A stretch of DNA of 64,000 bases from Acinetobacter sp. WCHAc010034 (lineage in GTDB: Bacteria; Pseudomonadota; Gammaproteobacteria; Pseudomonadales; Moraxellaceae), in assembly GCF_001696615.3 (NCBI RefSeq), contig NZ_CP032279.1:186001-250000 (forward strand). The letters are read 5' to 3'. The translations under genes were made by a program, and so were the position numbers. A model generated the notes under the pieces. It did no database searches. It had not been told where the DNA came from and saw nothing but the letters and a program-made list of their open reading frames with translations. Of the stretch, positions 1 to 64,000 are shown piece after piece; the stretch's first letter is position 1; each line of letters begins with the position of its first letter.

Positions 1-251
1 AAATTATTGATCACTTCCACTTTGTTCAGCGCTTCACTGACCAGCGGAAACAGCTGTTTTGACAGTTCTGTCGGCACCATGACATTGCCTATGCGCAAAA
101 ACAAAGGGTCGTTATAATGCTGCCGGATTTTATTCAGAATGTTGCTGACCGTAGGCTGGCTCATTGCCAAGTGCTCGGCCGCAAGCGACACGCTTTTAAA
201 TTTATAGACGTAAAAAAAGACGCTAAGTAATTTACAGTCCAGTTCAAACAC
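1..251 (-). CDS. LysR-family regulator, N-terminal part (cut by window edge)
   Basis: The minus strand reads 83 residues of a typical LysR DNA-binding domain: after a short start it has LLSVFFYVYKFKSVSLAAEH, then the recognition-helix pattern MSQPTVSNILNKIR and DPLFLRIGNVMVPT. The rest lies beyond base 1. The start is taken as GTG at 249-251, because an AAAAGG ribosome site lies about 10 bases upstream and an in-frame TGA lies 27 bases upstream (276-278). The regulated gene and ligand cannot be told from this piece. The facing gene is a HAD hydrolase on the plus strand. Confidence 0.85.
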   Translation of the reverse strand, partial: MFELDCKLLSVFFYVYKFKSVSLAAEHLAMSQPTVSNILNKIRQHYNDPLFLRIGNVMVPTELSKQLFPLVSEALNKVEVINN

Positions 252-588
252 GAAAGATTCTTTCCTTTTCTTTAATCATCATCAGGCAGGTCATCCATCA
301 TCTGCCAATTTGCTATCCGTTCCAATGCTTAAATATTACTTTGAAACAATCCAAGTTTCTAGAGCGAATAATATATTAACTGATGCTGCCTAAGCGCTTG
401 AATCCGCCAAATGCAATTATGAAAAAATTGATTCCGCGGACAGGCGGCATGGGCTGTGAATTAATTTCTTAATTGAATAGCATGAGTTAATAATGTCATT
501 GATGTATAAATCCGCTTTGATTCATTCTGCAAATTATCAATATTTTTAGGTGATTGCGTAATATCAGAGATTAAAATAGCCTGCAGAA
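252..588. other. Intergenic region between divergent genes
   Basis: This 337-base stretch separates the minus-strand LysR start from the plus-strand HAD gene. It is AT-rich in its right half. No convincing small gene, repeat or terminator was found. It must hold both promoters, but no confident -35/-10 pair was picked. Confidence 0.5.
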
Positions 589-1323
589 ATGCAAAATAGG
601 ATGATAGGGAAAATGCTGCGCAATAAAAAGCTGGTTTGTTTTGACTTGGACGGCACTTTAATTGACTCCGTCGGCATCTGGAATCAGGTCGATGCCCAGC
701 TCATTCAGGAACTGTCAGGCTGCGTGGCCGATTCAGCCCTGATTCAGCAGCAGCGCGATATGCAGCTTAAAAACTTTAAGCACTGCGCCGATCCCTACCT
801 GGAATACTGCGGCTATTTGAAAGAAGCCTACGGCATCGCCAATCTCACGAAAGATGAAATCAAAATGCGCCGCTATGCGGCAGCGCAGCATTTTTTGGAC
901 AATCTCATCCAGCTTAAACCGCAGGCGGAACTTTTTGTGCAGGCGCTGCATCAGCATGGCATTCAGACAGCCATTGCCACTACAACCAGCATCAGTAATA
1001 TCCAGCGCTATCAGCAGAATAATGCGCAAATCAGCAGCAGGCTGAATTTTGAAAGCGATTTTGGCTTAATTTTGACGCGCGAAAATGTGCAGAACATTAA
1101 GCCGCATCCGGAAGTGTATTTAAAAGCTGCCCGGCATTTTCAGCTGCAGCCTGAGGAATGCTTGATTATTGAAGATTCCCTAATTGGCGTAGAGGCCGGA
1201 AAGCAGGCAGGCATAGAGGTCGTGGCGATTTATGACCGGTATTCAGCGCATGAATTGGACGACATTAAAGCCAAAGCGGATTATTTTGTGCAGGATTATG
1301 CTGAGCTACTGCAGCAGTTTTAG
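589..1323 (+). CDS. HAD-superfamily phosphatase (beta-phosphoglucomutase-like)
   Basis: A 244-residue haloacid-dehalogenase-like hydrolase. Motif I is CFDLDGTLIDS (nucleophile Asp19, acid/base Asp21), followed by an alpha-helical cap, motif II around ATTTSISN, motif III Lys in NIKPHPEVYLKAA and motif IV in LIIEDSLIGVEAG. This order fits the phosphatase/phosphomutase branch that removes phosphate from small metabolites; the substrate cannot be read. The true start may be the ATG at 613 (MLRNKKLV), which brings motif I closer to the N-terminus as in most relatives. The gene is alone and ends at a strong intrinsic terminator. Confidence 0.85.
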   Translation: MQNRMIGKMLRNKKLVCFDLDGTLIDSVGIWNQVDAQLIQELSGCVADSALIQQQRDMQLKNFKHCADPYLEYCGYLKEAYGIANLTKDEIKMRRYAAAQHFLDNLIQLKPQAELFVQALHQHGIQTAIATTTSISNIQRYQQNNAQISSRLNFESDFGLILTRENVQNIKPHPEVYLKAARHFQLQPEECLIIEDSLIGVEAGKQAGIEVVAIYDRYSAHELDDIKAKADYFVQDYAELLQQF

Positions 1324-1366
1324 GCTTTAGCTTTTCAAATGAAAAAGCCTACAATACATGCGTAAT

Positions 1367-1402
1367 GCCAGTCAGTTCAGAAGCTGACTGGCTTTTTCTT
1401 TT
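1367..1402 (+). terminator. Intrinsic terminator after the HAD gene
   Basis: Stem GCCAGTCAG pairs with CTGACTGGC across an 8-base loop and is followed by a run rich in T. It lies 43 bases after the HAD stop codon. Confidence 0.85.
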
Positions 1403-1448
1403 TAAATCCTCGACTTTATTTGATACGCGGAAGCGTCATCCGCAACCT
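1367..1448. repeat. 82-base dispersed repeat, copy 1 (terminator plus tail)
   Basis: The terminator hairpin and about 45 bases after it (TTTATTTGATACGCGGAAGC, then a CATCCGCAACCT tail) recur with few changes at 7591-7672. Both copies follow plus-strand genes. Confidence 0.75.
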
Positions 1449-1534
1449 ATCTAGTCTTTGAAATGGACTGTTTTTGCAACAAAATTATTTAAGTGCAGAA
1501 AGTGAACAGGTTTCGCGGATGACAAATGCTTTTG

Positions 1535-1558
1535 GTTCTTTTGGCGAAACAAAAGAAC
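1535..1558. repeat. Intergenic hairpin, 9-bp perfect arms
   Basis: GTTCTTTTG and CAAAAGAAC flank a 6-base GCGAAA loop. There is no T-run after it. Similar TTTTGG..CAAAA hairpins are common between Acinetobacter genes (recalled from general knowledge). No function is assigned. Confidence 0.6.
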
Positions 1559-1579
1559 AAAACGAGCTCCGAATATTCG

Positions 1580-1680
1580 ATTTAAAAACGGTAAGACTCC
1601 GCCGTGAATAGCCCCAAAGGTTAAGAAATTTATTGCAAAACTTCTTAACTGATCAGCATTAGCAATACCTGCGGGCTTTT
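1580..1680. repeat. Structured intergenic repeat, copy 1 of 3
   Basis: The block starts TTTAAAAACGGTAAGACTCC and contains an imperfect stem, GTTAAGAA pairing with TTCTTAAC. Related blocks lie at 9604-9710 and 13321-13420. Each lies downstream of the 3' end of a minus-strand gene, here the CoA-transferase. Confidence 0.65.
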
Positions 1681-1695
1681 TACAGCGTCCTCTGC

Positions 1696-3192
1696 TTATG
1701 CAGATTTCATCGAGCCTGTTTCTTCAAACTGCGCATGCCACGCCAAAGCTTCGGCCAAAATATGCGGTGTTTGCCCGCCACGGCTGCAGGCGCGCTCAAA
1801 ATAGCCGCGCAGCGCTTCACGGTAATCCGGATGCGCGCAGGTATTAATGACTTTCAGCGCGCGTTCGCGCGGAGAAAGCCCGCGCAGATCCGCCAGCCCC
1901 TGCTCCGTTACCACAATGTCCACATCATGGTCGGTATGGTCAGTGTGGCTGACCATCGGCACCACAGATGAAATCGCGCCGCCTTTGGCAACCGATTTCG
2001 TCACAAAAATAGCAATATGCGCATGGCGGGTAAAATCGCCTGATCCGCCAATCCCGTTCATCATTTTGGTGCCGGCGACATGGGTCGAATTCACATTGCC
2101 GTAAATGTCGAATTCCAGCGCGGTGTTAATGGCAATGATGCCAAGGCGGCGGATGATTTCCGGGTTGTTGGAAAGTTCCTGCGGGCGCAGCACGATTTTG
2201 TCTTTGTACTGGTCAAAGTTCTGCATGACATGGGCTGCGCAGGGTTCAGACAAAGTCATGGAAGAGCCTGAAGCAAACTTCATTTTTCCTGAATCAATCA
2301 GCTGGAAGGTGCAGTCCTGCAGCACTTCCGAATACATTTCCAAATCGTGAAAATTTGAATCTTCAAATCCGGAAAATACCGCATTGGCAATTGAGCCGAC
2401 GCCGGACTGCAGCGGGCCTAAATTTTCCGGCAAGCGCCCCGCCGCCACTTCAGCTTCAAAGAACGTGATTAAATGGCGCGCAATCGCCAGCGTTTCCGCA
2501 TCCGGCTCATCCATTTTAAAGGAAGTATCCGGCACATCATTCAGGACAATTGCGGCAATTTTTTCCGGGCTGACATTAATGCCGATAGTGCCAATGCGGT
2601 CGCTGGCCTGAACCAATGGAATCGGGCCGCGGTTCGGGCGCGCTTTCGGCACATAAACATCATGCACACCTTCCAGCACCGGGTTAATAGTGTTGTCAAT
2701 TTCAATGATGACATGATCCGCCATTTCAATGAAATTAGCCGAGTTGCCGCATGAGCCGGTTGGAATGATCTGGCCGTCTTCTGTAATTGCCACGGCAGCC
2801 ACAACCGCCACATTGATGCGCGGCAGATTGTGGTGGCGGATATTGTCCGCCATTTCCGACAGATGCTGGTCAATGTACATCACTTCGCCGGCATTAATTG
2901 ACTTGCGCAGGCCCGGATCGGCCTGATAAGGATAGCGCCGCGCAAGGGCATGCGCTTCATTTAGGCGACCGTCAATGCTGTTGCCTAGGCTTGCGCCCGT
3001 CGCCAAAGTAATTTTTAAAGGGTGTTCTTTGGCATAATCCGCCAAAGCTAAAGGGACTGTTTTTGCTTCGCCCGCACCGCCAAAACCGCTTAACCCCACC
3101 ACAGAACCATCTTGAATCAACTGAACCGCCTGCTGCGCAGACATGACTTTGTCGCGCAGGGAGAGCAAGCGGATGCGTTCTAAACCATTCAT
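1696..3192 (-). CDS. Acetyl-CoA hydrolase / succinyl-CoA:acetate CoA-transferase family protein
   Basis: A 498-residue member of the acetyl-CoA hydrolase/transferase family (Cat1/AarC/SCACT type). Residues 33-70 hold the glycine-rich GLSGFGGAGEAKTVPLAL region. The family signature GVGSIANAVFSGF precedes the MYSEVLQD segment, whose Glu289 matches the glutamate that forms the CoA thioester. The C-terminal half has GSGGDFTRHAH and HTDHDVDIVVTEQGLADLRG, also typical. Such enzymes move CoA between acetate and succinate or other acids. It is the last gene of a minus-strand cluster after a thiolase and an acyl-CoA dehydrogenase, which suggests handling of acetyl-CoA from acid breakdown. Which acids it prefers is not readable. 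Confidence 0.9.
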   Translation of the reverse strand: MNGLERIRLLSLRDKVMSAQQAVQLIQDGSVVGLSGFGGAGEAKTVPLALADYAKEHPLKITLATGASLGNSIDGRLNEAHALARRYPYQADPGLRKSINAGEVMYIDQHLSEMADNIRHHNLPRINVAVVAAVAITEDGQIIPTGSCGNSANFIEMADHVIIEIDNTINPVLEGVHDVYVPKARPNRGPIPLVQASDRIGTIGINVSPEKIAAIVLNDVPDTSFKMDEPDAETLAIARHLITFFEAEVAAGRLPENLGPLQSGVGSIANAVFSGFEDSNFHDLEMYSEVLQDCTFQLIDSGKMKFASGSSMTLSEPCAAHVMQNFDQYKDKIVLRPQELSNNPEIIRRLGIIAINTALEFDIYGNVNSTHVAGTKMMNGIGGSGDFTRHAHIAIFVTKSVAKGGAISSVVPMVSHTDHTDHDVDIVVTEQGLADLRGLSPRERALKVINTCAHPDYREALRGYFERACSRGGQTPHILAEALAWHAQFEETGSMKSA

Positions 3193-3221
3193 AATAATAT
3201 TCTCAATATAAACTTTTATTC

Positions 3222-3249
3222 CTGCAATTCCGGCGCGCCGGAATTGCAG
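3222..3249. repeat. Perfect 28-bp palindrome between thiolase and CoA-transferase genes
   Basis: CTGCAATTCCGGCG is followed directly by its exact reverse complement. In RNA it would make a very stable hairpin in the intercistronic gap. There is no T-run, so it is not an ordinary terminator. It could be a processing or stabiliser element, or an operator. Confidence 0.75.
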
Positions 3250-3305
3250 CTTTGTTATTGCTTATCTAAAACTTACTTATCTAAAAAATGCATCCTGCGC
3301 TTAAA

Positions 3306-4475
3306 TCAGATCAGCTCTACGGCAATCGCAGTCGCTTCGCCGCCGCCGATGCACAGCGCAGCCACGCCTTTTTTGCCACCAGTGCGCTTCAAGGCATGAA
3401 TCAGCGTAACGATAATGCGTGAACCGGATGAACCCAGCGGATGGCCCAAAGAACAGGCGCCGCCATTCACATTGACTTTTGCTTCATCTAAATTAAAGCC
3501 GTCAATCGCCAGCATGGTTACCATGGCAAAGGCTTCATTGACTTCCCAGAGGTCAACGTCTTTGGCATCCCAGCCGGCTTTCTGCAGCGCTTTTTCAATG
3601 GCGCCTACAGGCGCAATGGTAAATTCAGACGGATGCTGCGAATGTGAAGCGTATGCAGCGACTTTGGCCAAAGGCTTTAATCCGCGCGCCTGCGCAGTTT
3701 GCTCCGAAGTAATAACCAATGCCGATGCGCCGTCAGAAATAGAGCTGGCGTTGGCCGCCGTGATGGTGCCGTCTTTTTTAAATGCCGGGCGCAGGGTCGG
3801 AATTTTTTCCGGTTTGGCGCTTAAAGGCTGCTCGTCTGTATCAACGACAATATCGCCTTTGCGCGTAGAGACTGTGACAGGCACAATCTCAGCTTTAAAG
3901 AAGCCGCCGTTGATGGCTGCCACCGCTTTGTTCAGTGAGTTGATGGCAAAAGCGTCCTGCTGTTCGCGGGTATAGCCTTTTTTGTCTGCCATTTCCTGCG
4001 CCAGAATGCCCATTGAAAGGCCAGTTTCCGCATCTTCCAGGCCTTCCTGAAACATGTGGTCAGTCACTTTGCCGTGGCCCATGCGGTAGCCGGCGCGGGC
4101 TTTGTCTAAAATATACGGCGCATTGGACATGGACTCCATGCCGCCGGCAACAACAATTTCCGCAGAACCGGCTTTAATCGCATCCGCCGCCTGCATCACC
4201 GCTTTCATGCCTGAGCCGCAAATTTTATTGATGGTGGTTGCGCCGGCTGAATCCGGCAAACCCGCCTGACGCATGGCTTGACGCGCCGGGCCCTGCTTTA
4301 AGCCGGCCGGCAGCACGCAGCCGAAAATCACTTCATCAATATCCGCCGGCTGCAGGCCTGCGCGCGACACAGCAGCTTTGATCGCCGCCGCGCCTAAATC
4401 CGGCGCTGTGCATGAAGCCAGTGAACCCTGAAAGCCGCCCATTGCGGTGCGTACGCCATCTACAATTACAATCAT
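3306..4475 (-). CDS. Acetyl-CoA C-acyltransferase (thiolase)
   Basis: A 389-residue thiolase, the usual length. The nucleophilic Cys86 sits in NKICGSGMKAVM, His345 in NGGACSLGHPLGSSGSR, and the second catalytic Cys375 in ALCIGGGEATAIAVE at the C-terminus. It starts MIVIVDGVRTAMGGF, typical of the family. It would cleave 3-ketoacyl-CoA, or condense two acetyl-CoA. Its place directly after an acyl-CoA dehydrogenase and before a CoA-transferase favours a breakdown role. The gaps on both sides hold stable hairpins, so the three genes may share a processed transcript. Confidence 0.92.
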   Translation of the reverse strand: MIVIVDGVRTAMGGFQGSLASCTAPDLGAAAIKAAVSRAGLQPADIDEVIFGCVLPAGLKQGPARQAMRQAGLPDSAGATTINKICGSGMKAVMQAADAIKAGSAEIVVAGGMESMSNAPYILDKARAGYRMGHGKVTDHMFQEGLEDAETGLSMGILAQEMADKKGYTREQQDAFAINSLNKAVAAINGGFFKAEIVPVTVSTRKGDIVVDTDEQPLSAKPEKIPTLRPAFKKDGTITAANASSISDGASALVITSEQTAQARGLKPLAKVAAYASHSQHPSEFTIAPVGAIEKALQKAGWDAKDVDLWEVNEAFAMVTMLAIDGFNLDEAKVNVNGGACSLGHPLGSSGSRIIVTLIHALKRTGGKKGVAALCIGGGEATAIAVELI

Positions 4476-4508
4476 TTCTTATTTCATCCTGTTTTAGGTT
4501 TTATATGC

Positions 4509-4534
4509 CCTAAGAAGCATAATTGCTTCTTAGG
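4509..4534. repeat. Intercistronic hairpin between dehydrogenase and thiolase genes
   Basis: CCTAAGAAGC and GCTTCTTAGG flank a 6-base loop. There is no following T-run on the coding (minus) strand. It matches in position the other palindrome of this cluster at 3222-3249 but not in sequence. Confidence 0.7.
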
Positions 4535-4569
4535 CGTTTTCCATCATTTTCTGCGCTGCGGCGCAGAAT

Positions 4570-6351
4570 TTACGCTTGCGCAGTGAAATACTCTTCAGGC
4601 AGCTGCATCACCAGCGCCGCGCCGGCTTTAATGCGCTGAGTCCGCGCAGCCAAATCCGGCAGGACTTTGGCTGCGAAATACTGCGCCAGCACCAGTTTGT
4701 TCTGGAAGAAGGCTTCCGGTTTCGGCTGGGCCGCCTTGCTGATGCGCGCATGCATATAAGTGAAGCTGAGCAGGCCCACCGCATGCAGATAGTCCACCGC
4801 TACGGAATTGCTGAAGTCCGGATCGGCTTTGGACTGTTCAACCACAAACTGCGTTAATGCTTCCAGCTCACCGCAAACAGCCAGCACGGCAGCTTTAACC
4901 GCCAATGCATCCTCCAAGCCGGCTGCAAACTCACGGATTTCCGCAATATATTCCGCAATGAACGCGCCATTGCATTTCGTGGTTTTGCGGCCAATCAAGT
5001 CAATGGCCTGCACGCCGTTGGTGCCTTCGTAAATCTGCGCAATGCGCAAGTCGCGGATGCATTGCTCCATGCCCCACTCGCGGATATAGCCGTGGCCGCC
5101 GAAGCACATTTGCGCTTCTAAAGCTGAGTCTAAAGCTTTATCGGTTAAATAGGCTTTGGCGATGGGTGTAAGCAGCGCAACGCGGTCATTGGCCTTGCGC
5201 ACCGCTTCCGCATCTGTTGAAAATTTCGTGATGTCCAGCTGCTGGCCCACATAGACTGCAAACGCGCGCGAAGCTTCATTGTTTGCGCGGATGTTCAGCA
5301 GCATGCGGCGCACATCGCCATGCACTAAAATTGAGTCTGCCGGTTTGGCCGGCGATTTTGCGCCTGTGGCTGCGCGGCCCTGCAGGCGGTCCGCTGCGTA
5401 CTGGGCCGCGTTCTGATAGGCGTATTCCGCCGCGCCAATGCCCTGAATGCCCATCGACAGGCGCTCATAGTTCATCATCACAAACATGGCAGCCAAGCCT
5501 TCGTTTTCATTGCCGACCATATAGCCCTGCGCGCCGTCAAAGTTCATGACGCAGGTTGCAGAGCCTTTAATGCCCATCTTGTGCTCAATCGAGCCGGCGG
5601 CTACAGCGTTGCGCGCGCCAAGTGAACCGTCGGCATTGACCAGGAATTTCGGCACAATAAACAGCGAAATGCCGCGCGAACCTGCCGGCGCATTCGGCGT
5701 TTTGGCCAGAACAAGGTGAATGATGTTTTCACACAGGTCATGCTCGCCGCTGGTAATGAAAATCTTGGTGCCGGTAATGCTGAAAGAGCCGTCTGCATTC
5801 GGCTCGGCCTTGGTTTTAATAATGCCCAGATCTGTGCCGGAATGCGGTTCTGTCAGGCACATGGTGCCAGACCATTCGCCGCTGTACATTTTCGGCAAAT
5901 AAGTTTCTTTCTGCGCCTGCGATGCGCGGTCATTCAGCGCCATGCCTGCGCCCACTGTCAGCAGCGGATACAGCATAAAGGATGGGTTGGCGCTCCAGAT
6001 CATTTCATCCGCCAGCACAGTGAGCATTTTCGGCATGCCTTGGCCGCCCCACTCTTCGCTTGCGCCCAAGCCCACCCAGCCGCCTTCGGCAAACTGCTTG
6101 AATGCTTCTTTAAAGCCCGCCGGCGTAGTCACCGCGCCATTGCTGAACTGCGCGCCGCCTGCTTCATCCGCCGTGCGGTTCAGGTCAAGAATCACATTTT
6201 TAGAAAACTTCGCCATTTCTTCTAAAATGGCGTTTGCCGTCGCCATATCTAAGTGGGCAAGATTTTCATTGGCCTGCCAGAACTCATCCGCCTTAAACAC
6301 ATCGTTTAAAATAAAGTCCATGTCTTTGAGTGGCGCGTTGTAAATTGGCAT
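4570..6351 (-). CDS. Acyl-CoA dehydrogenase (long, DmdC-like type)
   Basis: A 593-residue flavin-dependent acyl-CoA dehydrogenase, longer than the classic 380-residue form because of an extra C-terminal domain. It begins MPIYNAPLKDMDFILNDVF, characteristic of this long group, which includes methylmercaptopropionyl-CoA dehydrogenase-like proteins. The signatures MCLTEPHSGTDLG and ITGTKIFITSGEHD (FAD/substrate region) and GGHGYIREWGMEQCIRDLRI with IYEGTNGVQAIDLIGRK are present. It would introduce the first double bond into an acyl-CoA. It heads the minus-strand cluster with thiolase and CoA-transferase and faces a TetR regulator, a common control for such genes. The exact chain substrate is unknown. 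Confidence 0.9.
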   Translation of the reverse strand: MPIYNAPLKDMDFILNDVFKADEFWQANENLAHLDMATANAILEEMAKFSKNVILDLNRTADEAGGAQFSNGAVTTPAGFKEAFKQFAEGGWVGLGASEEWGGQGMPKMLTVLADEMIWSANPSFMLYPLLTVGAGMALNDRASQAQKETYLPKMYSGEWSGTMCLTEPHSGTDLGIIKTKAEPNADGSFSITGTKIFITSGEHDLCENIIHLVLAKTPNAPAGSRGISLFIVPKFLVNADGSLGARNAVAAGSIEHKMGIKGSATCVMNFDGAQGYMVGNENEGLAAMFVMMNYERLSMGIQGIGAAEYAYQNAAQYAADRLQGRAATGAKSPAKPADSILVHGDVRRMLLNIRANNEASRAFAVYVGQQLDITKFSTDAEAVRKANDRVALLTPIAKAYLTDKALDSALEAQMCFGGHGYIREWGMEQCIRDLRIAQIYEGTNGVQAIDLIGRKTTKCNGAFIAEYIAEIREFAAGLEDALAVKAAVLAVCGELEALTQFVVEQSKADPDFSNSVAVDYLHAVGLLSFTYMHARISKAAQPKPEAFFQNKLVLAQYFAAKVLPDLAARTQRIKAGAALVMQLPEEYFTAQA

Positions 6352-6945
6352 AGTTGCTTCCCTTATACACTGAATGCCGGCATTTAAAATGCAGCCGGCA
6401 TTTTTTTAAGATAAAAGTGTCCTAAATAAAGCCCTGAATGCAGCTTTATTTGAATAAAAATATATGAAATTTTTCGCTCAATGCCTGCTCGGCCCGCCGG
6501 CATTGATGAGGATGGAACAGCGCAGCCTGTCCTGATGCTTCTAGCGCGGCGTTCGGGCAGATAAAAACTGGATAAAGCGGATTAAGCGCCAAAATTGATT
6601 TTGCATAGAACCGGACATATAAAACCTAAAGCCAACAGCAAATGGACGAGCCTGAAGCATTCACGGCCGGTGAAATCTGCACCGCAGCCGCTGTTTTGTG
6701 CGTATTGACAATAGAATAAAAACTCAAAAAAAGGAATTTTATTTGCTGGAAATGACCTCTGCGGTTCACTTTTCTTGACATTGCCATTCAAGTTATGAAA
6801 AACAGTAAAAATCAAACAATATTTAAATGTTTCTTTTTAACTCGATTTTCAGCACCATGCTCGACGTTAGTGCTATTTTAGGTTATATAAAAAAAACGTA
6901 AGCTAAAAAATTGCGTTTTCCCTCGATGTTTTCGGAACCGATAAG
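6352..6945. other. 594-base divergent intergenic region
   Basis: This long gap lies between the acyl-CoA dehydrogenase start and the TetR start and probably holds both promoters and the TetR operator. Apart from the hairpin at 6373-6407 I see no clear dyad. A TTGACA at 6774-6779 has no good -10 partner. A 77-codon minus-strand ORF (6582-6815) has no ribosome site or protein-like features and was left out. Confidence 0.45.
6373..6407. repeat. Hairpin in the 5' leader of the acyl-CoA dehydrogenase gene
   Basis: AATGCCGGC and GCCGGCATT flank a 12-base loop and are followed by seven T on the plus strand. Read on the plus strand it is a terminator shape, although no plus-strand gene precedes it. 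On the minus strand it lies about 25-55 bases upstream of the start codon. Confidence 0.6.
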
Positions 6946-7551
6946 ATGACTACAGTACGCCAACAGAATTTTCTACTTCGCAAAGAGAAAATTTTAGCGA
7001 TGGCAGAAACGTTATTGCTTGATAATAATCAGGATATTACTTTAAGTGAGTTGGCTTGCGAGCTGGATATCGCCAAAGGCACCATTTACAAGCATTTTAA
7101 AAGCAAAAATCAGCTGTATTTAGAATTGATTATTTTAAATGAGCAGCGCCTGCTGGAAATTTCTAAAAAATATAATAACGATATTAAAACTTATGTTTCG
7201 CAATACATGCTGTACAACATGCTGAATTCAAACCGGACCATACTGCTGCATGTCATTGAAGAGCGCCTGACCAACAATGAGCGCAAGCTTAAGGACCTAT
7301 TTGAAGCGCTGTATAAAATACGCGAAGAGCGCATTATTGAAATTAAGGAAATGACCAGCGCTTATTTAAAATCCTTAGACAGCGCAATGTCGATCCGCGA
7401 CTATCTTTCCTATATCTGGACAGTCACTTACGGCGCATCGCTGCTGCTGAACTCGACCCATTATCAGAAATCAATCGGCTCACGCGAGCGCTTAATCAAG
7501 CTGTATGTCAATCAGGCGCTGATGACGCCGGATAAAATCTCAGCGGTTTAA
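6946..7551 (+). CDS. TetR/AcrR-family transcriptional regulator
   Basis: A 201-residue regulator. Residues 10-60 form the TetR helix-turn-helix: ILAMAETLLLDNNQDITLSE, then AKGTIYKHFKSKNQLYLELI. The rest is the all-helical ligand domain, with no enzyme motif. It faces the acyl-CoA dehydrogenase cluster across a long promoter region, so repression of that cluster with an acyl-CoA or acid ligand is the simplest inference. It is followed by the second copy of the 82-base terminator repeat. Confidence 0.88.
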   Translation: MTTVRQQNFLLRKEKILAMAETLLLDNNQDITLSELACELDIAKGTIYKHFKSKNQLYLELIILNEQRLLEISKKYNNDIKTYVSQYMLYNMLNSNRTILLHVIEERLTNNERKLKDLFEALYKIREERIIEIKEMTSAYLKSLDSAMSIRDYLSYIWTVTYGASLLLNSTHYQKSIGSRERLIKLYVNQALMTPDKISAV

Positions 7552-7590
7552 GTTTCCCTGCGCCATAAAAAAGCCTGAATTTTTCATAGT

Positions 7591-7672
7591 GCCAGTCAGT
7601 TAAGAAATTGACTGGTTTTTTCTTTTAGAATCCTAGGTTTTATTTGATATGCGGAAGCGCCATCCGCAACCT
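7591..7672. repeat. 82-base dispersed repeat, copy 2 (TetR gene terminator)
   Basis: It matches 1367-1448 over its whole length with few substitutions, including the hairpin GCCAGTCAG..TTGACTGG followed by TTTTTTCTTTT and the tail ending CATCCGCAACCT. It probably terminates the TetR transcript. The next 190 bases up to 7858 hold no gene that I can support. Confidence 0.7.
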
Positions 7673-7858
7673 GAGCAAGAATAAAAGCAGTGCTTTTATT
7701 CGAAGCGCAAGGCGGAGCAATGATTTTTTAAATAGAATGCATTCGTAACGGCTCGAATCAATGAAAATATGAAGCGTGAAGCAACAGAAGTCCTCGCCAC
7801 TATGAGTTTAACTGTTTCTAATAAGATAAAAGGCTGCGTTAAAATATATTCAGGTTAA

Positions 7859-8089
7859 ACTATAGTTCTGGATAAAAGTGTAAACAGGCCTGCACATGCA
7901 GTCAGGGATTTTGAGGCAGCATTAAATAATTTTTTAAGAAAACCTCCAGTCCTTGGGAAAAATTACTGACGTTATGAAGCAATACTCATTGAATATGATG
8001 GAAAGCATCAGCCAGAAATGATAGGTTCTCTTGCAAAATTTAATAAATCTAAGAATTTAATAACCAAAATAAAAGGTAATAAAAAATGA
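7859..8089 (+). pseudogene. Remnant of an unrecognised protein C-terminus
   Basis: One reading frame runs from 7859 to a TGA at 8087-8089 with a single in-frame TGA at 7967-7969. It would read VNRPAHAVRDFEAALNNFLR before the stop and EAILIEYDGKHQPEMIGSLA then KFNKSKNLITKIKGNKK after it. No start codon or ribosome site is seen. The ending overlaps the ATG of the next gene by ATGA, the tight spacing seen in operons and in toxin/partner gene pairs. I read it as the tail of a larger lost gene. A secreted or polymorphic toxin is possible, but nothing in the sequence proves it. Confidence 0.45.
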
Positions 8090-8253
8090 AAAAAATTACT
8101 TTCATATTTTTGCTTTCTATAGCAATTAATCATAGTTATGCAAATTTTGATTTAATAGATTTTAAAAATTGCAGCTTACTAAAAGTTGATCAATTCAAGA
8201 CTGATATTCCAATGGATGAAATTCCAAATAACTATTTATTTAAATCAAAAAAA
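8086..8253 (+). pseudogene. 5' part of an exported protein gene, cut by an IS element
   Basis: It starts MKKITFIFLLSIAINHSYAN, a clear signal peptide, and continues for 56 codons (FDLIDFKNCSLLKVDQF, then NNYLFKSKK) before the left inverted repeat of the IS. Inside the IS the frame soon stops (8278-8280). The low GC matches the remnant upstream and the tail beyond the IS at 9292-9554, so these are probably pieces of one locus. Confidence 0.6.
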
Positions 8254-9291
8254 GGCTTTGTTGCACAAACCTATCTGTAAAGGCTTTTTCAGCGATATAA
8301 TTTTCAAATGAAGAAGCCTATACACAAAATCTATCGCACAACCAATTGGCCCGCATATAACCGAGCACTCATGAGTCGCGGAAATATTGCCATTTGGTTT
8401 GATCCTGCTACGCAATGGTATGCTCCATCAAAAGGCAAACAAGGGCGAAATCAAACCTACTCCGACGCAGCTATCCAATGCTGCTTAATGATTAAATCCT
8501 TATTCCGTCTATCTTTACGTATGGTCACTGGCTTTGTGCAAAGTCTGATTAAACTTTGTGGATTAAATTGGACCGCACCAGATTACAGTACGCTTTGCAG
8601 AAGACAAAAACATATTGATATTGCGATTAATTATCAAAAAAGCAGTGGTGGGCTTAACTTGCTGGTAGACTCTACCGGTCTAAAGTTTTTAGGTGAAGGT
8701 GAATGGAAAAGGAAGAAACATGGACCTGAATATCGTCGCCAATGGCGTAAACTTCATATTGGTATAGATGCTGAAACCCTTCAAATACGCGCCATTCAAC
8801 TCACTACAAATAATGTGAGTGATTCACAAGTGCTTGGTGATTTACTCGATCAGATTCCACAAGATGAGCAGATTGACTCTGTTTATACCGATGGAGCTTA
8901 TGACACCAAGCAATGCCGTCAGGTCATTGCAGATCGGCAAGCGCATGCGGTGATTCCACCTAGAAAAAATGCGAAACCATGGAAAGATACAAAGATCAGC
9001 TCGCTAGCGCGAAATGAATTACTTCGAACAGTTAAACGTTTAGGCAGGACATTATGGAAAAAATGGTCCGGCTATCATTGCCGAAGTTTGGTCGAAACTA
9101 AGATGCATTGCATCAAATTATTGGGGGATAAACTCAGTGCAAGAAAATTTGATAGCCAAGTCAATGAAATTCATGCACGTGTAGCAGTCCTCAACAGATT
9201 TACGGAATTAGGTCGACCACTTACCCAAGTTACGCCTTAAATTTGGCTCAATTAGGGGGCTTTGTATTTCAAATCTTTGTGCAACAAAGCC
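8254..9291. mobile_element. IS5-family element, IS903 group (IS17/IS1008-like)
   Basis: This 1038-bp element has perfect 16-bp terminal inverted repeats, GGCTTTGTTGCACAAA at 8254-8269 and its complement at 9276-9291. Length and ends resemble IS17/IS1008 of Acinetobacter (recalled, not searched). The 9-bp target duplication expected for this group is absent: the left flank is TCAAAAAAA and the right flank GCCTGAATT. One or both flanks have therefore been rearranged since insertion. Confidence 0.9.
8308..9240 (+). CDS. IS5-family transposase
   Basis: A complete 310-residue DDE transposase. The three acidic residues are visible in LLVDSTGLKF, SVYTDGAYDTKQ and SLVETKMHCIK. The domain layout (WYAPSKGKQGRNQTYSDAAI, QWRKLHIGIDAETLQIRAI) is that of the IS903 group. 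The frame is intact and fills the IS between its inverted repeats, so the element may still be active. Confidence 0.93.
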   Translation: MKKPIHKIYRTTNWPAYNRALMSRGNIAIWFDPATQWYAPSKGKQGRNQTYSDAAIQCCLMIKSLFRLSLRMVTGFVQSLIKLCGLNWTAPDYSTLCRRQKHIDIAINYQKSSGGLNLLVDSTGLKFLGEGEWKRKKHGPEYRRQWRKLHIGIDAETLQIRAIQLTTNNVSDSQVLGDLLDQIPQDEQIDSVYTDGAYDTKQCRQVIADRQAHAVIPPRKNAKPWKDTKISSLARNELLRTVKRLGRTLWKKWSGYHCRSLVETKMHCIKLLGDKLSARKFDSQVNEIHARVAVLNRFTELGRPLTQVTP

Positions 9292-9554
9292 GCCTGAATT
9301 GCCAACTGCCTTTATTAAGCAATGATAGTATTGAAGAAATAAATAACTCAGCATTTTATTTATATAAGTTAGGATATTATAATGAGTCTTTATTTTTTTT
9401 AAAAAATGTATTAAAAAGAGATCCTGATAGAGTCGCAGCTTATTTAAACATCGCAGATGTTTATCAAGCATTAAACCAAAAAGAAGAGGCTAGAAAAAAT
9501 TACAAAATTTATTACTTAAAAATGAAAAAACTAGGCCTAACAAAAAATACCTGA
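9292..9554 (+). pseudogene. 3' part of a TPR-like protein gene, cut by the IS element
   Basis: Right of the IS the open frame reads LNCQLPLLSNDSIEEINNSA, then YLYKLGYYNESLFFLKNVLK and VAAYLNIADVYQALNQKEEA. The last two form a tetratricopeptide-like helix pair (AxxYxxxGxYxxAxxxLxxxL, AYxxLAxxYxxLxxxxxA). It is probably the C-terminal part of the exported protein begun at 8086. Direct joining of the flanks would be out of frame, so bases were lost or the two halves come from different copies. Function unknown. Confidence 0.55.
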
Positions 9555-9603
9555 TAGAGTAAGCCGATATTTAGCTCTCTAAAAGCAAGTTACTTTTAAA
9601 GGC

Positions 9604-9710
9604 GGATTTAAAACGGTAAGACTCCGCCCTGAATAACTCAAAAAAGCTAAGGAGTTTCTATTGAAACTCCTTAGCTGCTCAACATTGCTGAATGATTCAG
9701 GCTTTTTTTG
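9604..9710. repeat. Structured intergenic repeat, copy 2 of 3
   Basis: It shares TTTAAA..ACGGTAAGACTCCGCC and the following hairpin with 1580-1680. The hairpin arms differ from copy 1 by paired changes that keep base pairing. It lies downstream of copZ. Confidence 0.65.
9638..9675 (-). terminator. Intrinsic terminator for copZ
   Basis: On the minus strand GCTAAGGAGTTTC pairs perfectly with GAAACTCCTTAGC over a 4-base loop and is followed by TTTTTT. It sits about 50 bases after the copZ stop. Confidence 0.85.
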
Positions 9711-9723
9711 CATCTTTTAACGC

Positions 9724-9918
9724 TTAGGCATTGACTGCAGGAAAGCCGTCCGCCGCCAAGGCATCTAAAATTTTCTGTTCATCTGCAGCGGTCTGCACAT
9801 TCACCAGCTTAGACGCCACGTCAATATCAACCGCTGCATTCGGGTCAATGCCTTTAATCGTTGCTGTCACGCTGCGCGCGCAGCCGCCGCAGGTCATTGC
9901 ATCAATACGTAATTTCAT
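9724..9918 (-). CDS. copZ: Copper chaperone, heavy-metal-associated domain protein
   Basis: A 64-residue single HMA domain with the metal-binding motif MTCGGC at residues 8-13 and the beta-alpha-beta-beta-alpha-beta pattern ending DALAADGFPAVNA. Small proteins of this kind carry Cu(I) in the cytoplasm to the CopA pump and to the regulator. A ribosome site (AAAGGA) precedes the ATG. It lies just downstream of cueR but has its own CueR-type promoter at 9948-9978, and ends at a strong terminator. Confidence 0.9.
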   Translation of the reverse strand: MKLRIDAMTCGGCARSVTATIKGIDPNAAVDIDVASKLVNVQTAADEQKILDALAADGFPAVNA

Positions 9919-9947
9919 ACTGCTGTTCCTTTGTAAGGTTTAAGTGC

Positions 9948-9978
9948 ACTATAAAGCTTCCCATTAGGTGAAGGTCAA
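9948..9978 (-). promoter_or_regulatory. CueR-type promoter of copZ
   Basis: On the minus strand TTGACC and TATAGT are separated by 19 bp, the overlong spacer typical of MerR-family control. The spacer holds the dyad ACCTTCAC..GGGAAGCT that resembles the CueR box. It directs transcription into copZ. Confidence 0.85.
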
Positions 9979-9990
9979 GCGCTTTACACA

Positions 9991-10407
9991 TCAAGCTAGG
10001 GGCTGCTGCTCTTGCACAGCCCCCTGTTCAATTTGATTCAAAATAACGCACTCCGCCTGCTGATCTCCCGCGCAGCAGTTCACCGACTGCTGCAGCGTAT
10101 TCACCATCGCCTGCAAATCGGCAATCTTGCGGTTCAGGGCGTCAATATGCTTTTGCGCCAGCTGCTTCACTTCGGCGCTTTGCCGGCCCTGATTCTTCCA
10201 CAGCCCAAGCAGCTCTTTCATCTGTTCCGTGGAAAAGCCCAGCTCACGCGAATGCTGAATGAATTTTAAGGTCTTGATGTCCTGATCGCTGTACATGCGG
10301 TAACCGGCGTCTGTGCGCTTCGGCGCCTGCAGCAGGCCGATTTCCTCATAATAGCGGATCATTTTGGCGGATATGCCTGACTGCTTGGCAGCCTGTCCAA
10401 TATTCAT
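9991..10407 (-). CDS. cueR: Copper-sensing MerR-family regulator CueR
   Basis: A 138-residue MerR-family activator. Residues 1-70 are the winged helix (MNIGQAAKQSGISAKMIRYY, then GYRMYSDQDIKTLKFI), followed by a long dimer helix and the metal loop. Cys112 and Cys120 sit at the positions of the two Cu(I) ligands of E. coli CueR (C112, C120), with Cys111 beside them. It starts one base after the copA stop (TAA-A-ATG), so it is co-transcribed with copA. It would activate the 19-bp-spacer promoters at copA and copZ when Cu(I) binds. Confidence 0.93.
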   Translation of the reverse strand: MNIGQAAKQSGISAKMIRYYEEIGLLQAPKRTDAGYRMYSDQDIKTLKFIQHSRELGFSTEQMKELLGLWKNQGRQSAEVKQLAQKHIDALNRKIADLQAMVNTLQQSVNCCAGDQQAECVILNQIEQGAVQEQQPLA

Positions 10408-10408
10408 T

Positions 10409-13081
10409 TTAACCCTCCATCTGCTTCATCCACGTCGGCTGGTAGCCTTTCAGGCGCAGCGCATTGCTGACCACAAAGACCGATGACAGCGCCATGGCGG
10501 CGGCCGCCAAAATCGGCGACAGCAGTATGCCAAAGAACGGATACAGCGCGCCGGCCGCCACAGGAATCAGCGCTGCATTATAAATAAAGGCCCAGAATAA
10601 GTTTTGGCGGATATTGTTCATAGTGGCGGTGCTCAGCCCAATCGCCGTCGGCACGGCCTGCAGGTTGCCGGACATCAGCACCACATCGGCGGCTTCCATC
10701 GCAATATCGGTTCCAGTGCCAATCGCAAGGCCGACATCCGCCTGCGCCAGTGCCGGCGCATCGTTAATGCCGTCACCGACAAAGGCTGTGCAGCCGTATT
10801 CTTTTTGCAGCTGCTGCACCGCCTGCACTTTTTCTTCCGGCAAGACTTCCGCAATCACCGTATCGATGTTCAGCTGCCGGGCAATCGCTTCTGCGGTATG
10901 GCGGTTATCGCCGGTAATCATCGCTACTTTTATGCCCTGATCATGTAGTGCCTGAATCGCACTGAAGGTGGTTTCCTTGATTGGGTCCGCCACGGCAATA
11001 ATAGCCGCCAGCTTCTGGTCAATTGCCACATACAGCGGGGTTTTGCCCTGCTCGCCCAGCGCAGCGGCTGTGCCGGCAAAAATATCCGTACTCAGGCCCA
11101 GATTCTGCATTAGGCGGTCTGCGCCAATATGCAGCTGCTGTCCGCCGACTTGGGCCTGAATGCCTGCGCCGGTAATGGAGTCAAACGCATCAACATCCGC
11201 CAAAGCAATTTGCCTTTGCTCGGCTGCCTGCACAATCGCATGCGCAATCGGATGCTCAGATTTGGCTTCTGCAGAGGCCACTAGGCGCAAGACTTCATGT
11301 TCTTCAAAGCCGTTTGTAACTTGGAAATCCGTCAAGGCCGGCTTGCCTTCGGTTAAAGTTCCGGTTTTATCCACCGCTGCCACTTTGGTTTCTTTCAGCA
11401 GCTGCAGCGCTTCGCCTTTGCGGAACAGCACGCCCAATTCCGCGCCGCGCCCTGTGCCCACCATAATCGATGTCGGCGTAGCCAAACCCATCGCGCATGG
11501 GCAGGCAATAATCAGCACTGCCACGGCATTAATCAAGGCATAGGTCAGGCTTGGCTCAGGGCCAAAGAAGTACCAGACCATAAAAGTTAAGGCCGCCAGC
11601 GCCATGACTGCAGGCACAAACCACAGCGTCACCTTATCCACCAAGGCCTGAATCGGCAGTTTTGAACCTTGCGCCTGCTCTACCAGCTGAATAATCTGCG
11701 CCAGCACGGAGTCCTGCCCGACAGAAGTCGCCTGCACCGTCAGGCTGCCGTTCTGATTGACTGTGCCGCCCACCACTTGCTGTCCGGCGGTTTTTTCAAC
11801 CGGAATAGGCTCGCCGCTGATCATCGATTCATCTATATAGCTTTTGCCGGAAATCACTTCGCCGTCTACCGGAACGCGCTCTCCCGGGCGGATCTCCAGC
11901 AGCATGCCTGACTTCACCTGATCAATATTCAGTTCAATATACTGCCCGTCCTGCTCTACGCGGGCGGTTTTCGGCTGCATGCCGATCAGGTACTGAATCG
12001 CCTGCGACGTCCGGCCTTTGGCTTTGGCTTCCAGATAGCGGCCCAGCAGAATTAAGGCAATAATGACGGCGGCGGCCTCGAAGTACACATAGACAGTGCC
12101 TGCCGGCAGCACCTGCGGCATAAAAGTCGCAACACATGAAAAAGCGTAAGCGGAAAGCGTGCCTACCGCCACCAGAGAGTTCATATCCGGCGCGGCACGC
12201 AGCAAGGCCGGCACGCCATGCACAAAAAATCTCCGGCCCGGCAGCAGCAGAATCAGCGTGGTTAATGCGAACTGGAGATACCAGCTGTTTTGCGCGCCAA
12301 TGGTGCTGTAAATCCAATGATGGAATGCGGGAATCATATGCGAGCCCATTTCCAGCACAAAGACCGGCACGGCCAGAATCAAGGCGATGATTAAATCGCG
12401 CTTTAAGGTATTTAATTCCTGCTGTTTTTTGTCCGCCTGCGCCTGATCATCTGTTTGCGCCAGCTGCGCTTCATAGCCGGCTTTTTTGACCGCGGCGATA
12501 AGGTCAGCCAGCTGGCCGCCCTGAACAAAAGCTTTTTCTGAGGCCAAATTCACTGTGGCGGACTGAACGCCATCGACACTTTTCAGCGCTTTTTCCACAC
12601 GCGACACGCAGGAGGCGCAGGTCATGCCTGAAATATTCAGCTCAACGGCTCTAGATGCGACAGCAAAGCCGGCTTTCTGCACTTCAGCCTCCAGCGCAGC
12701 GGCGTCTACGCTGTTCAGCGCTTTCACCGTGGCTTTTTCAGTGGCTAAATTGACCGATGCCTCAATGACCCCTGCGGTTTTCTTCAGGGCCTTTTCCACG
12801 CGGGACACGCAGGAAGCGCAAGTCATGCCTTCTATTTTCAGTTCAATCGTTTTGGATGGAACGTCATAGCCGGCTTTTTCAACCGCCTGAATGACCGCTT
12901 GCGCATCAATCGGCTTGGAACTGCTGACTAAGGCTTTTTCAGTCGCTAAATTGACTGACGCCTCTTCTATATTTTCAACTTTCTTTAATGCTTTTTCGAC
13001 GCGCGACACACAGGAGGCGCAGGTCATGCCTTCTATGTCAAAACTGAACTGATTTTTTACCGATGAATTTGGCATACTCAT
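10409..13081 (-). CDS. copA: Cu(I)-exporting P1B-type ATPase with three N-terminal metal domains
   Basis: An 890-residue inner-membrane pump. Three HMA domains each carry GMTCASC (cysteine pairs 21/24, 88/91 and 155/158). The core has the actuator SGEPIPV, the membrane metal site [11 protein letters not shown], the phosphorylation motif [11 protein letters not shown], the SEHPIAHAI nucleotide-binding motif and [10 protein letters not shown]. It exports Cu(I) to the periplasm. Three HMA domains is more than the one or two usual in bacteria, and the near-identical repeats suggest internal duplication. It is the first gene of the copA-cueR unit, driven from 13116-13146. Confidence 0.95.
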
Positions 13082-13115
13082 GTAAACCCCTCATGCATCA
13101 CTGAATATATTCTAT

Positions 13116-13146
13116 AGCTTAAACTTTGCCATATTGGCAAGGTCAA
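13116..13146 (-). promoter_or_regulatory. CueR-type promoter of copA-cueR
   Basis: On the minus strand TTGACC and TAAGCT are 19 bp apart. The spacer contains the perfect dyad TTGCCAATATGGCAA. It lies 35-65 bases before the copA start and has the same architecture as the copZ promoter. Confidence 0.85.
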
Positions 13147-13320
13147 GCACTTAAGCAGCGGGTTTTTATTGTTCAGTAAATTAGCGCAAAACCGTGATTG
13201 GCATGAATGATTCATTGATGATTTTCGCTCTTAAGCTGCGGCGCTTGCATTGCCTCATTTTTTTGCTTTAAATAGTTGTTTTACTTGATTATAGGATAGC
13301 AATAGCTTCCCAGAAATTTA

Positions 13321-13420
13321 ATTTTTAAAAGGTAAAAACCCACCGTAAATAATCAAAAAAAGTTAAAGCGCTTATTGCAGAACTTCAGCAAAAATGCTGA
13401 CTACCGCAGCCTTCATCAGC
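13321..13420. repeat. Structured intergenic repeat, copy 3 of 3 (degenerate)
   Basis: It aligns with copies 1 and 2 through GGTAA..CCACCGTAAATAA..AAAAAAAGTTAA and TATTGCAGAACTTC, but the stem is broken. The remaining intergenic space from 13147 to 13546 holds only this block and the cysK terminator. Confidence 0.5.
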
Positions 13421-13443
13421 TGGGAAAACGTAAAAATCGCCAT

Positions 13444-13474
13444 AAAAAAGCCAGACGGTTTCCGCCGCCTGGCT
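13444..13474 (-). terminator. Intrinsic terminator for cysK
   Basis: On the minus strand AGCCAGGCGG pairs with CCGTCTGGCT and is followed by TTTTT. It lies about 75 bases after the cysK stop. Confidence 0.85.
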
Positions 13475-13546
13475 TCAGCATCAATCAGATCATTTCAAAT
13501 ACTGTGGATTCAGCTTTGCAGGCTGCGCTTAGGCAGCCTTAAGCCA

Positions 13547-14545
13547 TTAATCTGCGGAAATATCTTCAAACAATACCGAAGATAAATAGCGTTCACCGCT
13601 GTCTGGCAAGATCACCACAATAGTTTTGCCAGCATTTTCAGGGCGGGCAGCCAATTTCGCCGCGGCCGCCATGGCTGCGCCGCTGGAAATGCCGACCAGA
13701 ATGCCTTCATGCGTCGCAGTCTTGCGCGCCCACGCAATGGCTTCCGCGCTTTCAATCGCCATGACTTCATCAACCAAGTCTAAATCCAAGTTCTTTGGAA
13801 TGAAGTTGGCGCCAATGCCCTGAATTTTATGCGGCCCCGGCGTCAGCGGCTCACCGCGCTTGGCCTGGCCAATAATCGGCGATTCCGCCGGTTCAACCGC
13901 AACAGAATAAAGCGGCTGATTTTTGACTTTTTTAAAATAGCTGGAAATGCCGGAAATTGTCCCGCCTGTCCCGACGCCGGAAACCAGAATATCCACTTTG
14001 CCGCCGGTCGCTTCCCAAATTTCAGGGCCGGTGGTCAATTCATGAATTTTAGGGTTGGCCGGGTTCTCAAACTGTTGCGGCAGGTAATACAGCTCCGGAT
14101 TTTCCGCCACTAGGCGCACCGCTTCATCGATCGCGCCTTTCATGCCTTTTGCCGGTTCAGTCAAAACCAGATTTGCCCCGAAAGATTTCAACACTTTACG
14201 GCGCTCAATACTCATGCTGGCCGGCATGGTGAGGGTAATTTCATAGCCTTTGGCGGCCGCTGCAAATGCCAGCGCAATACCGGTGTTGCCGCTGGTTGGC
14301 TCAACAATGTGCATGCCCGGCTTTAATAAGCCTTTTTCTTCTGCATCCGCCACCAACGCCGCCCCTACGCGGCATTTGACTGAAAATGCCGGATTGCGGC
14401 TTTCAACTTTGGCTAAAACCGCGGCCCCGCCTGAAATTGCGCGGTTAATGCGCACCAGCGGCGTATTGCCGATGGCTTCTGCATTGTTGCTGTAAACCGC
14501 AATGCCTAAATTCGCTGGCGCTGGGAATGCTGAATCTGTCGTCAT
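13547..14545 (-). CDS. cysK: Cysteine synthase A (O-acetylserine sulfhydrylase)
   Basis: A 332-residue PLP enzyme that makes cysteine from O-acetylserine and sulfide. The PLP lysine is Lys57 in AFSVKCRVG. The asparagine/substrate loop is [13 protein letters not shown], the phosphate loop [15 protein letters not shown], and the C-terminal [13 protein letters not shown] matches CysK rather than CBS-like forms. It faces the ArsR-type regulator gene and a SulP permease, so the three may form a sulfur-supply and sulfide-control neighbourhood. Confidence 0.95.
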
Positions 14546-14831
14546 GAGTCTTTCCTTGATATTTTTACATCAAAAAGTACATTCTGCATCATACCGATAT
14601 TTCATTGCGCGCGTATGCTATTTAAGTTCAACACTCTAAAATAGCTTAGCTTTTTGCAGAAATTGCCCTGATATTGAGCAATAAGAATATCTGATGCATC
14701 ATTTATTTACATATCAGTAAAAATAATACTTTATTTCACTAAAAACCATAAAAATCATTCTATTTATTCAATGAATTAAATTGCTATAACCGTATACTTA
14801 AGGTTTTGCACAGGCAGAATAGGCACCCTGA

Positions 14832-15155
14832 ATGAATAGCGATTTAGAAATCAGCAGCATGCGCGATTCTGCAGAATTGGTTGTCGGCGTTTTAAAGTCG
14901 CTGGCCAATACAGACCGGCTGCTGATTTTATGCCATTTGGCCCAAAAGGAACTGAATGTCTCGCAAATTGAGCAGATTACCCAAATCAGCCAGCCTACGC
15001 TTTCACAGCAGCTGATGATGCTGCGCAAAAGCGATGTGGTCACAACCCGCCGTGACGGCAAGCAGATTTACTACTCAATCAAAGACCCGAATTTAGTCAC
15101 TGTGCTGCAGACCCTGTATCAGCTGTACTGCCATCAGGCGCACAAGCCGCTTTAA
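14832..15155 (+). CDS. ArsR-family regulator, BigR/SqrR-like (candidate persulfide sensor)
   Basis: A 107-residue winged-helix repressor: LVVGVLKSLANTDRLLILCH, then SQPTLSQQLMMLRKSDVVTT and RRDGKQIYYSIKD. Two cysteines, Cys34 (LLILCHLA) and Cys100 (QLYCHQ), are 66 residues apart. That is the same spacing as the two redox cysteines of BigR and SqrR, which form a di- or tetrasulfide link when sulfide is plentiful. No metal-binding CxC motif of classic ArsR is present. Neighbours are cysK on one side and SulP on the other. Role inferred: sensing of reactive sulfur species. Confidence 0.8.
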   Translation: MNSDLEISSMRDSAELVVGVLKSLANTDRLLILCHLAQKELNVSQIEQITQISQPTLSQQLMMLRKSDVVTTRRDGKQIYYSIKDPNLVTVLQTLYQLYCHQAHKPL

Positions 15156-15395
15156 CACTTAAGGGCTGGCAGCGGAGCCTCAAGAAGGGCTCTGCATCAT
15201 CCTGCGCTGGCAGCCTGAATCTATTGCTCAGCCTTTCTGCCTTACCCTCCCTTCCTTTATTTTCTGCGCTTTCAGCGCCAGCAGATGTCACGCCGCCACG
15301 CGGGCGGCGGCTTGCACAGCCAAATTTCAAGCAGGCCAAGACTTCTTAGCATTTTTTGTGCATAATATATATTAAATTGTGATTTAGACTATTTT

Positions 15396-17132
15396 ATGCC
15401 GGATTTCAAAGCTCAAATCTTAAAGCATCTTCCCGCATGGCAATGGCTGCAGGACTACAGCGCCGGCAAATTCAAGTCTGACGCCTTGGCTGCATTGATT
15501 GTGATTGCCATGCTGGTGCCGCAAGGCATGGCCTATGCCATGCTGGCTGGCCTGCCGCCGATTATGGGGCTGTATGCCAGCATGATTCCCATGATCATGT
15601 ATGCGCTGATCGGCGGCAGCACCACGCTGTCGATTGGACCTGTCGCCATTATTTCCATGATGACCTTTGCGACGCTGAATCCTTTATTTGAAGCGGGCTC
15701 TCCGGCTTATATTGAAGCCGCCATGCTGCTGGCGCTGCTGGTCGGCATCATTTCACTGCTGCTGGGCCTGCTGCGTTTCGGCTTTCTGATTCAGCTGATC
15801 AGCCATCCGGTCATCAAGAGCTTTATTATCGCCTCAGCCCTGCTGATCGCCTTAGGCCAGCTTAAGTTTCTGGTGGATATTCCGCTGAATGGCAACAGCA
15901 TTCCAGAGTTCATACAAAGTCTGGTGCAGTACATGCCGAATGCCGACATGACCTCCCTGATTTTCGGCATCGCCTCAATCCTGTTTTTAATTTATCTGCC
16001 TAAAATTTTAAATTCCCAGGCTGTGCAGGGGCGCATCGGCTCGACCAATTTCATTGTCAAATCTGTGCCTCTCATTTTGGTGGTCATTTCCATTGCCTTA
16101 ACCGTATATTTCGGGCTGAAAGATCTCGGCATTAAAACCGTGGGCGAAATTCCTTCAGGCTTTCCGCCGGTGCGCATTCCGCACTGGAACTTAGATCTGG
16201 TGCTGACGCTGCTGCCCGGCGCAGCCATGATCGCCATGATCAGCTTTGTAGAGTCACTGTCAATTGCGCAGGCCACGGCGCTGCAGCAGAGAAGCCATTT
16301 GAACAGCAATCAGGAGCTGGCGGCGCTTGGCTTAGCCAATATCAGCGCGGGCCTGACCTCAACATTTCCAGTGACCGGCAGCCTGTCGCGCACCGTGGTG
16401 AATGCTGATGCCGGCGCTAAAACGCCGATGGCCGGGGTGCTGTCCTCGCTGCTGATTATTCTGGTCACGCTGTATTTCACCGGATTCTTTAAAGACCTGC
16501 CTCTGGTGATTCTGGCCGCCACGATTATTGTTTCCATTTGGAAACTGGCGGATTTCAAGCCTTTTCTGGACACTTGGCGCTATTCCAAGGCCGACGGCAT
16601 CGCCATGTGGATTACATTTTTTGGCGTGATTTTTATTGATATTTCCACAGGCCTTATGATCGGCATTGTTTCCACATTTATTTTAATGCTTTGGCGCATC
16701 AGCCGCCCGCATATAGCGGTGATTGGCTTGGTGGAAGGCACGCAGCATTTCAGGAATGTGCAGCGCCGCCATGTGCTGACCTCGCCTGAAATTATGTCGA
16801 TGCGCATTGATGAAAACCTGACCTTTTTAAATGCCAATGCCTTAAAGGGCTTTTTGATCAATCAGGTCAGCCAGCACCCGCAGCTGCGGCATGTGGTCAT
16901 CAACTGCTCCAGCGTCAGCAGCATCGATTTCAGCGCTTTGGAAATGCTGGAAGATATTAACAGCGAGCTGGACAAGCTGGATATCCGCCTGCATTTTTCA
17001 GAAATCAAAGGCCCGGTGATGGACAGGCTGCAGCACTCAAAACTGCTGCGGCAGCTCAGCGGCAAGATTTACCTGACGCACTATCAGGCCATGCAGGACC
17101 TGTCGCGCAATACGGCCGAATATCTTATTTAA
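15396..17132 (+). CDS. SulP-family anion (sulfate) permease with STAS domain
   Basis: A 578-residue inner-membrane transporter. The N-terminus has the SulP signature around residues 25-80 (ALIVIAMLVPQGMAYAMLAG, LPPIMGLYASMIPMIMYALI, GGSTTLSIGPVAIIS), with about 12-14 membrane segments. The last 120 residues are a STAS domain (ENLTFLNANALKGFL, VVINCSSVSSIDFSALEMLE). Such proteins carry sulfate or related anions. The AT-rich dyad AATATATATT just upstream (about 15363-15375) could bind the regulator encoded before it. Substrate is inferred from family and neighbours only. Confidence 0.88.
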   Translation: MPDFKAQILKHLPAWQWLQDYSAGKFKSDALAALIVIAMLVPQGMAYAMLAGLPPIMGLYASMIPMIMYALIGGSTTLSIGPVAIISMMTFATLNPLFEAGSPAYIEAAMLLALLVGIISLLLGLLRFGFLIQLISHPVIKSFIIASALLIALGQLKFLVDIPLNGNSIPEFIQSLVQYMPNADMTSLIFGIASILFLIYLPKILNSQAVQGRIGSTNFIVKSVPLILVVISIALTVYFGLKDLGIKTVGEIPSGFPPVRIPHWNLDLVLTLLPGAAMIAMISFVESLSIAQATALQQRSHLNSNQELAALGLANISAGLTSTFPVTGSLSRTVVNADAGAKTPMAGVLSSLLIILVTLYFTGFFKDLPLVILAATIIVSIWKLADFKPFLDTWRYSKADGIAMWITFFGVIFIDISTGLMIGIVSTFILMLWRISRPHIAVIGLVEGTQHFRNVQRRHVLTSPEIMSMRIDENLTFLNANALKGFLINQVSQHPQLRHVVINCSSVSSIDFSALEMLEDINSELDKLDIRLHFSEIKGPVMDRLQHSKLLRQLSGKIYLTHYQAMQDLSRNTAEYLI

Positions 17133-17338
17133 ATGGGAAAAAATCGCAGATTATCAAGGAAGCAGGCCATGAAATTTATGGCCTGCCTGAAAATAGGCTG
17201 CGAAAATATAGAATATCAATTGAAAAAATAAGCACTTAATTTTTATATCAGATTTGTTTTAAGCCTGAAAGATTTTCAGTATAAAATATCGGGCTTATTT
17301 TCAACATTTTGTCATCGTAATTCTGACAAGGCTCCCCT

Positions 17339-18535
17339 ATGTTTTCAGCTTTTACGCGTTTGAGTTTAGTCACCCGGATTATTATTGCCATAATTTTAGG
17401 TGTATTGGTTGCCGTTCTTTTTCCAAACGCTGCGCCGTACCTCAGCCTGCTTGGCGACCTATTCATTAAAGCGCTTAAATCGGTTGCCCCGATTCTTGTT
17501 TTTGTCTTAGTTTTATCTTCTATTGCAAACTTTAAAGTCGGCAGCAGCAATGCTTATATCAAGCCGATTATGCTGATGTATGCTTCAGGCATGCTCTTTG
17601 CGGCCTTAAGCGCAGTAGTCGCCAGCATGCTGTTCCCTAGCGTTCTGTTTTTAGATGCGCCGGCCCAAGGTGAATTGAGCCCTCCCGGCAGCCTTGCGGA
17701 AATTTTAAAGAACCTGCTGCTGAGCTTTGTTGCCAACCCGGTTACAGCCATCAGCGAAGCCAACTTCATCGGCATTTTAGCCTGGGCTGTGGCTTTGGGC
17801 GCAGCTTTCCGCCATGCTTCAGACCAGACCAAAGTATTCCTGACTGAAGCAGCTGAGGCAGTAAACCGGGTGATCCGTCTTGTGATCAGCTTTGCGCCAA
17901 TCGGCATTTTCGGCTTGGTGGCGGTGACTTTTGCGGATGCAGGCCTAAGCACGCTGGTCAGCTATGCGCACCTGCTGGCCGTACTGCTGGGTACCATGCT
18001 TTTTGTGGCTTTGGCGATCAATCCGCTGATGGTGGGATTAGTGACCCGGGAAAATCCATATCCTTTAGTATTTCAGTGCCTGCGCGAAAGCGGCATCACG
18101 GCATTCTTTACCCGCAGTTCAGCCGCCAATATTCCGGTGAACCTGGATCTTGCGAAACGCTTAGGCGTTCCGGAATCGACCGCCAGCGTGGCCATTCCTT
18201 TGGGCGCGACCATCAACATGGCAGGCGCATCCGTGACCATTACCGTACTGACTTTGGCCACTGTGCATACGCTGGGCATTTCGGTTGACTTCACCACCAT
18301 GCTGATTCTGTCTGTCATTGCCACAGTTTCCGCATGCGGGGCATCGGGCGTTGCCGGCGGCTCACTGCTGCTGATTCCGGTGGCTTGCGGCCTGTTCGGC
18401 ATCTCGTCAGATATTGCCATGCAGGTTGTCGCCATCGGCATGGTGATCAGCGTGCTGCAGGATTCGACTGAAACTGCGCTGAATTCTTCGACTGACGTGC
18501 TATTTACTGCTGCAGTAGACCGCGGTTTAAGATAA
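17339..18535 (+). CDS. sstT: Serine/threonine:sodium symporter
   Basis: A 398-residue member of the dicarboxylate/amino acid:cation symporter family. It matches SstT in length and in motifs: [20 protein letters not shown] near the start, then [20 protein letters not shown] (the serine-rich hairpin), [20 protein letters not shown] and [20 protein letters not shown]. It would import serine and threonine with sodium across the inner membrane. An AAGG ribosome site lies 7 bases before the ATG. Single gene with its own upstream gap of 206 bases. Confidence 0.93.
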
Positions 18536-18571
18536 TATACTGATAAACGTATATTAATTATTCAATGTGCT

Positions 18572-19246
18572 ATGCCTTTTTATACCTTGCCGCTGTGGGT
18601 TCAATTTGGCGCATTCTTTCTCGCAATGAATGCGGGCATGGTCAATGTGCTGGGGCTGGTGACTGTTCTGCACCAGTCCGTTTCGCATATGACGGGCAAC
18701 GTCAGCATGCTGGCTCTGGCGGTTTTAAACTGGCATCCGGCATCTATTGTTTACCTTTTCTGCATTACCCTGTCTTATGTGATTGGTTCTTTTTACAGCG
18801 GGCTGATTTTAGGCAATAGCCATTTCCGCCTGGGCAGGCTCTACGGCGCGCCATTGAGCCTTGTGGCGTTTTTCACGTTCCTGTGCTGGTTGCTGCTGCC
18901 CTATTTTCCGCGCTATGCGCTGCTTTGGGCCTGCGTGGCGATGGGCGTGCAGAATGCCATGGTCAGCCACTATAAAGGCACCATTATCCGCACCACGCAC
19001 TTATCCGGCGTATTGACAGACTTAGGCCTGGCTTTGGGCTACCGCGCCAGAGGCTTGGAGGTCGAGCGCAAGCGGGTAATTCTGCATTTACTGATTTTAT
19101 TTGGATTTTTTATAGGCGGGCTTATTGCCAGCTTGATTTATCCTTTATTAAAATTGAATTCGTTTCTTGTCCCGGCAGCATTCAGCTTAGCGTTAAGCAC
19201 TGTATATTGGGTCATCTATCTGCGTTACCGGCATATTCAAAATTGA
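18572..19246 (+). CDS. DUF1275 (YoaK-like) membrane protein
   Basis: A 224-residue protein with about six membrane segments. The DUF1275 signature is visible as FLAMNAGMVNVLGL, SHMTGNVSMLALAV, and later MGVQNAMVSHYKGTIIRTTH with LSGVLTDLGLALG. The biochemical role of this family is not established. It lies 36 bases after sstT on the same strand, so it may be read through from it, and is followed by a DUF2058 gene after 14 bases. Confidence 0.85.
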   Translation: MPFYTLPLWVQFGAFFLAMNAGMVNVLGLVTVLHQSVSHMTGNVSMLALAVLNWHPASIVYLFCITLSYVIGSFYSGLILGNSHFRLGRLYGAPLSLVAFFTFLCWLLLPYFPRYALLWACVAMGVQNAMVSHYKGTIIRTTHLSGVLTDLGLALGYRARGLEVERKRVILHLLILFGFFIGGLIASLIYPLLKLNSFLVPAAFSLALSTVYWVIYLRYRHIQN

Positions 19247-19260
19247 GTTTGGAACATCTT

Positions 19261-19797
19261 ATGGTTAAAAATGCACTACAGGCACAGTTATTAAAAGCAG
19301 GTTTGGTCGATAACAAAAAAGCCAAAAAACTGTCTAAGCAGGCTGTGCATGAACAGCGTACCGGTCAAAGCAATGAAGCTGAAATCAAGGCTAAAATTGC
19401 GCAAGATCAGGAGCAGAAGCAGGCGCGCGACCATGCCATTGAGCAGGAGAAAAAAGCCGCGCTGCATGAGAAAGAGCTGAAAGCGTCTATCCTGCAGATG
19501 ATCAATCAGCAGAAAATCCGCAATACCGGCGGCGATGTTACTTATCAGTTTATTGATGGCGGCAAGATCAAAAAGCTTTACATCAATCAGCAGATTTACA
19601 ATGCCCTTGTCGCCGGCAGCCTGGTGATTGCCAAAGAAAACGACAGCTACGCATTTTTGCCGATGGCGCTGGCGGAGCGCATCAATGCGAAAATGGAAGG
19701 CTTTATTATTGTGAACAATTCTGAACAGAATGATCAGACCACAGATGAGGAAGATCCGTATGCAGCCTACGTCATTCCTGATGATTTGATGTGGTAA
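19261..19797 (+). CDS. DUF2058 (YaiL-like) nucleoprotein-type protein
   Basis: A 178-residue, highly charged protein from the ATG at 19261 (MVKNALQAQLLKAGLVDNKK), where relatives begin. An upstream in-frame ATG at 19207 lies inside the previous gene and is less likely. A Lys/Gln/Glu-rich helical stretch (residues 20-85, likely coiled coil) precedes a compact C-terminal part with VTYQFIDGGKIKKLYINQQI and DPYAAYVIPDDLMW. E. coli YaiL is of this family; function unclear, perhaps nucleic-acid linked. Confidence 0.85.
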   Translation: MVKNALQAQLLKAGLVDNKKAKKLSKQAVHEQRTGQSNEAEIKAKIAQDQEQKQARDHAIEQEKKAALHEKELKASILQMINQQKIRNTGGDVTYQFIDGGKIKKLYINQQIYNALVAGSLVIAKENDSYAFLPMALAERINAKMEGFIIVNNSEQNDQTTDEEDPYAAYVIPDDLMW

Positions 19798-19888
19798 GCG
19801 CTGGCGCTTAGCATTCAAAAGCTTTGGATTGGGTAATGCTGATCTACTGCAGCCCTTTTCGTATTATCAATTGATAAATCTCGCCTAA

Positions 19889-19909
19889 CCCCTCTTTACA
19901 AAAGAGGGG
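19889..19909. repeat. Intergenic hairpin (CCCCTCTTT / AAAGAGGGG)
   Basis: Nine-base perfect arms flank a 3-base loop in the 283-base gap after the DUF2058 gene. It is not followed by a T-run. The motif CCTAACCCCTCTTT looks like a dispersed Moraxellaceae repeat, but only one copy lies in this window. Confidence 0.55.
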
Positions 19910-20080
19910 ATGAACAGCATTGCTGTGCAAGGAATTCAATACCAGATTGAGCCTTCCATTTGCTGCTCCCGCACTCAGCAAAGCGTAAAAAGATGCAGGG
20001 TTTATGTATGCAAAACGTTATTATAAAAAATCTTTTAAAATTAAGACGATAAACTGCGCTCAATTCAAACTGAAAACACG

Positions 20081-21340
20081 ATGAGGATGGTTTTGGAGCG
20101 TTTTACCTTTATTCAAAAAATTCAAGATTGGTCTGATCAATATCCTTGGCTGGAAATGCTGACTTCGCTCAGCATGGTTATTTTACTGGCCATTTTGGCG
20201 ACTTTTATCGCCAAACAGGTGGTTGTCCGCGGCATCCGCAAATTAATCGCCAAACTGCCCTTTTTCAATGATTCAATTATTGCCAGGCACAGCGTAATCC
20301 GCCGGATTACCAATATTGTGCCTGCTGTTGTGCTCATGAATGGTATTAAAACCGTGCCTCATGTGTCTGCAGAATTCATCAGCTTGGTGCAGACCGTATC
20401 ACAGGCCTTTATTTTCCTCACTATCGCCCTAGCCATCAGTGAAATGCTGAATATTTTCAATTTGGTGTATCAGCGCAATCCTAAGTCCAAAAACAAGCCG
20501 ATTAAGGGCTATCTGCAGCTGATCAAGCTGATCATCTTCATTGTCTGCGGCCTGATGATTTTAGGCACATTCCTGAAGAAAGACGTATTTACCCTGCTGG
20601 CCGGTTTTGGCGCCATGGCTGCCGTGCTGATGCTGGTGTTTCAAAATACCATCCTGTCTTTGGTCGCTTCGGTGCAGATTTCATCCTACGACATGGTGCG
20701 CATTGGCGACTGGATAGAAATGCCCTCCCTGAATGCCGATGGCGATGTCATTGATATGTCATTACATACGATTACCGTACAGAACTTTGACAAGACTTTG
20801 ACCACCATTCCAACCAATAAGCTGGTCACCGATACCTTTAAAAACTGGCGCGGCATGGCGGCGGCGGGCGTACGGCGCATTAAGCGCTCCATCTACATTG
20901 ATCAGGACTCTGTGCATTTCATGACTGACGATGAGCAGAAAAAGCTGAAGGAGTTTCTGCTGCTTGGTCAATACCTGAATGATAAGTCTGCGGAAATCGA
21001 GCAGTTTAACCAGAAGCTGAGCAACCCGGCGCACTATAATCAGCGCCGGCTGACCAATTTGGGGACATTCCGCGCCTATGTTGAGCTGTATTTAAAGCAG
21101 CATCCCGGCATTGCGCGGCATCAGTCCCTGATTATCCGCCAGCTGCAGCCGACCAGTGAAGGCCTGCCTTTGGAAATCTATGCATTTACCAACGTCACGG
21201 CATGGAAAGACTATGAAGCGATTCAGTCTGATATTTTCGATCACCTGATTGCGATTATTCCTGAATTCGGCCTGAAAATTTATCAGGCGCCTTCAGGTTC
21301 TGACCTGAAAGCCAGCCTGAGCAGACTGCAGGGAAATTAA
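20081..21340 (+). CDS. MscS-family mechanosensitive channel (YbdG-like)
   Basis: A 419-residue membrane protein. Four or five N-terminal membrane segments (from residue 25) lead to the MscS pore helix and beta domain: LLAGFGAMAAVLMLVFQNTI, then ISSYDMVRIGDWIEMPS and VQNFDKTLTTIPTNKLVTDT. The soluble C-terminal part contains the insert typical of the YbdG group. It would release solutes on hypo-osmotic shock. The first ATG (20081) and the ATG at 20087 are both possible; a GAGG lies right before the second. It ends before a bidirectional terminator. Confidence 0.88.
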   Translation: MRMVLERFTFIQKIQDWSDQYPWLEMLTSLSMVILLAILATFIAKQVVVRGIRKLIAKLPFFNDSIIARHSVIRRITNIVPAVVLMNGIKTVPHVSAEFISLVQTVSQAFIFLTIALAISEMLNIFNLVYQRNPKSKNKPIKGYLQLIKLIIFIVCGLMILGTFLKKDVFTLLAGFGAMAAVLMLVFQNTILSLVASVQISSYDMVRIGDWIEMPSLNADGDVIDMSLHTITVQNFDKTLTTIPTNKLVTDTFKNWRGMAAAGVRRIKRSIYIDQDSVHFMTDDEQKKLKEFLLLGQYLNDKSAEIEQFNQKLSNPAHYNQRRLTNLGTFRAYVELYLKQHPGIARHQSLIIRQLQPTSEGLPLEIYAFTNVTAWKDYEAIQSDIFDHLIAIIPEFGLKIYQAPSGSDLKASLSRLQGN

Positions 21341-21423
21341 CAGCCAAATGTAAAAATGCCCCATCTAAGCGCATTCTGCACTTTGCATAGAACAGTCAAA
21401 CTGCCTAATGGCTTTTCTTCATT

Positions 21424-21458
21424 AAAAAAACCGCCTAATCATACAATTAGGCGGTTTT
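21424..21458. terminator. Bidirectional terminator between MscS and DUF2147 genes
   Basis: AAACCGCCTAAT pairs with ATTAGGCGGTTT across a short loop, with A-rich sequence before and T after, so it can serve both convergent genes. Confidence 0.85.
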
Positions 21459-21474
21459 CCCTATTCAGCTCAGC

Positions 21475-21942
21475 CTACATATCCGTATGCTTTTTCCAAG
21501 TCATCGTGCTCACCGCATTGGCATTCTTTGCCTTGCCATAGACTTTCATTTGATCCCCTGCCAGATTCAGGCTAGCATCAATCGTATAAAGATGCCCATC
21601 TTGCGGATTAACCCAGATGCCCTGACTGAATTGCTTATTGCTGGAGCCGGCAACCAGCCCTTTCAGCGCTTCCATGCCTAAAATAGGCTGATTTTTCAGT
21701 GCACCCTGACATTTGCTGCAAAGCTCGGAACTTGGGGCGCCCGGCAAAGGGCGGTTTTTTGTAATAACCGCGCTGTATTGCTGTGTTTTAGAATTCTTGC
21801 GGATGACGATATCTGAAACATAATAGCCGGTACGGTCATCAATCACTTTCCATGTGCCAATCAACGGGTCAAAAGGCATGGCGGATAAGGGGCTCATCAG
21901 CCCGCATAACAGCGCAGCTGCGCCAAAAAACTTAAGGTTCAT
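21475..21942 (-). CDS. Exported DUF2147 protein
   Basis: A 155-residue secreted protein. The signal peptide MNLKFFGAAALLCGLMSPLS(AMP) is followed by DPLIGTWKVIDDRTGYYVSD, the start of DUF2147, with the two-cysteine ELCSKCQG segment and the ending GDQMKVYGKAKNANAVSTMTW. Proteins of this family are small periplasmic beta-barrel-like domains without known activity. It stands alone and ends at the shared terminator. Confidence 0.85.
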   Translation of the reverse strand: MNLKFFGAAALLCGLMSPLSAMPFDPLIGTWKVIDDRTGYYVSDIVIRKNSKTQQYSAVITKNRPLPGAPSSELCSKCQGALKNQPILGMEALKGLVAGSSNKQFSQGIWVNPQDGHLYTIDASLNLAGDQMKVYGKAKNANAVSTMTWKKHTDM

Positions 21943-22179
21943 AAAGATATTTACAATTAGGGGAAGAAAAATACAGCAATGTAAAAATGGCCGAATTATA
22001 GCAACTATTTTTTAATCGACGTCAATTATTTCATTAAAATTAAACATATAGTTGATAGCAGAGTTTAAAAACAAACCAAATATTAAAATCATGAAAGCGC
22101 CGGCTCAAGCTGCATGGCGGTTTCCTTTTGTCAATTTGCATCTATAATTCATAGCAGCATAACCACAATAAGATTAACG

Positions 22180-22527
22180 ATGAAACTGGAACTACCCCTT
22201 GCCCTGCTGCTCGCGCTGGCTTTCACTGGCTGTCAAAAGCAGCAGGCTGAAGATGCAAAGCCTGACTCTGCCATTGCCGCGCAATTTGAAAAATCGGACG
22301 CCGTTATTGGCGCTTATCTGGATAAGCTGGACAGCCCAGAAACGCCTAAAGGCGAAAAGACTCAAATTCTCTGCAAGGACTACCCCGCCGAATACAAAAC
22401 CAATTACATGCCGGCTTTGCTTCAATTGGCGCCTAAAGATTACACGGAGGATAAGCTGGCCACAGATTTAGAAATTGCTTTGGACTACTACAAAGACAAA
22501 TTCAAAATCAGTTGTGAAAAAGCATAA
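22180..22527 (+). CDS. Small lipoprotein, unrecognised
   Basis: A 115-residue protein from the ATG at 22180, chosen because it places a lipoprotein signal directly at the N-terminus: MKLELPLALLLALAFTGC, with the lipobox LAFTGC and lipidation at Cys18. An upstream ATG (22114) would bury it. The mature part is charged and probably helical (VIGAYLDKLDSPETPKGEKT), with two further cysteines (ILCKDYP, KISCEKA). No family recognised. Confidence 0.7.
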   Translation: MKLELPLALLLALAFTGCQKQQAEDAKPDSAIAAQFEKSDAVIGAYLDKLDSPETPKGEKTQILCKDYPAEYKTNYMPALLQLAPKDYTEDKLATDLEIALDYYKDKFKISCEKA

Positions 22528-22706
22528 AGATGTGAGCTGACTGCCCAGCATTCTGCCTTATTTATACATAAAGTGATTCAACAGGCGCTGAACTTCCCAC
22601 GGCGCATTTTATGCAAAGTTTCAAGACAAAGGTTTTGCCACTAAATCTGAAAGTGCCGCATAGAAATTTAAGATATACTCAGGCTTAAAATACAGGGGCA
22701 TTATTC

Positions 22707-22923
22707 TTGAGCTATCCGAAAAACCCGCTTAACTTAAAAAGCCGCTTAAGCCATATTATATTTTCTTCAGCTTTTATTCTTTACCCGGCTGGCATGCAAA
22801 ATGCCTATGCCAATAAACTGTATTTACCCGTTGGCTATGATGCATTCTGCGGATTACCTGTGTTTACCGGGCAAAATCCTCAAATTGCTACAGCCGAAAA
22901 AGACCAGTTCGGAAATAAAATTA
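22707..22923 (+). pseudogene. 5' part of an exported protein gene, cut by an IS1016-like element
   Basis: The ORF starts at 22707 (a possible non-ATG start) and reads a signal-like stretch, SHIIFSSAFILYPAGMQNAYA, then NKLYLPVGYDAFCGLPVFTG and EKDQFGNKI, up to the left end of the IS. I do not recognise the protein. The open frame to the right of the IS (23646-23768) may or may not be its tail. Confidence 0.5.
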
Positions 22924-23634
22924 GGGGCTGTACTAGATTAGGTTAAATTTGACACCAAAACCGCAATGTTTTGAGCTGCTGTTTTGGTGTTCCATAATTG
23001 AATCTAAACTCACATTCTTTCAAAAACAAGGGAAAAGGTTGTTTAGGAATACCATTGTATTTTCTCAATACCCTTTTAGCTTGATTCCAAAAATTCTCTA
23101 TCCCATTAATGTGATTTTTACCTTCTGAAAACAGCAAAGAATGATTGATTCTTTCATGGTAAAAACCACTTACATCAAGTGCATTGTAGCTGCGATAACA
23201 ATCCGTATAAACAATACTGTCAGGTGCTATTTTATTAATAATTACAGGCATTAGAGTTATCGCTTTAGTATCAGAAACAACCTTGGTGTACACCTTTCCA
23301 CCACGCTTTAAAATACCAAATACAGCAACTTTACCAGAAGCCCCACGACCGCGTTTACCCTTACGTATCCCACCAAAATAACTTTCTTCCAACTCCACCT
23401 GTCCGTCGAATATTTCAGTGGCTTCTTGTTCTAAATAGCAGGCTATAACTTGCCTAATTTTAGTGTAGAACAGTGCTGCTGAATTAGGATGAATATCCAA
23501 TAAATCAGCAGCGGAACGGGCTGTAACTTCAAGTACAAAAAAATCAAGCAGCCTTAACTGTACTTTTCTATTTAACTTACAATTAGATATCTTCATTTTT
23601 CTAGACTAACATAATGCTAATCTAGTACAGCCCC
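22924..23634. mobile_element. IS1595-family element, IS1016 group
   Basis: A 711-bp element with perfect 18-bp inverted repeats, GGGGCTGTACTAGATTAG at 22924-22941 and its complement at 23617-23634. Size and ends fit IS1016-like elements of Moraxellaceae and Neisseriaceae. The expected 8-bp target duplication is not seen (TAAAATTA left, TATATCTT right), so the flanks were rearranged. Confidence 0.9.
22943..23596 (-). CDS. IS1595-family (IS1016-type) transposase
   Basis: A 217-residue intact transposase with ISXO2-like DDE domain: ELEESYFGGIRKGKRGRGAS, KVAVFGILKRGGKVYTKVV, SIVYTDCYRSYNALD and NHINGIENFWNQAKRVLRKY. The frame fills the IS between its ends. Confidence 0.92.
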   Translation of the reverse strand: MKISNCKLNRKVQLRLLDFFVLEVTARSAADLLDIHPNSAALFYTKIRQVIACYLEQEATEIFDGQVELEESYFGGIRKGKRGRGASGKVAVFGILKRGGKVYTKVVSDTKAITLMPVIINKIAPDSIVYTDCYRSYNALDVSGFYHERINHSLLFSEGKNHINGIENFWNQAKRVLRKYNGIPKQPFPLFLKECEFRFNYGTPKQQLKTLRFWCQI

Positions 23635-23645
23635 TATATCTTTGA

Positions 23646-23768
23646 TGTGGTAACGTCGCCAACTCAAACATTAGCCAAACTGGCTGGAAAATTTTAAACG
23701 GCAATCGTCAAGCCTGTGATTGCTTGCCAGGTGGAAATAGTACGAAATATCAAAAGAAGAAAAGTTGA
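23646..23768 (+). pseudogene. Tail of an unrecognised protein, right of the IS
   Basis: An open frame without a start reads GNVANSNISQTGWKILNGNR, then QACDCLPGGNSTKYQKKKS and a stop. It is cysteine/glycine-rich and protein-like. A competing frame (23635-23697) reads YIFDVVTSPTQTLAKLAGKF. Which of the two belonged to the gene cut at 22923 cannot be decided from the sequence. Confidence 0.35.
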
Positions 23769-23769
23769 T

Positions 23770-24099
23770 TCAACTTCTTTTCAAATCGAATTTTTCAAGA
23801 TGACATTGTTTCATATACAGAAACAGCGGAAGCCCTACAGAAGCTCCCCCCATAAATGATGCGGCTATAGGAATCCATAATCTTTTCATTTTAAGATTTT
23901 TACCTTCATTCATAACCATAAATACAATAACGATTACCGTTACAACGACATCTAGCCATGCAAAAGCTGCTAATGGATTTTCAGTGATTTGCCGAAAAAA
24001 TAGAGAAAAATTAAGTCCATATTTAGTCAACCACAGTATAAATTGTGAAAATGGCAGTGCTACTCCTATTAGGGTTAATAATGCATATGTTGTTTTCAT
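23770..24099 (-). CDS. DUF2834 membrane protein
   Basis: A 109-residue protein with three hydrophobic segments. It starts MKTTYALLTLIGVALPFSQF and continues ENPLAAFAWLDVVVTVIVIV, VFMVMNEGKNL and WIPIAASFMGGASVGLPLFL, the DUF2834 pattern. The role of this family is unknown. The gene is AT-rich like the accessory region. It lies between the IS1016-like element and the first dif-like site and could be either the last core gene or part of the imported segment. Confidence 0.75.
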   Translation of the reverse strand: MKTTYALLTLIGVALPFSQFILWLTKYGLNFSLFFRQITENPLAAFAWLDVVVTVIVIVFMVMNEGKNLKMKRLWIPIAASFMGGASVGLPLFLYMKQCHLEKFDLKRS

Positions 24100-24228
24100 A
24101 ATTATTTCTGGGCCTATAAGCTAATTGATATAAGTTCCATTTTTATAATCGGAGCTGTTCTATGAGCGTCGATTACTTAATTCATTAATAATATGGCGTT
24201 CTCCATTTATATTATTAATTCTTCCTGA

Positions 24229-24256
24229 AATTAACACAATACACGTTATACAAAAC
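24229..24256 (+). other. pdif-like XerD/XerC site 1 (D|C orientation)
   Basis: AATTAACACAA, centre TACACG, TTATACAAAAC. Against the Acinetobacter dif-type consensus as I recall it (ATTTAACATAA, 6 bp, TTATACGAAAT) each arm matches 9 of 11. It is the weakest of the three sites with a 6-bp centre. Confidence 0.6.
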
Positions 24257-24291
24257 AGCCCTGTAAGCCCTCAATTGAGGGCTTGTTCTTT

Positions 24292-25368
24292 TCAGGATGG
24301 GCGGCTAACCCATGCCGCTGTCTTTCCTATTTTGCTTTTGATATCGGTGTTTGGAATATTCCAATGCTGATTCAATGTAATAAACCGCTCCAAATCAAGC
24401 CGCTCGGCTCTAAGGAAATTCAGCATTTCAGCAGACATATCCAGTTTTTTTGCCAACCATCGCCATTTTAAAATCGGCTGAAGTAACTTTAACGAAATAA
24501 AGTGGCAAGGTGCCTTGACCTGCAGATGCTCTGCAATCATCTCAATCAACTCCTGAAAAGAAACTTGCTCTGGATTGGCCACTAGAATTTCCTGCCGATG
24601 CGTACTTGGATCTTGGGCAGCTTGAATTATGGCATCAACTAGCATCGTCACCGAAACCAGTGGTAAATAGTGCTGCCGCGTTCCAGGAATAGCCGTCATT
24701 TTCCCTTGTTTTAATTGCTGGATAAGATGCACAATCGGTTGATTAGATGGAATTTCCCCTGTCATTTCATCGCCAATGACCGTGGCAGGATGGATAACGG
24801 TCCATGGGATATTATATTGAGCAGCATGTTTAACCCAAGTGAAATGCCCTTGAATTTTAGATGCTTCATATGCTCCCAATCCAGCATAGACTCGTGACCA
24901 ATCGGTCTGCTCTATACGATCACGATAGATGCCAGCTGCCTGCAAATGCTCATTCATGGTCAACATATAGCCTGATAGATGTACTGCTCGTTCTAACTGG
25001 CAATGCTTACCAACACCTTCTAACAACAGCTCAAGCCCATTGACATTAACAGCCTTAGCCTGCTGCATTGTTAAATTCCATGCAAATAAGGCACTGGTAT
25101 TGTAAAGATAATTGACTGCTTTGAGCTGCTGCCAGTCCTGCTTGGATAGTCCTAAATTCGGCAGAGTAACATCACCCTGAATAAAGTTTAACTGTTGATG
25201 AGAAATGCCTTGATGTGTCAGCCAATGCTGAAGCTGCGGGGCTTGCTGATCGACATTACGGCATAGGGCAAACACTTGAGCATTTCCTCTCAGCAGGCGC
25301 GCGATTAGAAATTTACCGATAAATCCTGTTGCCCCCACTACGAGAGCAGTCTGATTTGAAGCGTGCAT
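24292..25368 (-). CDS. NAD-binding SDR/epimerase-like oxidoreductase
   Basis: A 358-residue extended short-chain dehydrogenase. The Rossmann motif VVGATGFIGKFLIARLL lies near the N-terminus; VNYLYNTSALFAWNLT, then TDWSRVYAGLGAYEASKIQG (YxxxK catalytic pair) and TVIHPATVIGDEMTG follow, as in atypical SDRs. An ATG at 25431 is open but lies in the -35 box of the MerR-type promoter at 25401-25431 and cannot be the start. The ATG at 25368 (MHASNQTALVVGATG) has an AGAG upstream. It faces and is probably controlled by the MerR gene next to it. Substrate unknown. Confidence 0.82.
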   Translation of the reverse strand: MHASNQTALVVGATGFIGKFLIARLLRGNAQVFALCRNVDQQAPQLQHWLTHQGISHQQLNFIQGDVTLPNLGLSKQDWQQLKAVNYLYNTSALFAWNLTMQQAKAVNVNGLELLLEGVGKHCQLERAVHLSGYMLTMNEHLQAAGIYRDRIEQTDWSRVYAGLGAYEASKIQGHFTWVKHAAQYNIPWTVIHPATVIGDEMTGEIPSNQPIVHLIQQLKQGKMTAIPGTRQHYLPLVSVTMLVDAIIQAAQDPSTHRQEILVANPEQVSFQELIEMIAEHLQVKAPCHFISLKLLQPILKWRWLAKKLDMSAEMLNFLRAERLDLERFITLNQHWNIPNTDIKSKIGKTAAWVSRPS

Positions 25369-25400
25369 GAATGTGTACTCTATTGAATTGTTCATACTTA

Positions 25401-25431
25401 AGCTAAAGTATGGAGTACACTCTATGGTCAA
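25401..25431 (-). promoter_or_regulatory. MerR-type promoter of the SDR gene
   Basis: On the minus strand TTGACC and TTAGCT are separated by 19 bp. The spacer carries the dyad GAGTGTACTC. It sits between the divergent SDR and MerR genes. Confidence 0.8.
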
Positions 25432-25470
25432 GTAGTTTTGAAAAATTATTAATGCAGAGGGATTTTATAA

Positions 25471-25890
25471 ATGCTGATTGGCGAACTATCACAACAGATA
25501 AATATGAGCCGGGATACCATCCGCTTTTATGAAAAAATGCAGTTGATTCAGCCATTAATTCGAAATAATGGCTATAGGGATTATCCTGAACAAACCCTTC
25601 AACAGTTGCAACTAATACAGATTGCGAAGAATCTAGGGTTTACCCTTGCTGAGATCAGGCAGATCATTCATTTAGTGAATGAAAGCGAGATTCCTGCAGA
25701 ACAGTTTCAGGAAATTTTGCAGGATAAATTAGGCAAAATTCAGGAAAAAGTCGAACAATTGCAGCAGATGCAGGCGATGCTTGAAAATCTGATAAAGGGT
25801 GAACTTTGCCCGCTAAGAAAAGACTGTGATGTAGTGAAAATATCCTTTGGGGGAGACACGGCTCACCTAGCCAACAGAGAGCCCAACTGA
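25471..25890 (+). CDS. MerR-family transcriptional regulator
   Basis: A 139-residue regulator. Residues 1-70 are the MerR winged helix (MLIGELSQQINMSRDTIRFY, then GYRDYPEQTLQQLQLIQIAK), followed by a long coiled-coil dimer helix (LGKIQEKVEQLQQMQAMLEN). The C-terminus has two cysteines in CPLRKDCDVV. This type lies next to NAD(P)-dependent oxidoreductases in many proteobacteria and senses organic or reactive compounds. It faces the SDR gene, whose promoter has the 19-bp spacer such regulators act on. Confidence 0.88.
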   Translation: MLIGELSQQINMSRDTIRFYEKMQLIQPLIRNNGYRDYPEQTLQQLQLIQIAKNLGFTLAEIRQIIHLVNESEIPAEQFQEILQDKLGKIQEKVEQLQQMQAMLENLIKGELCPLRKDCDVVKISFGGDTAHLANREPN

Positions 25891-26073
25891 GCCTTGAATC
25901 AAAAATGGATAAACGATTAGAGTATCTGAATTAACACTTCCGCAGCTCCCTGAAACTCTTGCAAAAGCAATCACAGTCAAAAATTTTAGTGCTGGACTGA
26001 AATCTATGCGGAAAGTTAATCCAAGCAGTAAAACATTGCTTGAATAGGGAGCATAGAACGTGAAAAATCATTT

Positions 26074-26105
26074 AAAAAGCCCAACCGGTTAGGACTAGGC
26101 TTTTT
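26074..26105. terminator. Bidirectional hairpin terminator after the MerR gene
   Basis: AAAAAGCC pairs with GGCTTTTT around an inner AACCGGTT. A and T tracts lie on both sides. It lies 40 bases before dif-like site 2. The upstream 180 bases hold nothing recognisable. Confidence 0.65.
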
Positions 26106-26146
26106 GCTAACTCTTAAGCCAATGATTTATATTGGAATAAAAATAT

Positions 26147-26174
26147 ATTGCGCATAACCTGTCTTATGTTAATT
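26147..26174 (+). other. pdif-like XerC/XerD site 2 (C|D orientation)
   Basis: ATTGCGCATAA, centre CCTGTC, TTATGTTAATT. Against ATTTCGCATAA and TTATGTTAAAT the arms match 10 of 11 each. It is inverted relative to sites 1 and 3 and lies 10 bases past the 3' end of the beta-lactamase gene. Confidence 0.8.
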
Positions 26175-26184
26175 TTAGAGAAAT

Positions 26185-27354
26185 TTAATTATCTTTTAAT
26201 GTCTCAAAAACACTATATGCAGCCTTAATGCGATCAATATTTGGTATCTTTTTATTCATTAACATAACCAGTCCAAATCCTTCTTCTGGAATAAATAAAA
26301 TATACGCCCCAAAGCCATCAGTAGATCCTGTTTTATGAAAAACTTTAGATTTTGGTTGTGATAATTCTTTTACAACGGAGTTTGATCCCAACAAAATTTG
26401 TTTTGAATTACTAGCCTGTAGAATTTCTGAAGTTGTCGGATAAGAAAACATCTCCCATCCAAGTGCTTGTGTCATACCACTATCTGCAACTTTAAAATAT
26501 CCTTTATGTGTATCCAGTAGAACTTTTCTCATAGCAGGGCTATTTGTATCTAGATTAAGATTTGCATTTACGAAGTTAAGCATATCTGGCAGGGTTGATT
26601 TAACTCCATAAGCTTCATCAGATAATGGGCCGGGATTAACTCGAACTGGTTGATCTTTTTCATCATAACCAAAAGCATAGTTTATTTTTTGTTCTTCTGG
26701 AACATTGACGTATGTATGTTTCAAATTAAGTTGAGGGAAAATAGTCTTCTCTAATAGTGAGGAGAAAGGGACACTCATCGATTTTGCAGTTAGATACCCA
26801 AAAAAACCTATACTGGGATTTGAGTATTCGCGATAAGTACCAGAAGGATTCTTGGCTTTCCAATTTTTGAAATACTCTAATATTTGCTTATCCGTTTTGA
26901 CATGATCAAGAAATTGCAGTGGCAAATTTCCACTTGTATAAGTTAATAGCTCTAATAAATTTACCTTATCAATTTCGGAACTTTTTAAAGCTGGTAAATA
27001 TTTACTAAGATGGTCGTCGAAAGATATTTTTCCTTGGTTATTAGCATACGTACCTGAAACAGCAGTAAAAATTTTACTTACAGAACCTAACTCAAAAAGA
27101 GTCTGTCCATTTACGCTTTTATTTTCTTCTCTAGATTGAACACCATAATACTTTTCATAATTTTTACCATTATGAATTATGCCTATCGCCATACCAGGTG
27201 CATAATACTGATCCATAAGCGGTTTAAATGATTGGGTTACGATCTTTTCAATATTTTTTTCATTTTGACTGACTGCATTTGCATGTAATTGCATGCCAAA
27301 ACCCATAAACATGGTAATTAAGCCTGCTTGACAAATTTGTTTTCTAGAAATCAT
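26185..27354 (-). CDS. Class C beta-lactamase (ADC-like cephalosporinase)
   Basis: A 389-residue secreted serine beta-lactamase with N-terminal signal peptide (to about residue 26, HANA). The class C motifs are complete: SVSK (Ser91, Lys94) in LFELGSVSKIFTA, YSN (Tyr177-Asn179) in GTYREYSNPSIGFFG, and KTG (Lys341) in HKTGSTDGFGAY. Phrases such as HTYVNVPEEQKINYAFGYDE and GVKSTLPDMLNFVNANLN recall the Acinetobacter ADC group, but many positions differ from the ADC sequence I remember. It hydrolyses cephalosporins in the periplasm. The gene is AT-rich, lacks an adjacent divergent ampR, and lies between inverted dif-like sites. Confidence 0.92.
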   Translation of the reverse strand: MISRKQICQAGLITMFMGFGMQLHANAVSQNEKNIEKIVTQSFKPLMDQYYAPGMAIGIIHNGKNYEKYYGVQSREENKSVNGQTLFELGSVSKIFTAVSGTYANNQGKISFDDHLSKYLPALKSSEIDKVNLLELLTYTSGNLPLQFLDHVKTDKQILEYFKNWKAKNPSGTYREYSNPSIGFFGYLTAKSMSVPFSSLLEKTIFPQLNLKHTYVNVPEEQKINYAFGYDEKDQPVRVNPGPLSDEAYGVKSTLPDMLNFVNANLNLDTNSPAMRKVLLDTHKGYFKVADSGMTQALGWEMFSYPTTSEILQASNSKQILLGSNSVVKELSQPKSKVFHKTGSTDGFGAYILFIPEEGFGLVMLMNKKIPNIDRIKAAYSVFETLKDN

Positions 27355-27642
27355 TAGTTCAAAATTAATCGGTAAAGAGTGCGTATATTCTCATTTTATA
27401 AATATTAAATATGTATTAATTTAATAACTTTTTATATAGAAGTTATCTAATCAACGTTTATTTAAAATAATGGTCGCTATACAAAATGTATTCTATAAAA
27501 CTTTTGTTTTTTCATATATTTAAAAACTTTTTACCAATCTCAAAAACAGCAAAAACCGGATTTTTTTATGTGCAGTTTTGATAGTTATTGCCAATAATTT
27601 GATTGTTTTTAGTCAAATTGGAACTTTTTTCAGTGTTCCTAA

Positions 27643-27868
27643 CCTTCCCTGGGAGAAAATTATCCCCTTTCTGAAATCCAAGAAGATGGAACAAAATTAT
27701 ATTATGCTTGTGTAGATGAAGAAATAATAGGAATAGAGCCAAGTGAAGGATGGTCTGATGAAAAAAACAGTCAAGTGTTACATTAGACAGGGATTAGAGA
27801 ATGTTTTAAAAGAACAACCAAATAGAAAGATAGAAATTGAAAAAATATTTAATAAATATAATTTATAG
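27643..27868 (+). pseudogene. Frameshifted remnant of an unrecognised protein
   Basis: Frame 1 (27643-27786) reads GENYPLSEIQEDGTKLYYAC, then VDEEIIGIEPSEGWSDEKN before a stop. From 27758 another frame reads KKTVKCYIRQGLENVLKEQP, then NRKIEIEKIFNKYNL and a stop at 27866. The frames cross at a run of seven A, so one base change there would make a single protein end. No start region is visible. The 288 bases before it (27355-27642) hold the beta-lactamase promoter region and nothing else I can support. Function unknown. Confidence 0.5.
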
Positions 27869-27901
27869 GCTCACAGTTTTAACTGTATTAAGAATTTCTA
27901 A

Positions 27902-27929
27902 AATTAACAAAATATATCTTATACGAAAT
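27902..27929 (+). other. pdif-like XerD/XerC site 3 (D|C orientation)
   Basis: AATTAACAAAA, centre TATATC, TTATACGAAAT. The XerD arm matches 9 of 11 and the XerC arm 11 of 11 of the recalled consensus. Together with site 2 it brackets the beta-lactamase gene as an inverted pair. Confidence 0.78.
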
Positions 27930-27990
27930 AGCCCTCAATTCACACACTGAATGCAAACAGTAATATACATTTCTGTTGACATTGAATGCG
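27919..27990. repeat. Imperfect repeat attached to dif-like site 3
   Basis: From TTATACGAAATAGC through TTCACACACTGAATGCAAAC to ATTGAATGCG it matches 29318-29400 except for a short insertion. Thus each of sites 3 and 4 carries the same downstream 60-70 bases. Confidence 0.75.
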
Positions 27991-28122
27991 TTGCGCAACA
28001 ATCAATCACATAAATGCCATTACAGTGTACTGACACTTGGAACAGCCTATTTCAAAATACTGAATTAGAAAGAATAAATAAAATAACCTCACATAGCGCG
28101 TATTATATTGATTTTATAAAAT

Positions 28123-29022
28123 TTAAAAATCTAATTTATAAAAATCCTGAATAGTTTTAGCACAACTTTCAATGACTAAGTCATTATCTTTTTTCCAAAT
28201 TAATTTGACTTCAGATTGGCTGCTTTTGTCGTTTATTGAGAGTAATTTTACATTCTTCGGGAGAATTGTAGAAAATTCTTCAGGTACGACACAGATACCA
28301 AGGCCATTTGCTACCAAATCCAATTGGGACAATTTTCTTGAGGAAATTCTGGATTTCTTTTGGCAAAATCCATTGCTTAAACAAAGATTAGAAGCTAAGT
28401 AACTTAATCCTCCTCGTTCAGAATGAGGTGTAGAAACAAATCTTAAATCTTTTAAATCACCGATATAAACACTGGTTTTATCATTGAAATTTTTATCAGA
28501 CGTTGAAGCAGCTACATATAGAGGAGCTGTATATAAACTTGTGGAATTTACCTCGTCTAAAGCATGGTAGACAGGAGGTCGAATAAAGCCAATGTCAATA
28601 TCACCACTTAATATTGCTTCAATTTGAGCCTCCGAAGAAATAGTATTAAGCTCGATATTTATTTTATATTTTTCACATAGCTGATCTAAAACCTGAATTT
28701 TTTTGTTATCTAAAATAATGCTGCTAGAGTGGCTGACTTTCACCGTTCTATTTTCCCCCCGGCTAATCCCCTTTGCTAATTCAATTGAATTACTGAAATT
28801 ATCAAGATTTTTTTTTAAGTTTTTATAAAGAACTGATCCAGCAAGGGTTAATTTGATTCTCTTATCAGATCTATCAAAAACACTAAAGCCCAGATCATCT
28901 TCTAAATTCTTTATTTGCCTGCTTAAGGCCGATTGGGCAATGAATAATTTTTCTGAGGCTGCGGTAAAGCTGCCTTCTTCGACAATAGTAATCAGATAAG
29001 TGCATTGTTTGAAAGTTAACAT
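28123..29022 (-). CDS. LysR-family transcriptional regulator
   Basis: A 299-residue LysR regulator, full length. The DNA-binding domain is MLTFKQCTYLITIVEEGSFT, then EKLFIAQSALSRQIKNLEDD and GFSVFDRSDKRIKLTLAG. The ligand domain includes IDIGFIRPPVYHALDEV and VANGLGICVVPEEF. The start MLTFKQCTYL resembles the CatM/BenM-like group, but the rest is divergent and AT-rich. It lies between dif-like sites 3 and 4 and faces a 44-codon ORF, 96 bases away. It is not divergent to the beta-lactamase, so it is unlikely to act as its AmpR. Confidence 0.87.
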   Translation of the reverse strand: MLTFKQCTYLITIVEEGSFTAASEKLFIAQSALSRQIKNLEDDLGFSVFDRSDKRIKLTLAGSVLYKNLKKNLDNFSNSIELAKGISRGENRTVKVSHSSSIILDNKKIQVLDQLCEKYKINIELNTISSEAQIEAILSGDIDIGFIRPPVYHALDEVNSTSLYTAPLYVAASTSDKNFNDKTSVYIGDLKDLRFVSTPHSERGGLSYLASNLCLSNGFCQKKSRISSRKLSQLDLVANGLGICVVPEEFSTILPKNVKLLSINDKSSQSEVKLIWKKDNDLVIESCAKTIQDFYKLDF

Positions 29023-29118
29023 ATCTCATAATTAGATAGATGGTTGTTTTTTACATATTAGATTAGATGATTAAATTCTTATATCTTTTTATAACAATTT
29101 TTCCAGGTCGAATTAAAA

Positions 29119-29253
29119 ATGGCTATTAAAAACAAAATTATTGTATTCATTGTTATGGTTGTCATATGTTTTTTAGCCCAATCTTATGATGCTTATACTG
29201 GTGTTAATAACCCTGAAAAAGATGCACAGAACATTGACCCCCTAATAGATTAA
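29119..29253 (+). CDS. Small membrane or exported peptide, 44 residues
   Basis: Reads MAIKNKIIVFIVMVVICFLA, then QSYDAYTGVNNPEKDAQNID and a short end. One hydrophobic N-terminal segment could be a signal anchor. It lies opposite the LysR gene in the usual target position. It may be a real small protein or the cut N-terminus of a longer one. No family recognised, and no strong ribosome site (AGG 14 bases upstream). Confidence 0.4.
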   Translation: MAIKNKIIVFIVMVVICFLAQSYDAYTGVNNPEKDAQNIDPLID

Positions 29254-29301
29254 CAGATACTTTTCAACTCATTATCAAATAGCTCAGATCACTCTTGCTC
29301 C

Positions 29302-29328
29302 ATCTAACATAAGGACGTTATACGAAAT
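29302..29328 (+). other. Degenerate pdif-like site 4 (D|C orientation, 5-bp centre)
   Basis: ATCTAACATAA, centre GGACG, TTATACGAAAT. Arms match 10 and 11 of 11, but the centre is one base short, so recombination here is doubtful. Confidence 0.6.
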
Positions 29329-29400
29329 AGCTCCTTTGAAGACTATTAATTCACACACTGAACGCAAACAGTAATATGCACTTTTGTTGAAATTGAGTGT
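29318..29400. repeat. Imperfect repeat attached to dif-like site 4
   Basis: Second copy of the segment at 27919-27990 (TTCACACACTGAACGCAAAC, then GTAATATGCACTTTTGTTGA). Confidence 0.75.
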
Positions 29401-29446
29401 GCTGTGCAGCCTAAAAGCAGGATGCACAGCAATAAAGCAGCCAGCC

Positions 29447-30033
29447 TCACTTGGCTGCCCACTTCTTATAAGCACTGGCCAGCTTGGTGTCATAGCTGTT
29501 TTTTGCATATCCCTTGCCGTTATAGCCCAATGCAAATGCCTTCCAGTCCTTATTTTTCAGGGCATTGATCAGGCCATTCACTTTGATATAGCGACACATT
29601 GCATTCAGCTGGGAAGCCTCATCCTGGTACATCGCATTGATAAAGGTCTGCAGGGACTTATAGCCAAGCGATTTCCAGTGATAGCCATCACCTGCCCAAG
29701 GCCCCAAGAACAGGACTCTAGCGCCGATTCACGGTGATATTCAGCGGCCGTAGCCAAACGGCCATGCTGCGCAGAATATAAGCCGTAGCCGCCGGACGTT
29801 TTGCTGCAGAGATTCGGCTGTTCAATTTCCATTTTTTCGGCAATGCTGAAAAGCTTGCCGGCGATCAGGCGCTGGCGCATCACATGGCGCTCAAAAAGAA
29901 TTACCAGAGTGCTGTCCGAATTAAATCCAGATCCCCGGCACTCAACTTCGTGCACCGCTTTTAACGCAGCTGCCTCTACGCCCAGCGCTTTAGCCTGAGC
30001 GCCTATTTGCGCATCAGTCAGTTTTTTACTCAT
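29447..30033 (-). pseudogene. Phage endolysin (DUF3380-type N-acetylmuramidase), one-base frameshift
   Basis: The first frame (from 30033) reads ALGVEAAALKAVHEVECRGS, LVILFERHVMRQRL and ESCSWGLGQVM, the start of a muramidase with the catalytic Glu in the EVECRG/FERH region. After QVM the correct continuation (GYHWKSLGYKSLQTFINAMY, then AFALGYNGKGYAKNSYDTKL) is one frame over. Restoring one G in the GGC triplet near 29684-29687 gives a single 195-residue protein of the usual length. It would cut peptidoglycan during phage lysis. It follows a holin-like gene by 3 bases. Confidence 0.85.
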
Positions 30034-30036
30034 AAA

Positions 30037-30300
30037 TCATTCTCCCCCTTTGCCATTTCCCCAGATTGCGAGGAATGCCGCTTTAATTTCAGAAATTACC
30101 TCAGGCAGCGGCTTGCCTTTCAGCAGCGCAATCGACTGATACAGAATGCCGATGGCTAAAAGGCCGAACACCGCAAACATAAGCATGATGAAGCCCTGAT
30201 ACATCGTGGACGTTTTGAGCATTTCAAAATGCTCAATAAATGCCGAACTGCCATATAAGCTGACCGTTACGCTAGCCAGAAACTTGCCGATGACGCCCAT
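30037..30300 (-). CDS. Holin-like phage membrane protein
   Basis: From the ATG at 30300: MGVIGKFLASVTVSLYGSSA, FEMLKTSTMYQGFIMLMFAV, FGLLAIGILYQSIALLKG, then a charged tail ending GNGKGGE. Two membrane spans, small size and position directly before the endolysin suggest a holin. The open frame extends upstream to 30381 only because a transposase fragment happens to be in frame; that extension is not phage sequence. Confidence 0.6.
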   Translation of the reverse strand: MGVIGKFLASVTVSLYGSSAFIEHFEMLKTSTMYQGFIMLMFAVFGLLAIGILYQSIALLKGKPLPEVISEIKAAFLAIWGNGKGGE

Positions 30301-30367
30301 GGAAGAGCCTTTCTTTGCCTGATGTTTTTCATAGTCGAGATGATCCGAAAGTTCAATATTGAATGTA

Positions 30368-31210
30368 GGGCATGTTCTCATTTGTCCTTACACCAAATAA
30401 ATATGCATGCTAGTCGCAACATGGCTTTATAATTTCTAGCCAACTTATCATATCTTGTCGCTATTGCCCGAAAGTGTTTTAAACGCGCAAATGCATTTTC
30501 AACTAAATGCCGTAATTGATATAGATAACCATCAAATTCCGGATTACCTTTAAAGCTGTTGGTTTTTCTTGGTATCACTGGGATCATATCAAGAATTCTT
30601 GCACATTCTCTGAGCTTTTCGGAGTCGTATCCTTTATCCGCTACCAGATAATCAGCCTTTCCAACCAATTCTATTAATTTCGGCGCAATTTGACCGTCAT
30701 GGACTTCCCCCCCAGTGATGTCAAAATCAAGCGGATATCCGTTCGCATCGACGGCCAAGTGTATTTTTGTAGTTATTCCACCTCTTGAGGTGCCAATTGC
30801 TCTATTTTCACTGTGCCTAGCTCCACTTGCATGCTGATGAGCGCGAATGCAGCTTCCATCAATGAATACCCATTCTGTATCCAGCAGGCCTCGTAATTTA
30901 AAAAAAACTTATCCCATAATCCATTTATCGCCCAACAATTAAAACGGTTGTAAGCTATTTGCCAAGGACACAAGTCTTCAGGGATGTCGCGCCAAGCAGC
31001 ACCAGTACGAAATTTCCACAGTATGGCTTCCATGATATTTTTAGAGCGATAACAGCCATAAAACTGCACGGTTTCTTGGATTTACAGCCAAATCTCATCG
31101 GTTAAAACTCGGCGTGTCATGTTAAAACATCAATAAAACAAATAAAAAAGCAGATTCTATACAGTTATTTTTATACTTACATATTTAAATTTTAAAATGA
31201 GAATACGCCC
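30368..31210. mobile_element. IS5-family element, IS427 group, with TA target duplication
   Basis: An 843-bp element with imperfect inverted ends, GGGCATGTTCTCATTT and (complement) GGGCGTATTCTCATTT. TA lies on both sides, the short target duplication usual for this group. It was inserted into the IS256 transposase gene. Confidence 0.88.
30378..31120 (-). pseudogene. IS427-type transposase, with an in-frame stop
   Basis: The frame from ATG 31120 reads MTRRVLTDEIWL, then TAA, then IQETVQFYGCYRSKNIMEAI. After FRTGAAWRDIPEDLCPWQ and KFF a run of T on the coding strand marks the -1 frameshift normally used in this group, leading to KLRGLLDTEWVFIDGSCIRA and the last part DYLVADKGYDSEKL, LVENAFARLKHFR. 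The acidic residues are present, but the stop at codon 13 probably disables it unless initiation occurs later. Confidence 0.8.
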
Positions 31211-31415
31211 TAGTTTCAATCATGAATTTTTTAAAAACTGCTGTAATTTGGTTTAAGTCTTCTGGCGTTTTCAGACCTTTAGCCAATTCAGCAGCCATAC
31301 TTCTGATTGTTGCTTCATCCATATGAAGTACCTTTTGTAATTATCCTCTGAAGGATAAATGAAAATTAAGTACTTACACAAAATTTAGAATAGTCCCGCA
31401 TTTGGAATTTTTGGT

Positions 31416-31790
31416 TTATTTACATTGGTTCTCTGGTTGGTCTAATTGCTCACGTAACCATTCGGAATCCTCTTGCAGGCTTTCTTTGGTGTATCCCATT
31501 GCTCGAACACCTTCTGATGCTCCCTCATATTCTTTAAATCTGCTTAAGACAAAATCATAAAGTTCAATATTCTCTTTCCACCCTTTGCAATCTAGAGTTT
31601 TGAGTTTATTAGACCTAGTAAGATCTTCTTGCTCATTCTTTGCCTCTGTAGAAATCACTTGATTTCTGTCCGATTGTGTTTGAACGTATCGCTCCATTAA
31701 CTTGTAATATTTAAGCTCAAAGTCTTTTTGAGCTGAAGCAAAACAGCTGCCTGATACAATTACATAAATTAGAAATGCGAAAAGCTTCAT
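31416..31790 (-). CDS. Exported hypothetical protein
   Basis: A 124-residue protein: signal peptide MKLFAFLIYVIVSGSCFASA, then a charged helical body (FELKYYKLMERYVQTQSDRN, IELYDFVLSRFKEYEGASEG) with cysteines in LDCKGW and at the end NQCK. GSCFAS could be mistaken for a lipobox, but cleavage after ASA fits better. No family recognised. It is AT-rich and lies inside the accessory region just left of phage-like debris. Confidence 0.6.
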   Translation of the reverse strand: MKLFAFLIYVIVSGSCFASAQKDFELKYYKLMERYVQTQSDRNQVISTEAKNEQEDLTRSNKLKTLDCKGWKENIELYDFVLSRFKEYEGASEGVRAMGYTKESLQEDSEWLREQLDQPENQCK

Positions 31791-31901
31791 TGTTGTTTTC
31801 TGCCTGATTAAAATAGTGGTGATTATTATATTTAAACACCCAATAATTCAAAGGTTTTTTATCTAAAGCCTTTAGCTCCGCCAATGTGTACCCGCGCTTA
31901 T

Positions 31902-32327
31902 TCAGCGGATCGGCAAATTTCTCAATTGGAAATTTGCCAGATTTATACAGTTCGTACTTTTTCTTACCCAGCCAAGTGCGCTGAAAAAACTCATCCGACT
32001 GTTCAAAAAACTCTTGGAATGATGTGTTTGCATCCAGCTGGTTAATAATTTTCTGGCTTCATCTTTAACATCCGCCACAATCAGCCGCGTGCGGAGCGCT
32101 TCTCCTTTTTCTGGCGGCACCCGCTTGCCATTTTGATCTTTCCACTTGTGTTTCGCATCCCGCGTGATCCAAACCTCAGCCTTACCGACATGCAGCGTTA
32201 CTTTTTGTCCTTTATATTTAATGGCTTTTATTTCACGCGTTTCCAGCCGGTCAGCGGCTTCTCCTGTTTTTACTGCCTGTCCCTGATACTCAACGGAATT
32301 TCCTTCTTTCCCGCGCGAACCAGCCAT
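31902..32327 (-). pseudogene. Frameshifted accessory gene of unknown function
   Basis: The first frame reads GNSVEYQGQAVKTGEAADRL, IKYKGQKVTLHVGKAEVWIT and VADVKDEARK. Then a missing A in an AAAA run near 32057-32062 shifts the frame. The one-over frame continues naturally as NQLDANTSFQEFFEQSDEFF, QRTWLGKKKYELYKSGKFPI and DPLNKRGYTLAELKALD to about 31865. The fused protein looks soluble and higher in GC than its neighbours, in the style of phage structural genes here, but I do not recognise it. Confidence 0.5.
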
Positions 32328-32509
32328 TTGAATCCCTGATGATTCATCTGCCTAAGATGGGCAATTGAATCTCCTTCACGGTCAATTTGAATGAAAATCT
32401 GCTTAAACCTAATTCAGATTAATTAAAGATAAAAATAATTTTAAAACATAGAGTTAAAGCTTAAACTCTTTTACAATTCTCATCTTCATTATGCTGTGGT
32501 CAATAAAAA

Positions 32510-33223
32510 ATGAAGAAATTAATAGGCTTATGTGTATTACTGACGCTAATGGGATGTAGTAAGCAGAAAACTCCTGTCAGTGTAGAAGAGGAGCAACAAA
32601 AAGCAGAAGACAGTACCCAATTTACTGAGAGTTTGGAAGTTGAGCCTGAGTTATTCGGATTTCATTCTTATGAATTGGGCGAGTTGGTTAAAAATTTAAT
32701 GCCTGATGCTCAAAAAAATCAAATGCTTGAAGTTTGGCAATGGGATGATTTAGCCAATGATGCAAAAATTAGATGGGTCACGGAAGGTTATAAAGAAAAA
32801 TATAATTCTAATACTTTAAGCACCATGTCTTCTCGTGAAGGTTTGGTGCGTGTACATCAATTGGGCGAGCGTGTTTCACAATTGAAAGACCGTAAATATG
32901 AAGTGCCTTGGTCAATTCGTTATGAAGGTAAAGATGCAAAATTTGGAGTAAATTTAATTACTTTACAGCCCAAAACTAATGCCATGATCAGCTTTAATGA
33001 TCCTATCCCATCACTTAAAAAACAAGGCATAAAGATTACTGCTATTTGTCGCCAAAGTTTTGCTGGAGAAGTGATCGATGTTTCTTTATTGGAAGCCCGA
33101 AAAAAACAACCTGTCTATATCATTGATCGTTCTAGTGGTGGTTCGGGAGGGAAAACTCGTTGGCTGGAACTTAGTTTGCAAAATTTAAGTACTGAATGGT
33201 GTCCAGATGACAGCACTGAATAG
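32510..33223 (+). CDS. Lipoprotein, unrecognised
   Basis: A 237-residue protein with lipoprotein signal MKKLIGLCVLLTLMGCSKQK (lipobox LMGC, Cys16). The mature part begins with an acidic linker and continues VRVHQLGERVSQLKDRKYEV, YEGKDAKFGVNLITL and QPVYIIDRSSGGSGGKTRWL. No known motif. It is AT-rich and ends at a small hairpin followed by T-rich sequence. Confidence 0.65.
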   Translation: MKKLIGLCVLLTLMGCSKQKTPVSVEEEQQKAEDSTQFTESLEVEPELFGFHSYELGELVKNLMPDAQKNQMLEVWQWDDLANDAKIRWVTEGYKEKYNSNTLSTMSSREGLVRVHQLGERVSQLKDRKYEVPWSIRYEGKDAKFGVNLITLQPKTNAMISFNDPIPSLKKQGIKITAICRQSFAGEVIDVSLLEARKKQPVYIIDRSSGGSGGKTRWLELSLQNLSTEWCPDDSTE

Positions 33224-33241
33224 ATATAAGTAAACTAAAAA

Positions 33242-33259
33242 AGCAGGATTCGTCCTGCT
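33242..33259 (+). terminator. Weak intrinsic terminator
   Basis: AGCAGGA and TCCTGCT flank TTCG; the following bases are T-rich but broken (CCTTATTTTGGTCTTTTTT). Confidence 0.55.
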
Positions 33260-33288
33260 CCTTATTTTGGTCTTTTTTCAGTAGTGTC

Positions 33289-33503
33289 ATGCATAAGCAA
33301 GTTGATGTTTTAATTGCAGAGCTTCAAAAGACCTTTGATGAATATAGTGATGATCTAGGCATCTTTTCACTTGATGAATCTGGTGTTTCCATTGAAATTA
33401 AAACCAAATCTAGTGAATACAGCTATAGCCTTGAACAGTTAAAAAAAAGCTGAATGTTGAACTTGAAGATCCGCTGATTCAGAGTTTAAAGGAGGTGTCT
33501 TGA
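33289..33503 (+). pseudogene. Small accessory gene with a frameshift in an A8 run
   Basis: From ATG 33289: MHKQVDVLIAELQKTFDEYS, DDLGIFSLDESGVSIEIKTK, EYSYSLEQLKKS and stop. One frame over after the eight A at 33441-33448 the text continues KLNVELEDPLIQSLKEVS to a TGA at 33501. A strong ribosome site (AAAGGAGGTG) and an ATG overlapping this stop (33503) follow, but that next gene is cut after 20 codons by the junction with the integrase fragment. Function unknown. Confidence 0.5.
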
Positions 33504-33775
33504 TGGAAGATATGCAAATACACTCCATCCGTTTCACTAAGATAAAGATCAATAGCATCCGCTAACCGCATGTTTGCTTCATGCTGATTGCCGTACAGAA
33601 TATTAGGGTTAGCCTCGATTTCTACTTCGCGTTTTTTAAGCCAGCTATCTGCCTTGCGTCTAGAATTGAAAGTTTTACTTTCTCTAAATATCGGGTAGTC
33701 TTTGCGGTGAACACGAATTACCGCTCTATACCTCAAAGTCCCCTCAGCAAGCGTTCTGGTAAAAATTGAACCCAT
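33479..33775 (-). pseudogene. Tyrosine recombinase (integrase) N-terminal fragment
   Basis: The ORF reads MGSIFTRTLAEGTLRYRAVI, ESKTFNSRRKADSWLKKREV and EANMRLADAIDLYLSETDG, typical of the arm-binding and core-binding start of a phage integrase. After about residue 84 the sequence is unrelated. The catalytic domain (R..HxxR..Y) is missing. It marks the right edge of the accessory region. Confidence 0.75.
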
Positions 33776-33840
33776 AAATTTGCACCTTTTTCAATTTTTC
33801 CATTATGGTGCAAATTAGGGGGCAAATAGAAACGCGTTAG

Positions 33841-33870
33841 CACAGCTAAACAGGTGTTTACACAGCTAAA
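33841..33870. repeat. Pair of 10-base direct repeats upstream of the integrase fragment
   Basis: CACAGCTAAA occurs at 33841-33850 and again at 33861-33870, 20 bases apart. Possible integrase arm sites or leftovers of an attachment region. Confidence 0.4.
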
Positions 33871-33964
33871 AACATCTTTAGGCTTATTAGCCAAAGTATT
33901 GTTTTTATTGTAAAATATGTAAATTACTGAAATTTAATATTATTAAGAATTGAAGGTGCAGCTT

Positions 33965-35815
33965 ATGCTGAAGTGGTTTGAAAAACTCGTTGACCCTTAC
34001 CCCGAAAAAGGCCTAAACGAACCTCTTCCCACCCAGTTTTTCCCTTTTGTATGGCAGGCTGCCAGCGGGGTCAAGCGCTACCTGCTCCTTTTGGTCATCT
34101 GCACCGCGGGGGCCGCCAGTTTTGAGGCTTTCCTATACGCGAAAATCGGCGATTTAGTCAACTGGCTGAGCCAAAGCCAGCCCGATACATTCTTGGAAAA
34201 CCATAGCCAAAATCTGACAATTCTGACCTGCATTCTGCTGGCGAATGTTTTCTTTGCCAGCCTGCAGACGGTTGTGAAGCACCAAATGCTCTACAGCAGT
34301 TTTCCCATGCGCCTGCGCTGGCGCTTCCATAATCTGCTACTGCAGCAGAGCCTGGACTTTTTCCATAACGATTTTGCAGGGCGGCTGTCGGCCAAAGTCA
34401 TGCAAACGGCGCTTGCCGTGCGCGAGTTCTGGATTATTCTGGGCGACATGCTGGCCTATGTGCTGATTTATTTTGTCACCGTCAGCCTGGTTTTGGGGGC
34501 CATTTCTCCCATGCTGCTGATTCCGCTGATGCTTTGGCTGTTTCTGTTCATCTGTTCCGCAGCCTACTTTATTCCGCGCCTGAGCAAAGTTTCCAATGAG
34601 CAGGCCGATGCCCGCGCAGTCATGACCGGCCGCGTGACCGATGCCTATACCAACATTCAAACCGTTAAGCTGTTTGCGCATGCAGGCCGTGAAAGCCAGT
34701 ACGCCAAAAGCTCAATGCAGCAGTTTATGGTTACGGTCTTCAAGCAGATGCGCCTGGGCGCCAGATATTCCATCAGCATCAGCCTGCTGAATATTGTGCT
34801 GTATGCTGGCGTAATTGGCACAGCGGTTTATCTGTGGATGCTGGGCCAAGCCGAACTGGGGGTCATTGCCGCGGCGACCGCCATGATTCTGAAGCTCAGC
34901 AGCATTGCGGAATTCATTATGTGGCAAACTTCCGCGCTGTTTGAAAATATCGGCACCATTCAGGACGGCATGAAAACCCTTGGACGCCCAATCAGCATTC
35001 AAGACAAGCCGGATGCGCAGGAATTAAAAGTGCCGCGCGGCGAAATTAAATTTGAAAATGTCAGCTTCGCCTACAGCTCAAAAAATGTGATCGATCAGCT
35101 GAATTTAACCATTAAGCCGGGCGAAAAAATCGGCATCGTCGGCCGTTCCGGTGCAGGAAAATCAACCCTGATTCAGCTGCTGCTACATTTCTATCCTATC
35201 AACCAAGGTCGTATTTTGATTGACGGGCAAAATATAGAAGATGTAACGCAGGACAGCTTAAGGCGGAATATCGCGCTGGTGACGCAGGATACCTCGCTGC
35301 TGCACCGCACTGTGGAAGACAACATCAAGTATGGCCGCCCAGATGCCACCGATGAGGAAATGCATCAGGCGGTGAAAAAAGCTCAGGCGGATGAATTTAT
35401 TCCGCAGCTGGTGGATTTGCGCGGCAAATCCGGCTACGAGGCTTTTGTCGGTGAGCGCGGCGTCAAGCTTTCCGGCGGCCAGCGCCAGCGGGTGGCGATT
35501 GCGCGGGTCTTTCTAAAAGACGCGCCTATTCTAATTTTAGACGAAGCGACCAGCGCGCTGGATTCTGAAGTGGAAGCCGCCATCCAGTCCAGCCTGAACA
35601 GCTTAATGCAGGGCAAAACAGTCATTGCGATAGCGCACCGCCTCTCCACCATTGCGCAGATGGACCGCCTGATTGTGCTGGATCAGGGGCGCATAGCCGA
35701 ACAGGGAACGCATGAAGAACTGGTGGCGCTGGACGGCATTTACGCGCATTTATGGCAGCGCCAGACCGGCGGCTTCTTAATCGAGCAACAGACCAATGAA
35801 CCGGAAGGGAAATAA
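33965..35815 (+). CDS. ABC exporter, fused membrane and ATPase domains
   Basis: A 616-residue half-transporter (MsbA/lipid or multidrug exporter type). Six membrane spans fill residues 30-320. The ATPase has Walker A GRSGAGKST, the Q-loop in LVTQDTSLLHRTV, the signature LSGGQRQR, Walker B PILILDEATSALDSE and the H-loop IAHRLSTIAQ. The ATG at 33965 (MLKWFEKLVDPYP) has GAAGG 8 bases upstream; the longer frame from 33950 would begin with TTG. It is followed after 4 bases by a MaoC-like gene. The cargo cannot be read. Confidence 0.9.
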   Translation: MLKWFEKLVDPYPEKGLNEPLPTQFFPFVWQAASGVKRYLLLLVICTAGAASFEAFLYAKIGDLVNWLSQSQPDTFLENHSQNLTILTCILLANVFFASLQTVVKHQMLYSSFPMRLRWRFHNLLLQQSLDFFHNDFAGRLSAKVMQTALAVREFWIILGDMLAYVLIYFVTVSLVLGAISPMLLIPLMLWLFLFICSAAYFIPRLSKVSNEQADARAVMTGRVTDAYTNIQTVKLFAHAGRESQYAKSSMQQFMVTVFKQMRLGARYSISISLLNIVLYAGVIGTAVYLWMLGQAELGVIAAATAMILKLSSIAEFIMWQTSALFENIGTIQDGMKTLGRPISIQDKPDAQELKVPRGEIKFENVSFAYSSKNVIDQLNLTIKPGEKIGIVGRSGAGKSTLIQLLLHFYPINQGRILIDGQNIEDVTQDSLRRNIALVTQDTSLLHRTVEDNIKYGRPDATDEEMHQAVKKAQADEFIPQLVDLRGKSGYEAFVGERGVKLSGGQRQRVAIARVFLKDAPILILDEATSALDSEVEAAIQSSLNSLMQGKTVIAIAHRLSTIAQMDRLIVLDQGRIAEQGTHEELVALDGIYAHLWQRQTGGFLIEQQTNEPEGK

Positions 35816-35819
35816 AAAT

Positions 35820-36269
35820 ATGCTGTATTTGGAAGATATTAAAGTCGGTGACCGCTTTGTCAGCCGCGAGTATGAAATGAAGCTGGAAGAAATTAAGCAG
35901 TTTGCGCAGGCTTATGATCCGCAGGAGTTTCATTTAGATGAAGATAAGGCCGAAGATCATCCAATCTTCCAGGGCATTGCCGCCAGCGGCTGGCACACTG
36001 CTGCTGTAACCATGCGCTTATGGACGGAATGCTTCCCTATCGCCAAGGGATTGATTGGCTCCGAATCCAGCCTGCGCTGGCCGCGCCCGACACGCCCCGG
36101 CGACAGGTTGCATGTGGAAGTTGAAATTTCCGCCATTACGCCGTCAAAAAGCAAAAATGACCGCGCGATTGTCAGCTATGTAACTCAGGCTTTAAACCAG
36201 CATGGCGATGTGCTGTTCATCTCCACCACAAAAATCATTGTGTTTAAAAAAGAAACCGCAGCTGCCTGA
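35820..36269 (+). CDS. MaoC-like (R)-hydratase family protein
   Basis: A 149-residue hot-dog-fold protein: LEDIKVGDRFVSREYEMKLE, then FAQAYDPQEFHLDEDKAEDH and FQGIAASGWHTAA. The Asp and His of the first motif (YDPQEFH) match the catalytic pair of enoyl-CoA hydratase 2. The second half has LRWPRPTRPGDRLHVEVEI. It probably hydrates an enoyl-CoA. The ribosome site GAAGGGAAA overlaps the end of the preceding exporter gene, so the two are co-transcribed, although their functions have no obvious link. Confidence 0.88.
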   Translation: MLYLEDIKVGDRFVSREYEMKLEEIKQFAQAYDPQEFHLDEDKAEDHPIFQGIAASGWHTAAVTMRLWTECFPIAKGLIGSESSLRWPRPTRPGDRLHVEVEISAITPSKSKNDRAIVSYVTQALNQHGDVLFISTTKIIVFKKETAAA

Positions 36270-36418
36270 AATTCCGGGCGCAAAGCAGCTGAATTTGCTA
36301 AATTCGGCTGCAGGTTGCACAGGCTGAATTGTCCAACAATTTTAATAGCCGAACATTATATTTCGTGCCAATATAGCTTTGAACAAATAAAAAATATAAA
36401 GACTGCAACGGACCGCGC

Positions 36419-37447
36419 ATGAAAACACCTTCTTCACGCCAAGATTTAGGCATTCCTGGCGTTTATGGATTACTGCTTTTAGATGTTGTTTCACGCTGGG
36501 GCTATAACAGCGAAACCCTGTTTGGCCCATTCCGGCTGAACAGCGAGCAGCTGGCAGACCCTGAATACCGCATCCCCACCGCACTTGCCAATGAGCTGGT
36601 GCAGCATGCCCTGCGCTTGACCGGTGAGCCGACCTTAGGCTTTCATCTGGGCACGCAAATGCGCATCTCAATTCACGGCTTCATTGGCTATGCCATTATG
36701 ACTGCCAATGACATTACCGATGCCTTGGTGCTGGCCAACCGCTTCATTCAGCTGCGGATGCCCTTCCTGCAGCTGTTTTTCTCGACATTCGGCAGCAAAG
36801 CCACGGTGCAGCTGCGGACGGATGTCAGCTTGGAGCCTCTGCGCACTGAAATTGCGGTTGCCCTGATTTTCGGCATGATCAGCATGGGCAAAGCGATTAC
36901 CGGCATTGACTATTCCTCCGGCGATATCGATTTCGATTTTCCCAAGCCGGATGGCTTTGAGCGCTTTATGGCGAAATTTCCGCATCATCAGTTCCGCTTT
37001 GATCAGCCGCATCTGCTGCTGAGTTTTGACAAGCAGTATTTAGGCAATAAGCTGGTGCATGCCGACCCAATTGCCAGCCAAATCGCCATTAACCAGTGCG
37101 AAACTGAACTGTCCGCCTTGGGCGAACGCCACCGCTTGGCAATGCGCGTGCGCGACATTCTGACCCATTCGGAACAGCATTATTTAAGCATTGAAGCGGT
37201 TGCGGACCGGCTGCATGTGTCCGACCGCACCCTGAAGCGCCAGCTGGCAGCCGAGGGCACTTCATTTTCAACTTTAGTCGATGAAGTGCGCTACCGCCAT
37301 GCAACTTCCCTGCTTTCGCGCACGGACTTTACGCTGGAACAGATCGCCGATGAGCTGGGCTACAGCGACGTTGCCAATTTCAGCCGGGCATTCAAGCGCT
37401 GGAGCGGACGCAGCCCAAGCAATTGGCGCAAAGATCCGTATCTCTAA
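36419..37447 (+). CDS. AraC-family transcriptional regulator
   Basis: A 342-residue regulator of the AraC type with an N-terminal arabinose-binding-like domain (residues 20-200; LTGEPTLGFHLGTQMRISIH, GFIGYAIMTANDITDAL). The C-terminal double helix-turn-helix is EAVADRLHVSDRTLKRQLAA, then TLEQIADELGYSDVANFSRA and FKRWSGRSPSNWR. This layout is common for regulators of catabolic genes. It is followed by gcvH and preceded by maoC on the same strand, 149 bases away. The target is unknown. Confidence 0.9.
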   Translation: MKTPSSRQDLGIPGVYGLLLLDVVSRWGYNSETLFGPFRLNSEQLADPEYRIPTALANELVQHALRLTGEPTLGFHLGTQMRISIHGFIGYAIMTANDITDALVLANRFIQLRMPFLQLFFSTFGSKATVQLRTDVSLEPLRTEIAVALIFGMISMGKAITGIDYSSGDIDFDFPKPDGFERFMAKFPHHQFRFDQPHLLLSFDKQYLGNKLVHADPIASQIAINQCETELSALGERHRLAMRVRDILTHSEQHYLSIEAVADRLHVSDRTLKRQLAAEGTSFSTLVDEVRYRHATSLLSRTDFTLEQIADELGYSDVANFSRAFKRWSGRSPSNWRKDPYL

Positions 37448-37531
37448 GCGGCTCTGATAGTTCTTTTGTTTTCTGCCAAAAGCATGTATAAACATGCCAA
37501 AAATGATTTTAATAGTTTTAAGGAGTTAGCC

Positions 37532-37906
37532 ATGAATCATCCTTCAGATTTAAAATATGCCAGCACGCACGAATGGGTGCGCATTGAGGGTGATCTTGTC
37601 GTAACCGGCATTTCAGACCATGCGCAGGATGCATTGGGCGATTTAGTTTATGTTGAAGCGCCGGAAGCAGGTTCGCATATTACTGCCGGCCAGCAGGCGG
37701 GTGTTGTTGAGTCGGTAAAAACCGCTTCAGATATCCATGCGCCAGTTTCAGGCACTGTGGTTGAAGTAAATGCAGATTTGGAAGATGATCCGGATTTTGT
37801 CAATGATGCGCCGTATGGCAAAGGCTGGATCTATAAAATTAAGCCGGACAATATGGCGGATGTCGAAAAGCTGCTGTCCAGCGCAGAGTATGAAGCGGGC
37901 CTGTGA
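37532..37906 (+). CDS. gcvH: Glycine cleavage system H protein
   Basis: A 124-residue lipoyl carrier. The start at 37532 is set by TAAGGAG 7 bases upstream and by [17 protein letters not shown], the usual N-terminus. The lipoylated Lys63 lies in [17 protein letters not shown], followed by [20 protein letters not shown]. It shuttles the aminomethyl group from the P to the T protein. No gcvP, gcvT or gcvL lies nearby, so the system is split in this genome. A strong terminator follows. Confidence 0.95.
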
Positions 37907-37920
37907 TTTCAGCTTGCCGT

Positions 37921-37947
37921 AAAAATCAGCCGAATGGCTGATTTTTT
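37921..37947 (+). terminator. Intrinsic terminator for gcvH
   Basis: AAAAATCAGCC and GGCTGATTTTTT form an 11-bp stem over a 4-base loop, ending in T6, 15 bases after the gcvH stop. Confidence 0.92.
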
Positions 37948-38432
37948 ATGCCTGCAAACTGTGCATTGACCGCCGCAGTGCAAAAAATCAGGCGGCTGGA
38001 AGATAGGCGCCTTGCAATATGCCAGCCCCAAAATTCTTTAAGCCGCCTTTTTAAAGGAAATTCCCTAGAGGCGGACTTGCCAGCCGCTCCCATGCAACTC
38101 TCACAGCTAAAAACTGCAGCCGATTTAACCGGAGATGCATTGCTTTACGAATGCTCTTAGGTATTTCATCAGCTGTTTCAGGCAAATCTTAAGCCCTGAG
38201 AAACAAAATCAAAATAAACATTAAAATAATCAAAATAAGATATTTAACTATATTTTTATCCATATTTAATATTAAGAACACGGTTAAATTATCATATAAA
38301 GCTATACTTTTCATTAAAACCGTCTTACACTCGTGGCCATCCCCATGACGCCTTGACTGTATTTTCAGCGGATAATAATTTTAAAAACGCTTAAGCCAAG
38401 CCGCCTGTCCGACTTTTGTATTCAGGTGAATT
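37948..38432. other. 485-base intergenic region
   Basis: The left half is GC-neutral and open for 70 codons (37948-38160), but without a ribosome site or protein-like composition. The right half (38200-38330) is very AT-rich and probably holds the promoter of the MFS gene. No repeat or RNA gene seen. Confidence 0.45.
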
Positions 38433-39605
38433 ATGAACACTGCTGCTCAACATTTATGGAATAAGCCGTTTATTCTGTGCTTGGCCAATAACCTTTTTCT
38501 GTTTATTTTCTATTTCGCGCAAACTGCCATTCTGCCCATCTACATTGTGAATGACTTGGGCGGCAGCCTGTCGCAGGCGGGCTTAGCCATGACGCTATTC
38601 ATGGCTTCAGCGATTGCGGTGCGCCCATTCAGCGGCTTGATTATTGAAAAGCTGGGCGCAAAAAAAACCCTCTATATTTCAGAAACGCTGTTCTGCCTCT
38701 TCAGCCTGGCCTATGTCATGGCGGATAATCTGACGGCGCTGCTGCTGATCCGCTTCCTGCACGGCATCTGGTTCAGCATCTTAACTACGGTCGCGGTGCC
38801 GATCGCTAACGAATTTATTCCCGCGGCGCGCAAAGGCGAAGGCATGGGCTATTTTCTGATGTCAATCAATTTAGGCATCGTGCTTGGCCCGCTGCTTGGG
38901 CTGAGCCTGATTCAAAGCATGCCTTATACAGCCATCGCGGGCATTCTGGCTGGATTCATTGTGCTTGGCTTTATTTTCTGCCTGCTCATTCCTTTGCCTG
39001 CCGATCAAAAACCTGAGCCGCGCGCTGAAAAGCGCCGCCTTGGCGTGCATGACTTTATTGAATTCAAGGCCCTGCCGGTGGCATTAATGGCCATGATGAT
39101 TTCATTCAGCTATGCCAGCATCATGTCTTTTATTGCAACTTTTGCAGAATCCAAGCATATGCTTGCTTATGCCAGCATGTTTTTTGCGGTATTTGCCCTT
39201 TCCATGATGGTGCTGCGCCCAATAACCGGCAAGCTCTATGACCGCAAAGGGCCGAACGCTGTGGTTTATCCCGCCTTAATCCTATTTGCCATCGGCCTAG
39301 CGGTTTTAGCCCAAATTGAATCTGTGGCCGGCTTGTTATTTGCCGCGGTGTTGATCGGGATGGGATTCGGTTCAGCGCAGCCCTGCCTGCAGACGATTTC
39401 AATTCAGCGCTCGCCGAAAGACCGCATCGGCCATGCCACATCCACCTATTTCACCGGCTATGATCTGGGCATTGCCACCGGCTCTATTGTTATCGGCATG
39501 CTGATTGCGGATGCCGGCTACAGCGCGGCCTACCTGTGCTGCGCTGCGCTCGTGCTGTTCAGCCTGCTGTATTATAAATTTGCAGTGGCGCAAAAGTCTG
39601 CTTAA
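38433..39605 (+). CDS. Major facilitator superfamily transporter
   Basis: A 390-residue protein with about 12 membrane spans. The motif between helices 2 and 3 is visible as RPFSGLIIEKLGAKKTL and its counterpart in the second half as RPITGKLYDRKGPNAVVYP. Helix 5 carries GYFLMSINLGIVLGPLLGLS, an exporter-like motif C. It is probably a small-molecule exporter of the YfcJ/MdtG style. Single gene, substrate unknown. Confidence 0.87.
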   Translation: MNTAAQHLWNKPFILCLANNLFLFIFYFAQTAILPIYIVNDLGGSLSQAGLAMTLFMASAIAVRPFSGLIIEKLGAKKTLYISETLFCLFSLAYVMADNLTALLLIRFLHGIWFSILTTVAVPIANEFIPAARKGEGMGYFLMSINLGIVLGPLLGLSLIQSMPYTAIAGILAGFIVLGFIFCLLIPLPADQKPEPRAEKRRLGVHDFIEFKALPVALMAMMISFSYASIMSFIATFAESKHMLAYASMFFAVFALSMMVLRPITGKLYDRKGPNAVVYPALILFAIGLAVLAQIESVAGLLFAAVLIGMGFGSAQPCLQTISIQRSPKDRIGHATSTYFTGYDLGIATGSIVIGMLIADAGYSAAYLCCAALVLFSLLYYKFAVAQKSA

Positions 39606-39787
39606 CCGGACAATGCCAGCCCATTCAGCAGCCTGCTTTTTTCTTTTTGCGCTATGCATGCAGATTGGATCTGCTACGGAAAAGCCATTCTGAGCTTAGG
39701 CCATAAAAGGCTGAACTGAAAAAGACATGAGTCAATCATGCCTTGCGGATGCTGCTGAACATCCAGCAGCATTCAGAGGTACAGCCC

Positions 39788-40963
39788 TTAAACAGCTTCT
39801 TCTTCAGCCTTCTGCTCCGGCAGCATGCTGAAGTCTGAAGCTGCGCTTTGCAGCAGCGGGTTGGCGCGGCGGCTCTTGAGCTTGATCTGCAGGCGCAGCT
39901 CATTGGCTGAATCCGCGTTGCGCAAGGCTTCTTCATAGGAAATTGCGCCGTCATCATACAGCTCGAACAAGGCCTGATCAAAAGTCTGCATGCCCAGCTC
40001 GCGCGATTTCCCCATAATGGCTTTCAGCTCATGAAAATCGCCTTTTAAAATCAAGTCAGAGATCAGCGGCGTATTCAGCATGATTTCCACCGCCGCGCGC
40101 CGGCCTTTGCCGTCTTCGGTGCGGATCAGGCGCTGTGAAATCACTGCTTTCATATTGGATGATAAATCCATCAGCAGCTGATTGCGGCGCTCTTCCGGGA
40201 AAAAGTTGATGATGCGGTCTAAAGTCTGATTGGCGTTATTGGCATGCAGCGTGCCTAAGCACAAATGGCCGGTTTCGGCGAATGCGATGGCATGCTCCAT
40301 GGTTTCCCTGTCGCGGATCTCGCCAATCAGAATCACGTCCGGCGCCTGACGCAGGGTATTTTTCAAGGCATTGTGCCAGGAATGGCAGTCCACCCCGACT
40401 TCGCGGTGGGTAATCATGGATTTTTTATGCTTATGCACATATTCCACCGGATCTTCCACGGTAATAATATGCCCTGCGGAATGCTCATTGCGGTGGTCAA
40501 TCATGGCCGCCAAAGAGGTGGATTTCCCCGAGCCTGTGCCGCCGACAACCAGCACCAGCCCGCGCTTTTCCATAATCACGCTTTTCAGCGATTCCGGCAG
40601 CTTAAGCTGGACAAAATTCGGAATTTCATTGGTGATGGTGCGGATCACCATGCCGGTATGCAGCTGCTGCTGGAACACATTGACGCGGAAGCGCGAAACA
40701 TTCGGCACGCTGATGGCGAAGTTGCATTCCAGCTCGGTTTCAAATTCCTTGCGCTGCTTTTCATTCATCAGGCTATAGGCGAATAATTTGGTTTTGTCTG
40801 CAGTCAGCGCCTGCTGGCCAAAAGCTTTCATTAGGCCCTGATGCTTGATGCTGGGCGGAAAATCTGCGGTAATGAATAAATCAGAACCGCCGTATTCCAC
40901 GACCTTAGTCAGCATATGGAACATTAAGCGGCGCGCATCTTCCAGCAATTCGGCTGTGTACAT
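39788..40963 (-). CDS. pilU: Type IV pilus retraction ATPase PilU
   Basis: A 391-residue hexameric ATPase of the PilT/PilU family. Walker A is VVGGTGSGKSTSLAAMIDHR; the Asp box and Walker B follow as ITVEDPVEYVHKHKKSMITH and VILIGEIRDRETMEHAI; the His box is GHLCLGTLHANNANQTLDRI. The length, KHQGLMKAFGQQALTADKTK and the extended acidic C-terminus fit PilU rather than PilT (about 345 residues). It assists PilT in pulling back type IV pili for twitching and DNA uptake. No pilT lies directly upstream, where it is often found. Confidence 0.9.
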   Translation of the reverse strand: MYTAELLEDARRLMFHMLTKVVEYGGSDLFITADFPPSIKHQGLMKAFGQQALTADKTKLFAYSLMNEKQRKEFETELECNFAISVPNVSRFRVNVFQQQLHTGMVIRTITNEIPNFVQLKLPESLKSVIMEKRGLVLVVGGTGSGKSTSLAAMIDHRNEHSAGHIITVEDPVEYVHKHKKSMITHREVGVDCHSWHNALKNTLRQAPDVILIGEIRDRETMEHAIAFAETGHLCLGTLHANNANQTLDRIINFFPEERRNQLLMDLSSNMKAVISQRLIRTEDGKGRRAAVEIMLNTPLISDLILKGDFHELKAIMGKSRELGMQTFDQALFELYDDGAISYEEALRNADSANELRLQIKLKSRRANPLLQSAASDFSMLPEQKAEEEAV

Positions 40964-41142
40964 AAAAAATTTTCCCCAAATAAATTCAGCAGCGCAAAAT
41001 CACCGGACAGTTTCAGCTCTTATTTTTGCACTGATTTATTATGAAGAAAATCAAATACTTCCACAAATGTTAATAATTAATTTTTCAATATATTTTTCAC
41101 ATAAAATGTGCTTCAGGTCAAACATCTGCATTATTGTTTGAT

Positions 41143-41172
41143 GCGCTGCCTTTTCAGCTCAAAAGGCAGCGC
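41143..41172. terminator. Hairpin between pilU and aroG
   Basis: GCGCTGCCTTTT and AAAAGGCAGCGC flank a 6-base loop; on the plus strand it is followed by TATTTTTAT. On the minus strand, where the aroG transcript arrives, no T-run follows, so it may block opposing transcription or act as a 3' stabiliser. Confidence 0.55.
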
Positions 41173-41248
41173 TATTTTTATCAGGCGCAGGCTGGATGCA
41201 GCGCAAGCGCCCAACAAAGCGCGGAGCAGGCCTCGCCCAGAACCCCGC

Positions 41249-42304
41249 TTAGGCGCTGCGCTGCAGCGGGCAGGCTTTCAGATTTTCAGCAACTTCCAGC
41301 AGCAGCTGGCAGGTTTTATCCCAGCCTAAGCAGCCGTCAGTCACTGACTGGCCATAAGCCATTGCGCAGGAAATTTTCTGCGCGCCGTCAAGCAGATGGC
41401 TTTCCAGCATCACGCCGCGTACGCTGCTTAAATGGCGCTCATCAACAATGGTGCGCAAAACTTCAGGCTGCAGCATTGGGTTTTTGCTGCTGTTGCCGTG
41501 GCTGCAGTCAATCACCAAAGCCGGCAGTTCGCCTTTCGCTTTGGCTTTCATCTGCTCAATTTCAGCCAGCCGGTAATTTGGCCCGCTGTTTGAGCCGCGC
41601 AAAATCAAATGCGCTTTAGGGTTGCCGCCTGACTCTAAAATGCTTGGCAGGCCCGACTGGCTCATGCCTAAGAACTGATGCGGATGAGAGGCGGACTGAA
41701 TGGCGTCCAAAGCAATTTGAATGGAGCCGTCTGTGCCGTTTTTGAAGCCAATGCTGTACGGCATGTGGCTGGAAATTTCACGGTGAATTTGCGATTCGCT
41801 GGTGCGCGCGCCAATTGCGCCCCAAGCCAGCAGGTCATCGAAGTATGCTGTCGCCATTGGGCTGAGGATTTCCGAAGCAATCGGCAGTCCCATGGCTGCA
41901 ATTTTAAGGTAGAGTTCGCGTGATTTTTCCAAACCCAATTGCATATTGGATGAACCGTCTAAGTTCGGATCATACAGGAAGCCTTTCCAGCCGACCGTGG
42001 TGCGCGGTTTTTCAATATAGGCGCGCATGACCAGAAAAATGTGTTTAGACACTTGCGCCTGCAGCTGCTTTAATTTTTCTGCGTATTCTAAAGCGGATTC
42101 AGTGTCATGGATGGAGCATGGGCCGGTAATCACCAGGAGGCGCTTATCCCTGCCTTCTAAAATATTCTGTATTGTTTGGCGCTGTTCAGCAATTTGCTGC
42201 GCAAGCGGATTGGACAAAGGCAATTGCGCCTTGAGCTGATGTGGCAGGCTTAGAATAGTTTCTTGCGCCGTAGGTTTTTGTAATGCGGTATTTAGAGCGT
42301 TCAT
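41249..42304 (-). CDS. aroG: 3-deoxy-7-phosphoheptulonate (DAHP) synthase, class I
   Basis: About 351 residues from the ATG at 42304 (MNALNTALQKPTAQETILSL), chosen for AAGGAAAGG 4-12 bases upstream; a longer frame reaches 42331. Class I signatures: LLVITGPCSIHDTESALEYA, RAYIEKPRTTVGWKGF, ARTSESQIHREISS, SIGFKNGTDGSIQIALDA and LVIDCSHGNSSKNP. It joins PEP and erythrose 4-phosphate, the first step of the shikimate pathway. Which aromatic amino acid inhibits it cannot be read. The 5' leader contains an attenuator with aromatic-rich peptides, so control by aminoacyl-tRNA supply is likely. The symbol is by family; aroF or aroH is possible. Confidence 0.9.
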   Translation of the reverse strand: MNALNTALQKPTAQETILSLPHQLKAQLPLSNPLAQQIAEQRQTIQNILEGRDKRLLVITGPCSIHDTESALEYAEKLKQLQAQVSKHIFLVMRAYIEKPRTTVGWKGFLYDPNLDGSSNMQLGLEKSRELYLKIAAMGLPIASEILSPMATAYFDDLLAWGAIGARTSESQIHREISSHMPYSIGFKNGTDGSIQIALDAIQSASHPHQFLGMSQSGLPSILESGGNPKAHLILRGSNSGPNYRLAEIEQMKAKAKGELPALVIDCSHGNSSKNPMLQPEVLRTIVDERHLSSVRGVMLESHLLDGAQKISCAMAYGQSVTDGCLGWDKTCQLLLEVAENLKACPLQRSA

Positions 42305-42347
42305 TGGCCTTTCCTTGGGACTGCTGATCATTTCGCAGTCCGAGCTT

Positions 42348-42452
42348 TTATTTGAGCGTTATGGGTCTAATCAATTTCTGGTTAAGTGTTTTAATTTGAC
42401 TAAAGTAAAACCAATATGCGCTGCTAAAATATGAACGGTTAAATGCCATCAT
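42348..42452 (-). CDS. Second aromatic-rich leader ORF before aroG
   Basis: 34 codons with TTTGGAGAA about 8 bases before ATG-ATG. It reads MMAFNRSYFSSAYWFYFSQI and then KTLNQKLIRPITLK. Ten codons in 17 (positions 4 to 17) include four Phe, three Tyr and one Trp. It ends 44 bases before the aroG start, downstream of the attenuator terminator, so it is translated only when transcription reads through. Confidence 0.7.
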   Translation of the reverse strand: MMAFNRSYFSSAYWFYFSQIKTLNQKLIRPITLK

Positions 42453-42489
42453 GACGAATTCTCCAAAAAATTTATAAAAATCAAGACAT

Positions 42490-42520
42490 AAAAAAACCTG
42501 ACCAGGGTTGCCGATCAGGT
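42490..42520 (-). terminator. Attenuator terminator in the aroG leader
   Basis: On the minus strand ACCTGATC pairs with GGTCAGGT and is followed by T7. The bases GGCAACC in its loop side can instead pair with GGTTGCC at 42532-42538, which would break the terminator. That segment in turn can pair with GGGCAA at 42545-42550. This is a three-way ladder as in classical attenuation. Confidence 0.82.
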
Positions 42521-42566
42521 ATCAACTGGTGGGCAACCATTTCTTTGCCCAAACGCGTTCAGGCAA

Positions 42567-42623
42567 TTATCTAAATTGCCAGAAATAATAAGAAGCGTTT
42601 GAGATTAGAGGCTGCTTTAACAT
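42567..42623 (-). CDS. Aromatic leader peptide of aroG
   Basis: 18 codons: MLKQPLISNASYYFWQFR. Codons 12-17 are Tyr-Tyr-Phe-Trp-Gln-Phe, the control run expected where Phe/Tyr/Trp-tRNA supply governs transcription of an aromatic pathway gene. GGCAATT within the Trp-Gln-Phe codons pairs with AATTGCC just after the stop (42562-42568). The peptide lies about 28 bases downstream of a good promoter and about 47 bases before the attenuator stem. The ribosome site is weak (CAAAG). Confidence 0.8.
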   Translation of the reverse strand: MLKQPLISNASYYFWQFR

Positions 42624-42658
42624 CTTTGATATCATCAAAAAGTAAGTATCTGAAAATT

Positions 42659-42687
42659 AAAATACGCTGTATTCAGCGCTTTGACAA
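42659..42687 (-). promoter_or_regulatory. Promoter of the aroG leader
   Basis: TTGTCA and TATTTT with a 17-bp spacer on the minus strand, upstream of the leader peptide. The spacer contains the dyad CGCTG-AATA-CAGCG, which could be an operator. Confidence 0.65.
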
Positions 42688-43006
42688 TAGTTTTTTCAAA
42701 AAAACTGATAAAAAATCCAGCAAATCTATTCATCATTCACATAATGCCTGCGCATAAAAGGTTGATCAAAAAACCGGCTGCATGTAGAATTCATCAAACT
42801 GCTTTTCCTTCCGCATAATTTTAATTAGACCTGAATTAAACCGAGTATCCGCCAATGAAGTAACTGCTATTCAACCATCAAAAAACTGAACACCTTTTCT
42901 CATTTTTTGATGCGCAAAATAGTATGCTTCAGCGCGGAAAAATAAATAGCAAATATTTTTCAAATACTTATACTTTTTTGTGCATCCTGCAGCCGCGAGG
43001 TTCCCT

Positions 43007-44590
43007 ATGACGCAGCAGGCATGTATTATTTCTCAGCTCAGTTTGGCGTTTCCAGACAGAGTACTATTCCAGCAGCTGCAGTTTGCATTGCCGCAGCAGC
43101 AAATTTCCGCCCTAATCGGCCGCAACGGGCAAGGCAAATCCATGCTGATACGGCTGCTGCATGGGCAGACATCTCCGGCTTTGCCTTGCGGCGGCAAAAT
43201 TTCATGGCAAATGCCCCATGCCTATTTAGCGCAGCTGCAGCGCTTGAATGCTGAAACCATTGCGGGCGCGCTTGGCGTCTTAGAACTGCACCAGGCCTTT
43301 GAACGCATAAATGCCGGCTGTGGCGGTTTTGCAGATTTTGACCGGGCGGAAAATCACTGGCACCTCCCTGCGCTTTGGCAAGCGCAATTAGCAGCTGCCG
43401 ATTTGCCGGCAGACTTGAATTTTCCAGTGCAGTTTTTAAGTGAAGGCCAGAAAACCAGGCTGGCGCTGTGCGCGCTATTTCTCCAGCCCGATCACTATTT
43501 GCTGCTGGATGAGCCAAGCAGCCACTTAGATGCCGGCTCACGGCAATGGCTGATTGCATGCTTAAAAGCGCATCCGGCAGGCGCGCTGATCATCAGCCAT
43601 GACCGGACGCTGCTGCATGAAGCGCAGCATATTTACGCCTTAAATGAACATGGCCTGCAGCACATTGCCGGCAATTATGACGATTATGCCCTGCACGCTG
43701 AACAGCAGCTCTCTGCGCTGGAACGCCGCGCCGATCAGCAAAAGCGCGAGCTGAAGCAGTTGAAAATCAAACAGCATGAATCCTTAATGAAAGCGCAAAA
43801 ACGCGAGCGCAGCGGAAAGCAGCTCCGCGCATCAAACTCGCAAGCGCCTATTCTGCTGGACTTTAAAAAGGAACAGGCTGGCCAGAGCCTTGGCGCCGTG
43901 CAAAAGCAGCAGCAGAAGCGCATCAGCAGCCTGCAAAGCGGATTAACCGCATCGCAGCTTCAAATGGAGCAGCTGAAAGCGCAGCAATTCCAGTTTCAGC
44001 ATCAGGCCGTCAAAACAGGTGAAATTCTGCGGGTCACTGAACTGCATTTGCCTTATGGCCAAGCTGCGCCGCTGCATTTTGCGCTGCAGGCCGGTGAAAA
44101 AATTCATTTGCAAGGCGCCAACGGCGCTGGAAAATCGGTTTTTCTGAACATGCTGCAGCAGCAGGCTGAATTGAAAAACCCCAATATTCACTTAGGCGCG
44201 CAGCTGCTGTATTTAGATCAGCACTTCAGCTTTCTTAATCCGGAGCTGACTGCGCTAGGCAATCTGCATGCGCTGAATCCAGCCCTGTCTGAAACTGAAT
44301 GGCGCAATCTGCTGGGCCAGCTGCGCATCCGCGGCGATAAGGCGCTGCATCCGCTATCCCGGCTGAGCGGCGGCGAAAAGCTGAAAATTGCGCTATTGGC
44401 GCTGAGCCACTGGCCGCAGAATATTGAATTGCTGCTCTTAGACGAACCGGAAAACCATTTGGATATTGAGTCGCGCGACCTGCTTGCCGCTGCCATCCGG
44501 CAATATCAAGGCGCTGTAATTTTAGTGTCGCATGATCCTGCATTTGCAGAAAGCTGCGGCATTGCTGAATCAATCCATTTAAGCAAATAA
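43007..44590 (+). CDS. ABC-F family ATPase
   Basis: A 527-residue soluble protein with two ABC domains and no membrane spans. The start at 43007 (MTQQACIISQLSLAFPDRV) has GAGG upstream. Domain 1: Walker A GRNGQGKSM, signature FLSEGQKTRLAL, Walker B LLLDEPSSHLD. A charged linker (residues 220-330) with many Lys, Gln and Arg follows. Domain 2: GANGAGKSV, RLSGGEKLKIAL, LLLLDEPENHLDIES. ABC-F proteins act on ribosomes; some protect against antibiotics, others tune translation. This short-linker form resembles Uup/YheS relatives only loosely, so the role is open. Confidence 0.88.
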   Translation: MTQQACIISQLSLAFPDRVLFQQLQFALPQQQISALIGRNGQGKSMLIRLLHGQTSPALPCGGKISWQMPHAYLAQLQRLNAETIAGALGVLELHQAFERINAGCGGFADFDRAENHWHLPALWQAQLAAADLPADLNFPVQFLSEGQKTRLALCALFLQPDHYLLLDEPSSHLDAGSRQWLIACLKAHPAGALIISHDRTLLHEAQHIYALNEHGLQHIAGNYDDYALHAEQQLSALERRADQQKRELKQLKIKQHESLMKAQKRERSGKQLRASNSQAPILLDFKKEQAGQSLGAVQKQQQKRISSLQSGLTASQLQMEQLKAQQFQFQHQAVKTGEILRVTELHLPYGQAAPLHFALQAGEKIHLQGANGAGKSVFLNMLQQQAELKNPNIHLGAQLLYLDQHFSFLNPELTALGNLHALNPALSETEWRNLLGQLRIRGDKALHPLSRLSGGEKLKIALLALSHWPQNIELLLLDEPENHLDIESRDLLAAAIRQYQGAVILVSHDPAFAESCGIAESIHLSK

Positions 44591-44630
44591 GCCAAATAGT
44601 CCGGGCCAATGCTTGCTGCTTTAAAAACGC

Positions 44631-44663
44631 AAATGCCAGCCAGCGCAGCGCTGGCTGGCATTT
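44631..44663. terminator. Near-perfect hairpin between convergent ABC-F and desaturase genes
   Basis: AAATGCCAGCCAGCGC and GCGCTGGCTGGCATTT are 16-base exact complements around a single A. T tracts are short on the plus side and GCGTTTTT on the minus side. Probably a bidirectional terminator. Confidence 0.75.
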
Positions 44664-44691
44664 GACGGCTCCCTGCGGCTTGCCTGCAGCT

Positions 44692-45846
44692 TTAAAATTT
44701 AAATTTGCGCAGCAGCTCTGCTGCCTTCGCCTCAGAAAGCTTTGCCTCCGCTTTCCAGTCATTCGGCAATGAGCACTTCGCTAAGCGCACCCAGACGCCG
44801 GCAAACTGCTTGATAAAGCTGGCTTCGTTGTAGCGGATGCCGTATTCCGCGCACAGCGCTTTAATTTTTGGCGCAGCTTCCGCATAACGGTTTGCAGGCA
44901 TGTCGGGAAATAAATGATGCTCAATTTGATGGCTTAAATTGCCGCTTAAAATATGCAGCCATGCGGTGCCGGAAAAGTTGCTTGAACCGCGGATTTGGCG
45001 CAAGTACCATTCTGCGCGGCTTTCATGCTCCGTATTGTCCATTTCAAAGGTTTCTGCATCTTCAGTGAAATGGCCGTTAAAGATCACGGCCGACGCCCAT
45101 AGGCTGCGGATCACATTCGCTGCGGCATTGCCGGCAAATACAGGAATGGCATTAGGCCCGGCGATGATTGGAAAAAACACATAGTCTTTCAGCACTTGGC
45201 GCTTCATTTTCATGCGAACTTTGGATGATTCCTTCCACACATCGCGCCAGCTCTTGGTTTTATAGGCGAAAATATCTTCCAGATGCAAATTCTGAATGCC
45301 GACATACCATTCAAACAGCAGCATCAGCTGCGCAGCCAAAGGAATATTGAATAAAAAGCGCGGCTCCCACGGCTGCGACTCACTGACGCGGATCAGGCCA
45401 TAGCCGACATCATGATCCATGCCGACAATATTGGTATAAGTATGGTGAATATAGTTATGGGTATATTTCCAGTCATCGCCCGTTGCGATGGTATCCCAGT
45501 CATAATTGGCGCCATTTAAGGCCGGGTCATTCAGCCAGTCAAACTGGCCGTGCATCACGTTATGGCCCAGTTCCATATTTTCCACAATTTTGGAAATGCC
45601 CAGCAGGCCTGTACCCAGCAGCCATGCTGGCGGCAGCCAGCCGGCAAACATCAGCAGGCCGCGTGAAGCAATTTCGCTATAGCGGACAAAATTGCGGATC
45701 TTATAAATATACTGCGCGTCTTTTTCATTCAGGCTGTGCATAATTTCACGGCGGACGGCTTCAATTCTGGCGCCCAGCTCTTCGAGCTGATCTGAGCTTA
45801 AATAATGCGCCTTGCTGTTTTCATTTAAATTAACGGGTTTATTCAT
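44692..45846 (-). CDS. Membrane fatty acid desaturase
   Basis: A 384-residue integral-membrane di-iron desaturase. The three histidine boxes are present: HNVMHGQFD, HNYIHHTYTN and HQIEHHLFPD, with hydrophobic spans between (LMFAGWLPPAWLLGTGLLGI, YVFFPIIAGPNAIPVF). The HQIEHH box is typical of acyl-lipid or acyl-CoA desaturases. It introduces a cis double bond into membrane acyl chains using electrons from a ferredoxin reductase. The gene follows that reductase (45867-46889) after 20 bases, so the two form an operon similar to the DesBC pair of Pseudomonas. Confidence 0.92.
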   Translation of the reverse strand: MNKPVNLNENSKAHYLSSDQLEELGARIEAVRREIMHSLNEKDAQYIYKIRNFVRYSEIASRGLLMFAGWLPPAWLLGTGLLGISKIVENMELGHNVMHGQFDWLNDPALNGANYDWDTIATGDDWKYTHNYIHHTYTNIVGMDHDVGYGLIRVSESQPWEPRFLFNIPLAAQLMLLFEWYVGIQNLHLEDIFAYKTKSWRDVWKESSKVRMKMKRQVLKDYVFFPIIAGPNAIPVFAGNAAANVIRSLWASAVIFNGHFTEDAETFEMDNTEHESRAEWYLRQIRGSSNFSGTAWLHILSGNLSHQIEHHLFPDMPANRYAEAAPKIKALCAEYGIRYNEASFIKQFAGVWVRLAKCSLPNDWKAEAKLSEAKAAELLRKFKF

Positions 45847-45866
45847 TTTTTTCTGCCCTGCATTTT

Positions 45867-46889
45867 TTATAGATTAATCACGACTGGACTGATGGCTTGA
45901 GAAATGCATAGTTTAATTTGCGCATTGTTCCGGCTGTCAATTTCACCTGTGAGCATATTTTTTACCGAACCCTGAACCTTGGTGCATGAGCAGCTATTGC
46001 AAATGCCCATGCGGCAGCCATGCGTGGGCTTTAATCCGGCCAGTTCAGCGCTTTCCAGCAAATTGCTTTTGGCTTGAAATTCCCGCTGCGCGCGCAGGAA
46101 TTTCACCGGCTGCGACGCAAGGCTTTCATCTGCAGGTATTTGAAAATACTCGGTATGCAGCTGCTCAGTTAAATCCAGCTGCGCATAGAGCTGCTGAACG
46201 CTCTGCATCATGGCTGAAGCGCCGCAGGCATAGCAGTCGCGGCTTTTAAAATCTGGAACCCGCTGTTCTAAGAGCGCGGCATCTGCATGCAGTTTTTGCT
46301 GCAGCGTATTGATTAAGTGAAACTTAAAATACGGGTGCTGTGCTGCCAAAGCTTGAATTTCAGCGGCGTAGGCACCGTCCCGCGTGAAATAAATCAGGTC
46401 AATCGGCTTCTGGCTTTGGCGCAGGTGCGCCGCCAATAAGGCGTAAATTGCCGTAATGCCGCTGCCGGAAGCCAACAGCAGCCTGGCCTTAGCCAATGGC
46501 TTCAGGACAAATTCGCCCTGCGGCTGGGAAATTTCCACCACAGCGCCCGGCCTCAAGGCTGTTAAGGCATTTGATACCGCGCCCTGCTTCTTTACAGCAA
46601 CCGCAATTTGCCCCTGATCTGAAATATCAACAATTGAATAGCTGCGCTGATGGCGCACGCCGCCAATAAGCGCGGTCAGCAAAATGCTTTGCCCTGCCTG
46701 ATAATCCTGAACTTTAAAATTTTGATTGGGGCGCAGCTGCAGCTGAATAAAGTCAGAGCTTAATGCTTGAACATCGATAATTTCAGCTTTAATTCTTTTC
46801 CATGCCCAAATTGAGTCAAATTTTTCAGCAATGAAATCAATAAAATCTTCGCGGATCCACTCCGGCTTATATTCTGTATTGCTCTGCAT
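45867..46889 (-). CDS. Ferredoxin reductase with C-terminal 2Fe-2S domain (desaturase electron donor)
   Basis: A 340-residue three-part protein. An FAD domain (DYQAGQSILLTALIGGVRHQ, RSYSIVD), an NAD domain (LLLASGSGITAIYALLAAHL, YACGASAMMQSV) and a plant-type ferredoxin domain with CRMGICNSCSCTKV plus a fourth cysteine near the end (KLCISQ). It passes electrons from NAD(P)H to the desaturase encoded next. The ATG lies just after a candidate operator region. The pairing with a desaturase is strong evidence for the role. Confidence 0.92.
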   Translation of the reverse strand: MQSNTEYKPEWIREDFIDFIAEKFDSIWAWKRIKAEIIDVQALSSDFIQLQLRPNQNFKVQDYQAGQSILLTALIGGVRHQRSYSIVDISDQGQIAVAVKKQGAVSNALTALRPGAVVEISQPQGEFVLKPLAKARLLLASGSGITAIYALLAAHLRQSQKPIDLIYFTRDGAYAAEIQALAAQHPYFKFHLINTLQQKLHADAALLEQRVPDFKSRDCYACGASAMMQSVQQLYAQLDLTEQLHTEYFQIPADESLASQPVKFLRAQREFQAKSNLLESAELAGLKPTHGCRMGICNSCSCTKVQGSVKNMLTGEIDSRNNAQIKLCISQAISPVVINL

Positions 46890-47203
46890 GCGGCCCTCTC
46901 AAAAAAATCTGTAGATAATATACAAGTGTTTTTTATTGTGATGCCAAGATAGTGCGCGGCCCATTTTGAAGCTATGTCAATACGGGACATAATTCGTCTT
47001 TTCTGAATTTTTAGCATTTTCTGTCAGACAAAATGTCATGTTTGGCCAATATGCTGATCTGCGGAGTGACGCTTTATGCAGAAGAAAATCTGCCATGCAT
47101 CTTGCGCTTCATCGTTCAGGATGCTGCCTAAAACAGTCAGGCATTAAAAAACCAAGCCGGAGCCTGGTTTCTATTCACCTCAATTTTTCCAGCAGGTTTT
47201 CAA
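46890..47203. other. Intergenic region with a candidate operator
   Basis: 314 bases upstream of the reductase-desaturase operon. The dyad TATGTC and GACATA (46973-46991, 7-base spacer) may bind a regulator of the desaturase operon. The right part ends with the terminator of the dehydrogenase gene. No small gene supported. Confidence 0.4.
47146..47170 (-). terminator. Terminator of the alcohol dehydrogenase gene
   Basis: On the minus strand AACCAGGC and GCTTGGTT pair with one mismatch and are followed by TTTT. Confidence 0.7.
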
Positions 47204-48340
<1,137 letters not shown>

Positions 48341-48409
48341 CTAGGTGAGCAGTTAACAGATGATCTACAGTAACCTCTTTTTATTGCATGATTCAACCTT
48401 TAACATGAT

Positions 48410-48448
48410 GATATTATGGCCATATCATTTTTGGATGGCCATAATATC
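48410..48448. promoter_or_regulatory. 14-bp perfect inverted repeat at the phospholipase-D gene start
   Basis: GATATTATGGCCAT and ATGGCCATAATATC flank an 11-base loop. It ends 3 bases before the chosen ATG (48452), where the ribosome site should be. It could be an operator, or an mRNA hairpin that hides initiation. Confidence 0.65.
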
Positions 48449-48451
48449 AAT

Positions 48452-50005
48452 ATGCAGATCCGCTTACCGATTCAAGCTGTTTCATTTGCCTTAATGTTAT
48501 TGCCGCTCACGGGGTGCAGTTTGCCTATGAATGAATCTAAACCGGAATCTCCCGCTCAAATCCATGCCGGGCACTGGCTGAATGGAAACAGCGCGGAAAC
48601 GCAGCTGGCGCAGGGCCTGACCGCCTATTTGGCGCTGGATGACGCCTTTATGAGCATTGCCTCACGCGTGCATCTGATCCGCAATGCGCAGCGCAGCATA
48701 GACCTGCAGTATTACATCTGGAAAGACGATTATATTGGCCACATGATGCTGCAGGAGCTTTTAAAGGCTGCTGACCGCGGGGTAAAAGTCCGCCTGCTGA
48801 TTGATGATCAAAACGGCACGCAGCTGGACAGCGTGCTGAAGCCTTTGGCCGCGCATCCCAATTTTGAAATCAAGCTGTTTAATCCATATAAATTCCGCAA
48901 GCTGCGCGCGATTGATTACGCATTCCGCTTTAAGCGCATCAATCACCGCATGCATAACAAGCTGATTATTGCCGACGGCGCAATTGCGGTGACGGGCGGG
49001 CGCAACATCAGCCGTGAATATTTTGATGCCAGCGACAGTTTCCAGTTCACCGACTTGGATATTTTATTCTACGGTACGGCGGTTCAGCAGGCCAATGCGG
49101 TCTTCATCGACTTTTGGAATGACGATTTAAGCTATGCGGTCCCGCAGCTGCTGGGCGCAGGCGCCAAGCCGGATTTGGACAGCCTGCGCAAAGCATACGC
49201 GCTGGATGCCATTCAAAAGAATAAGGTCGAAAACAAAATTGAATTTGCGCAGCAGCAGCTGGACGCCAGCTTAAAGCACCGCGCCTTTAACTGGGCGCCG
49301 GCGCATTTTGTGGCCGACAGCCCGGATAAAATCCGCGGCCAAGCCAGCGGTCAGCAGCTGATTTACAACCAAATGCTGCGGATTATGGGCGAACCGAAAC
49401 AGCATATAGAGCTGGTTTCCGCCTACTTTGTGCCGACACGGCGCGGCACGGACTATCTTGCAAGCTTGGCGCAGAACAAGATTAAGGTGCGGGTGCTGAC
49501 CAACTCTTTCGCCGCCAATGATGTGGCCGTGGTGCATGCATTTTATAAAAAGTACCGGCATGACTTGCTGAAAAATGGCGTGCAGCTGTATGAGTTCAAG
49601 CCTTATATAGAGCGCAAAAAACGCACATGGTATGAAGTGATGACCGGCAATGTCATCCCGGCAAAAGGCAAAAGCGCGTCCAGCCTGCATGCCAAATTTT
49701 TTGATATTGACGGCATGGTGTTTATCGGCTCATTCAACTTTGACCCGCGCTCGGCCAGCCTCAATTCAGAAGTCGGCTTGGTGGTTGAATCTGAACAGCT
49801 GCAGAATGACATTTCTCAAGCCTTAAACCAGTATCTGCCGCAGATTGCCTATCAGCTGAAGCTGAATGAACGCAATGAAATTATCTGGCTGGATCATCAG
49901 CAGGACGGCTCCGTTAAAGAGCACAAAACCGACCCGGACACCACAGGTTTTCAGCGCTTCGCCATGAAGGCGGTGTCCTACCTGCCGGTTGAATGGATGA
50001 TGTAA
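48452..50005 (+). CDS. Phospholipase D-family lipoprotein (cardiolipin synthase-like)
   Basis: A 517-residue protein from ATG 48452: MQIRLPIQAVSFALMLLPLT then GC, a lipoprotein signal. An ATG at 48416 would add 12 residues and hide the signal. Two HKD motifs are present: HNKLIIAD (in HRMHNKLIIADGAIAVTGGR) and HAKFFDID (LHAKFFDIDGMVFIGSFNFD). Such envelope proteins transfer phosphatidyl groups, as in ClsC, or cut phospholipids. Acinetobacter has several PLD-type proteins linked to virulence. Neither start has a good ribosome site; see the inverted repeat at 48410-48448. Confidence 0.86.
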   Translation: MQIRLPIQAVSFALMLLPLTGCSLPMNESKPESPAQIHAGHWLNGNSAETQLAQGLTAYLALDDAFMSIASRVHLIRNAQRSIDLQYYIWKDDYIGHMMLQELLKAADRGVKVRLLIDDQNGTQLDSVLKPLAAHPNFEIKLFNPYKFRKLRAIDYAFRFKRINHRMHNKLIIADGAIAVTGGRNISREYFDASDSFQFTDLDILFYGTAVQQANAVFIDFWNDDLSYAVPQLLGAGAKPDLDSLRKAYALDAIQKNKVENKIEFAQQQLDASLKHRAFNWAPAHFVADSPDKIRGQASGQQLIYNQMLRIMGEPKQHIELVSAYFVPTRRGTDYLASLAQNKIKVRVLTNSFAANDVAVVHAFYKKYRHDLLKNGVQLYEFKPYIERKKRTWYEVMTGNVIPAKGKSASSLHAKFFDIDGMVFIGSFNFDPRSASLNSEVGLVVESEQLQNDISQALNQYLPQIAYQLKLNERNEIIWLDHQQDGSVKEHKTDPDTTGFQRFAMKAVSYLPVEWMM

Positions 50006-50009
50006 TGAC

Positions 50010-50648
50010 TCAGCCATTACATTTAAATACGCACAAGCCGTTAATTTCCATAAGCGCAGCTACCTCTTTAAACCCCGCCTGCCGCAGCGCCTGCAGATGC
50101 TCATCTGCAGACATATACAGTTCATTATTCTGCATGGCCTGCGGCGCATAAAGATGGTCGCAAACCCAGTATGCAGCCCCGCTTTTCAGCAGCCGCCTCA
50201 CTGCCTGATGAAATGCAGCCGCATGCCGCTTATGCCGCAGCTCATGCAGCGCCTGATGAATGATGACCGCATCATAGCCATCCATCCCGCCTTCCGCGGC
50301 TAAGCTTTTTTCCCACCCCGCCTGCTTAAAGTCGCCCAGCACAAACCGGCTTCTTTCCAGCGCAGAAGAAATCAACTTACTTTTTGCAAGCGCATGTATG
50401 GCCGCTGAAAAATCAAATGCGGTATAGTGAATATCCGGACAGTTTTGCAGCAAATGCCTGGCCAGATCACCCGGCCCGGCGCCTAATTCCAAAACCTGCC
50501 CATGCGGCGCATGCTGCTGGATTTCGGCGACATAAAAGCTGAAAATCTCCGCGCGCCAAGGGCGCTTTAAGTTCGCCTCATTGGCCCACTGTTGCGCATC
50601 GGCCGGATTTTTCAAGTCTATAGGGCTGATGATGTCCTGCGGTTGCAT
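50010..50648 (-). CDS. SAM-dependent methyltransferase, class I
   Basis: A 212-residue enzyme with motif I VLELGAGPGDLARHLLQ, the acidic residue after strand 2 in YTAFDFSAAIHALAK and motif IV DAVIIHQALHELRHK. The rest is a Rossmann-like fold ending VCVFKCNG-like. The substrate is unknown; HQALHELRHK and an open cap region suggest a small molecule. It converges with the phospholipase-D gene with 4 bases between stops and no clear terminator. Confidence 0.8.
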   Translation of the reverse strand: MQPQDIISPIDLKNPADAQQWANEANLKRPWRAEIFSFYVAEIQQHAPHGQVLELGAGPGDLARHLLQNCPDIHYTAFDFSAAIHALAKSKLISSALERSRFVLGDFKQAGWEKSLAAEGGMDGYDAVIIHQALHELRHKRHAAAFHQAVRRLLKSGAAYWVCDHLYAPQAMQNNELYMSADEHLQALRQAGFKEVAALMEINGLCVFKCNG

Positions 50649-50792
50649 AGTGGCCTTCTTATTGAGTTTTGAATATCATTTATACATAAAAAAGATCAGC
50701 GGGTGCAAAGGTTTTACAGCATTGGCGCATTGCTTTAAAATCACGCGCTTAGCGTTTCTTCCTTTATTTTTCTATTTTGCGATCTCCCTCCA

Positions 50793-51230
50793 ATGCAGTT
50801 TTTTGATTTAAGCCGCCAGTTCAATTTAAGCGATATTCTAACTTCGCATAAGACTTTAAAAGAGTTAGGCGGCATGCAGTGGACGCTTTCCAAAGTGCGT
50901 GTAGAGCATGACTGCCTTTCCGGCAGCGATATTTTAGAAGGCCAGGCGGTATTGAAATCCAGCCAGAATATTCAAATTGAGCTGGAATGGCTCATTCAGG
51001 ATACCGGCTTTGAACTGCAGGTCCTGTTCAAAGGCATTGAAACCGCAGCCTGTGACGAAACGCTGGTATTGGTGAAAGGCGCGCAGCTGGTGGATGCTGC
51101 CCAGCAGAAACTGTCCGCTCAGGCGCTGAGCTTATGGATTGACGGCACGCTGCTGCCGATGCTGCCGAATATCCGCAAAGAAATTAAAGCCCGGCTGAAC
51201 CTTTGGGACTATGCGGAATATGACGGCTGA
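50793..51230 (+). CDS. Conserved-looking protein of unknown function
   Basis: A 145-residue soluble protein: MQFFDLSRQFNLSDILTSHK, LGGMQWTLSKVRVEHDCLSG, ILEGQAVLKSSQNIQIELEW and ALSLWIDGTLLPMLPNIRKE. No signal peptide, membrane span or known motif. Alternating polar/hydrophobic strands suggest a beta-rich fold. The codon use is like that of the core genes. Position between a methyltransferase and a MocR gene gives no clue. Confidence 0.65.
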   Translation: MQFFDLSRQFNLSDILTSHKTLKELGGMQWTLSKVRVEHDCLSGSDILEGQAVLKSSQNIQIELEWLIQDTGFELQVLFKGIETAACDETLVLVKGAQLVDAAQQKLSAQALSLWIDGTLLPMLPNIRKEIKARLNLWDYAEYDG

Positions 51231-51250
51231 CAGATTAAGCCTGCATCAGG

Positions 51251-52654
51251 CTAACTCAATGCCGGCGACGCCCGCTGCGCTTCCCGCAATGCTTCGGCCA
51301 GCACATCAAAGACGGTTTTATCAATGCATTGCGCCACATTAAAGCGCATGTACTGCCCTGCATTCCGGGCTGAGCTGAAGGAATTGCCCGGCGCCAGAAT
51401 AACGCCCTTGTGCAGGCACAGCTGCGAAAGTTTTGGCGCTTCAATATTTTCCGGCAATTTGCACCACAGGAACATTCCCGCCTTAGGCAGAACCACGGGC
51501 TGAATATTCAAAGCTTCCAGCTTTTTTACGGCATCATTCATGGCTTTCTGCAGCTGTTTTTTCAGCCATTCAATATGCTTTAAATAGCTGCTGTCCATCA
51601 GCGCCTGATAGATAATTTCCGCGTTCAGGCTGCTGCTGTTGAAATGCGTCGCAATTTTCAGGTCAATCAGCTGATCAATCATCTCCTCATGCGCAGCGAT
51701 AAAGCCGCAGCGGATGGCGGCCGACAGCGTTTTGGTAAAACTGCCGATTTGAATGACCCGCTGCGGGCCCATCAAGGTGAGATAGCGCGGCGCCGGCAGG
51801 TATTCAAAATCGCTGAATATTTCATCTTCAATAATGTATAAGCCCGCCTGTTCAGCCAGCTTGGCAATTTGATAAGCCGTTTGCAGCGAAAGGCTGGCGC
51901 CGGTTGGGTTGTGTATGCCCGAATTGGTTAAATACAGTTTGGGCCGATGCTGCAGCGCTTCCCTAAAGCATGCCGCATCGGGGCCATTTTTAGTAAAAGG
52001 CACGGCAATGGAGTTCAAGCCGTGGGCTTTAATCAGCGCCTTGAAGTTAAAATAGCACGGGTCATCAATTAAGATGATATCACCCGGCTTTAATAAATGC
52101 CTGAAAATCAAATCAATAGACTGCGTTGCCGAGTCAGTGATTAAAATCTGCTGCAGATTTAAAGCAGCATCATAGATTTCCCTGCGCCGCGCAATATAGC
52201 GCCGTAAAGGCACATGCCCATGCGGAATGGAATAGTCCAGCAGAAGGCTGCTGTCAGATTTTGCTGCCAGTTTCAGCGCTTTGCGGATTGCCTGTTCCGG
52301 CATCCATTCTTTGGGCAGCCAGCCGCAGCCCGGCTTCAGCGTTTCATCTGAGGCTTCCAGTGACTGTCTGGAAATCCAGAGCGGATCGATCTCTCTTTTA
52401 TAGGCAATTTCACGCTCCGCCAGCAGCGCGGACGCGGTAGATGGGCGGCAGACAAAGTAGCCTGCGCCGATTCTGGATTCCAGAATGCCCGCCGAAACTA
52501 AGCGCGCATAGGCTTCAACCACGGTGGAAACTGAACAGCCCAGCTGCTGCGCATTTTGGCGCACTGAAGGCACGCGCGTGCCCGCAATAAAGGTCTTCTG
52601 CTCGATTTGCGCTTTAACCTGCTGCATCACCCATTCAATTTTAGTTTTCGGCAT
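51251..52654 (-). CDS. MocR-type (GntR/aminotransferase fusion) regulator
   Basis: A 467-residue fusion. Residues 1-75 are a GntR winged helix (QKTFIAGTRVPSVRQNAQQL, GCSVSTVVEAYARLVSAG, ESRIGAGYFVCRP). The rest is a class I aminotransferase fold with PDAACF and SGIHNPTGASLSLQTAYQIA, and the PLP lysine in GSFTKTLSAAIRCGFIA. MocR proteins usually use PLP as a sensor and control a neighbouring gene. The EamA transporter at 52846 is divergent and a likely target, a pairing seen often. Confidence 0.9.
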   Translation of the reverse strand: MPKTKIEWVMQQVKAQIEQKTFIAGTRVPSVRQNAQQLGCSVSTVVEAYARLVSAGILESRIGAGYFVCRPSTASALLAEREIAYKREIDPLWISRQSLEASDETLKPGCGWLPKEWMPEQAIRKALKLAAKSDSSLLLDYSIPHGHVPLRRYIARRREIYDAALNLQQILITDSATQSIDLIFRHLLKPGDIILIDDPCYFNFKALIKAHGLNSIAVPFTKNGPDAACFREALQHRPKLYLTNSGIHNPTGASLSLQTAYQIAKLAEQAGLYIIEDEIFSDFEYLPAPRYLTLMGPQRVIQIGSFTKTLSAAIRCGFIAAHEEMIDQLIDLKIATHFNSSSLNAEIIYQALMDSSYLKHIEWLKKQLQKAMNDAVKKLEALNIQPVVLPKAGMFLWCKLPENIEAPKLSQLCLHKGVILAPGNSFSSARNAGQYMRFNVAQCIDKTVFDVLAEALREAQRASPALS

Positions 52655-52845
52655 AAATCACACTGGCTTCTAACCGCCCCGCTTTTTTAAGGGATTCAAC
52701 TTTTTCAGCTTATTAACTCAGCCCTGAAAAAGCAAATTGTATTGGCATTTAATGCATAACAGTTCTTTTGAATTGTACCGGCCTGTATCTGTTTTATTCT
52801 TTCCACTGCGCTTAAATTTTTATGCATTGATCATAGGAATTCAAC

Positions 52846-53709
52846 ATGAACCGCATAAATACAGGCTGGCTTAACGGCTTGATCGGCGTGGCTATTTTTG
52901 CCGGCTCTATGCCTGCAACGCGTTTGGCTGTACAGGGCTTCAGCCCTGTGTTTTTAACCGGCGCCCGCGCATCCATCGCGGCTGTTTTAGGGCTGATGCT
53001 TCTGATGCTGCTCAAGCAGCCGCGTCCGGCGCGCAGCCAGATCAGGCCGCTGATTATTGTGGCTTTGGGTGTAGTCGCAGGCTTTCCGCTGTTCAGCGCG
53101 CTGGCGCTGCAAAGCATTACTTCCGCGCGCTCGCTGATATTTGTGGCTTTGCTTCCTTTAGCGACAGCTGTCTTTGCGGTTTTGCGCGCCAAGGAGCTGC
53201 CCAGCCCGAAGTTCTGGCTGTTTTCGCTGATGGGCAGCGGTTTTGTGGTGTTTTTCATGCTGAATCAGTCAGATACTCAAGGCATTTCCAGCGGTGACGC
53301 CTATATGATTGCCGCCGTAATCGCCTGCGGATTAGGCTATGCCGAAGGCGCGGTGCTTTCCCGCAGTTTAGGCGGCTGGCAAGTGATCTGCTGGGCGCTG
53401 ATCATTGCCTTGCCATTTATGTTGATATTAAACTGCATCTATTGGCCTGCGCAGCTGGACAGCATTCCATCGGCTGCATATTTAGGCCTGTTCTATGTAT
53501 CGGTGTTCAGCATGCTGATTGGCTTCTTTTTCTGGTACAAAGGCCTGGCTTTAGGCGGCATTGCCCGAATTGGCCAAATTCAGCTGATTCAGCCATTTTT
53601 AGGCCTGATATTTTCCGCTATGCTGCTCAGTGAGCGCATCAGCCTGAGCATGATTCTGGTTTCTCTGGCTGTAGCCTGCTGCGTGGCTATGGCCAAAAAA
53701 TACGCTTAG
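52846..53709 (+). CDS. EamA/DMT-family transporter
   Basis: A 287-residue protein with ten membrane spans in two EamA repeats (residues 10-135 and 150-285). Signatures: FAGSMPATRLAVQGFSPVFL, LTGARASIAAVLGLMLLML, and in the second repeat FWYKGLALGGIARIGQIQLI then QPFLGLIFSAMLLSERISLS. Such proteins export amino acids or metabolites. It faces the MocR gene and is probably regulated by it. Confidence 0.88.
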   Translation: MNRINTGWLNGLIGVAIFAGSMPATRLAVQGFSPVFLTGARASIAAVLGLMLLMLLKQPRPARSQIRPLIIVALGVVAGFPLFSALALQSITSARSLIFVALLPLATAVFAVLRAKELPSPKFWLFSLMGSGFVVFFMLNQSDTQGISSGDAYMIAAVIACGLGYAEGAVLSRSLGGWQVICWALIIALPFMLILNCIYWPAQLDSIPSAAYLGLFYVSVFSMLIGFFFWYKGLALGGIARIGQIQLIQPFLGLIFSAMLLSERISLSMILVSLAVACCVAMAKKYA

Positions 53710-53858
53710 TTTAAAATAAAGCTAAAATAGCAGCAGGCCAGAGCTTCAGCCGCCTATGTTCAGCCCAGACTGCGCATGAGCGGCTTAATGGTCTGCCTGC
53801 GGCCGAATAGAAGCGCATGCAATGAAGCTTAAAAATCAATAAAAACAGGAGAATAAAA

Positions 53859-54352
53859 ATGAATCTGCACAACTGGCAGCATATCCGCAAAGTCGTTGCC
53901 GATGCGCAGCGCGCTGCCATGCATTGCTCAATTGCCACAGTGGATCAGCAGCTGCAGCCGACCATCACCCCAATTGGAACGCTGTTTCTGCATGAACAGG
54001 GCTATTCAGGTTTCTTTTTTGATGCCTATTCAGGCGCGCTGGAAGAAAATCTGGCGGCAAACGCCAAAGCCTGCATTCAGGCCGTAAACAGCAGCCGCTT
54101 CTTTTGGCTAAAGTCGCTGCTTAAAGGCGAATTTCAGGATATCCCGGCGTGCGCTTATATGCGGAAATTGGCCCATTGCGTCCAGCAGCGGCAGAAGAAT
54201 CAGCGCGCGTGAATGCGCAGCTTAAAGCGCTGCAATGGACGAAAGGCAGCCGGAAGATCTGGTCTGACGTCACCCATGTCCGCGACTTTAAAGTGCATGG
54301 CTATAAATGGGTGCAGTATCCTGAAATGATGCCGAAGCAGCCGGACTTTTAA
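53859..54352 (+). pseudogene. Pyridoxamine 5'-phosphate oxidase-like protein, one-base frameshift
   Basis: The first frame reads MNLHNWQHIRKVVADAQRAA, TITPIGTLFLHEQGYSGFFF and LKSLLKGEFQDIP, a FMN-binding split barrel of the PNPOx-like group. After DIP the second frame, beginning at GVRLYAEIGPLRPAAAEESA, continues ALQWTKGSRKIWSDVTHVRD to 54352. Adding one G at GG 54146-54147 joins them into about 164 residues, the natural length. It may be a true pseudogene or a sequencing slip. Confidence 0.8.
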
Positions 54353-54359
54353 ATCTTAC

Positions 54360-54971
54360 TTAAAGTAAGCCTATTTCCACAAATAACTGGCGGTAGGCTT
54401 CAGCTTTCTTCTCCAAAGCCAGCGGATAAGCCCGCGATGAAGACGGCATGCGGTATAAGCTTAAATCACGGCCGGCAAAATGCGTCCGGCTGGATGCGCC
54501 AATCACCGGTTTTTCCGCGCTTTCAGGCATCGACAGCATGAGGGTATCGGTGGCCTTGTCGCCCGTGGTCATAATGCTGCGGCAATCCGGCATTTGTTCC
54601 AGAAGCATTTTCAAATCCGTCGGCGTATGAATCTGCAGGAATTTATCCGCCGCATTGCCCTTCAGGCGGATGACCTGATAGGCCGTATCAAAAATTCCGA
54701 TGCCTTTTGCATTGAGGAAATCGCGGATCTGCTGCTCTTTAAAGCGTTTATTTTCAATATCCAAAAAATGGTTTTTATCCTGAAAAAAGCACAGGCCGAA
54801 GATTTTCCACATATCATTCTGAAAATTCGGATAGTAAAAATCCATTTTCCAGCGCGTTTTCGGCGGTGGAAAGCTTCCGAGCATTAAAAGCTTGCCATTG
54901 GCAGGCAAAAACGGCGCCAAAGGATGAGTTTCGATTGCAGCCTCAGTGGAGGAATGTTCAGTATCGGTCAT
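54360..54971 (-). CDS. Uracil-DNA glycosylase-family protein (hypoxanthine/uracil type)
   Basis: A 203-residue protein with family motif I LLMLGSFPPPKTRWKMDFYY and a motif II-like C-terminal block YRMPSSSRAYPLALEKKAEA. The middle has YYPNFQNDMWKIFGLCFF and GIGIFDTAYQVIRLKGNAAD, as in the branch annotated as DNA-deoxyinosine glycosylases. It would remove damaged bases from DNA. It converges with the broken PNPOx-like gene with 7 bases between stops. Confidence 0.82.
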   Translation of the reverse strand: MTDTEHSSTEAAIETHPLAPFLPANGKLLMLGSFPPPKTRWKMDFYYPNFQNDMWKIFGLCFFQDKNHFLDIENKRFKEQQIRDFLNAKGIGIFDTAYQVIRLKGNAADKFLQIHTPTDLKMLLEQMPDCRSIMTTGDKATDTLMLSMPESAEKPVIGASSRTHFAGRDLSLYRMPSSSRAYPLALEKKAEAYRQLFVEIGLL

Positions 54972-55051
54972 AGCGGGTTCATTGAATGCGTCTATCTAAC
55001 TATCAGGAAGGCGGATGTGCAGAAAAGCGCTTTCAGCAAATAAAGGAGAAT

Positions 55052-55822
55052 TTAAAACTTCCGGCGGATTTTAGCCGCTGCTTCCTGCGCCCATATTTTG
55101 TAGATTTCCTTGCTGGGATGAAAGCCGTCGGCCGCCATTTCCAGATTCAGCGCCTGATATTTTTTAAGGTCATATTCAATCCATTGCATAGCGGGCCTGT
55201 GCTGAATGAATTGCGCCAGCTGCTTATTCATTTGCTTGGCGTATTGCCCAAACAGCCAGCCCAGCGGGTTCGGCAGCGCCGGAAACAAATGCATCGGCGG
55301 CACACCGGCAGCAATAATCAAATCCGGCGTGAATTTATCTTCAATTAAGCCGTAAAATTTCCGCTGCTGCTTAATCCACGCCTTGGCGGACATTAACTTG
55401 GTCACATCATTGACCCCGACCGAGGTCAAAACGGCATCATAATGGCGCGCTTCAAGCGCATTTAAACTGTCAATGACCTGCGCCGTGCTGTCGCCGGTTT
55501 TTGCGTGAAGTTTCCAGCTGACTGCATAATCAGCCTGCAGTTCTTTCAGCACCGCGCCCAGCAAAGCGGCTTCATGCGTCGCCACGCCCACGCCGGCCGC
55601 CGCCGAGTCGCCGGCAATTAAAATCGACAAGGCTTTTCCGCTACCGGACTGCCCTTCGCGCATGCCTTCCGGCTCCGGCAAGCGCGGCGTGTTTTTCTTG
55701 ACGCGCAAGCCTTGAAACACTAAGGCCGGAATTAAAGCAAGGGTGGCTGCTTTTAAAATCATCATGGCGTGCCGCAGCAAGGGAGTCTTTAAAAGTTTAG
55801 TCGATTGATTCAGCGCATGCAT
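55052..55822 (-). CDS. SGNH/GDSL-family hydrolase
   Basis: A 256-residue protein with an N-terminal hydrophobic anchor (AMMILKAATLALIPALVFQG). Catalytic blocks: Ser in LIAGDSAAAGVGVATHE, Asn in LTSVGVNDVTKLM, and Asp/His in AADGFHPSKEIYKIWAQE. It is likely an envelope-bound esterase or lipase-like enzyme acting on acyl esters. Single gene facing the Fur-boxed esterase at 55944. Confidence 0.86.
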   Translation of the reverse strand: MHALNQSTKLLKTPLLRHAMMILKAATLALIPALVFQGLRVKKNTPRLPEPEGMREGQSGSGKALSILIAGDSAAAGVGVATHEAALLGAVLKELQADYAVSWKLHAKTGDSTAQVIDSLNALEARHYDAVLTSVGVNDVTKLMSAKAWIKQQRKFYGLIEDKFTPDLIIAAGVPPMHLFPALPNPLGWLFGQYAKQMNKQLAQFIQHRPAMQWIEYDLKKYQALNLEMAADGFHPSKEIYKIWAQEAAAKIRRKF

Positions 55823-55889
55823 TGACTGAAGCGACCATTGCGTAGCATTTTAAAATAGATATTTCACATTTATGCTGGCAGATACACTT

Positions 55890-55908
55890 AATAATGATTA
55901 TCATTTAT
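55890..55908. promoter_or_regulatory. Fur box
   Basis: AATAATGATTATCATTTAT matches the 19-bp Fur consensus at 14 positions, including the core ATAATGAT-ATCATT. It lies 36 bases before the chosen esterase start. It falls inside the longer open frame from 55872, which argues against that start. Confidence 0.82.
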
Positions 55909-55943
55909 TGTATTTCATATTCACTGTTGAATTGCCTTTTATC

Positions 55944-57314
55944 ATGCTGAAAAAAATAAGTTTTGCGCTGTTCAGCAGCGGTTTTGCCTTTTCCGCGCCG
56001 CAGCTGCTGGCCCAGCCTGCGCCTGCCGCTGCCGAACAATATGCCTATGCTGCACCATGCGAATCTGTTCAGCCTGAGAGCCGGCGCCTAAAGCTGCTTC
56101 AGGCCAAACCCAAGCAGTCCGCTAAAATCATTGAACAATTCTGGCAGGATATCGCGCAGCAAGGCACGCCGCTGGCGGAAAAAATTGACGCGCAAAACAG
56201 CCGGATTATTTTCTTATGGCGCGGCGCCATGCACAATGTTCGCCTGATTGGCGGGCCAAGCAATGATCATGAATGGCTGACCCGCCTGCCCAATACAGAT
56301 ATCTGGTTTAAAGAAGCTATTGTGGACAGCCGGTTTATCGGCAGCTACAGTTTTGCAGTAGATTTGCCTAATGTTGAAGGCTATTTATCCCATTACTGCC
56401 CGCATTTGAACCCGGAGCTGAAAGAGTCCCGCGCGCAGCGCCGCGCCGTGCTGCAGGTGCAGAAACTTGACCCTTTCAACCCGCAGACCTATTTGCCTTT
56501 AAGTGATGCATCCGGCTTAAGAAATGAAAATTACACCGCGCTGGACAATGCGCCGGCCTTTGCCAATCCGAAGGATTTTCCCGGCTTGGCCAGCCCTGAA
56601 GTCAAAAGCTATACCCTGAACAGCAAGCTGCTGCATAATCAGCGCACGGTTCAAATCTATCAATCCAAACGTACCAACCCCAAGCAGGACTACGTTACCG
56701 CTATTTTCTTTGACGGCCGGCAGTATGCAGACCTGCTGCAGGTGCCGAAAGCTCTGGATATTTTAGTCAGCCAAGGCAAGCTGCCGCCCATTCAGGCGGT
56801 GTTTGTGTCTGCGCCAGATGATGCGCAGCGCCCCAAAGAACTGACGCCGAATGCTGAATTTACTGCATTTTTTGGCCAGGAATTGCTGCCATGGATAGAC
56901 CGGCACTTGCCGGCTGAGCGCAATAAGCGGAAAACAGTGCTGCTGGGTTCCAGCTTAGGCGGCTTAAGCTCGGCCTATTTGGCCTTGAAGTATCCGCAGG
57001 AAATCAGCCATGCGGTGCCACTTTCAGGTTCATTCTGGTGGCAGGCGCAAGAAACTGACCTGCCGAATGGCATGAGCAAAATCATCCGGGCGCAGCCGCA
57101 TCAGCCGAAGCAGCATTGGTTTATTTCCGCCAACAGCTATGAAAGCTCGCGCAATAATAATGGACTGAGCATTTTAGAAACTTCCCCGGCGGTCGCGGCC
57201 GACTTGCGGGCCAAAGGCCATGATGTCGCGTATAAAAGCTATATCGGCGGCCATTCCTACGCCATTTGGCAGGTCACGCTGCAGGAAGCGCTGCTGCATT
57301 TTTTTGCCGAATAG
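55944..57314 (+). CDS. Enterochelin esterase-like (Fes/IroE family) exported hydrolase
   Basis: A 456-residue protein from ATG 55944: MLKKISFALFSSGFAFSAPQ then LLAQ, a signal peptide. The N-terminal domain (DHEWLTRLPNTDIWFKEAIV, GSYSFAVDLPN) is the Fes substrate domain. The alpha/beta hydrolase has the nucleophile in VLLGSSLGGLSSAYLAL and the catalytic His in YIGGHSYAIWQVTL, with YVTAIFFDGRQYAD before. It would cut catecholate siderophore esters in the periplasm to release iron. The Fur box just upstream supports iron control. No siderophore genes lie next to it. Confidence 0.87.
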   Translation: MLKKISFALFSSGFAFSAPQLLAQPAPAAAEQYAYAAPCESVQPESRRLKLLQAKPKQSAKIIEQFWQDIAQQGTPLAEKIDAQNSRIIFLWRGAMHNVRLIGGPSNDHEWLTRLPNTDIWFKEAIVDSRFIGSYSFAVDLPNVEGYLSHYCPHLNPELKESRAQRRAVLQVQKLDPFNPQTYLPLSDASGLRNENYTALDNAPAFANPKDFPGLASPEVKSYTLNSKLLHNQRTVQIYQSKRTNPKQDYVTAIFFDGRQYADLLQVPKALDILVSQGKLPPIQAVFVSAPDDAQRPKELTPNAEFTAFFGQELLPWIDRHLPAERNKRKTVLLGSSLGGLSSAYLALKYPQEISHAVPLSGSFWWQAQETDLPNGMSKIIRAQPHQPKQHWFISANSYESSRNNNGLSILETSPAVAADLRAKGHDVAYKSYIGGHSYAIWQVTLQEALLHFFAE

Positions 57315-57528
57315 CGCCGCATGATGCCTTTGCTGAGCATTTCCGATGCAGGCTTGCAGATCTAGTCGATCCAGCCCTGCTTTTTCACAGCTCCTGCCGG
57401 CGCAGCCAAGCGCGGTTCAGCGCAAAAATCTGCCGATTTTCCTGTTGCCCGGCCTGAAATTGGCTATGCTAAAGGCCAAGCCTGCAAGCTAAGGCTTAGC
57501 CTTAAAACAAAGATAGAAGGAATTGCCG

Positions 57529-58284
57529 ATGATGAATAGAATTTTGGCCGCCAGCCTGCTGATGGCCAGCAGCCTGCCTGCTTTCGCCTTGAATCCGGCG
57601 GAGCAAAAGCAGGTTGGGCATATCATCCAGCTGTTTAAGCAAAACAATGCGCAAGCGATTGCGCAAAGCATTCAGTATCCATTGAACCGTGAGGCGCCGC
57701 TGCCGGCAATTCAAAATGCCAAAGAAATGCAGCAGCGCTTCGCTCAGGTCTTTGATGCCCAGCTGAAACAGGACATTGCCCAGTCCAAGCTCAGCCAGTG
57801 GGATGCAGTCGGCTGGCGCGGCATTATGCTGGACAGCGGCAAAGTCTGGATGAATGACGGCAAGATCACTGCGGTCAATTACAGCAGTCAGGCCGAACAG
57901 CAGCTGAAGAAACAGCTGATTGCGCAGCAGAAGCAAAACCTGCACCCCTCTTTGCGCAGCTTTAAAGCGCCGGTTTTCAGCTTTTCGACCCAGAGCTTTG
58001 CAGTACGCATTGATGAGCTGCAAAATGGGCAGTACCGCTATGCCTCATGGAAAGCGGGACAGGCGCAATCGGCCAAGCCGGCACTGGTCTTAAATAAAGG
58101 CACTGTGCAGTTTGACGGCAGCGGCGGCAATCATCACTATGATTTTAAAAGCGGCAGCTACAGCTATACGGTAGAACGCAATATTATTGGCGCCAGTGAA
58201 ACGCCGGAAGTGAATTTAACAGTGAAACAGGCCGGAAAAGTGATTTTAAATCAGGCCGGCAGCTTATTGACGAATGCAAAATAA
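57529..58284 (+). CDS. Exported protein of unknown function
   Basis: A 251-residue protein from ATG 57529 (AAGG 8 bases upstream; the frame also opens with a TTG at 57523). Signal peptide MMNRILAASLLMASSLPAFA. The mature part begins LNPAEQKQVGHIIQLFKQNN with a helical domain to about residue 130 (ending QLKKQLIAQQKQNLHPSLR), then a beta-rich C-terminal domain (VFSFSTQSFAVRIDELQNGQ, GSGGNHHYDFKSGSYSYTVE). No recognised family. Confidence 0.7.
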   Translation: MMNRILAASLLMASSLPAFALNPAEQKQVGHIIQLFKQNNAQAIAQSIQYPLNREAPLPAIQNAKEMQQRFAQVFDAQLKQDIAQSKLSQWDAVGWRGIMLDSGKVWMNDGKITAVNYSSQAEQQLKKQLIAQQKQNLHPSLRSFKAPVFSFSTQSFAVRIDELQNGQYRYASWKAGQAQSAKPALVLNKGTVQFDGSGGNHHYDFKSGSYSYTVERNIIGASETPEVNLTVKQAGKVILNQAGSLLTNAK

Positions 58285-58306
58285 GCTGGAACCGCGCTGC
58301 AAAGCA

Positions 58307-58966
58307 TTATTCTGCGGAATAGCTGACTGGCGCCTTGCCTGCATCCGCAATGGTTCTGAACGTTAAGCTGATGCGCGGCTGCCGGATCCGCTTGGCAAGA
58401 GGCAGATGATGCAGCCAGTGGTTCTGCGTTACATCTTTCATCAGCAGCAGACTGCCGTGTTCCAGATGCATCTCAACTTTTTCCCCAGTCTGCTTATGCT
58501 TAAACAGAAAACGCCGTTCGGCGCCTAAGCTGAGCGAGGCAATTGCGCCGTTCTGTTTCAGGTCTTTTTCGCCGTCACTGTGCCACGCCATGCCTTCGCT
58601 GCCGTCATGATACAAATTCAGCAGGCAGGAATTGAACGTTTCTCCTGTCCAGCGCTCCACCCAATGCCTCAGCTGCAGCAGCTCTTCTGTCCACGGCAGC
58701 GCGTATTTGGTCGTTTTGGAATAGGTGTAGGCATAGGGCAGATTGCCATACCACGCTACCTTCCTTTTGGTGGCAATGCGCTTGCCGAAAATCACTGCCT
58801 CATCATGCTGCCATGCAATACGCCGCATCAGCAGCTGAAAAAAGTCATCGGCAGCTTTGCTGTTCAGGATTGGCCCGTAATACTGCACCATGCCGTCATA
58901 CGGCAGCAGGTTTGGCGGCTCATCCGGCATGCCCTGAACTGCATTATTTTGATCAGGCAGGTTCAT
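58307..58966 (-). CDS. AlkB-like 2-oxoglutarate/Fe(II) DNA-repair dioxygenase
   Basis: A 219-residue protein from ATG 58966 (MNLPDQNNAVQGMPDEPPNL), which overlaps the end of ada by 14 bases; a longer frame begins inside ada. The HxD iron ligands are in GMAWHSDGEKDL, the distal His in DVTQNHWLHHLP and the 2-oxoglutarate Arg in QPRISLTFR, with ASLSLGAERRFLFKHK before. It removes methyl groups from damaged bases by oxidation. It is coupled to the methyltransferase gene ada, as in the E. coli ada-alkB operon. Confidence 0.9.
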   Translation of the reverse strand: MNLPDQNNAVQGMPDEPPNLLPYDGMVQYYGPILNSKAADDFFQLLMRRIAWQHDEAVIFGKRIATKRKVAWYGNLPYAYTYSKTTKYALPWTEELLQLRHWVERWTGETFNSCLLNLYHDGSEGMAWHSDGEKDLKQNGAIASLSLGAERRFLFKHKQTGEKVEMHLEHGSLLLMKDVTQNHWLHHLPLAKRIRQPRISLTFRTIADAGKAPVSYSAE

Positions 58967-59825
58967 GCGCTTTTGCTCCTTCCCAGCCAATGATGGCTGT
59001 TTTGCGCGGCGCGCCCCATTTATAGCCGCCAATAATGCCTGTTGCGCGGATTACCCGGTGGCAAGGGATTAAAAATGCTACAGGATTGCTGCCAATCGCA
59101 GTGCCTACGGCCCGGCCGGCTTTGGGCTGGCCAATCTCCGCAGCAATTTCACCATAGCTTGAAAGCTGCCCCAGCGGGATTTTCAGCAGGCTTTCCCAAA
59201 CTTTCAGCTGAAATGCCGTGGCTTTTAAATGCAGCTTGATTTCCGGCAGGGAATTTGAAGCAGAAAAAATGCTTAAAGCGCTTTGCTGCAAAGCATCCAG
59301 CTGCTCAATAAATTCAGCTTGGGGAAAGGCCTGAACAAGCTGCCGGCGCGCAAGGTGCCGGTCCTGCTCAAAAGCCATATGGCAAATGCCTTTCCCTGTC
59401 GATGCAATAATGACCTCGCCAAACGGCGTAGCGCTGAAACTGTAGTGAATTGAAAGATTTCTGCCCTGATTTTTATATTCCGCCGGGGTCATGCCTTCCA
59501 GCTGCACAAACAAGTCATGCAGCCGGCTGGGACTGGACAGCCCGGTATCATAAACCGCCTCTGCCGCCGCTTTGGATTTTTTTGATGCCAAAATATTCTT
59601 GGCATATTCCAGGCTGATGTACTGCAGAAATTTTTTCGGACTGACGCCGGCCCACGCCTTGAACTGTTTCTGAAAATGAATCGGGCTTAAATGGACAGAG
59701 GCTGCTATTTCATCCAGCGCTGGCTGATTTTTAAAATTTTTATGAATGTATTCAATTGCATCTGCAATCCGTTCATATTGATAATGATCTTGACCGTCAT
59801 CCGCTTTCATCATGCATGCCTTCAT
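58953..59825 (-). CDS. ada: Ada-like protein: AraC DNA-binding domain plus O6-methylguanine methyltransferase
   Basis: A 290-residue fusion. Residues 15-115 are an AraC-type double helix-turn-helix (DEIAASVHLSPIHFQKQFKA, GLSSPSRLHDLFVQLEGMTP). The C-terminal methyltransferase has the acceptor Cys255 in NPVAFLIPCHRVIRATG and GQLSSYGEIAAEIGQPKAGR. The N-terminal zinc/phosphotriester domain of E. coli Ada is missing, so sensing of methyl phosphotriesters by this protein is unlikely. The start could be the ATG at 59813 (MMKADDGQDH), which has AAGG just before it. Confidence 0.9.
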   Translation of the reverse strand: MKACMMKADDGQDHYQYERIADAIEYIHKNFKNQPALDEIAASVHLSPIHFQKQFKAWAGVSPKKFLQYISLEYAKNILASKKSKAAAEAVYDTGLSSPSRLHDLFVQLEGMTPAEYKNQGRNLSIHYSFSATPFGEVIIASTGKGICHMAFEQDRHLARRQLVQAFPQAEFIEQLDALQQSALSIFSASNSLPEIKLHLKATAFQLKVWESLLKIPLGQLSSYGEIAAEIGQPKAGRAVGTAIGSNPVAFLIPCHRVIRATGIIGGYKWGAPRKTAIIGWEGAKAHEPA

Positions 59826-59922
59826 TACGCTTTGATAGAATCAAAACATAAATCCAGAACAGAAAAAATCTGAAACTTGTGTTTTGCAGCTTTTGCTATT
59901 CCGCAGCCATCCCGAAAAAGCA

Positions 59923-59942
59923 AAAGCTCCTTGCGGAGCTTT
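59923..59942 (-). terminator. Intrinsic terminator of the SDR gene
   Basis: AAAGCTCC and GGAGCTTT over a 4-base loop; on the minus strand TGCTTTTT follows. It lies 25 bases after the SDR stop. Confidence 0.8.
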
Positions 59943-59966
59943 GAAACATGCAATCCGCCTAAACAC

Positions 59967-60710
59967 TCAGCCGAGCTTATTGACTAATTTCAGCGGCAGG
60001 ACTTTCATCGCTAAGCCCAGCGGCAGCCAAGGCCATTTCGGCACATAGGCTTTGACTGGGGCTTTTTCAATTTCCGCTGCCAATAAGCGCGAACCGGTTT
60101 TTTCATCCACCTCAAAAGGCAGTTTTTTGGCGCCTTCATTGATTTCTGTACGGATATAGCCGGGAAAAATAGTGCTGACTTTAATTGGCGTATCAAGCAG
60201 TTCCGCGCGGATGCCTTCCGCCAAGGCCGCCACGCCGGCTTTGCTGGCGCCGTAAGCCGTCAAATGCTTAGGCATGCCGCGCATGGCGCTCATCGAGGAA
60301 ATCACCACCAGATGGCCTGAATTCTGCGCGCGGAAAATTTCAACAGCAGCTTCACACTGCGCCAAGGCGGAAATAAAGTTGGTTTCAACCGTCGCGCGGT
60401 TCACGTCAAAGCTGCCCTTGCCGATGCGCCGTCCGCCGCCAATGCCAGCATTGACAATTACCCGGTCAATCGTGCCGAAGTCTTTTTTAAAAGCGCGGAA
60501 AACTTCAAATACCTGATTATAGTCGGTCACATCCAAAGTCTTGGCTATCACCTGAATGCCGTACTGGCTTTCTAGTTCCTGCTTCAGCGCTTCCAGACGC
60601 TCCAAGCGCCGCGCGCAGATGGCCAGATTATAGCCTTTTTTGGCAAATTCGCGCGCCATGCCGGCACCTATGCCTGAACTTGCGCCGGTAATTAAAATTG
60701 TTTTCGCCAT
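59967..60710 (-). CDS. Short-chain dehydrogenase/reductase
   Basis: A 247-residue classical SDR: TGASSGIGAGMAREFAKKGY (cofactor), DVTDYNQVF, VNAGIGGGRRIG, the catalytic Ser in VISSMSAMRGMPKHLTAYGA with the YxxxK as YGASKAG, and FPGYIRTEINEGA. It is the last gene of a minus-strand cluster with a histidine phosphatase, a kinase-like protein and an acyl-CoA dehydrogenase; this set occurs together in many Acinetobacter and Pseudomonas genomes. The substrate may be a lipid alcohol or ketone, unproven. Confidence 0.9.
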   Translation of the reverse strand: MAKTILITGASSGIGAGMAREFAKKGYNLAICARRLERLEALKQELESQYGIQVIAKTLDVTDYNQVFEVFRAFKKDFGTIDRVIVNAGIGGGRRIGKGSFDVNRATVETNFISALAQCEAAVEIFRAQNSGHLVVISSMSAMRGMPKHLTAYGASKAGVAALAEGIRAELLDTPIKVSTIFPGYIRTEINEGAKKLPFEVDEKTGSRLLAAEIEKAPVKAYVPKWPWLPLGLAMKVLPLKLVNKLG

Positions 60711-60741
60711 GACCTTTCTTCCTGTTTGATTTTTTCTAAAA

Positions 60742-61440
60742 TCAAATCCATGTCAGTAAATTAGGATTTTCCGCCTTAATGAAATGATGCTCATTCAGGC
60801 TGAGTAACTGCGGCTCATTGCCCACTAAGCGCAGCGTGGTCATGCTGCTGTTGGCAATCGCCCAGTTCAATGCAAAGGTTTTATTCGGGCTAAGGCCTAA
60901 AATTTTGCCGGCAGCCACGGAAATGACGCCGCCGGAAGTAAACACCACCGCATAGCGCGGCTGGGTTTTGGCCAGCTCATTGCATAGATTCTGCAAGGCG
61001 GTTTCGACGCGGCGCTTAAAATGCGGCCATGACTCTTCATATTCATGGTGATAGTCGCCGCCGGTCCAGCGCTCAATCGCGCCTTCAAAAATTTTAGCCA
61101 AATAAGCCCGTGGGTTGTCTTCTTTATCCACATCAGCTTTGAGCAAATGCGGCTCGTTGAAGCGCGGTTCATACTGGGCAAAAACCTGCTGATGATTGAA
61201 CTCATTCCAGGCGCTGTCTGTCACCACGCTGGCTTCAGGAAAGCATTGCTCCAGCGCAATGCCCGCAGTCTGCTGATGGCGGCGCATTGAACCGGCAACC
61301 GCATAGGGCGCTTCTTTCAAAATGCTGTCAAAATACTGACCTAAAATTTTCGCCTGCAATTCGCCGTTGGGAGAAAGCTGGTCATAGCTTTCTGCGCCGA
61401 ATGAAGCCTGCCCGTGGCGAATCAGATAAATCGTGGTCAT
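60742..61440 (-). CDS. Histidine phosphatase family protein
   Basis: A 232-residue phosphoglycerate mutase-like phosphatase. The catalytic RHG motif is YLIRHGQASFGAESYDQLSP; the second Arg/His set is in AVAGSMRRHQQTAGIAL and VVFTSGGVISVAAGKIL (the final His is replaced by GGV in this branch, an oddity). Its ATG overlaps the stop of the preceding kinase-like gene as ATGA, so translation is coupled. The substrate is unknown. Confidence 0.86.
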   Translation of the reverse strand: MTTIYLIRHGQASFGAESYDQLSPNGELQAKILGQYFDSILKEAPYAVAGSMRRHQQTAGIALEQCFPEASVVTDSAWNEFNHQQVFAQYEPRFNEPHLLKADVDKEDNPRAYLAKIFEGAIERWTGGDYHHEYEESWPHFKRRVETALQNLCNELAKTQPRYAVVFTSGGVISVAAGKILGLSPNKTFALNWAIANSSMTTLRLVGNEPQLLSLNEHHFIKAENPNLLTWI

Positions 61441-62558
61441 TTTCCTAACATTTCCTTCATTTTTACAATATATTTGTGCGCAACATCATTGGCTTCAAGT
61501 TTATGCTTGCCAATCAGCTTCAGCGCACGGATGTGCAGCGCATGAATGACGATCCAGAAATCCTTAAAGGCCGGATTCTTCGTTTGCCTGTGGTAATAGC
61601 GGTAATAAATCTGCTGCGCAATCACTGCCAGGCGGAAAATGCCGAAGACTTCATAAAAGGTCCAGTTATCAGTCTGCAGCCCGGTTTTTTGCAGATAATA
61701 ATCCACCACTTCTTTGCGTGTGAACATGCCTTTTAAATTGGTCGGCTGGCGGCGCGTAGCTTTGAAAATTGGGCTGTCATGCTCTTCCACCCAATAGGCC
61801 AATGCCGAACCCAAGTCCATTAAAGGATCACCCAGCGTCGCCATTTCCCAGTCCAGCACGCCAATCACTTCTGTCGGGTTTTCAGGGTTTAAAATGATAT
61901 TGTCAAAGCGCCAGTCATTGTGAATGATGCAGGTTTTAGAGTCGGCAGGAATATTGTCTTTCAGCCATTTGCGCACCAGCTTAAATGAAGGCGCATTCAG
62001 CGTTTTGGCTTTTTCATAGCGCGCATCCCAGCCTTCAACCTGGCGGCGGCAGTAGCCATCGCCCTTGCCCAGCTGTTCCAGCGCCGTACCCTGATACGGC
62101 ACCTGATGCAGCTCAATCAGCTTGTCGATGACATTGATGCACAGCTCGCGCACCTGCGCTTCACTGAAATTCAAATTCTTCGGCAGATTGGCGCGCGGAA
62201 TAATGCCTTCAACGCGCTTCATCACATAAAAATCGCAACCGATGACCGATTCATCCTGGCATAAGGCCACCATTTCCGGCAGCACCGGATAAAACGGCGC
62301 AAGATTTTTCTGCACATTGTATTCACGCGCCATGTCATGTGCAGACTTGGCTTTTGTGCCTTTAGGCGGGCGGCGCAAGATTAAATCCGCATTTTCATAT
62401 TTTAAGCGGTAAGTCCAGTTGGAAGCGCCGCCGGAATACTGAGTGACTTCTACCGGGCCTGAAAGCTCTTCACCCTGCTCAATCAGCCAATTTCCTACGG
62501 CGCGGACATCTAATTCCTCGCCCTCGCGCACTGATCCGCCAATATCAATCACTGACAT
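61437..62558 (-). CDS. Phosphotransferase (APH/ACAD10-like kinase fold)
   Basis: A 373-residue protein of the aminoglycoside-phosphotransferase fold in the ACAD10/11 branch. ATP-binding Lys region: YSGGASNWTYRLKYENADLI and LRRPPKGTKAKSAHD; catalytic loop SKTCIIHNDWRFDNIILNPE; metal site GVLDWEMATLGDPLMDLGSA. In animals the same domain is fused to an acyl-CoA dehydrogenase and phosphorylates 4-hydroxyacyl-CoA. Here the dehydrogenase is the neighbouring gene upstream, which supports the same joint role. Confidence 0.9.
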   Translation of the reverse strand: MSVIDIGGSVREGEELDVRAVGNWLIEQGEELSGPVEVTQYSGGASNWTYRLKYENADLILRRPPKGTKAKSAHDMAREYNVQKNLAPFYPVLPEMVALCQDESVIGCDFYVMKRVEGIIPRANLPKNLNFSEAQVRELCINVIDKLIELHQVPYQGTALEQLGKGDGYCRRQVEGWDARYEKAKTLNAPSFKLVRKWLKDNIPADSKTCIIHNDWRFDNIILNPENPTEVIGVLDWEMATLGDPLMDLGSALAYWVEEHDSPIFKATRRQPTNLKGMFTRKEVVDYYLQKTGLQTDNWTFYEVFGIFRLAVIAQQIYYRYYHRQTKNPAFKDFWIVIHALHIRALKLIGKHKLEANDVAHKYIVKMKEMLGK

Positions 62559-62678
62559 TTTATTTCTTCCTAAAACCCTGAATTTGTATTTTCTAAAAAA
62601 GGCTTAATATGAATTCACTGCATCTTTTTCTTATAGCATGACTCCCGGTTTGAAGTCACGGCTATAAGATCGGCAGGA

Positions 62679-63920
62679 TTACTTTTTGCTGCGCGAGCTG
62701 TAGCCGCGCTTTGCCAGCTCCAGCTTGGCAATCATGCCTTTATGCACTTCATCCGGGCCATCCGCCAAGCGCAGCGAGCGCGCCTGCGCAAAGAAGCCGG
62801 TCAATGGCGTATCGCGCGATACGCCGGCGCCGCCGTGTATTTGAATCGCCATATCAACCACTTTTTCCAGTACGCTGGGCGCAACCACTTTAATTGCGGA
62901 AATTTCGGTCAAGGCCGCCATATTGCCCAGCGTATCCATTTTATAGGCTGCATACAGCGTCAGTAAGCGCGCCTGATCAATCGCTACACGCGCTTCCGCA
63001 ACGCGCTCCAAGTTGCCGCCGAGTTTCAGAATTTCCTTGCCGAATGCAGTGCGGCTCATGCCGCGGTCAATCATCAGCTCCAATGATTTTTCCGCCGCGC
63101 CAATGCAGCGCATGCAGTGATGAATGCGCCCCGGCCCTAAGCGGCCCTGCGCAATTTCAAAGCCCTGGCCTGCGCCGCCGATAAAGCTGGAAACAGGCAC
63201 GCGCACATCAGTAAAGCTGATTTCGCCGTGGCCATGCGGCGCATCATAATCGCCAAAGACCGGCAGCATGCGTTCAATTTTCACCCCGGCAGCATCGGCA
63301 GGAACCAGAACCATAGAATGCTGATGATGGCGGTCTTTAGTTGCATCCGGCGTATGCGCCATGAAAATAATGATTTTTGCGTTTGGATCGCCCAGGCCCG
63401 ATGACCACCATTTGCGGCCATTCAGCACAATTTCACCGCCCTCAACAACCGCCGTGGCCTGCATATTGGTTGCGTCACTGGACGCCACCGCAGGCTCAGT
63501 CATGCAGAACACGGAACGGATCTTTCCTGCCAGCAAAGGCTGCAGCCACCGTGCTTTCTGCTGTTCTGAACCATAGCGCCATAAAACTTCCATATTGCCG
63601 CTGTCCGGCGCATTGCAGTTAAAGACTGTCGGCGCAATCAGGCTGCGTCCGGACAGTTCTGCAATATGCGCATATTCCTGCACCGACAGCCCTTGGCCCA
63701 GTTCAGCATCGGGCAGGAACATATTCCACAGTCCAGCGGCTTTGGCTTTGGCTTTCAAAACTTCCAGCTGCGCCGGCCACTGCCATTTAGTCCAGTCACC
63801 GCCCTGATTCAGCTCATGCACTTCATGCCAGAATGCTGTTTCAACAGGCTCGATTTCATCCCGAATAAATTTTTTAGTTCTTTCAATATAATCCTGCGCG
63901 CGCGCTGATAATTCAAACAT
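62679..63920 (-). CDS. Acyl-CoA dehydrogenase (ACAD10/11-like)
   Basis: A 413-residue flavin dehydrogenase. Signatures: VFCMTEPAVASSDATNMQAT, IVLNGRKWWSSGLGDPNAKI, GPGRIHHCMRCIGAAEKSLE and IQIHGGAGVSRDTPLTGFFA, with RSLRLADGPDEVHKGMIAKL near the end. GRKWWSSG and HHCMRCIG are marks of the ACAD10/11-like group. Partner of the kinase-like protein encoded 120 bases downstream, probably in the breakdown of hydroxylated fatty acids. It is the first gene of the four-gene cluster; its promoter lies right of 63920. Confidence 0.92.
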   Translation of the reverse strand: MFELSARAQDYIERTKKFIRDEIEPVETAFWHEVHELNQGGDWTKWQWPAQLEVLKAKAKAAGLWNMFLPDAELGQGLSVQEYAHIAELSGRSLIAPTVFNCNAPDSGNMEVLWRYGSEQQKARWLQPLLAGKIRSVFCMTEPAVASSDATNMQATAVVEGGEIVLNGRKWWSSGLGDPNAKIIIFMAHTPDATKDRHHQHSMVLVPADAAGVKIERMLPVFGDYDAPHGHGEISFTDVRVPVSSFIGGAGQGFEIAQGRLGPGRIHHCMRCIGAAEKSLELMIDRGMSRTAFGKEILKLGGNLERVAEARVAIDQARLLTLYAAYKMDTLGNMAALTEISAIKVVAPSVLEKVVDMAIQIHGGAGVSRDTPLTGFFAQARSLRLADGPDEVHKGMIAKLELAKRGYSSRSKK

Positions 63921-64000
63921 GGCAGCTTCCTTTAAAATATTATGCTTTTTGAGCTTTACAGCAGCATAACCTGAAAACTACTATGAATAAAATGATTTTA

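What the first reader, a model, noticed from the sequence alone, without database searches (positions are those of the whole stretch)
26147..27929. Class C beta-lactamase gene between inverted pdif-like XerC/XerD sites
Site 2 (ATTGCGCATAA, CCTGTC, TTATGTTAATT) and site 3 (AATTAACAAAA, TATATC, TTATACGAAAT) each have two 11-base arms and a 6-base centre, and they face opposite ways around the gene. Plasmid pdif modules carrying OXA-type carbapenemase, tet or msr/mph genes in Acinetobacter have this layout (established knowledge). An ADC-like ampC in such a module beside core chromosomal genes would be unusual and would explain how a foreign-looking AT-rich cephalosporinase arrived.
Basis: partly seen in the sequence, partly recalled or inferred. 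Interest (0 to 1): 0.87.

Follow-up and report, generated by a model that had tools for sequence, protein, structure and literature searches.

The report
Old AmpC dif module in chromosome
An Acinetobacter chromosome carries a beta-lactamase gene packed between two inverted recombination sites, a known kind of small mobile gene unit; this copy looks old and partly decayed, while two relatives of it sit on plasmids of the same genome.

Summary
The finding is real, but its right edge and gene name need correcting. The gene (26185-27354, minus) is a class C beta-lactamase of the MCA family (801 bits, cut-off 750), not ADC. In 45 of 55 pairwise comparisons of MCA modules, homology stops within -2 to +6 bp of that second site's outer edge, not at 27902-27929. 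The unit is 1,341 bp with XerD arms inside: a "D module". Two more copies sit on plasmids of the same genome; 13 of 15 other MCA loci have a site exactly 10 bp after the stop codon; 0 of 17 ADC-type and related loci examined have one.

The window copy is at most 84% identical to any other copy, branches outside the plasmid copies, and its upstream site is altered in both arms. I read it as an old chromosomal resident.

Chromosomal dif modules, some with resistance genes, are already published; my searches found no paper placing blaMCA in one. New member of a known kind. A tempting rule, that chromosomal modules cluster near the terminus, fits this genome (7 of 8 clusters) but not other Acinetobacter chromosomes (4 of 32).

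The parts
26147..27487 (.). The D-type dif module (XerD arms inside) carrying blaMCA, 1,341 bp
   Evidence: Match to plasmid C11 of the same genome runs exactly 26147-27487; right edge conserved in 45 of 55 pairs
26147..26174 (+). Site S2, ATTGCGCATAA-CCTGTC-TTATGTTAATT, 10 bp past the stop codon
   Evidence: 20 of 22; same 10-bp offset in 13 of 15 other MCA loci
26185..27354 (-). blaMCA, class C beta-lactamase, 389 aa, with SVSK, YSN and KTG motifs
   Evidence: NF033406 801.2 bits; PF00144; motifs; nearest solved structures are ADC enzymes
27355..27459 (-). Non-coding stretch between start codon and S2b, alike in the MCA modules aligned
   Evidence: Alignment of 4 MCA upstream stretches; no sigma-70-like site found in it by a simple scan
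27460..27487 (-).
   Evidence: 18 of 22, 19; module edge
24229..24256 (-). Site S1, GTTTTGTATAA-CGTGTA-TTGTGTTAATT; with S2 it bounds a C-type unit (XerC arms inside)
   Evidence: 19 of 22
24292..25431 (-). SDR/NAD-binding oxidoreductase gene inside the S1-S2 unit
   Evidence: PF07993, PF01370
25471..25890 (+). MerR-family regulator gene inside the S1-S2 unit
   Evidence: PF13411, PF09278
26014..26146 (.). Recurrent XerC-side flank of S2 with a terminator-like hairpin (26074-26105)
   Evidence: Matches the same place beside sites on many Acinetobacter plasmids and at other chromosomal clusters of this genome
27902..27929 (-).
   Evidence: 21 of 22
28123..29022 (-). LysR-type regulator gene between S3 and S4
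   Evidence: PF00126, PF03466; no NCBIfam model above cut-off among the 25 shown of 53
29302..29328 (-). Site-like sequence S4 with a 5-base centre, ATTTCGTATAA-CGTCC-TTATGTTAGAT
   Evidence: 20 of 22, 21; shares its XerC-side flank with S3

Best explanation
This is a D-type dif module (XerD arms inside) carrying blaMCA. The host's XerC and XerD would treat its two sites as joints at which whole modules are inverted, exchanged or fused between Acinetobacter replicons. The likely route into the chromosome is site-specific fusion of a module-bearing plasmid with a dif-like chromosomal site under FtsK control, followed by loss of the rest. Shown here: the anatomy, the module edges, relatives of the module on two plasmids of the same genome and on plasmids of other Acinetobacter, no class C hit between the same flanks in the relatives examined, and two Xer-type recombinase genes. 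Inferred: the recombination itself, the plasmid route, the age and present mobility. My odds: 0.85 that it is such a module, 0.75 that it is an old resident, 0.55 that it is now largely immobile.
For: Site scores beyond simulated chance and the reversed-pattern control. Homology with C11 spans exactly 26147-27487; right edge within -2 to +6 bp of S2b in 45 of 55 pairs; all 10 pairs with pKO16_MAC also stop 2-4 bp inside the left edge. Downstream site 10 bp past the stop in 13 of 15 other MCA loci, both sites at the expected spacing in 11 of 15, none in 17 ADC-type and related loci examined. Window protein at most 84% identical to any row and outside a supported group (99/93) that holds the 5 plasmid copies kept in the tree, while the C11 and C8 proteins are in groups marked identical with copies from other strains. 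S2b changed at two XerC bases and one XerD base. Gaps of 74, 83, 283 and 1,026 bp in G005, G015, G009 and G002 where this genome has 12.6 kb. Third-position G+C 0.218 against 0.600 and 0.645 in the two flanking genes. Two hits to Xer-type model NF001399, 363.9 and 276.2 bits, cut-off 279.
Against: In 34 of 55 pairs the left match runs on 99-150 bp past S2, so the left edge rests on the 10 pairs with pKO16_MAC, 9 with avistercoris (27 bp past the edge in 3 of them) and the C11 pair. Ten of 55 pairs overrun or fall short at the right edge. S2b, S3 and S4 face the same way, so the array is not a clean chain of alternating modules. S2 is near consensus, and S2b's centre CGACCA differs by one base from CGCCCA, CGGCCA or CGATCA at other sites of this genome, so loss of mobility is not shown. 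The window copy's place differs a little between the two trees. No recombination, binding or expression was tested.
Confidence: 0.7

Rival explanations
1. The module reached this chromosome recently and is still mobile, exchanging between the chromosome and plasmids of the same cell.
For: Two further MCA modules on plasmids C8 and C11 of the same genome; S2 near consensus; S2b's centre is one base from centres at several other sites; two Xer-type genes.
Against: The window module is only 81-86% identical in DNA to the plasmid modules over the aligned stretches, which are 88-99.7% identical among themselves; no site with a centre identical to that of S2 or S2b in the lists; S2b altered in both arms.
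Confidence: 0.12
2. The gene and its surroundings arrived by another route (homologous recombination after DNA uptake, an IS element or a prophage), and the dif-like sites were carried along passively.
For: The 12.6-kb insert also holds an IS1595 transposase gene, IS5-type transposase ORFs and a muramidase fragment that recurs at three other chromosomal places; S2-S2b is embedded in other foreign-looking DNA.
Against: The edges of the MCA unit coincide with sites across replicons, which these routes do not predict for the unit itself, though they could explain its last move.
Confidence: 0.13
3. It is an ordinary resident chromosomal ampC and the sites are chance or unrelated repeats.
For: In the sister group (62-66% identity) some members have no sites (2 of 6) and several lie on long contigs.
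Against: Chance is excluded; module edge conserved across plasmids; 0 of 17 ADC-type and related loci have sites (43 further class C loci were not fetched); no class C hit between these flanks in the 18 relatives.
Confidence: 0.04

Closest known systems
Plasmid dif (pdif) modules of Acinetobacter Rep_3/OrfX plasmids (PMC13141974, passages)
   Same: 28-bp sites in inverted pairs, C and D modules, short cargo unit
   Different: Here the unit is chromosomal, its cargo is a class C enzyme, and one site is altered in both arms
Chromosomal dif modules and dif module islands (PMC12907356, parts 1-3 of 6; PMC6449649, passages)
   Same: Extra dif-like sites in Acinetobacter chromosomes bounding cargo, some with resistance genes shared with plasmids
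   Different: The modules reported there in strain M10 are over 99% identical to plasmid ones; this one is 81-86% identical to the plasmid modules compared
MCA family class C beta-lactamase (NCBIfam NF033406; listed on pAYTCM-8 in PMC10486904, passages)
   Same: Same protein family by curated cut-off (801.2 of 750 bits)
   Different: A divergent member, at most 84% identical to the other copies in the tree
ADC family chromosomal cephalosporinases of Acinetobacter
   Same: Class C fold and motifs; the best solved matches include ADC-7 and ADC-68
   Different: About 55-59% identical; below the ADC cut-off (484.6 of 800); no sites at the ADC-type loci examined

Membership tests
dif/pdif module | 28-bp sites with XerC-like and XerD-like 11-base arms and 6-base centre | tested here: met
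   S2 20 of 22, S2b 18-19 of 22; controls
dif/pdif module | The two sites are inverted around the cargo | tested here: met
   S2 plus, S2b minus, XerD arms inside = D module
dif/pdif module | The unit between the sites recurs in other contexts with breakpoints at the sites | tested here: met
   Right edge in 45 of 55 pairs; left edge in the pKO16_MAC pairs (10 of 10 within 4 bp)
dif/pdif module | XerC and XerD bind and recombine the sites | not testable with these tools
   Published for other Acinetobacter sites (PMC11705084, passages)
dif/pdif module | C and D modules alternate along the array | tested here: inconclusive
   Holds for S1-S2-S2b; S2b, S3 and S4 face the same way
MCA family beta-lactamase | Score above the curated NF033406 cut-off | tested here: met
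   801.2 of 750 bits
ADC family beta-lactamase | Score above the curated NF000425 cut-off | tested here: not met
   484.6 of 800 bits
AmpR-regulated ampC | Adjacent divergent ampR gene (recalled) | tested here: not met
   The LysR-type gene is on the same strand, 768 bp away across S2b and S3, with no NCBIfam model above cut-off among the 25 shown of 53

The most novel reading that the evidence does not exclude
A lineage of Acinetobacter class C beta-lactamases (MCA and its 62-66% identical sister group) became dif-module cargo before that lineage diversified, long before clinical antibiotic use, and has left decaying 'fossil' modules in several chromosomes while plasmid copies stay intact. 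Support: paired sites in 11 of 15 MCA loci and 3 of 6 sister loci; a downstream site at the same 10-bp offset in A. albensis and in G125; altered or decayed sites in the window and in A. pragensis. Against: the upstream non-coding stretches of the two groups are not clearly alike, the 10-bp offset is 51 bp in two sister loci, and the tree does not reduce the 'both sites' label to one change (4 changes, root unknown), so separate captures remain possible.
Probability: 0.45. Interest if true: 0.5.

Novelty: new member of a known kind. Interest (0 to 1): 0.36.

Why it matters
It adds a class C enzyme to the cargo of dif modules, which the papers read here describe with class D and class B beta-lactamases and with tetracycline, macrolide and aminoglycoside genes. 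One genome with an old chromosomal copy and two plasmid copies makes it possible to ask how such modules settle and decay. blaMCA is already called by resistance-gene software, so knowing its vehicle helps to predict where it is found. The case also warns against reading every chromosomal dif module as a recent event.

Tried and rejected
1. Terminus-clustering rule. In this genome 7 of 8 extra site clusters lie within 0.18 of the half-chromosome from the presumed dif (binomial p 4e-5; the 0.18 limit was chosen after seeing the data), which would fit FtsK control of Xer recombination. I tested it on 21 other Acinetobacter chromosomes, picked for having 1-3 contigs: 4 of 32 clusters lie that close and 17 of 32 lie in the origin-side 15% (with rounded chromosome lengths, <=2 mismatches against <=3 in this genome, dif of G154 taken as the antipode, and G042 without any site). 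PMC12907356 also reports an island far from its dif. Rejected as a general rule; kept as an unexplained feature of this genome.

2. Control by the LysR gene as an AmpR: rejected.

3. tRNA or known RNA as integration target: Rfam gave 0 matches at gathering scores in 21000-34500 and ARAGORN 0 genes in the window.

4. S3 and S4 as an attachment duplication made at the main dif: their shared XerC-side flank is not seen beside the presumed main dif; not taken further.

5. A first tree was replaced. The two place the window copy slightly differently (with A. pragensis, one step nearer the plasmid copies); both put it outside the group that holds the plasmid copies. Left out of both trees: near-identical or duplicate rows L051, L053, L054, L057, L120-L122, L124-L126, L129-L134 and the fragment L058.

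6. In one search the script labelled A. pragensis (L041) 'both', but its downstream match at 112 bp is not the expected one; the expected site at 10 bp looks decayed, so I count L041 as upstream only. The trees carry the script's label.

7. Naming the species: no tool gave it; the single genome-contig scan was used for MCA loci.

Full report
WHAT IS THERE. The window lies in C13 (3,630,637 bases) of a 3.84-Mb, 13-contig genome. The genus is Acinetobacter by inference: a same-genus handle coincides with a named record (G050:C8:242073 and A. defluvii NZ_CP029396.2:242073). No tool named the species. The ORF 26185-27354 (minus) is a 389-aa class C beta-lactamase with SVSK, YSN and KTG motifs. It passes the NCBIfam MCA model (801.2 bits, cut-off 750) and not the ADC model (484.6 of 800). 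The nearest solved structures include ADC-7 and ADC-68.

THE SITES. A scan for two 11-base arms with a 6-base centre finds S1 24229-24256 (-), S2 26147-26174 (+), S2b 27460-27487 (-) and S3 27902-27929 (-), and with a 5-base centre S4 29302-29328 (-). In 100 Markov sequences of 12 kb no 6-base-centre site scored 18 or more and 9 scored 17. The genome has 55 sites at <=3 mismatches against 0 for the pattern read backwards.

THE TRUE MODULE. The match to plasmid contig C11 of the same genome spans exactly 26147-27487; another MCA copy is on C8. Among 11 MCA modules compared pairwise, the right edge of homology falls within -2 to +6 bp of the outer end of the upstream site in 45 of 55 pairs; the other 10 overrun by 13-690 bp or stop 14 bp short. 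On the left, 34 of 55 pairs run on by 99-150 bp. That flank, with a terminator-like hairpin, also lies beside other sites on plasmids and in this chromosome. All 10 pairs with pKO16_MAC stop 2-4 bp inside the left edge, and the C11 pair stops at it. XerD arms face inwards, which is a D module in the terms of PMC13141974 (passages). To its left S1-S2 is a C-type unit holding an SDR gene and a MerR gene. To its right S2b, S3 and S4 face the same way, so units there are probably fused or partly lost.

DISTRIBUTION. One search covers 15 other MCA loci (>=78% identical) after dropping the window's own copy, five duplicates of the same loci (L121, L122, L124-L126) and one fragment (L058). The downstream site begins 10 bp after the stop in 13 of 15, and both sites are at the expected spacing in 11 of 15. 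The other four are L055 (record cut 116 bp upstream of the gene), L057 (no upstream site nearby; one lies 1,165 bp up), A. pragensis L041 (upstream 18 of 22; downstream site decayed at the same offset) and A. rudis L042 (none). In the sister group at 62-66% identity, 3 of 6 loci have both sites; 1 has the downstream site (17 of 22), with a perfect XerD arm upstream visible; 2 have none. Of 17 loci at 55-60% identity, ADC-type included, 0 have any site scoring 17 or more; 43 further class C rows were not fetched. In the genus search 73 of 175 genomes had a class C match at E <= 1e-60, and 7 of 175, this one included, had one at >=78% identity.

PLACE AND AGE. The flanking genes are an MscS-type channel (20081-21340) and an ABC transporter (33950-35815). 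The corresponding matches lie 74, 83, 283 and 1,026 bp apart in relatives G005, G015, G009 and G002, and about 12.6 kb apart here. In 10 of 18 same-genus relatives the two flanks lie on one contig within 12 kb; in the other 8 they are further apart, on different contigs or only one was listed. No class C hit listed for the 18 lies between or beside these flanks (the list was cut and 10 candidates per genome were scored). G011 has an MCA module on its 3.38-Mb contig at another place, and A. pragensis has one on a 101-kb contig whose flanks do not match the window. The window protein is at most 84% identical to any row of the tree and falls outside a supported group (99/93) that holds the 5 plasmid copies kept (L002, L003, L052, L055, L056) with L039, L040, L048 and L123. 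The C11 and C8 proteins are in groups marked identical with copies from other strains. S2b is altered in both arms; a change of another conserved XerD base was taken as a sign of a likely inactive site in PMC13141974 (passages). I infer an old, settling module beside two recently acquired plasmid copies. Low G+C (31.4%) is shared by the 10 other MCA modules measured (30.3-30.6%), so it marks the module and not the date.

HOW IT PROBABLY WORKS. A. baumannii XerC and XerD bind plasmid sites of this kind, and cleavage depends on the FtsK gamma domain (PMC11705084, passages). [quoted passage not shown] S2 (CCTGTC) and S2b (CGACCA) differ, so they should not act on each other. Movement would need fusion of replicons at matching sites and later resolution. 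No site with a centre identical to S2 or S2b is in the genome's lists, but several differ from S2b's by one base (CGCCCA, CGGCCA, CGATCA), so S2b may still have partners if its arms work. Two hits to an Xer-type recombinase model are present (363.9 and 276.2 bits, cut-off 279). Recombination, binding and expression were not tested. No sigma-70-like site was found between the start codon and S2b by a simple scan.

A RULE THAT FAILED. dnaA is at 1.94 Mb, the GC skew changes sign between the samples at 1-20,000 and 180,001-200,000, and the best candidate for the main dif is 85566-85593, centre TATATA. Seven of eight extra clusters lie near it, which invited an FtsK-based rule. In 21 other chromosomes it fails: 4 of 32 clusters near dif, 17 of 32 near the origin. 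The strain of PMC12907356 has its island 1.09 Mb from its main dif in a 2.90-Mb chromosome.

WHAT IS KNOWN. Extra chromosomal dif sites and modules were described in 2019 (PMC6449649, passages: 20 chromosomes, one without extra sites) and chromosomal resistance modules in 2026 (PMC12907356, parts 1-3 of 6). blaMCA appears as a gene name in PMC10486904 (on pAYTCM-8, which is L055 here; its pdif table is for another plasmid), PMC11724201, PMC11956268 and PMC10740832 (passages of each). The searches were 'pdif, Acinetobacter, XerC' (58 papers, 40 listed), 'blaMCA' (2), 'MCA family, class C beta-lactamase, Acinetobacter, MCA-1' (0), 'pdif, class C, lactamase, Acinetobacter, ampC' (4), 'dif module, cephalosporinase' (5) and 'bla MCA' (2). 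In the listings and passages I saw, no paper describes blaMCA or another class C gene as a dif module. Of the 4 and 5 papers, I looked at passages in two (PMC7885321, PMC12531904). Papers outside this open library were not searched.

VERDICT. A real element of a rightly recognised kind, with a misplaced right edge and a mistaken family name. New member of a known kind, moderately interesting for its age and its class C cargo.

Noticed in passing
L171-L183 (stretches of 13 other Acinetobacter chromosomes): Dif-like sites 90-185 kb from dnaA recur (14 clusters). By six-frame comparison the 13 stretches fall mainly into two shared neighbourhoods: L171-L173, L177, L178, L183 (with partial matches to L176 and L179), and L174, L175, L180, L182. 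L181 matched none at the threshold.
   Followed up: partly
G000:C13, clusters at 38.6-44.1, 68.8, 210-215, 363-365, 3394-3396, 3520-3527 and 3563-3564 kb: In this genome 7 of 8 extra site clusters lie near the presumed dif, unlike the other chromosomes tested. Several share the same XerC-side flanks, as if one integrated set had been broken up. Unexplained.
   Followed up: partly
L048 (MAG contig labelled Bdellovibrionales), 7850-9202: An MCA module with both sites sits 185 bp from the end of a 112-kb contig labelled Bdellovibrionales; transfer or a mixed assembly, not tested.
   Followed up: no
window 29392-30304: A muramidase-like fragment (ORF 29605-30033, PF11860) recurs at C13:63412-64325 (94%), with shorter matches at 525880-526577 (87%) and 3562708-3563350 (86%), two of them near site clusters.
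   Followed up: no
window 8254-9291: Stretch 89-93% identical to parts of plasmid C9 and also present at C13:94126-95163; its ORF 8308-9240 reads like a transposase (not scanned), so probably an insertion sequence shared with the plasmid.
   Followed up: no
window 47204-48319: Plasmid C5 holds a homologue of this alcohol-dehydrogenase-like gene, 85% identical in protein (function from reading only).
   Followed up: no
window 24292-25890: The SDR-MerR pair inside the S1-S2 unit matches G011:C1:1328331-1329803 and G016:C19:7663-9131 at about 70%; in G011 no site within 2 mismatches is listed near it, so it may have been enclosed by sites in this genome.
   Followed up: no
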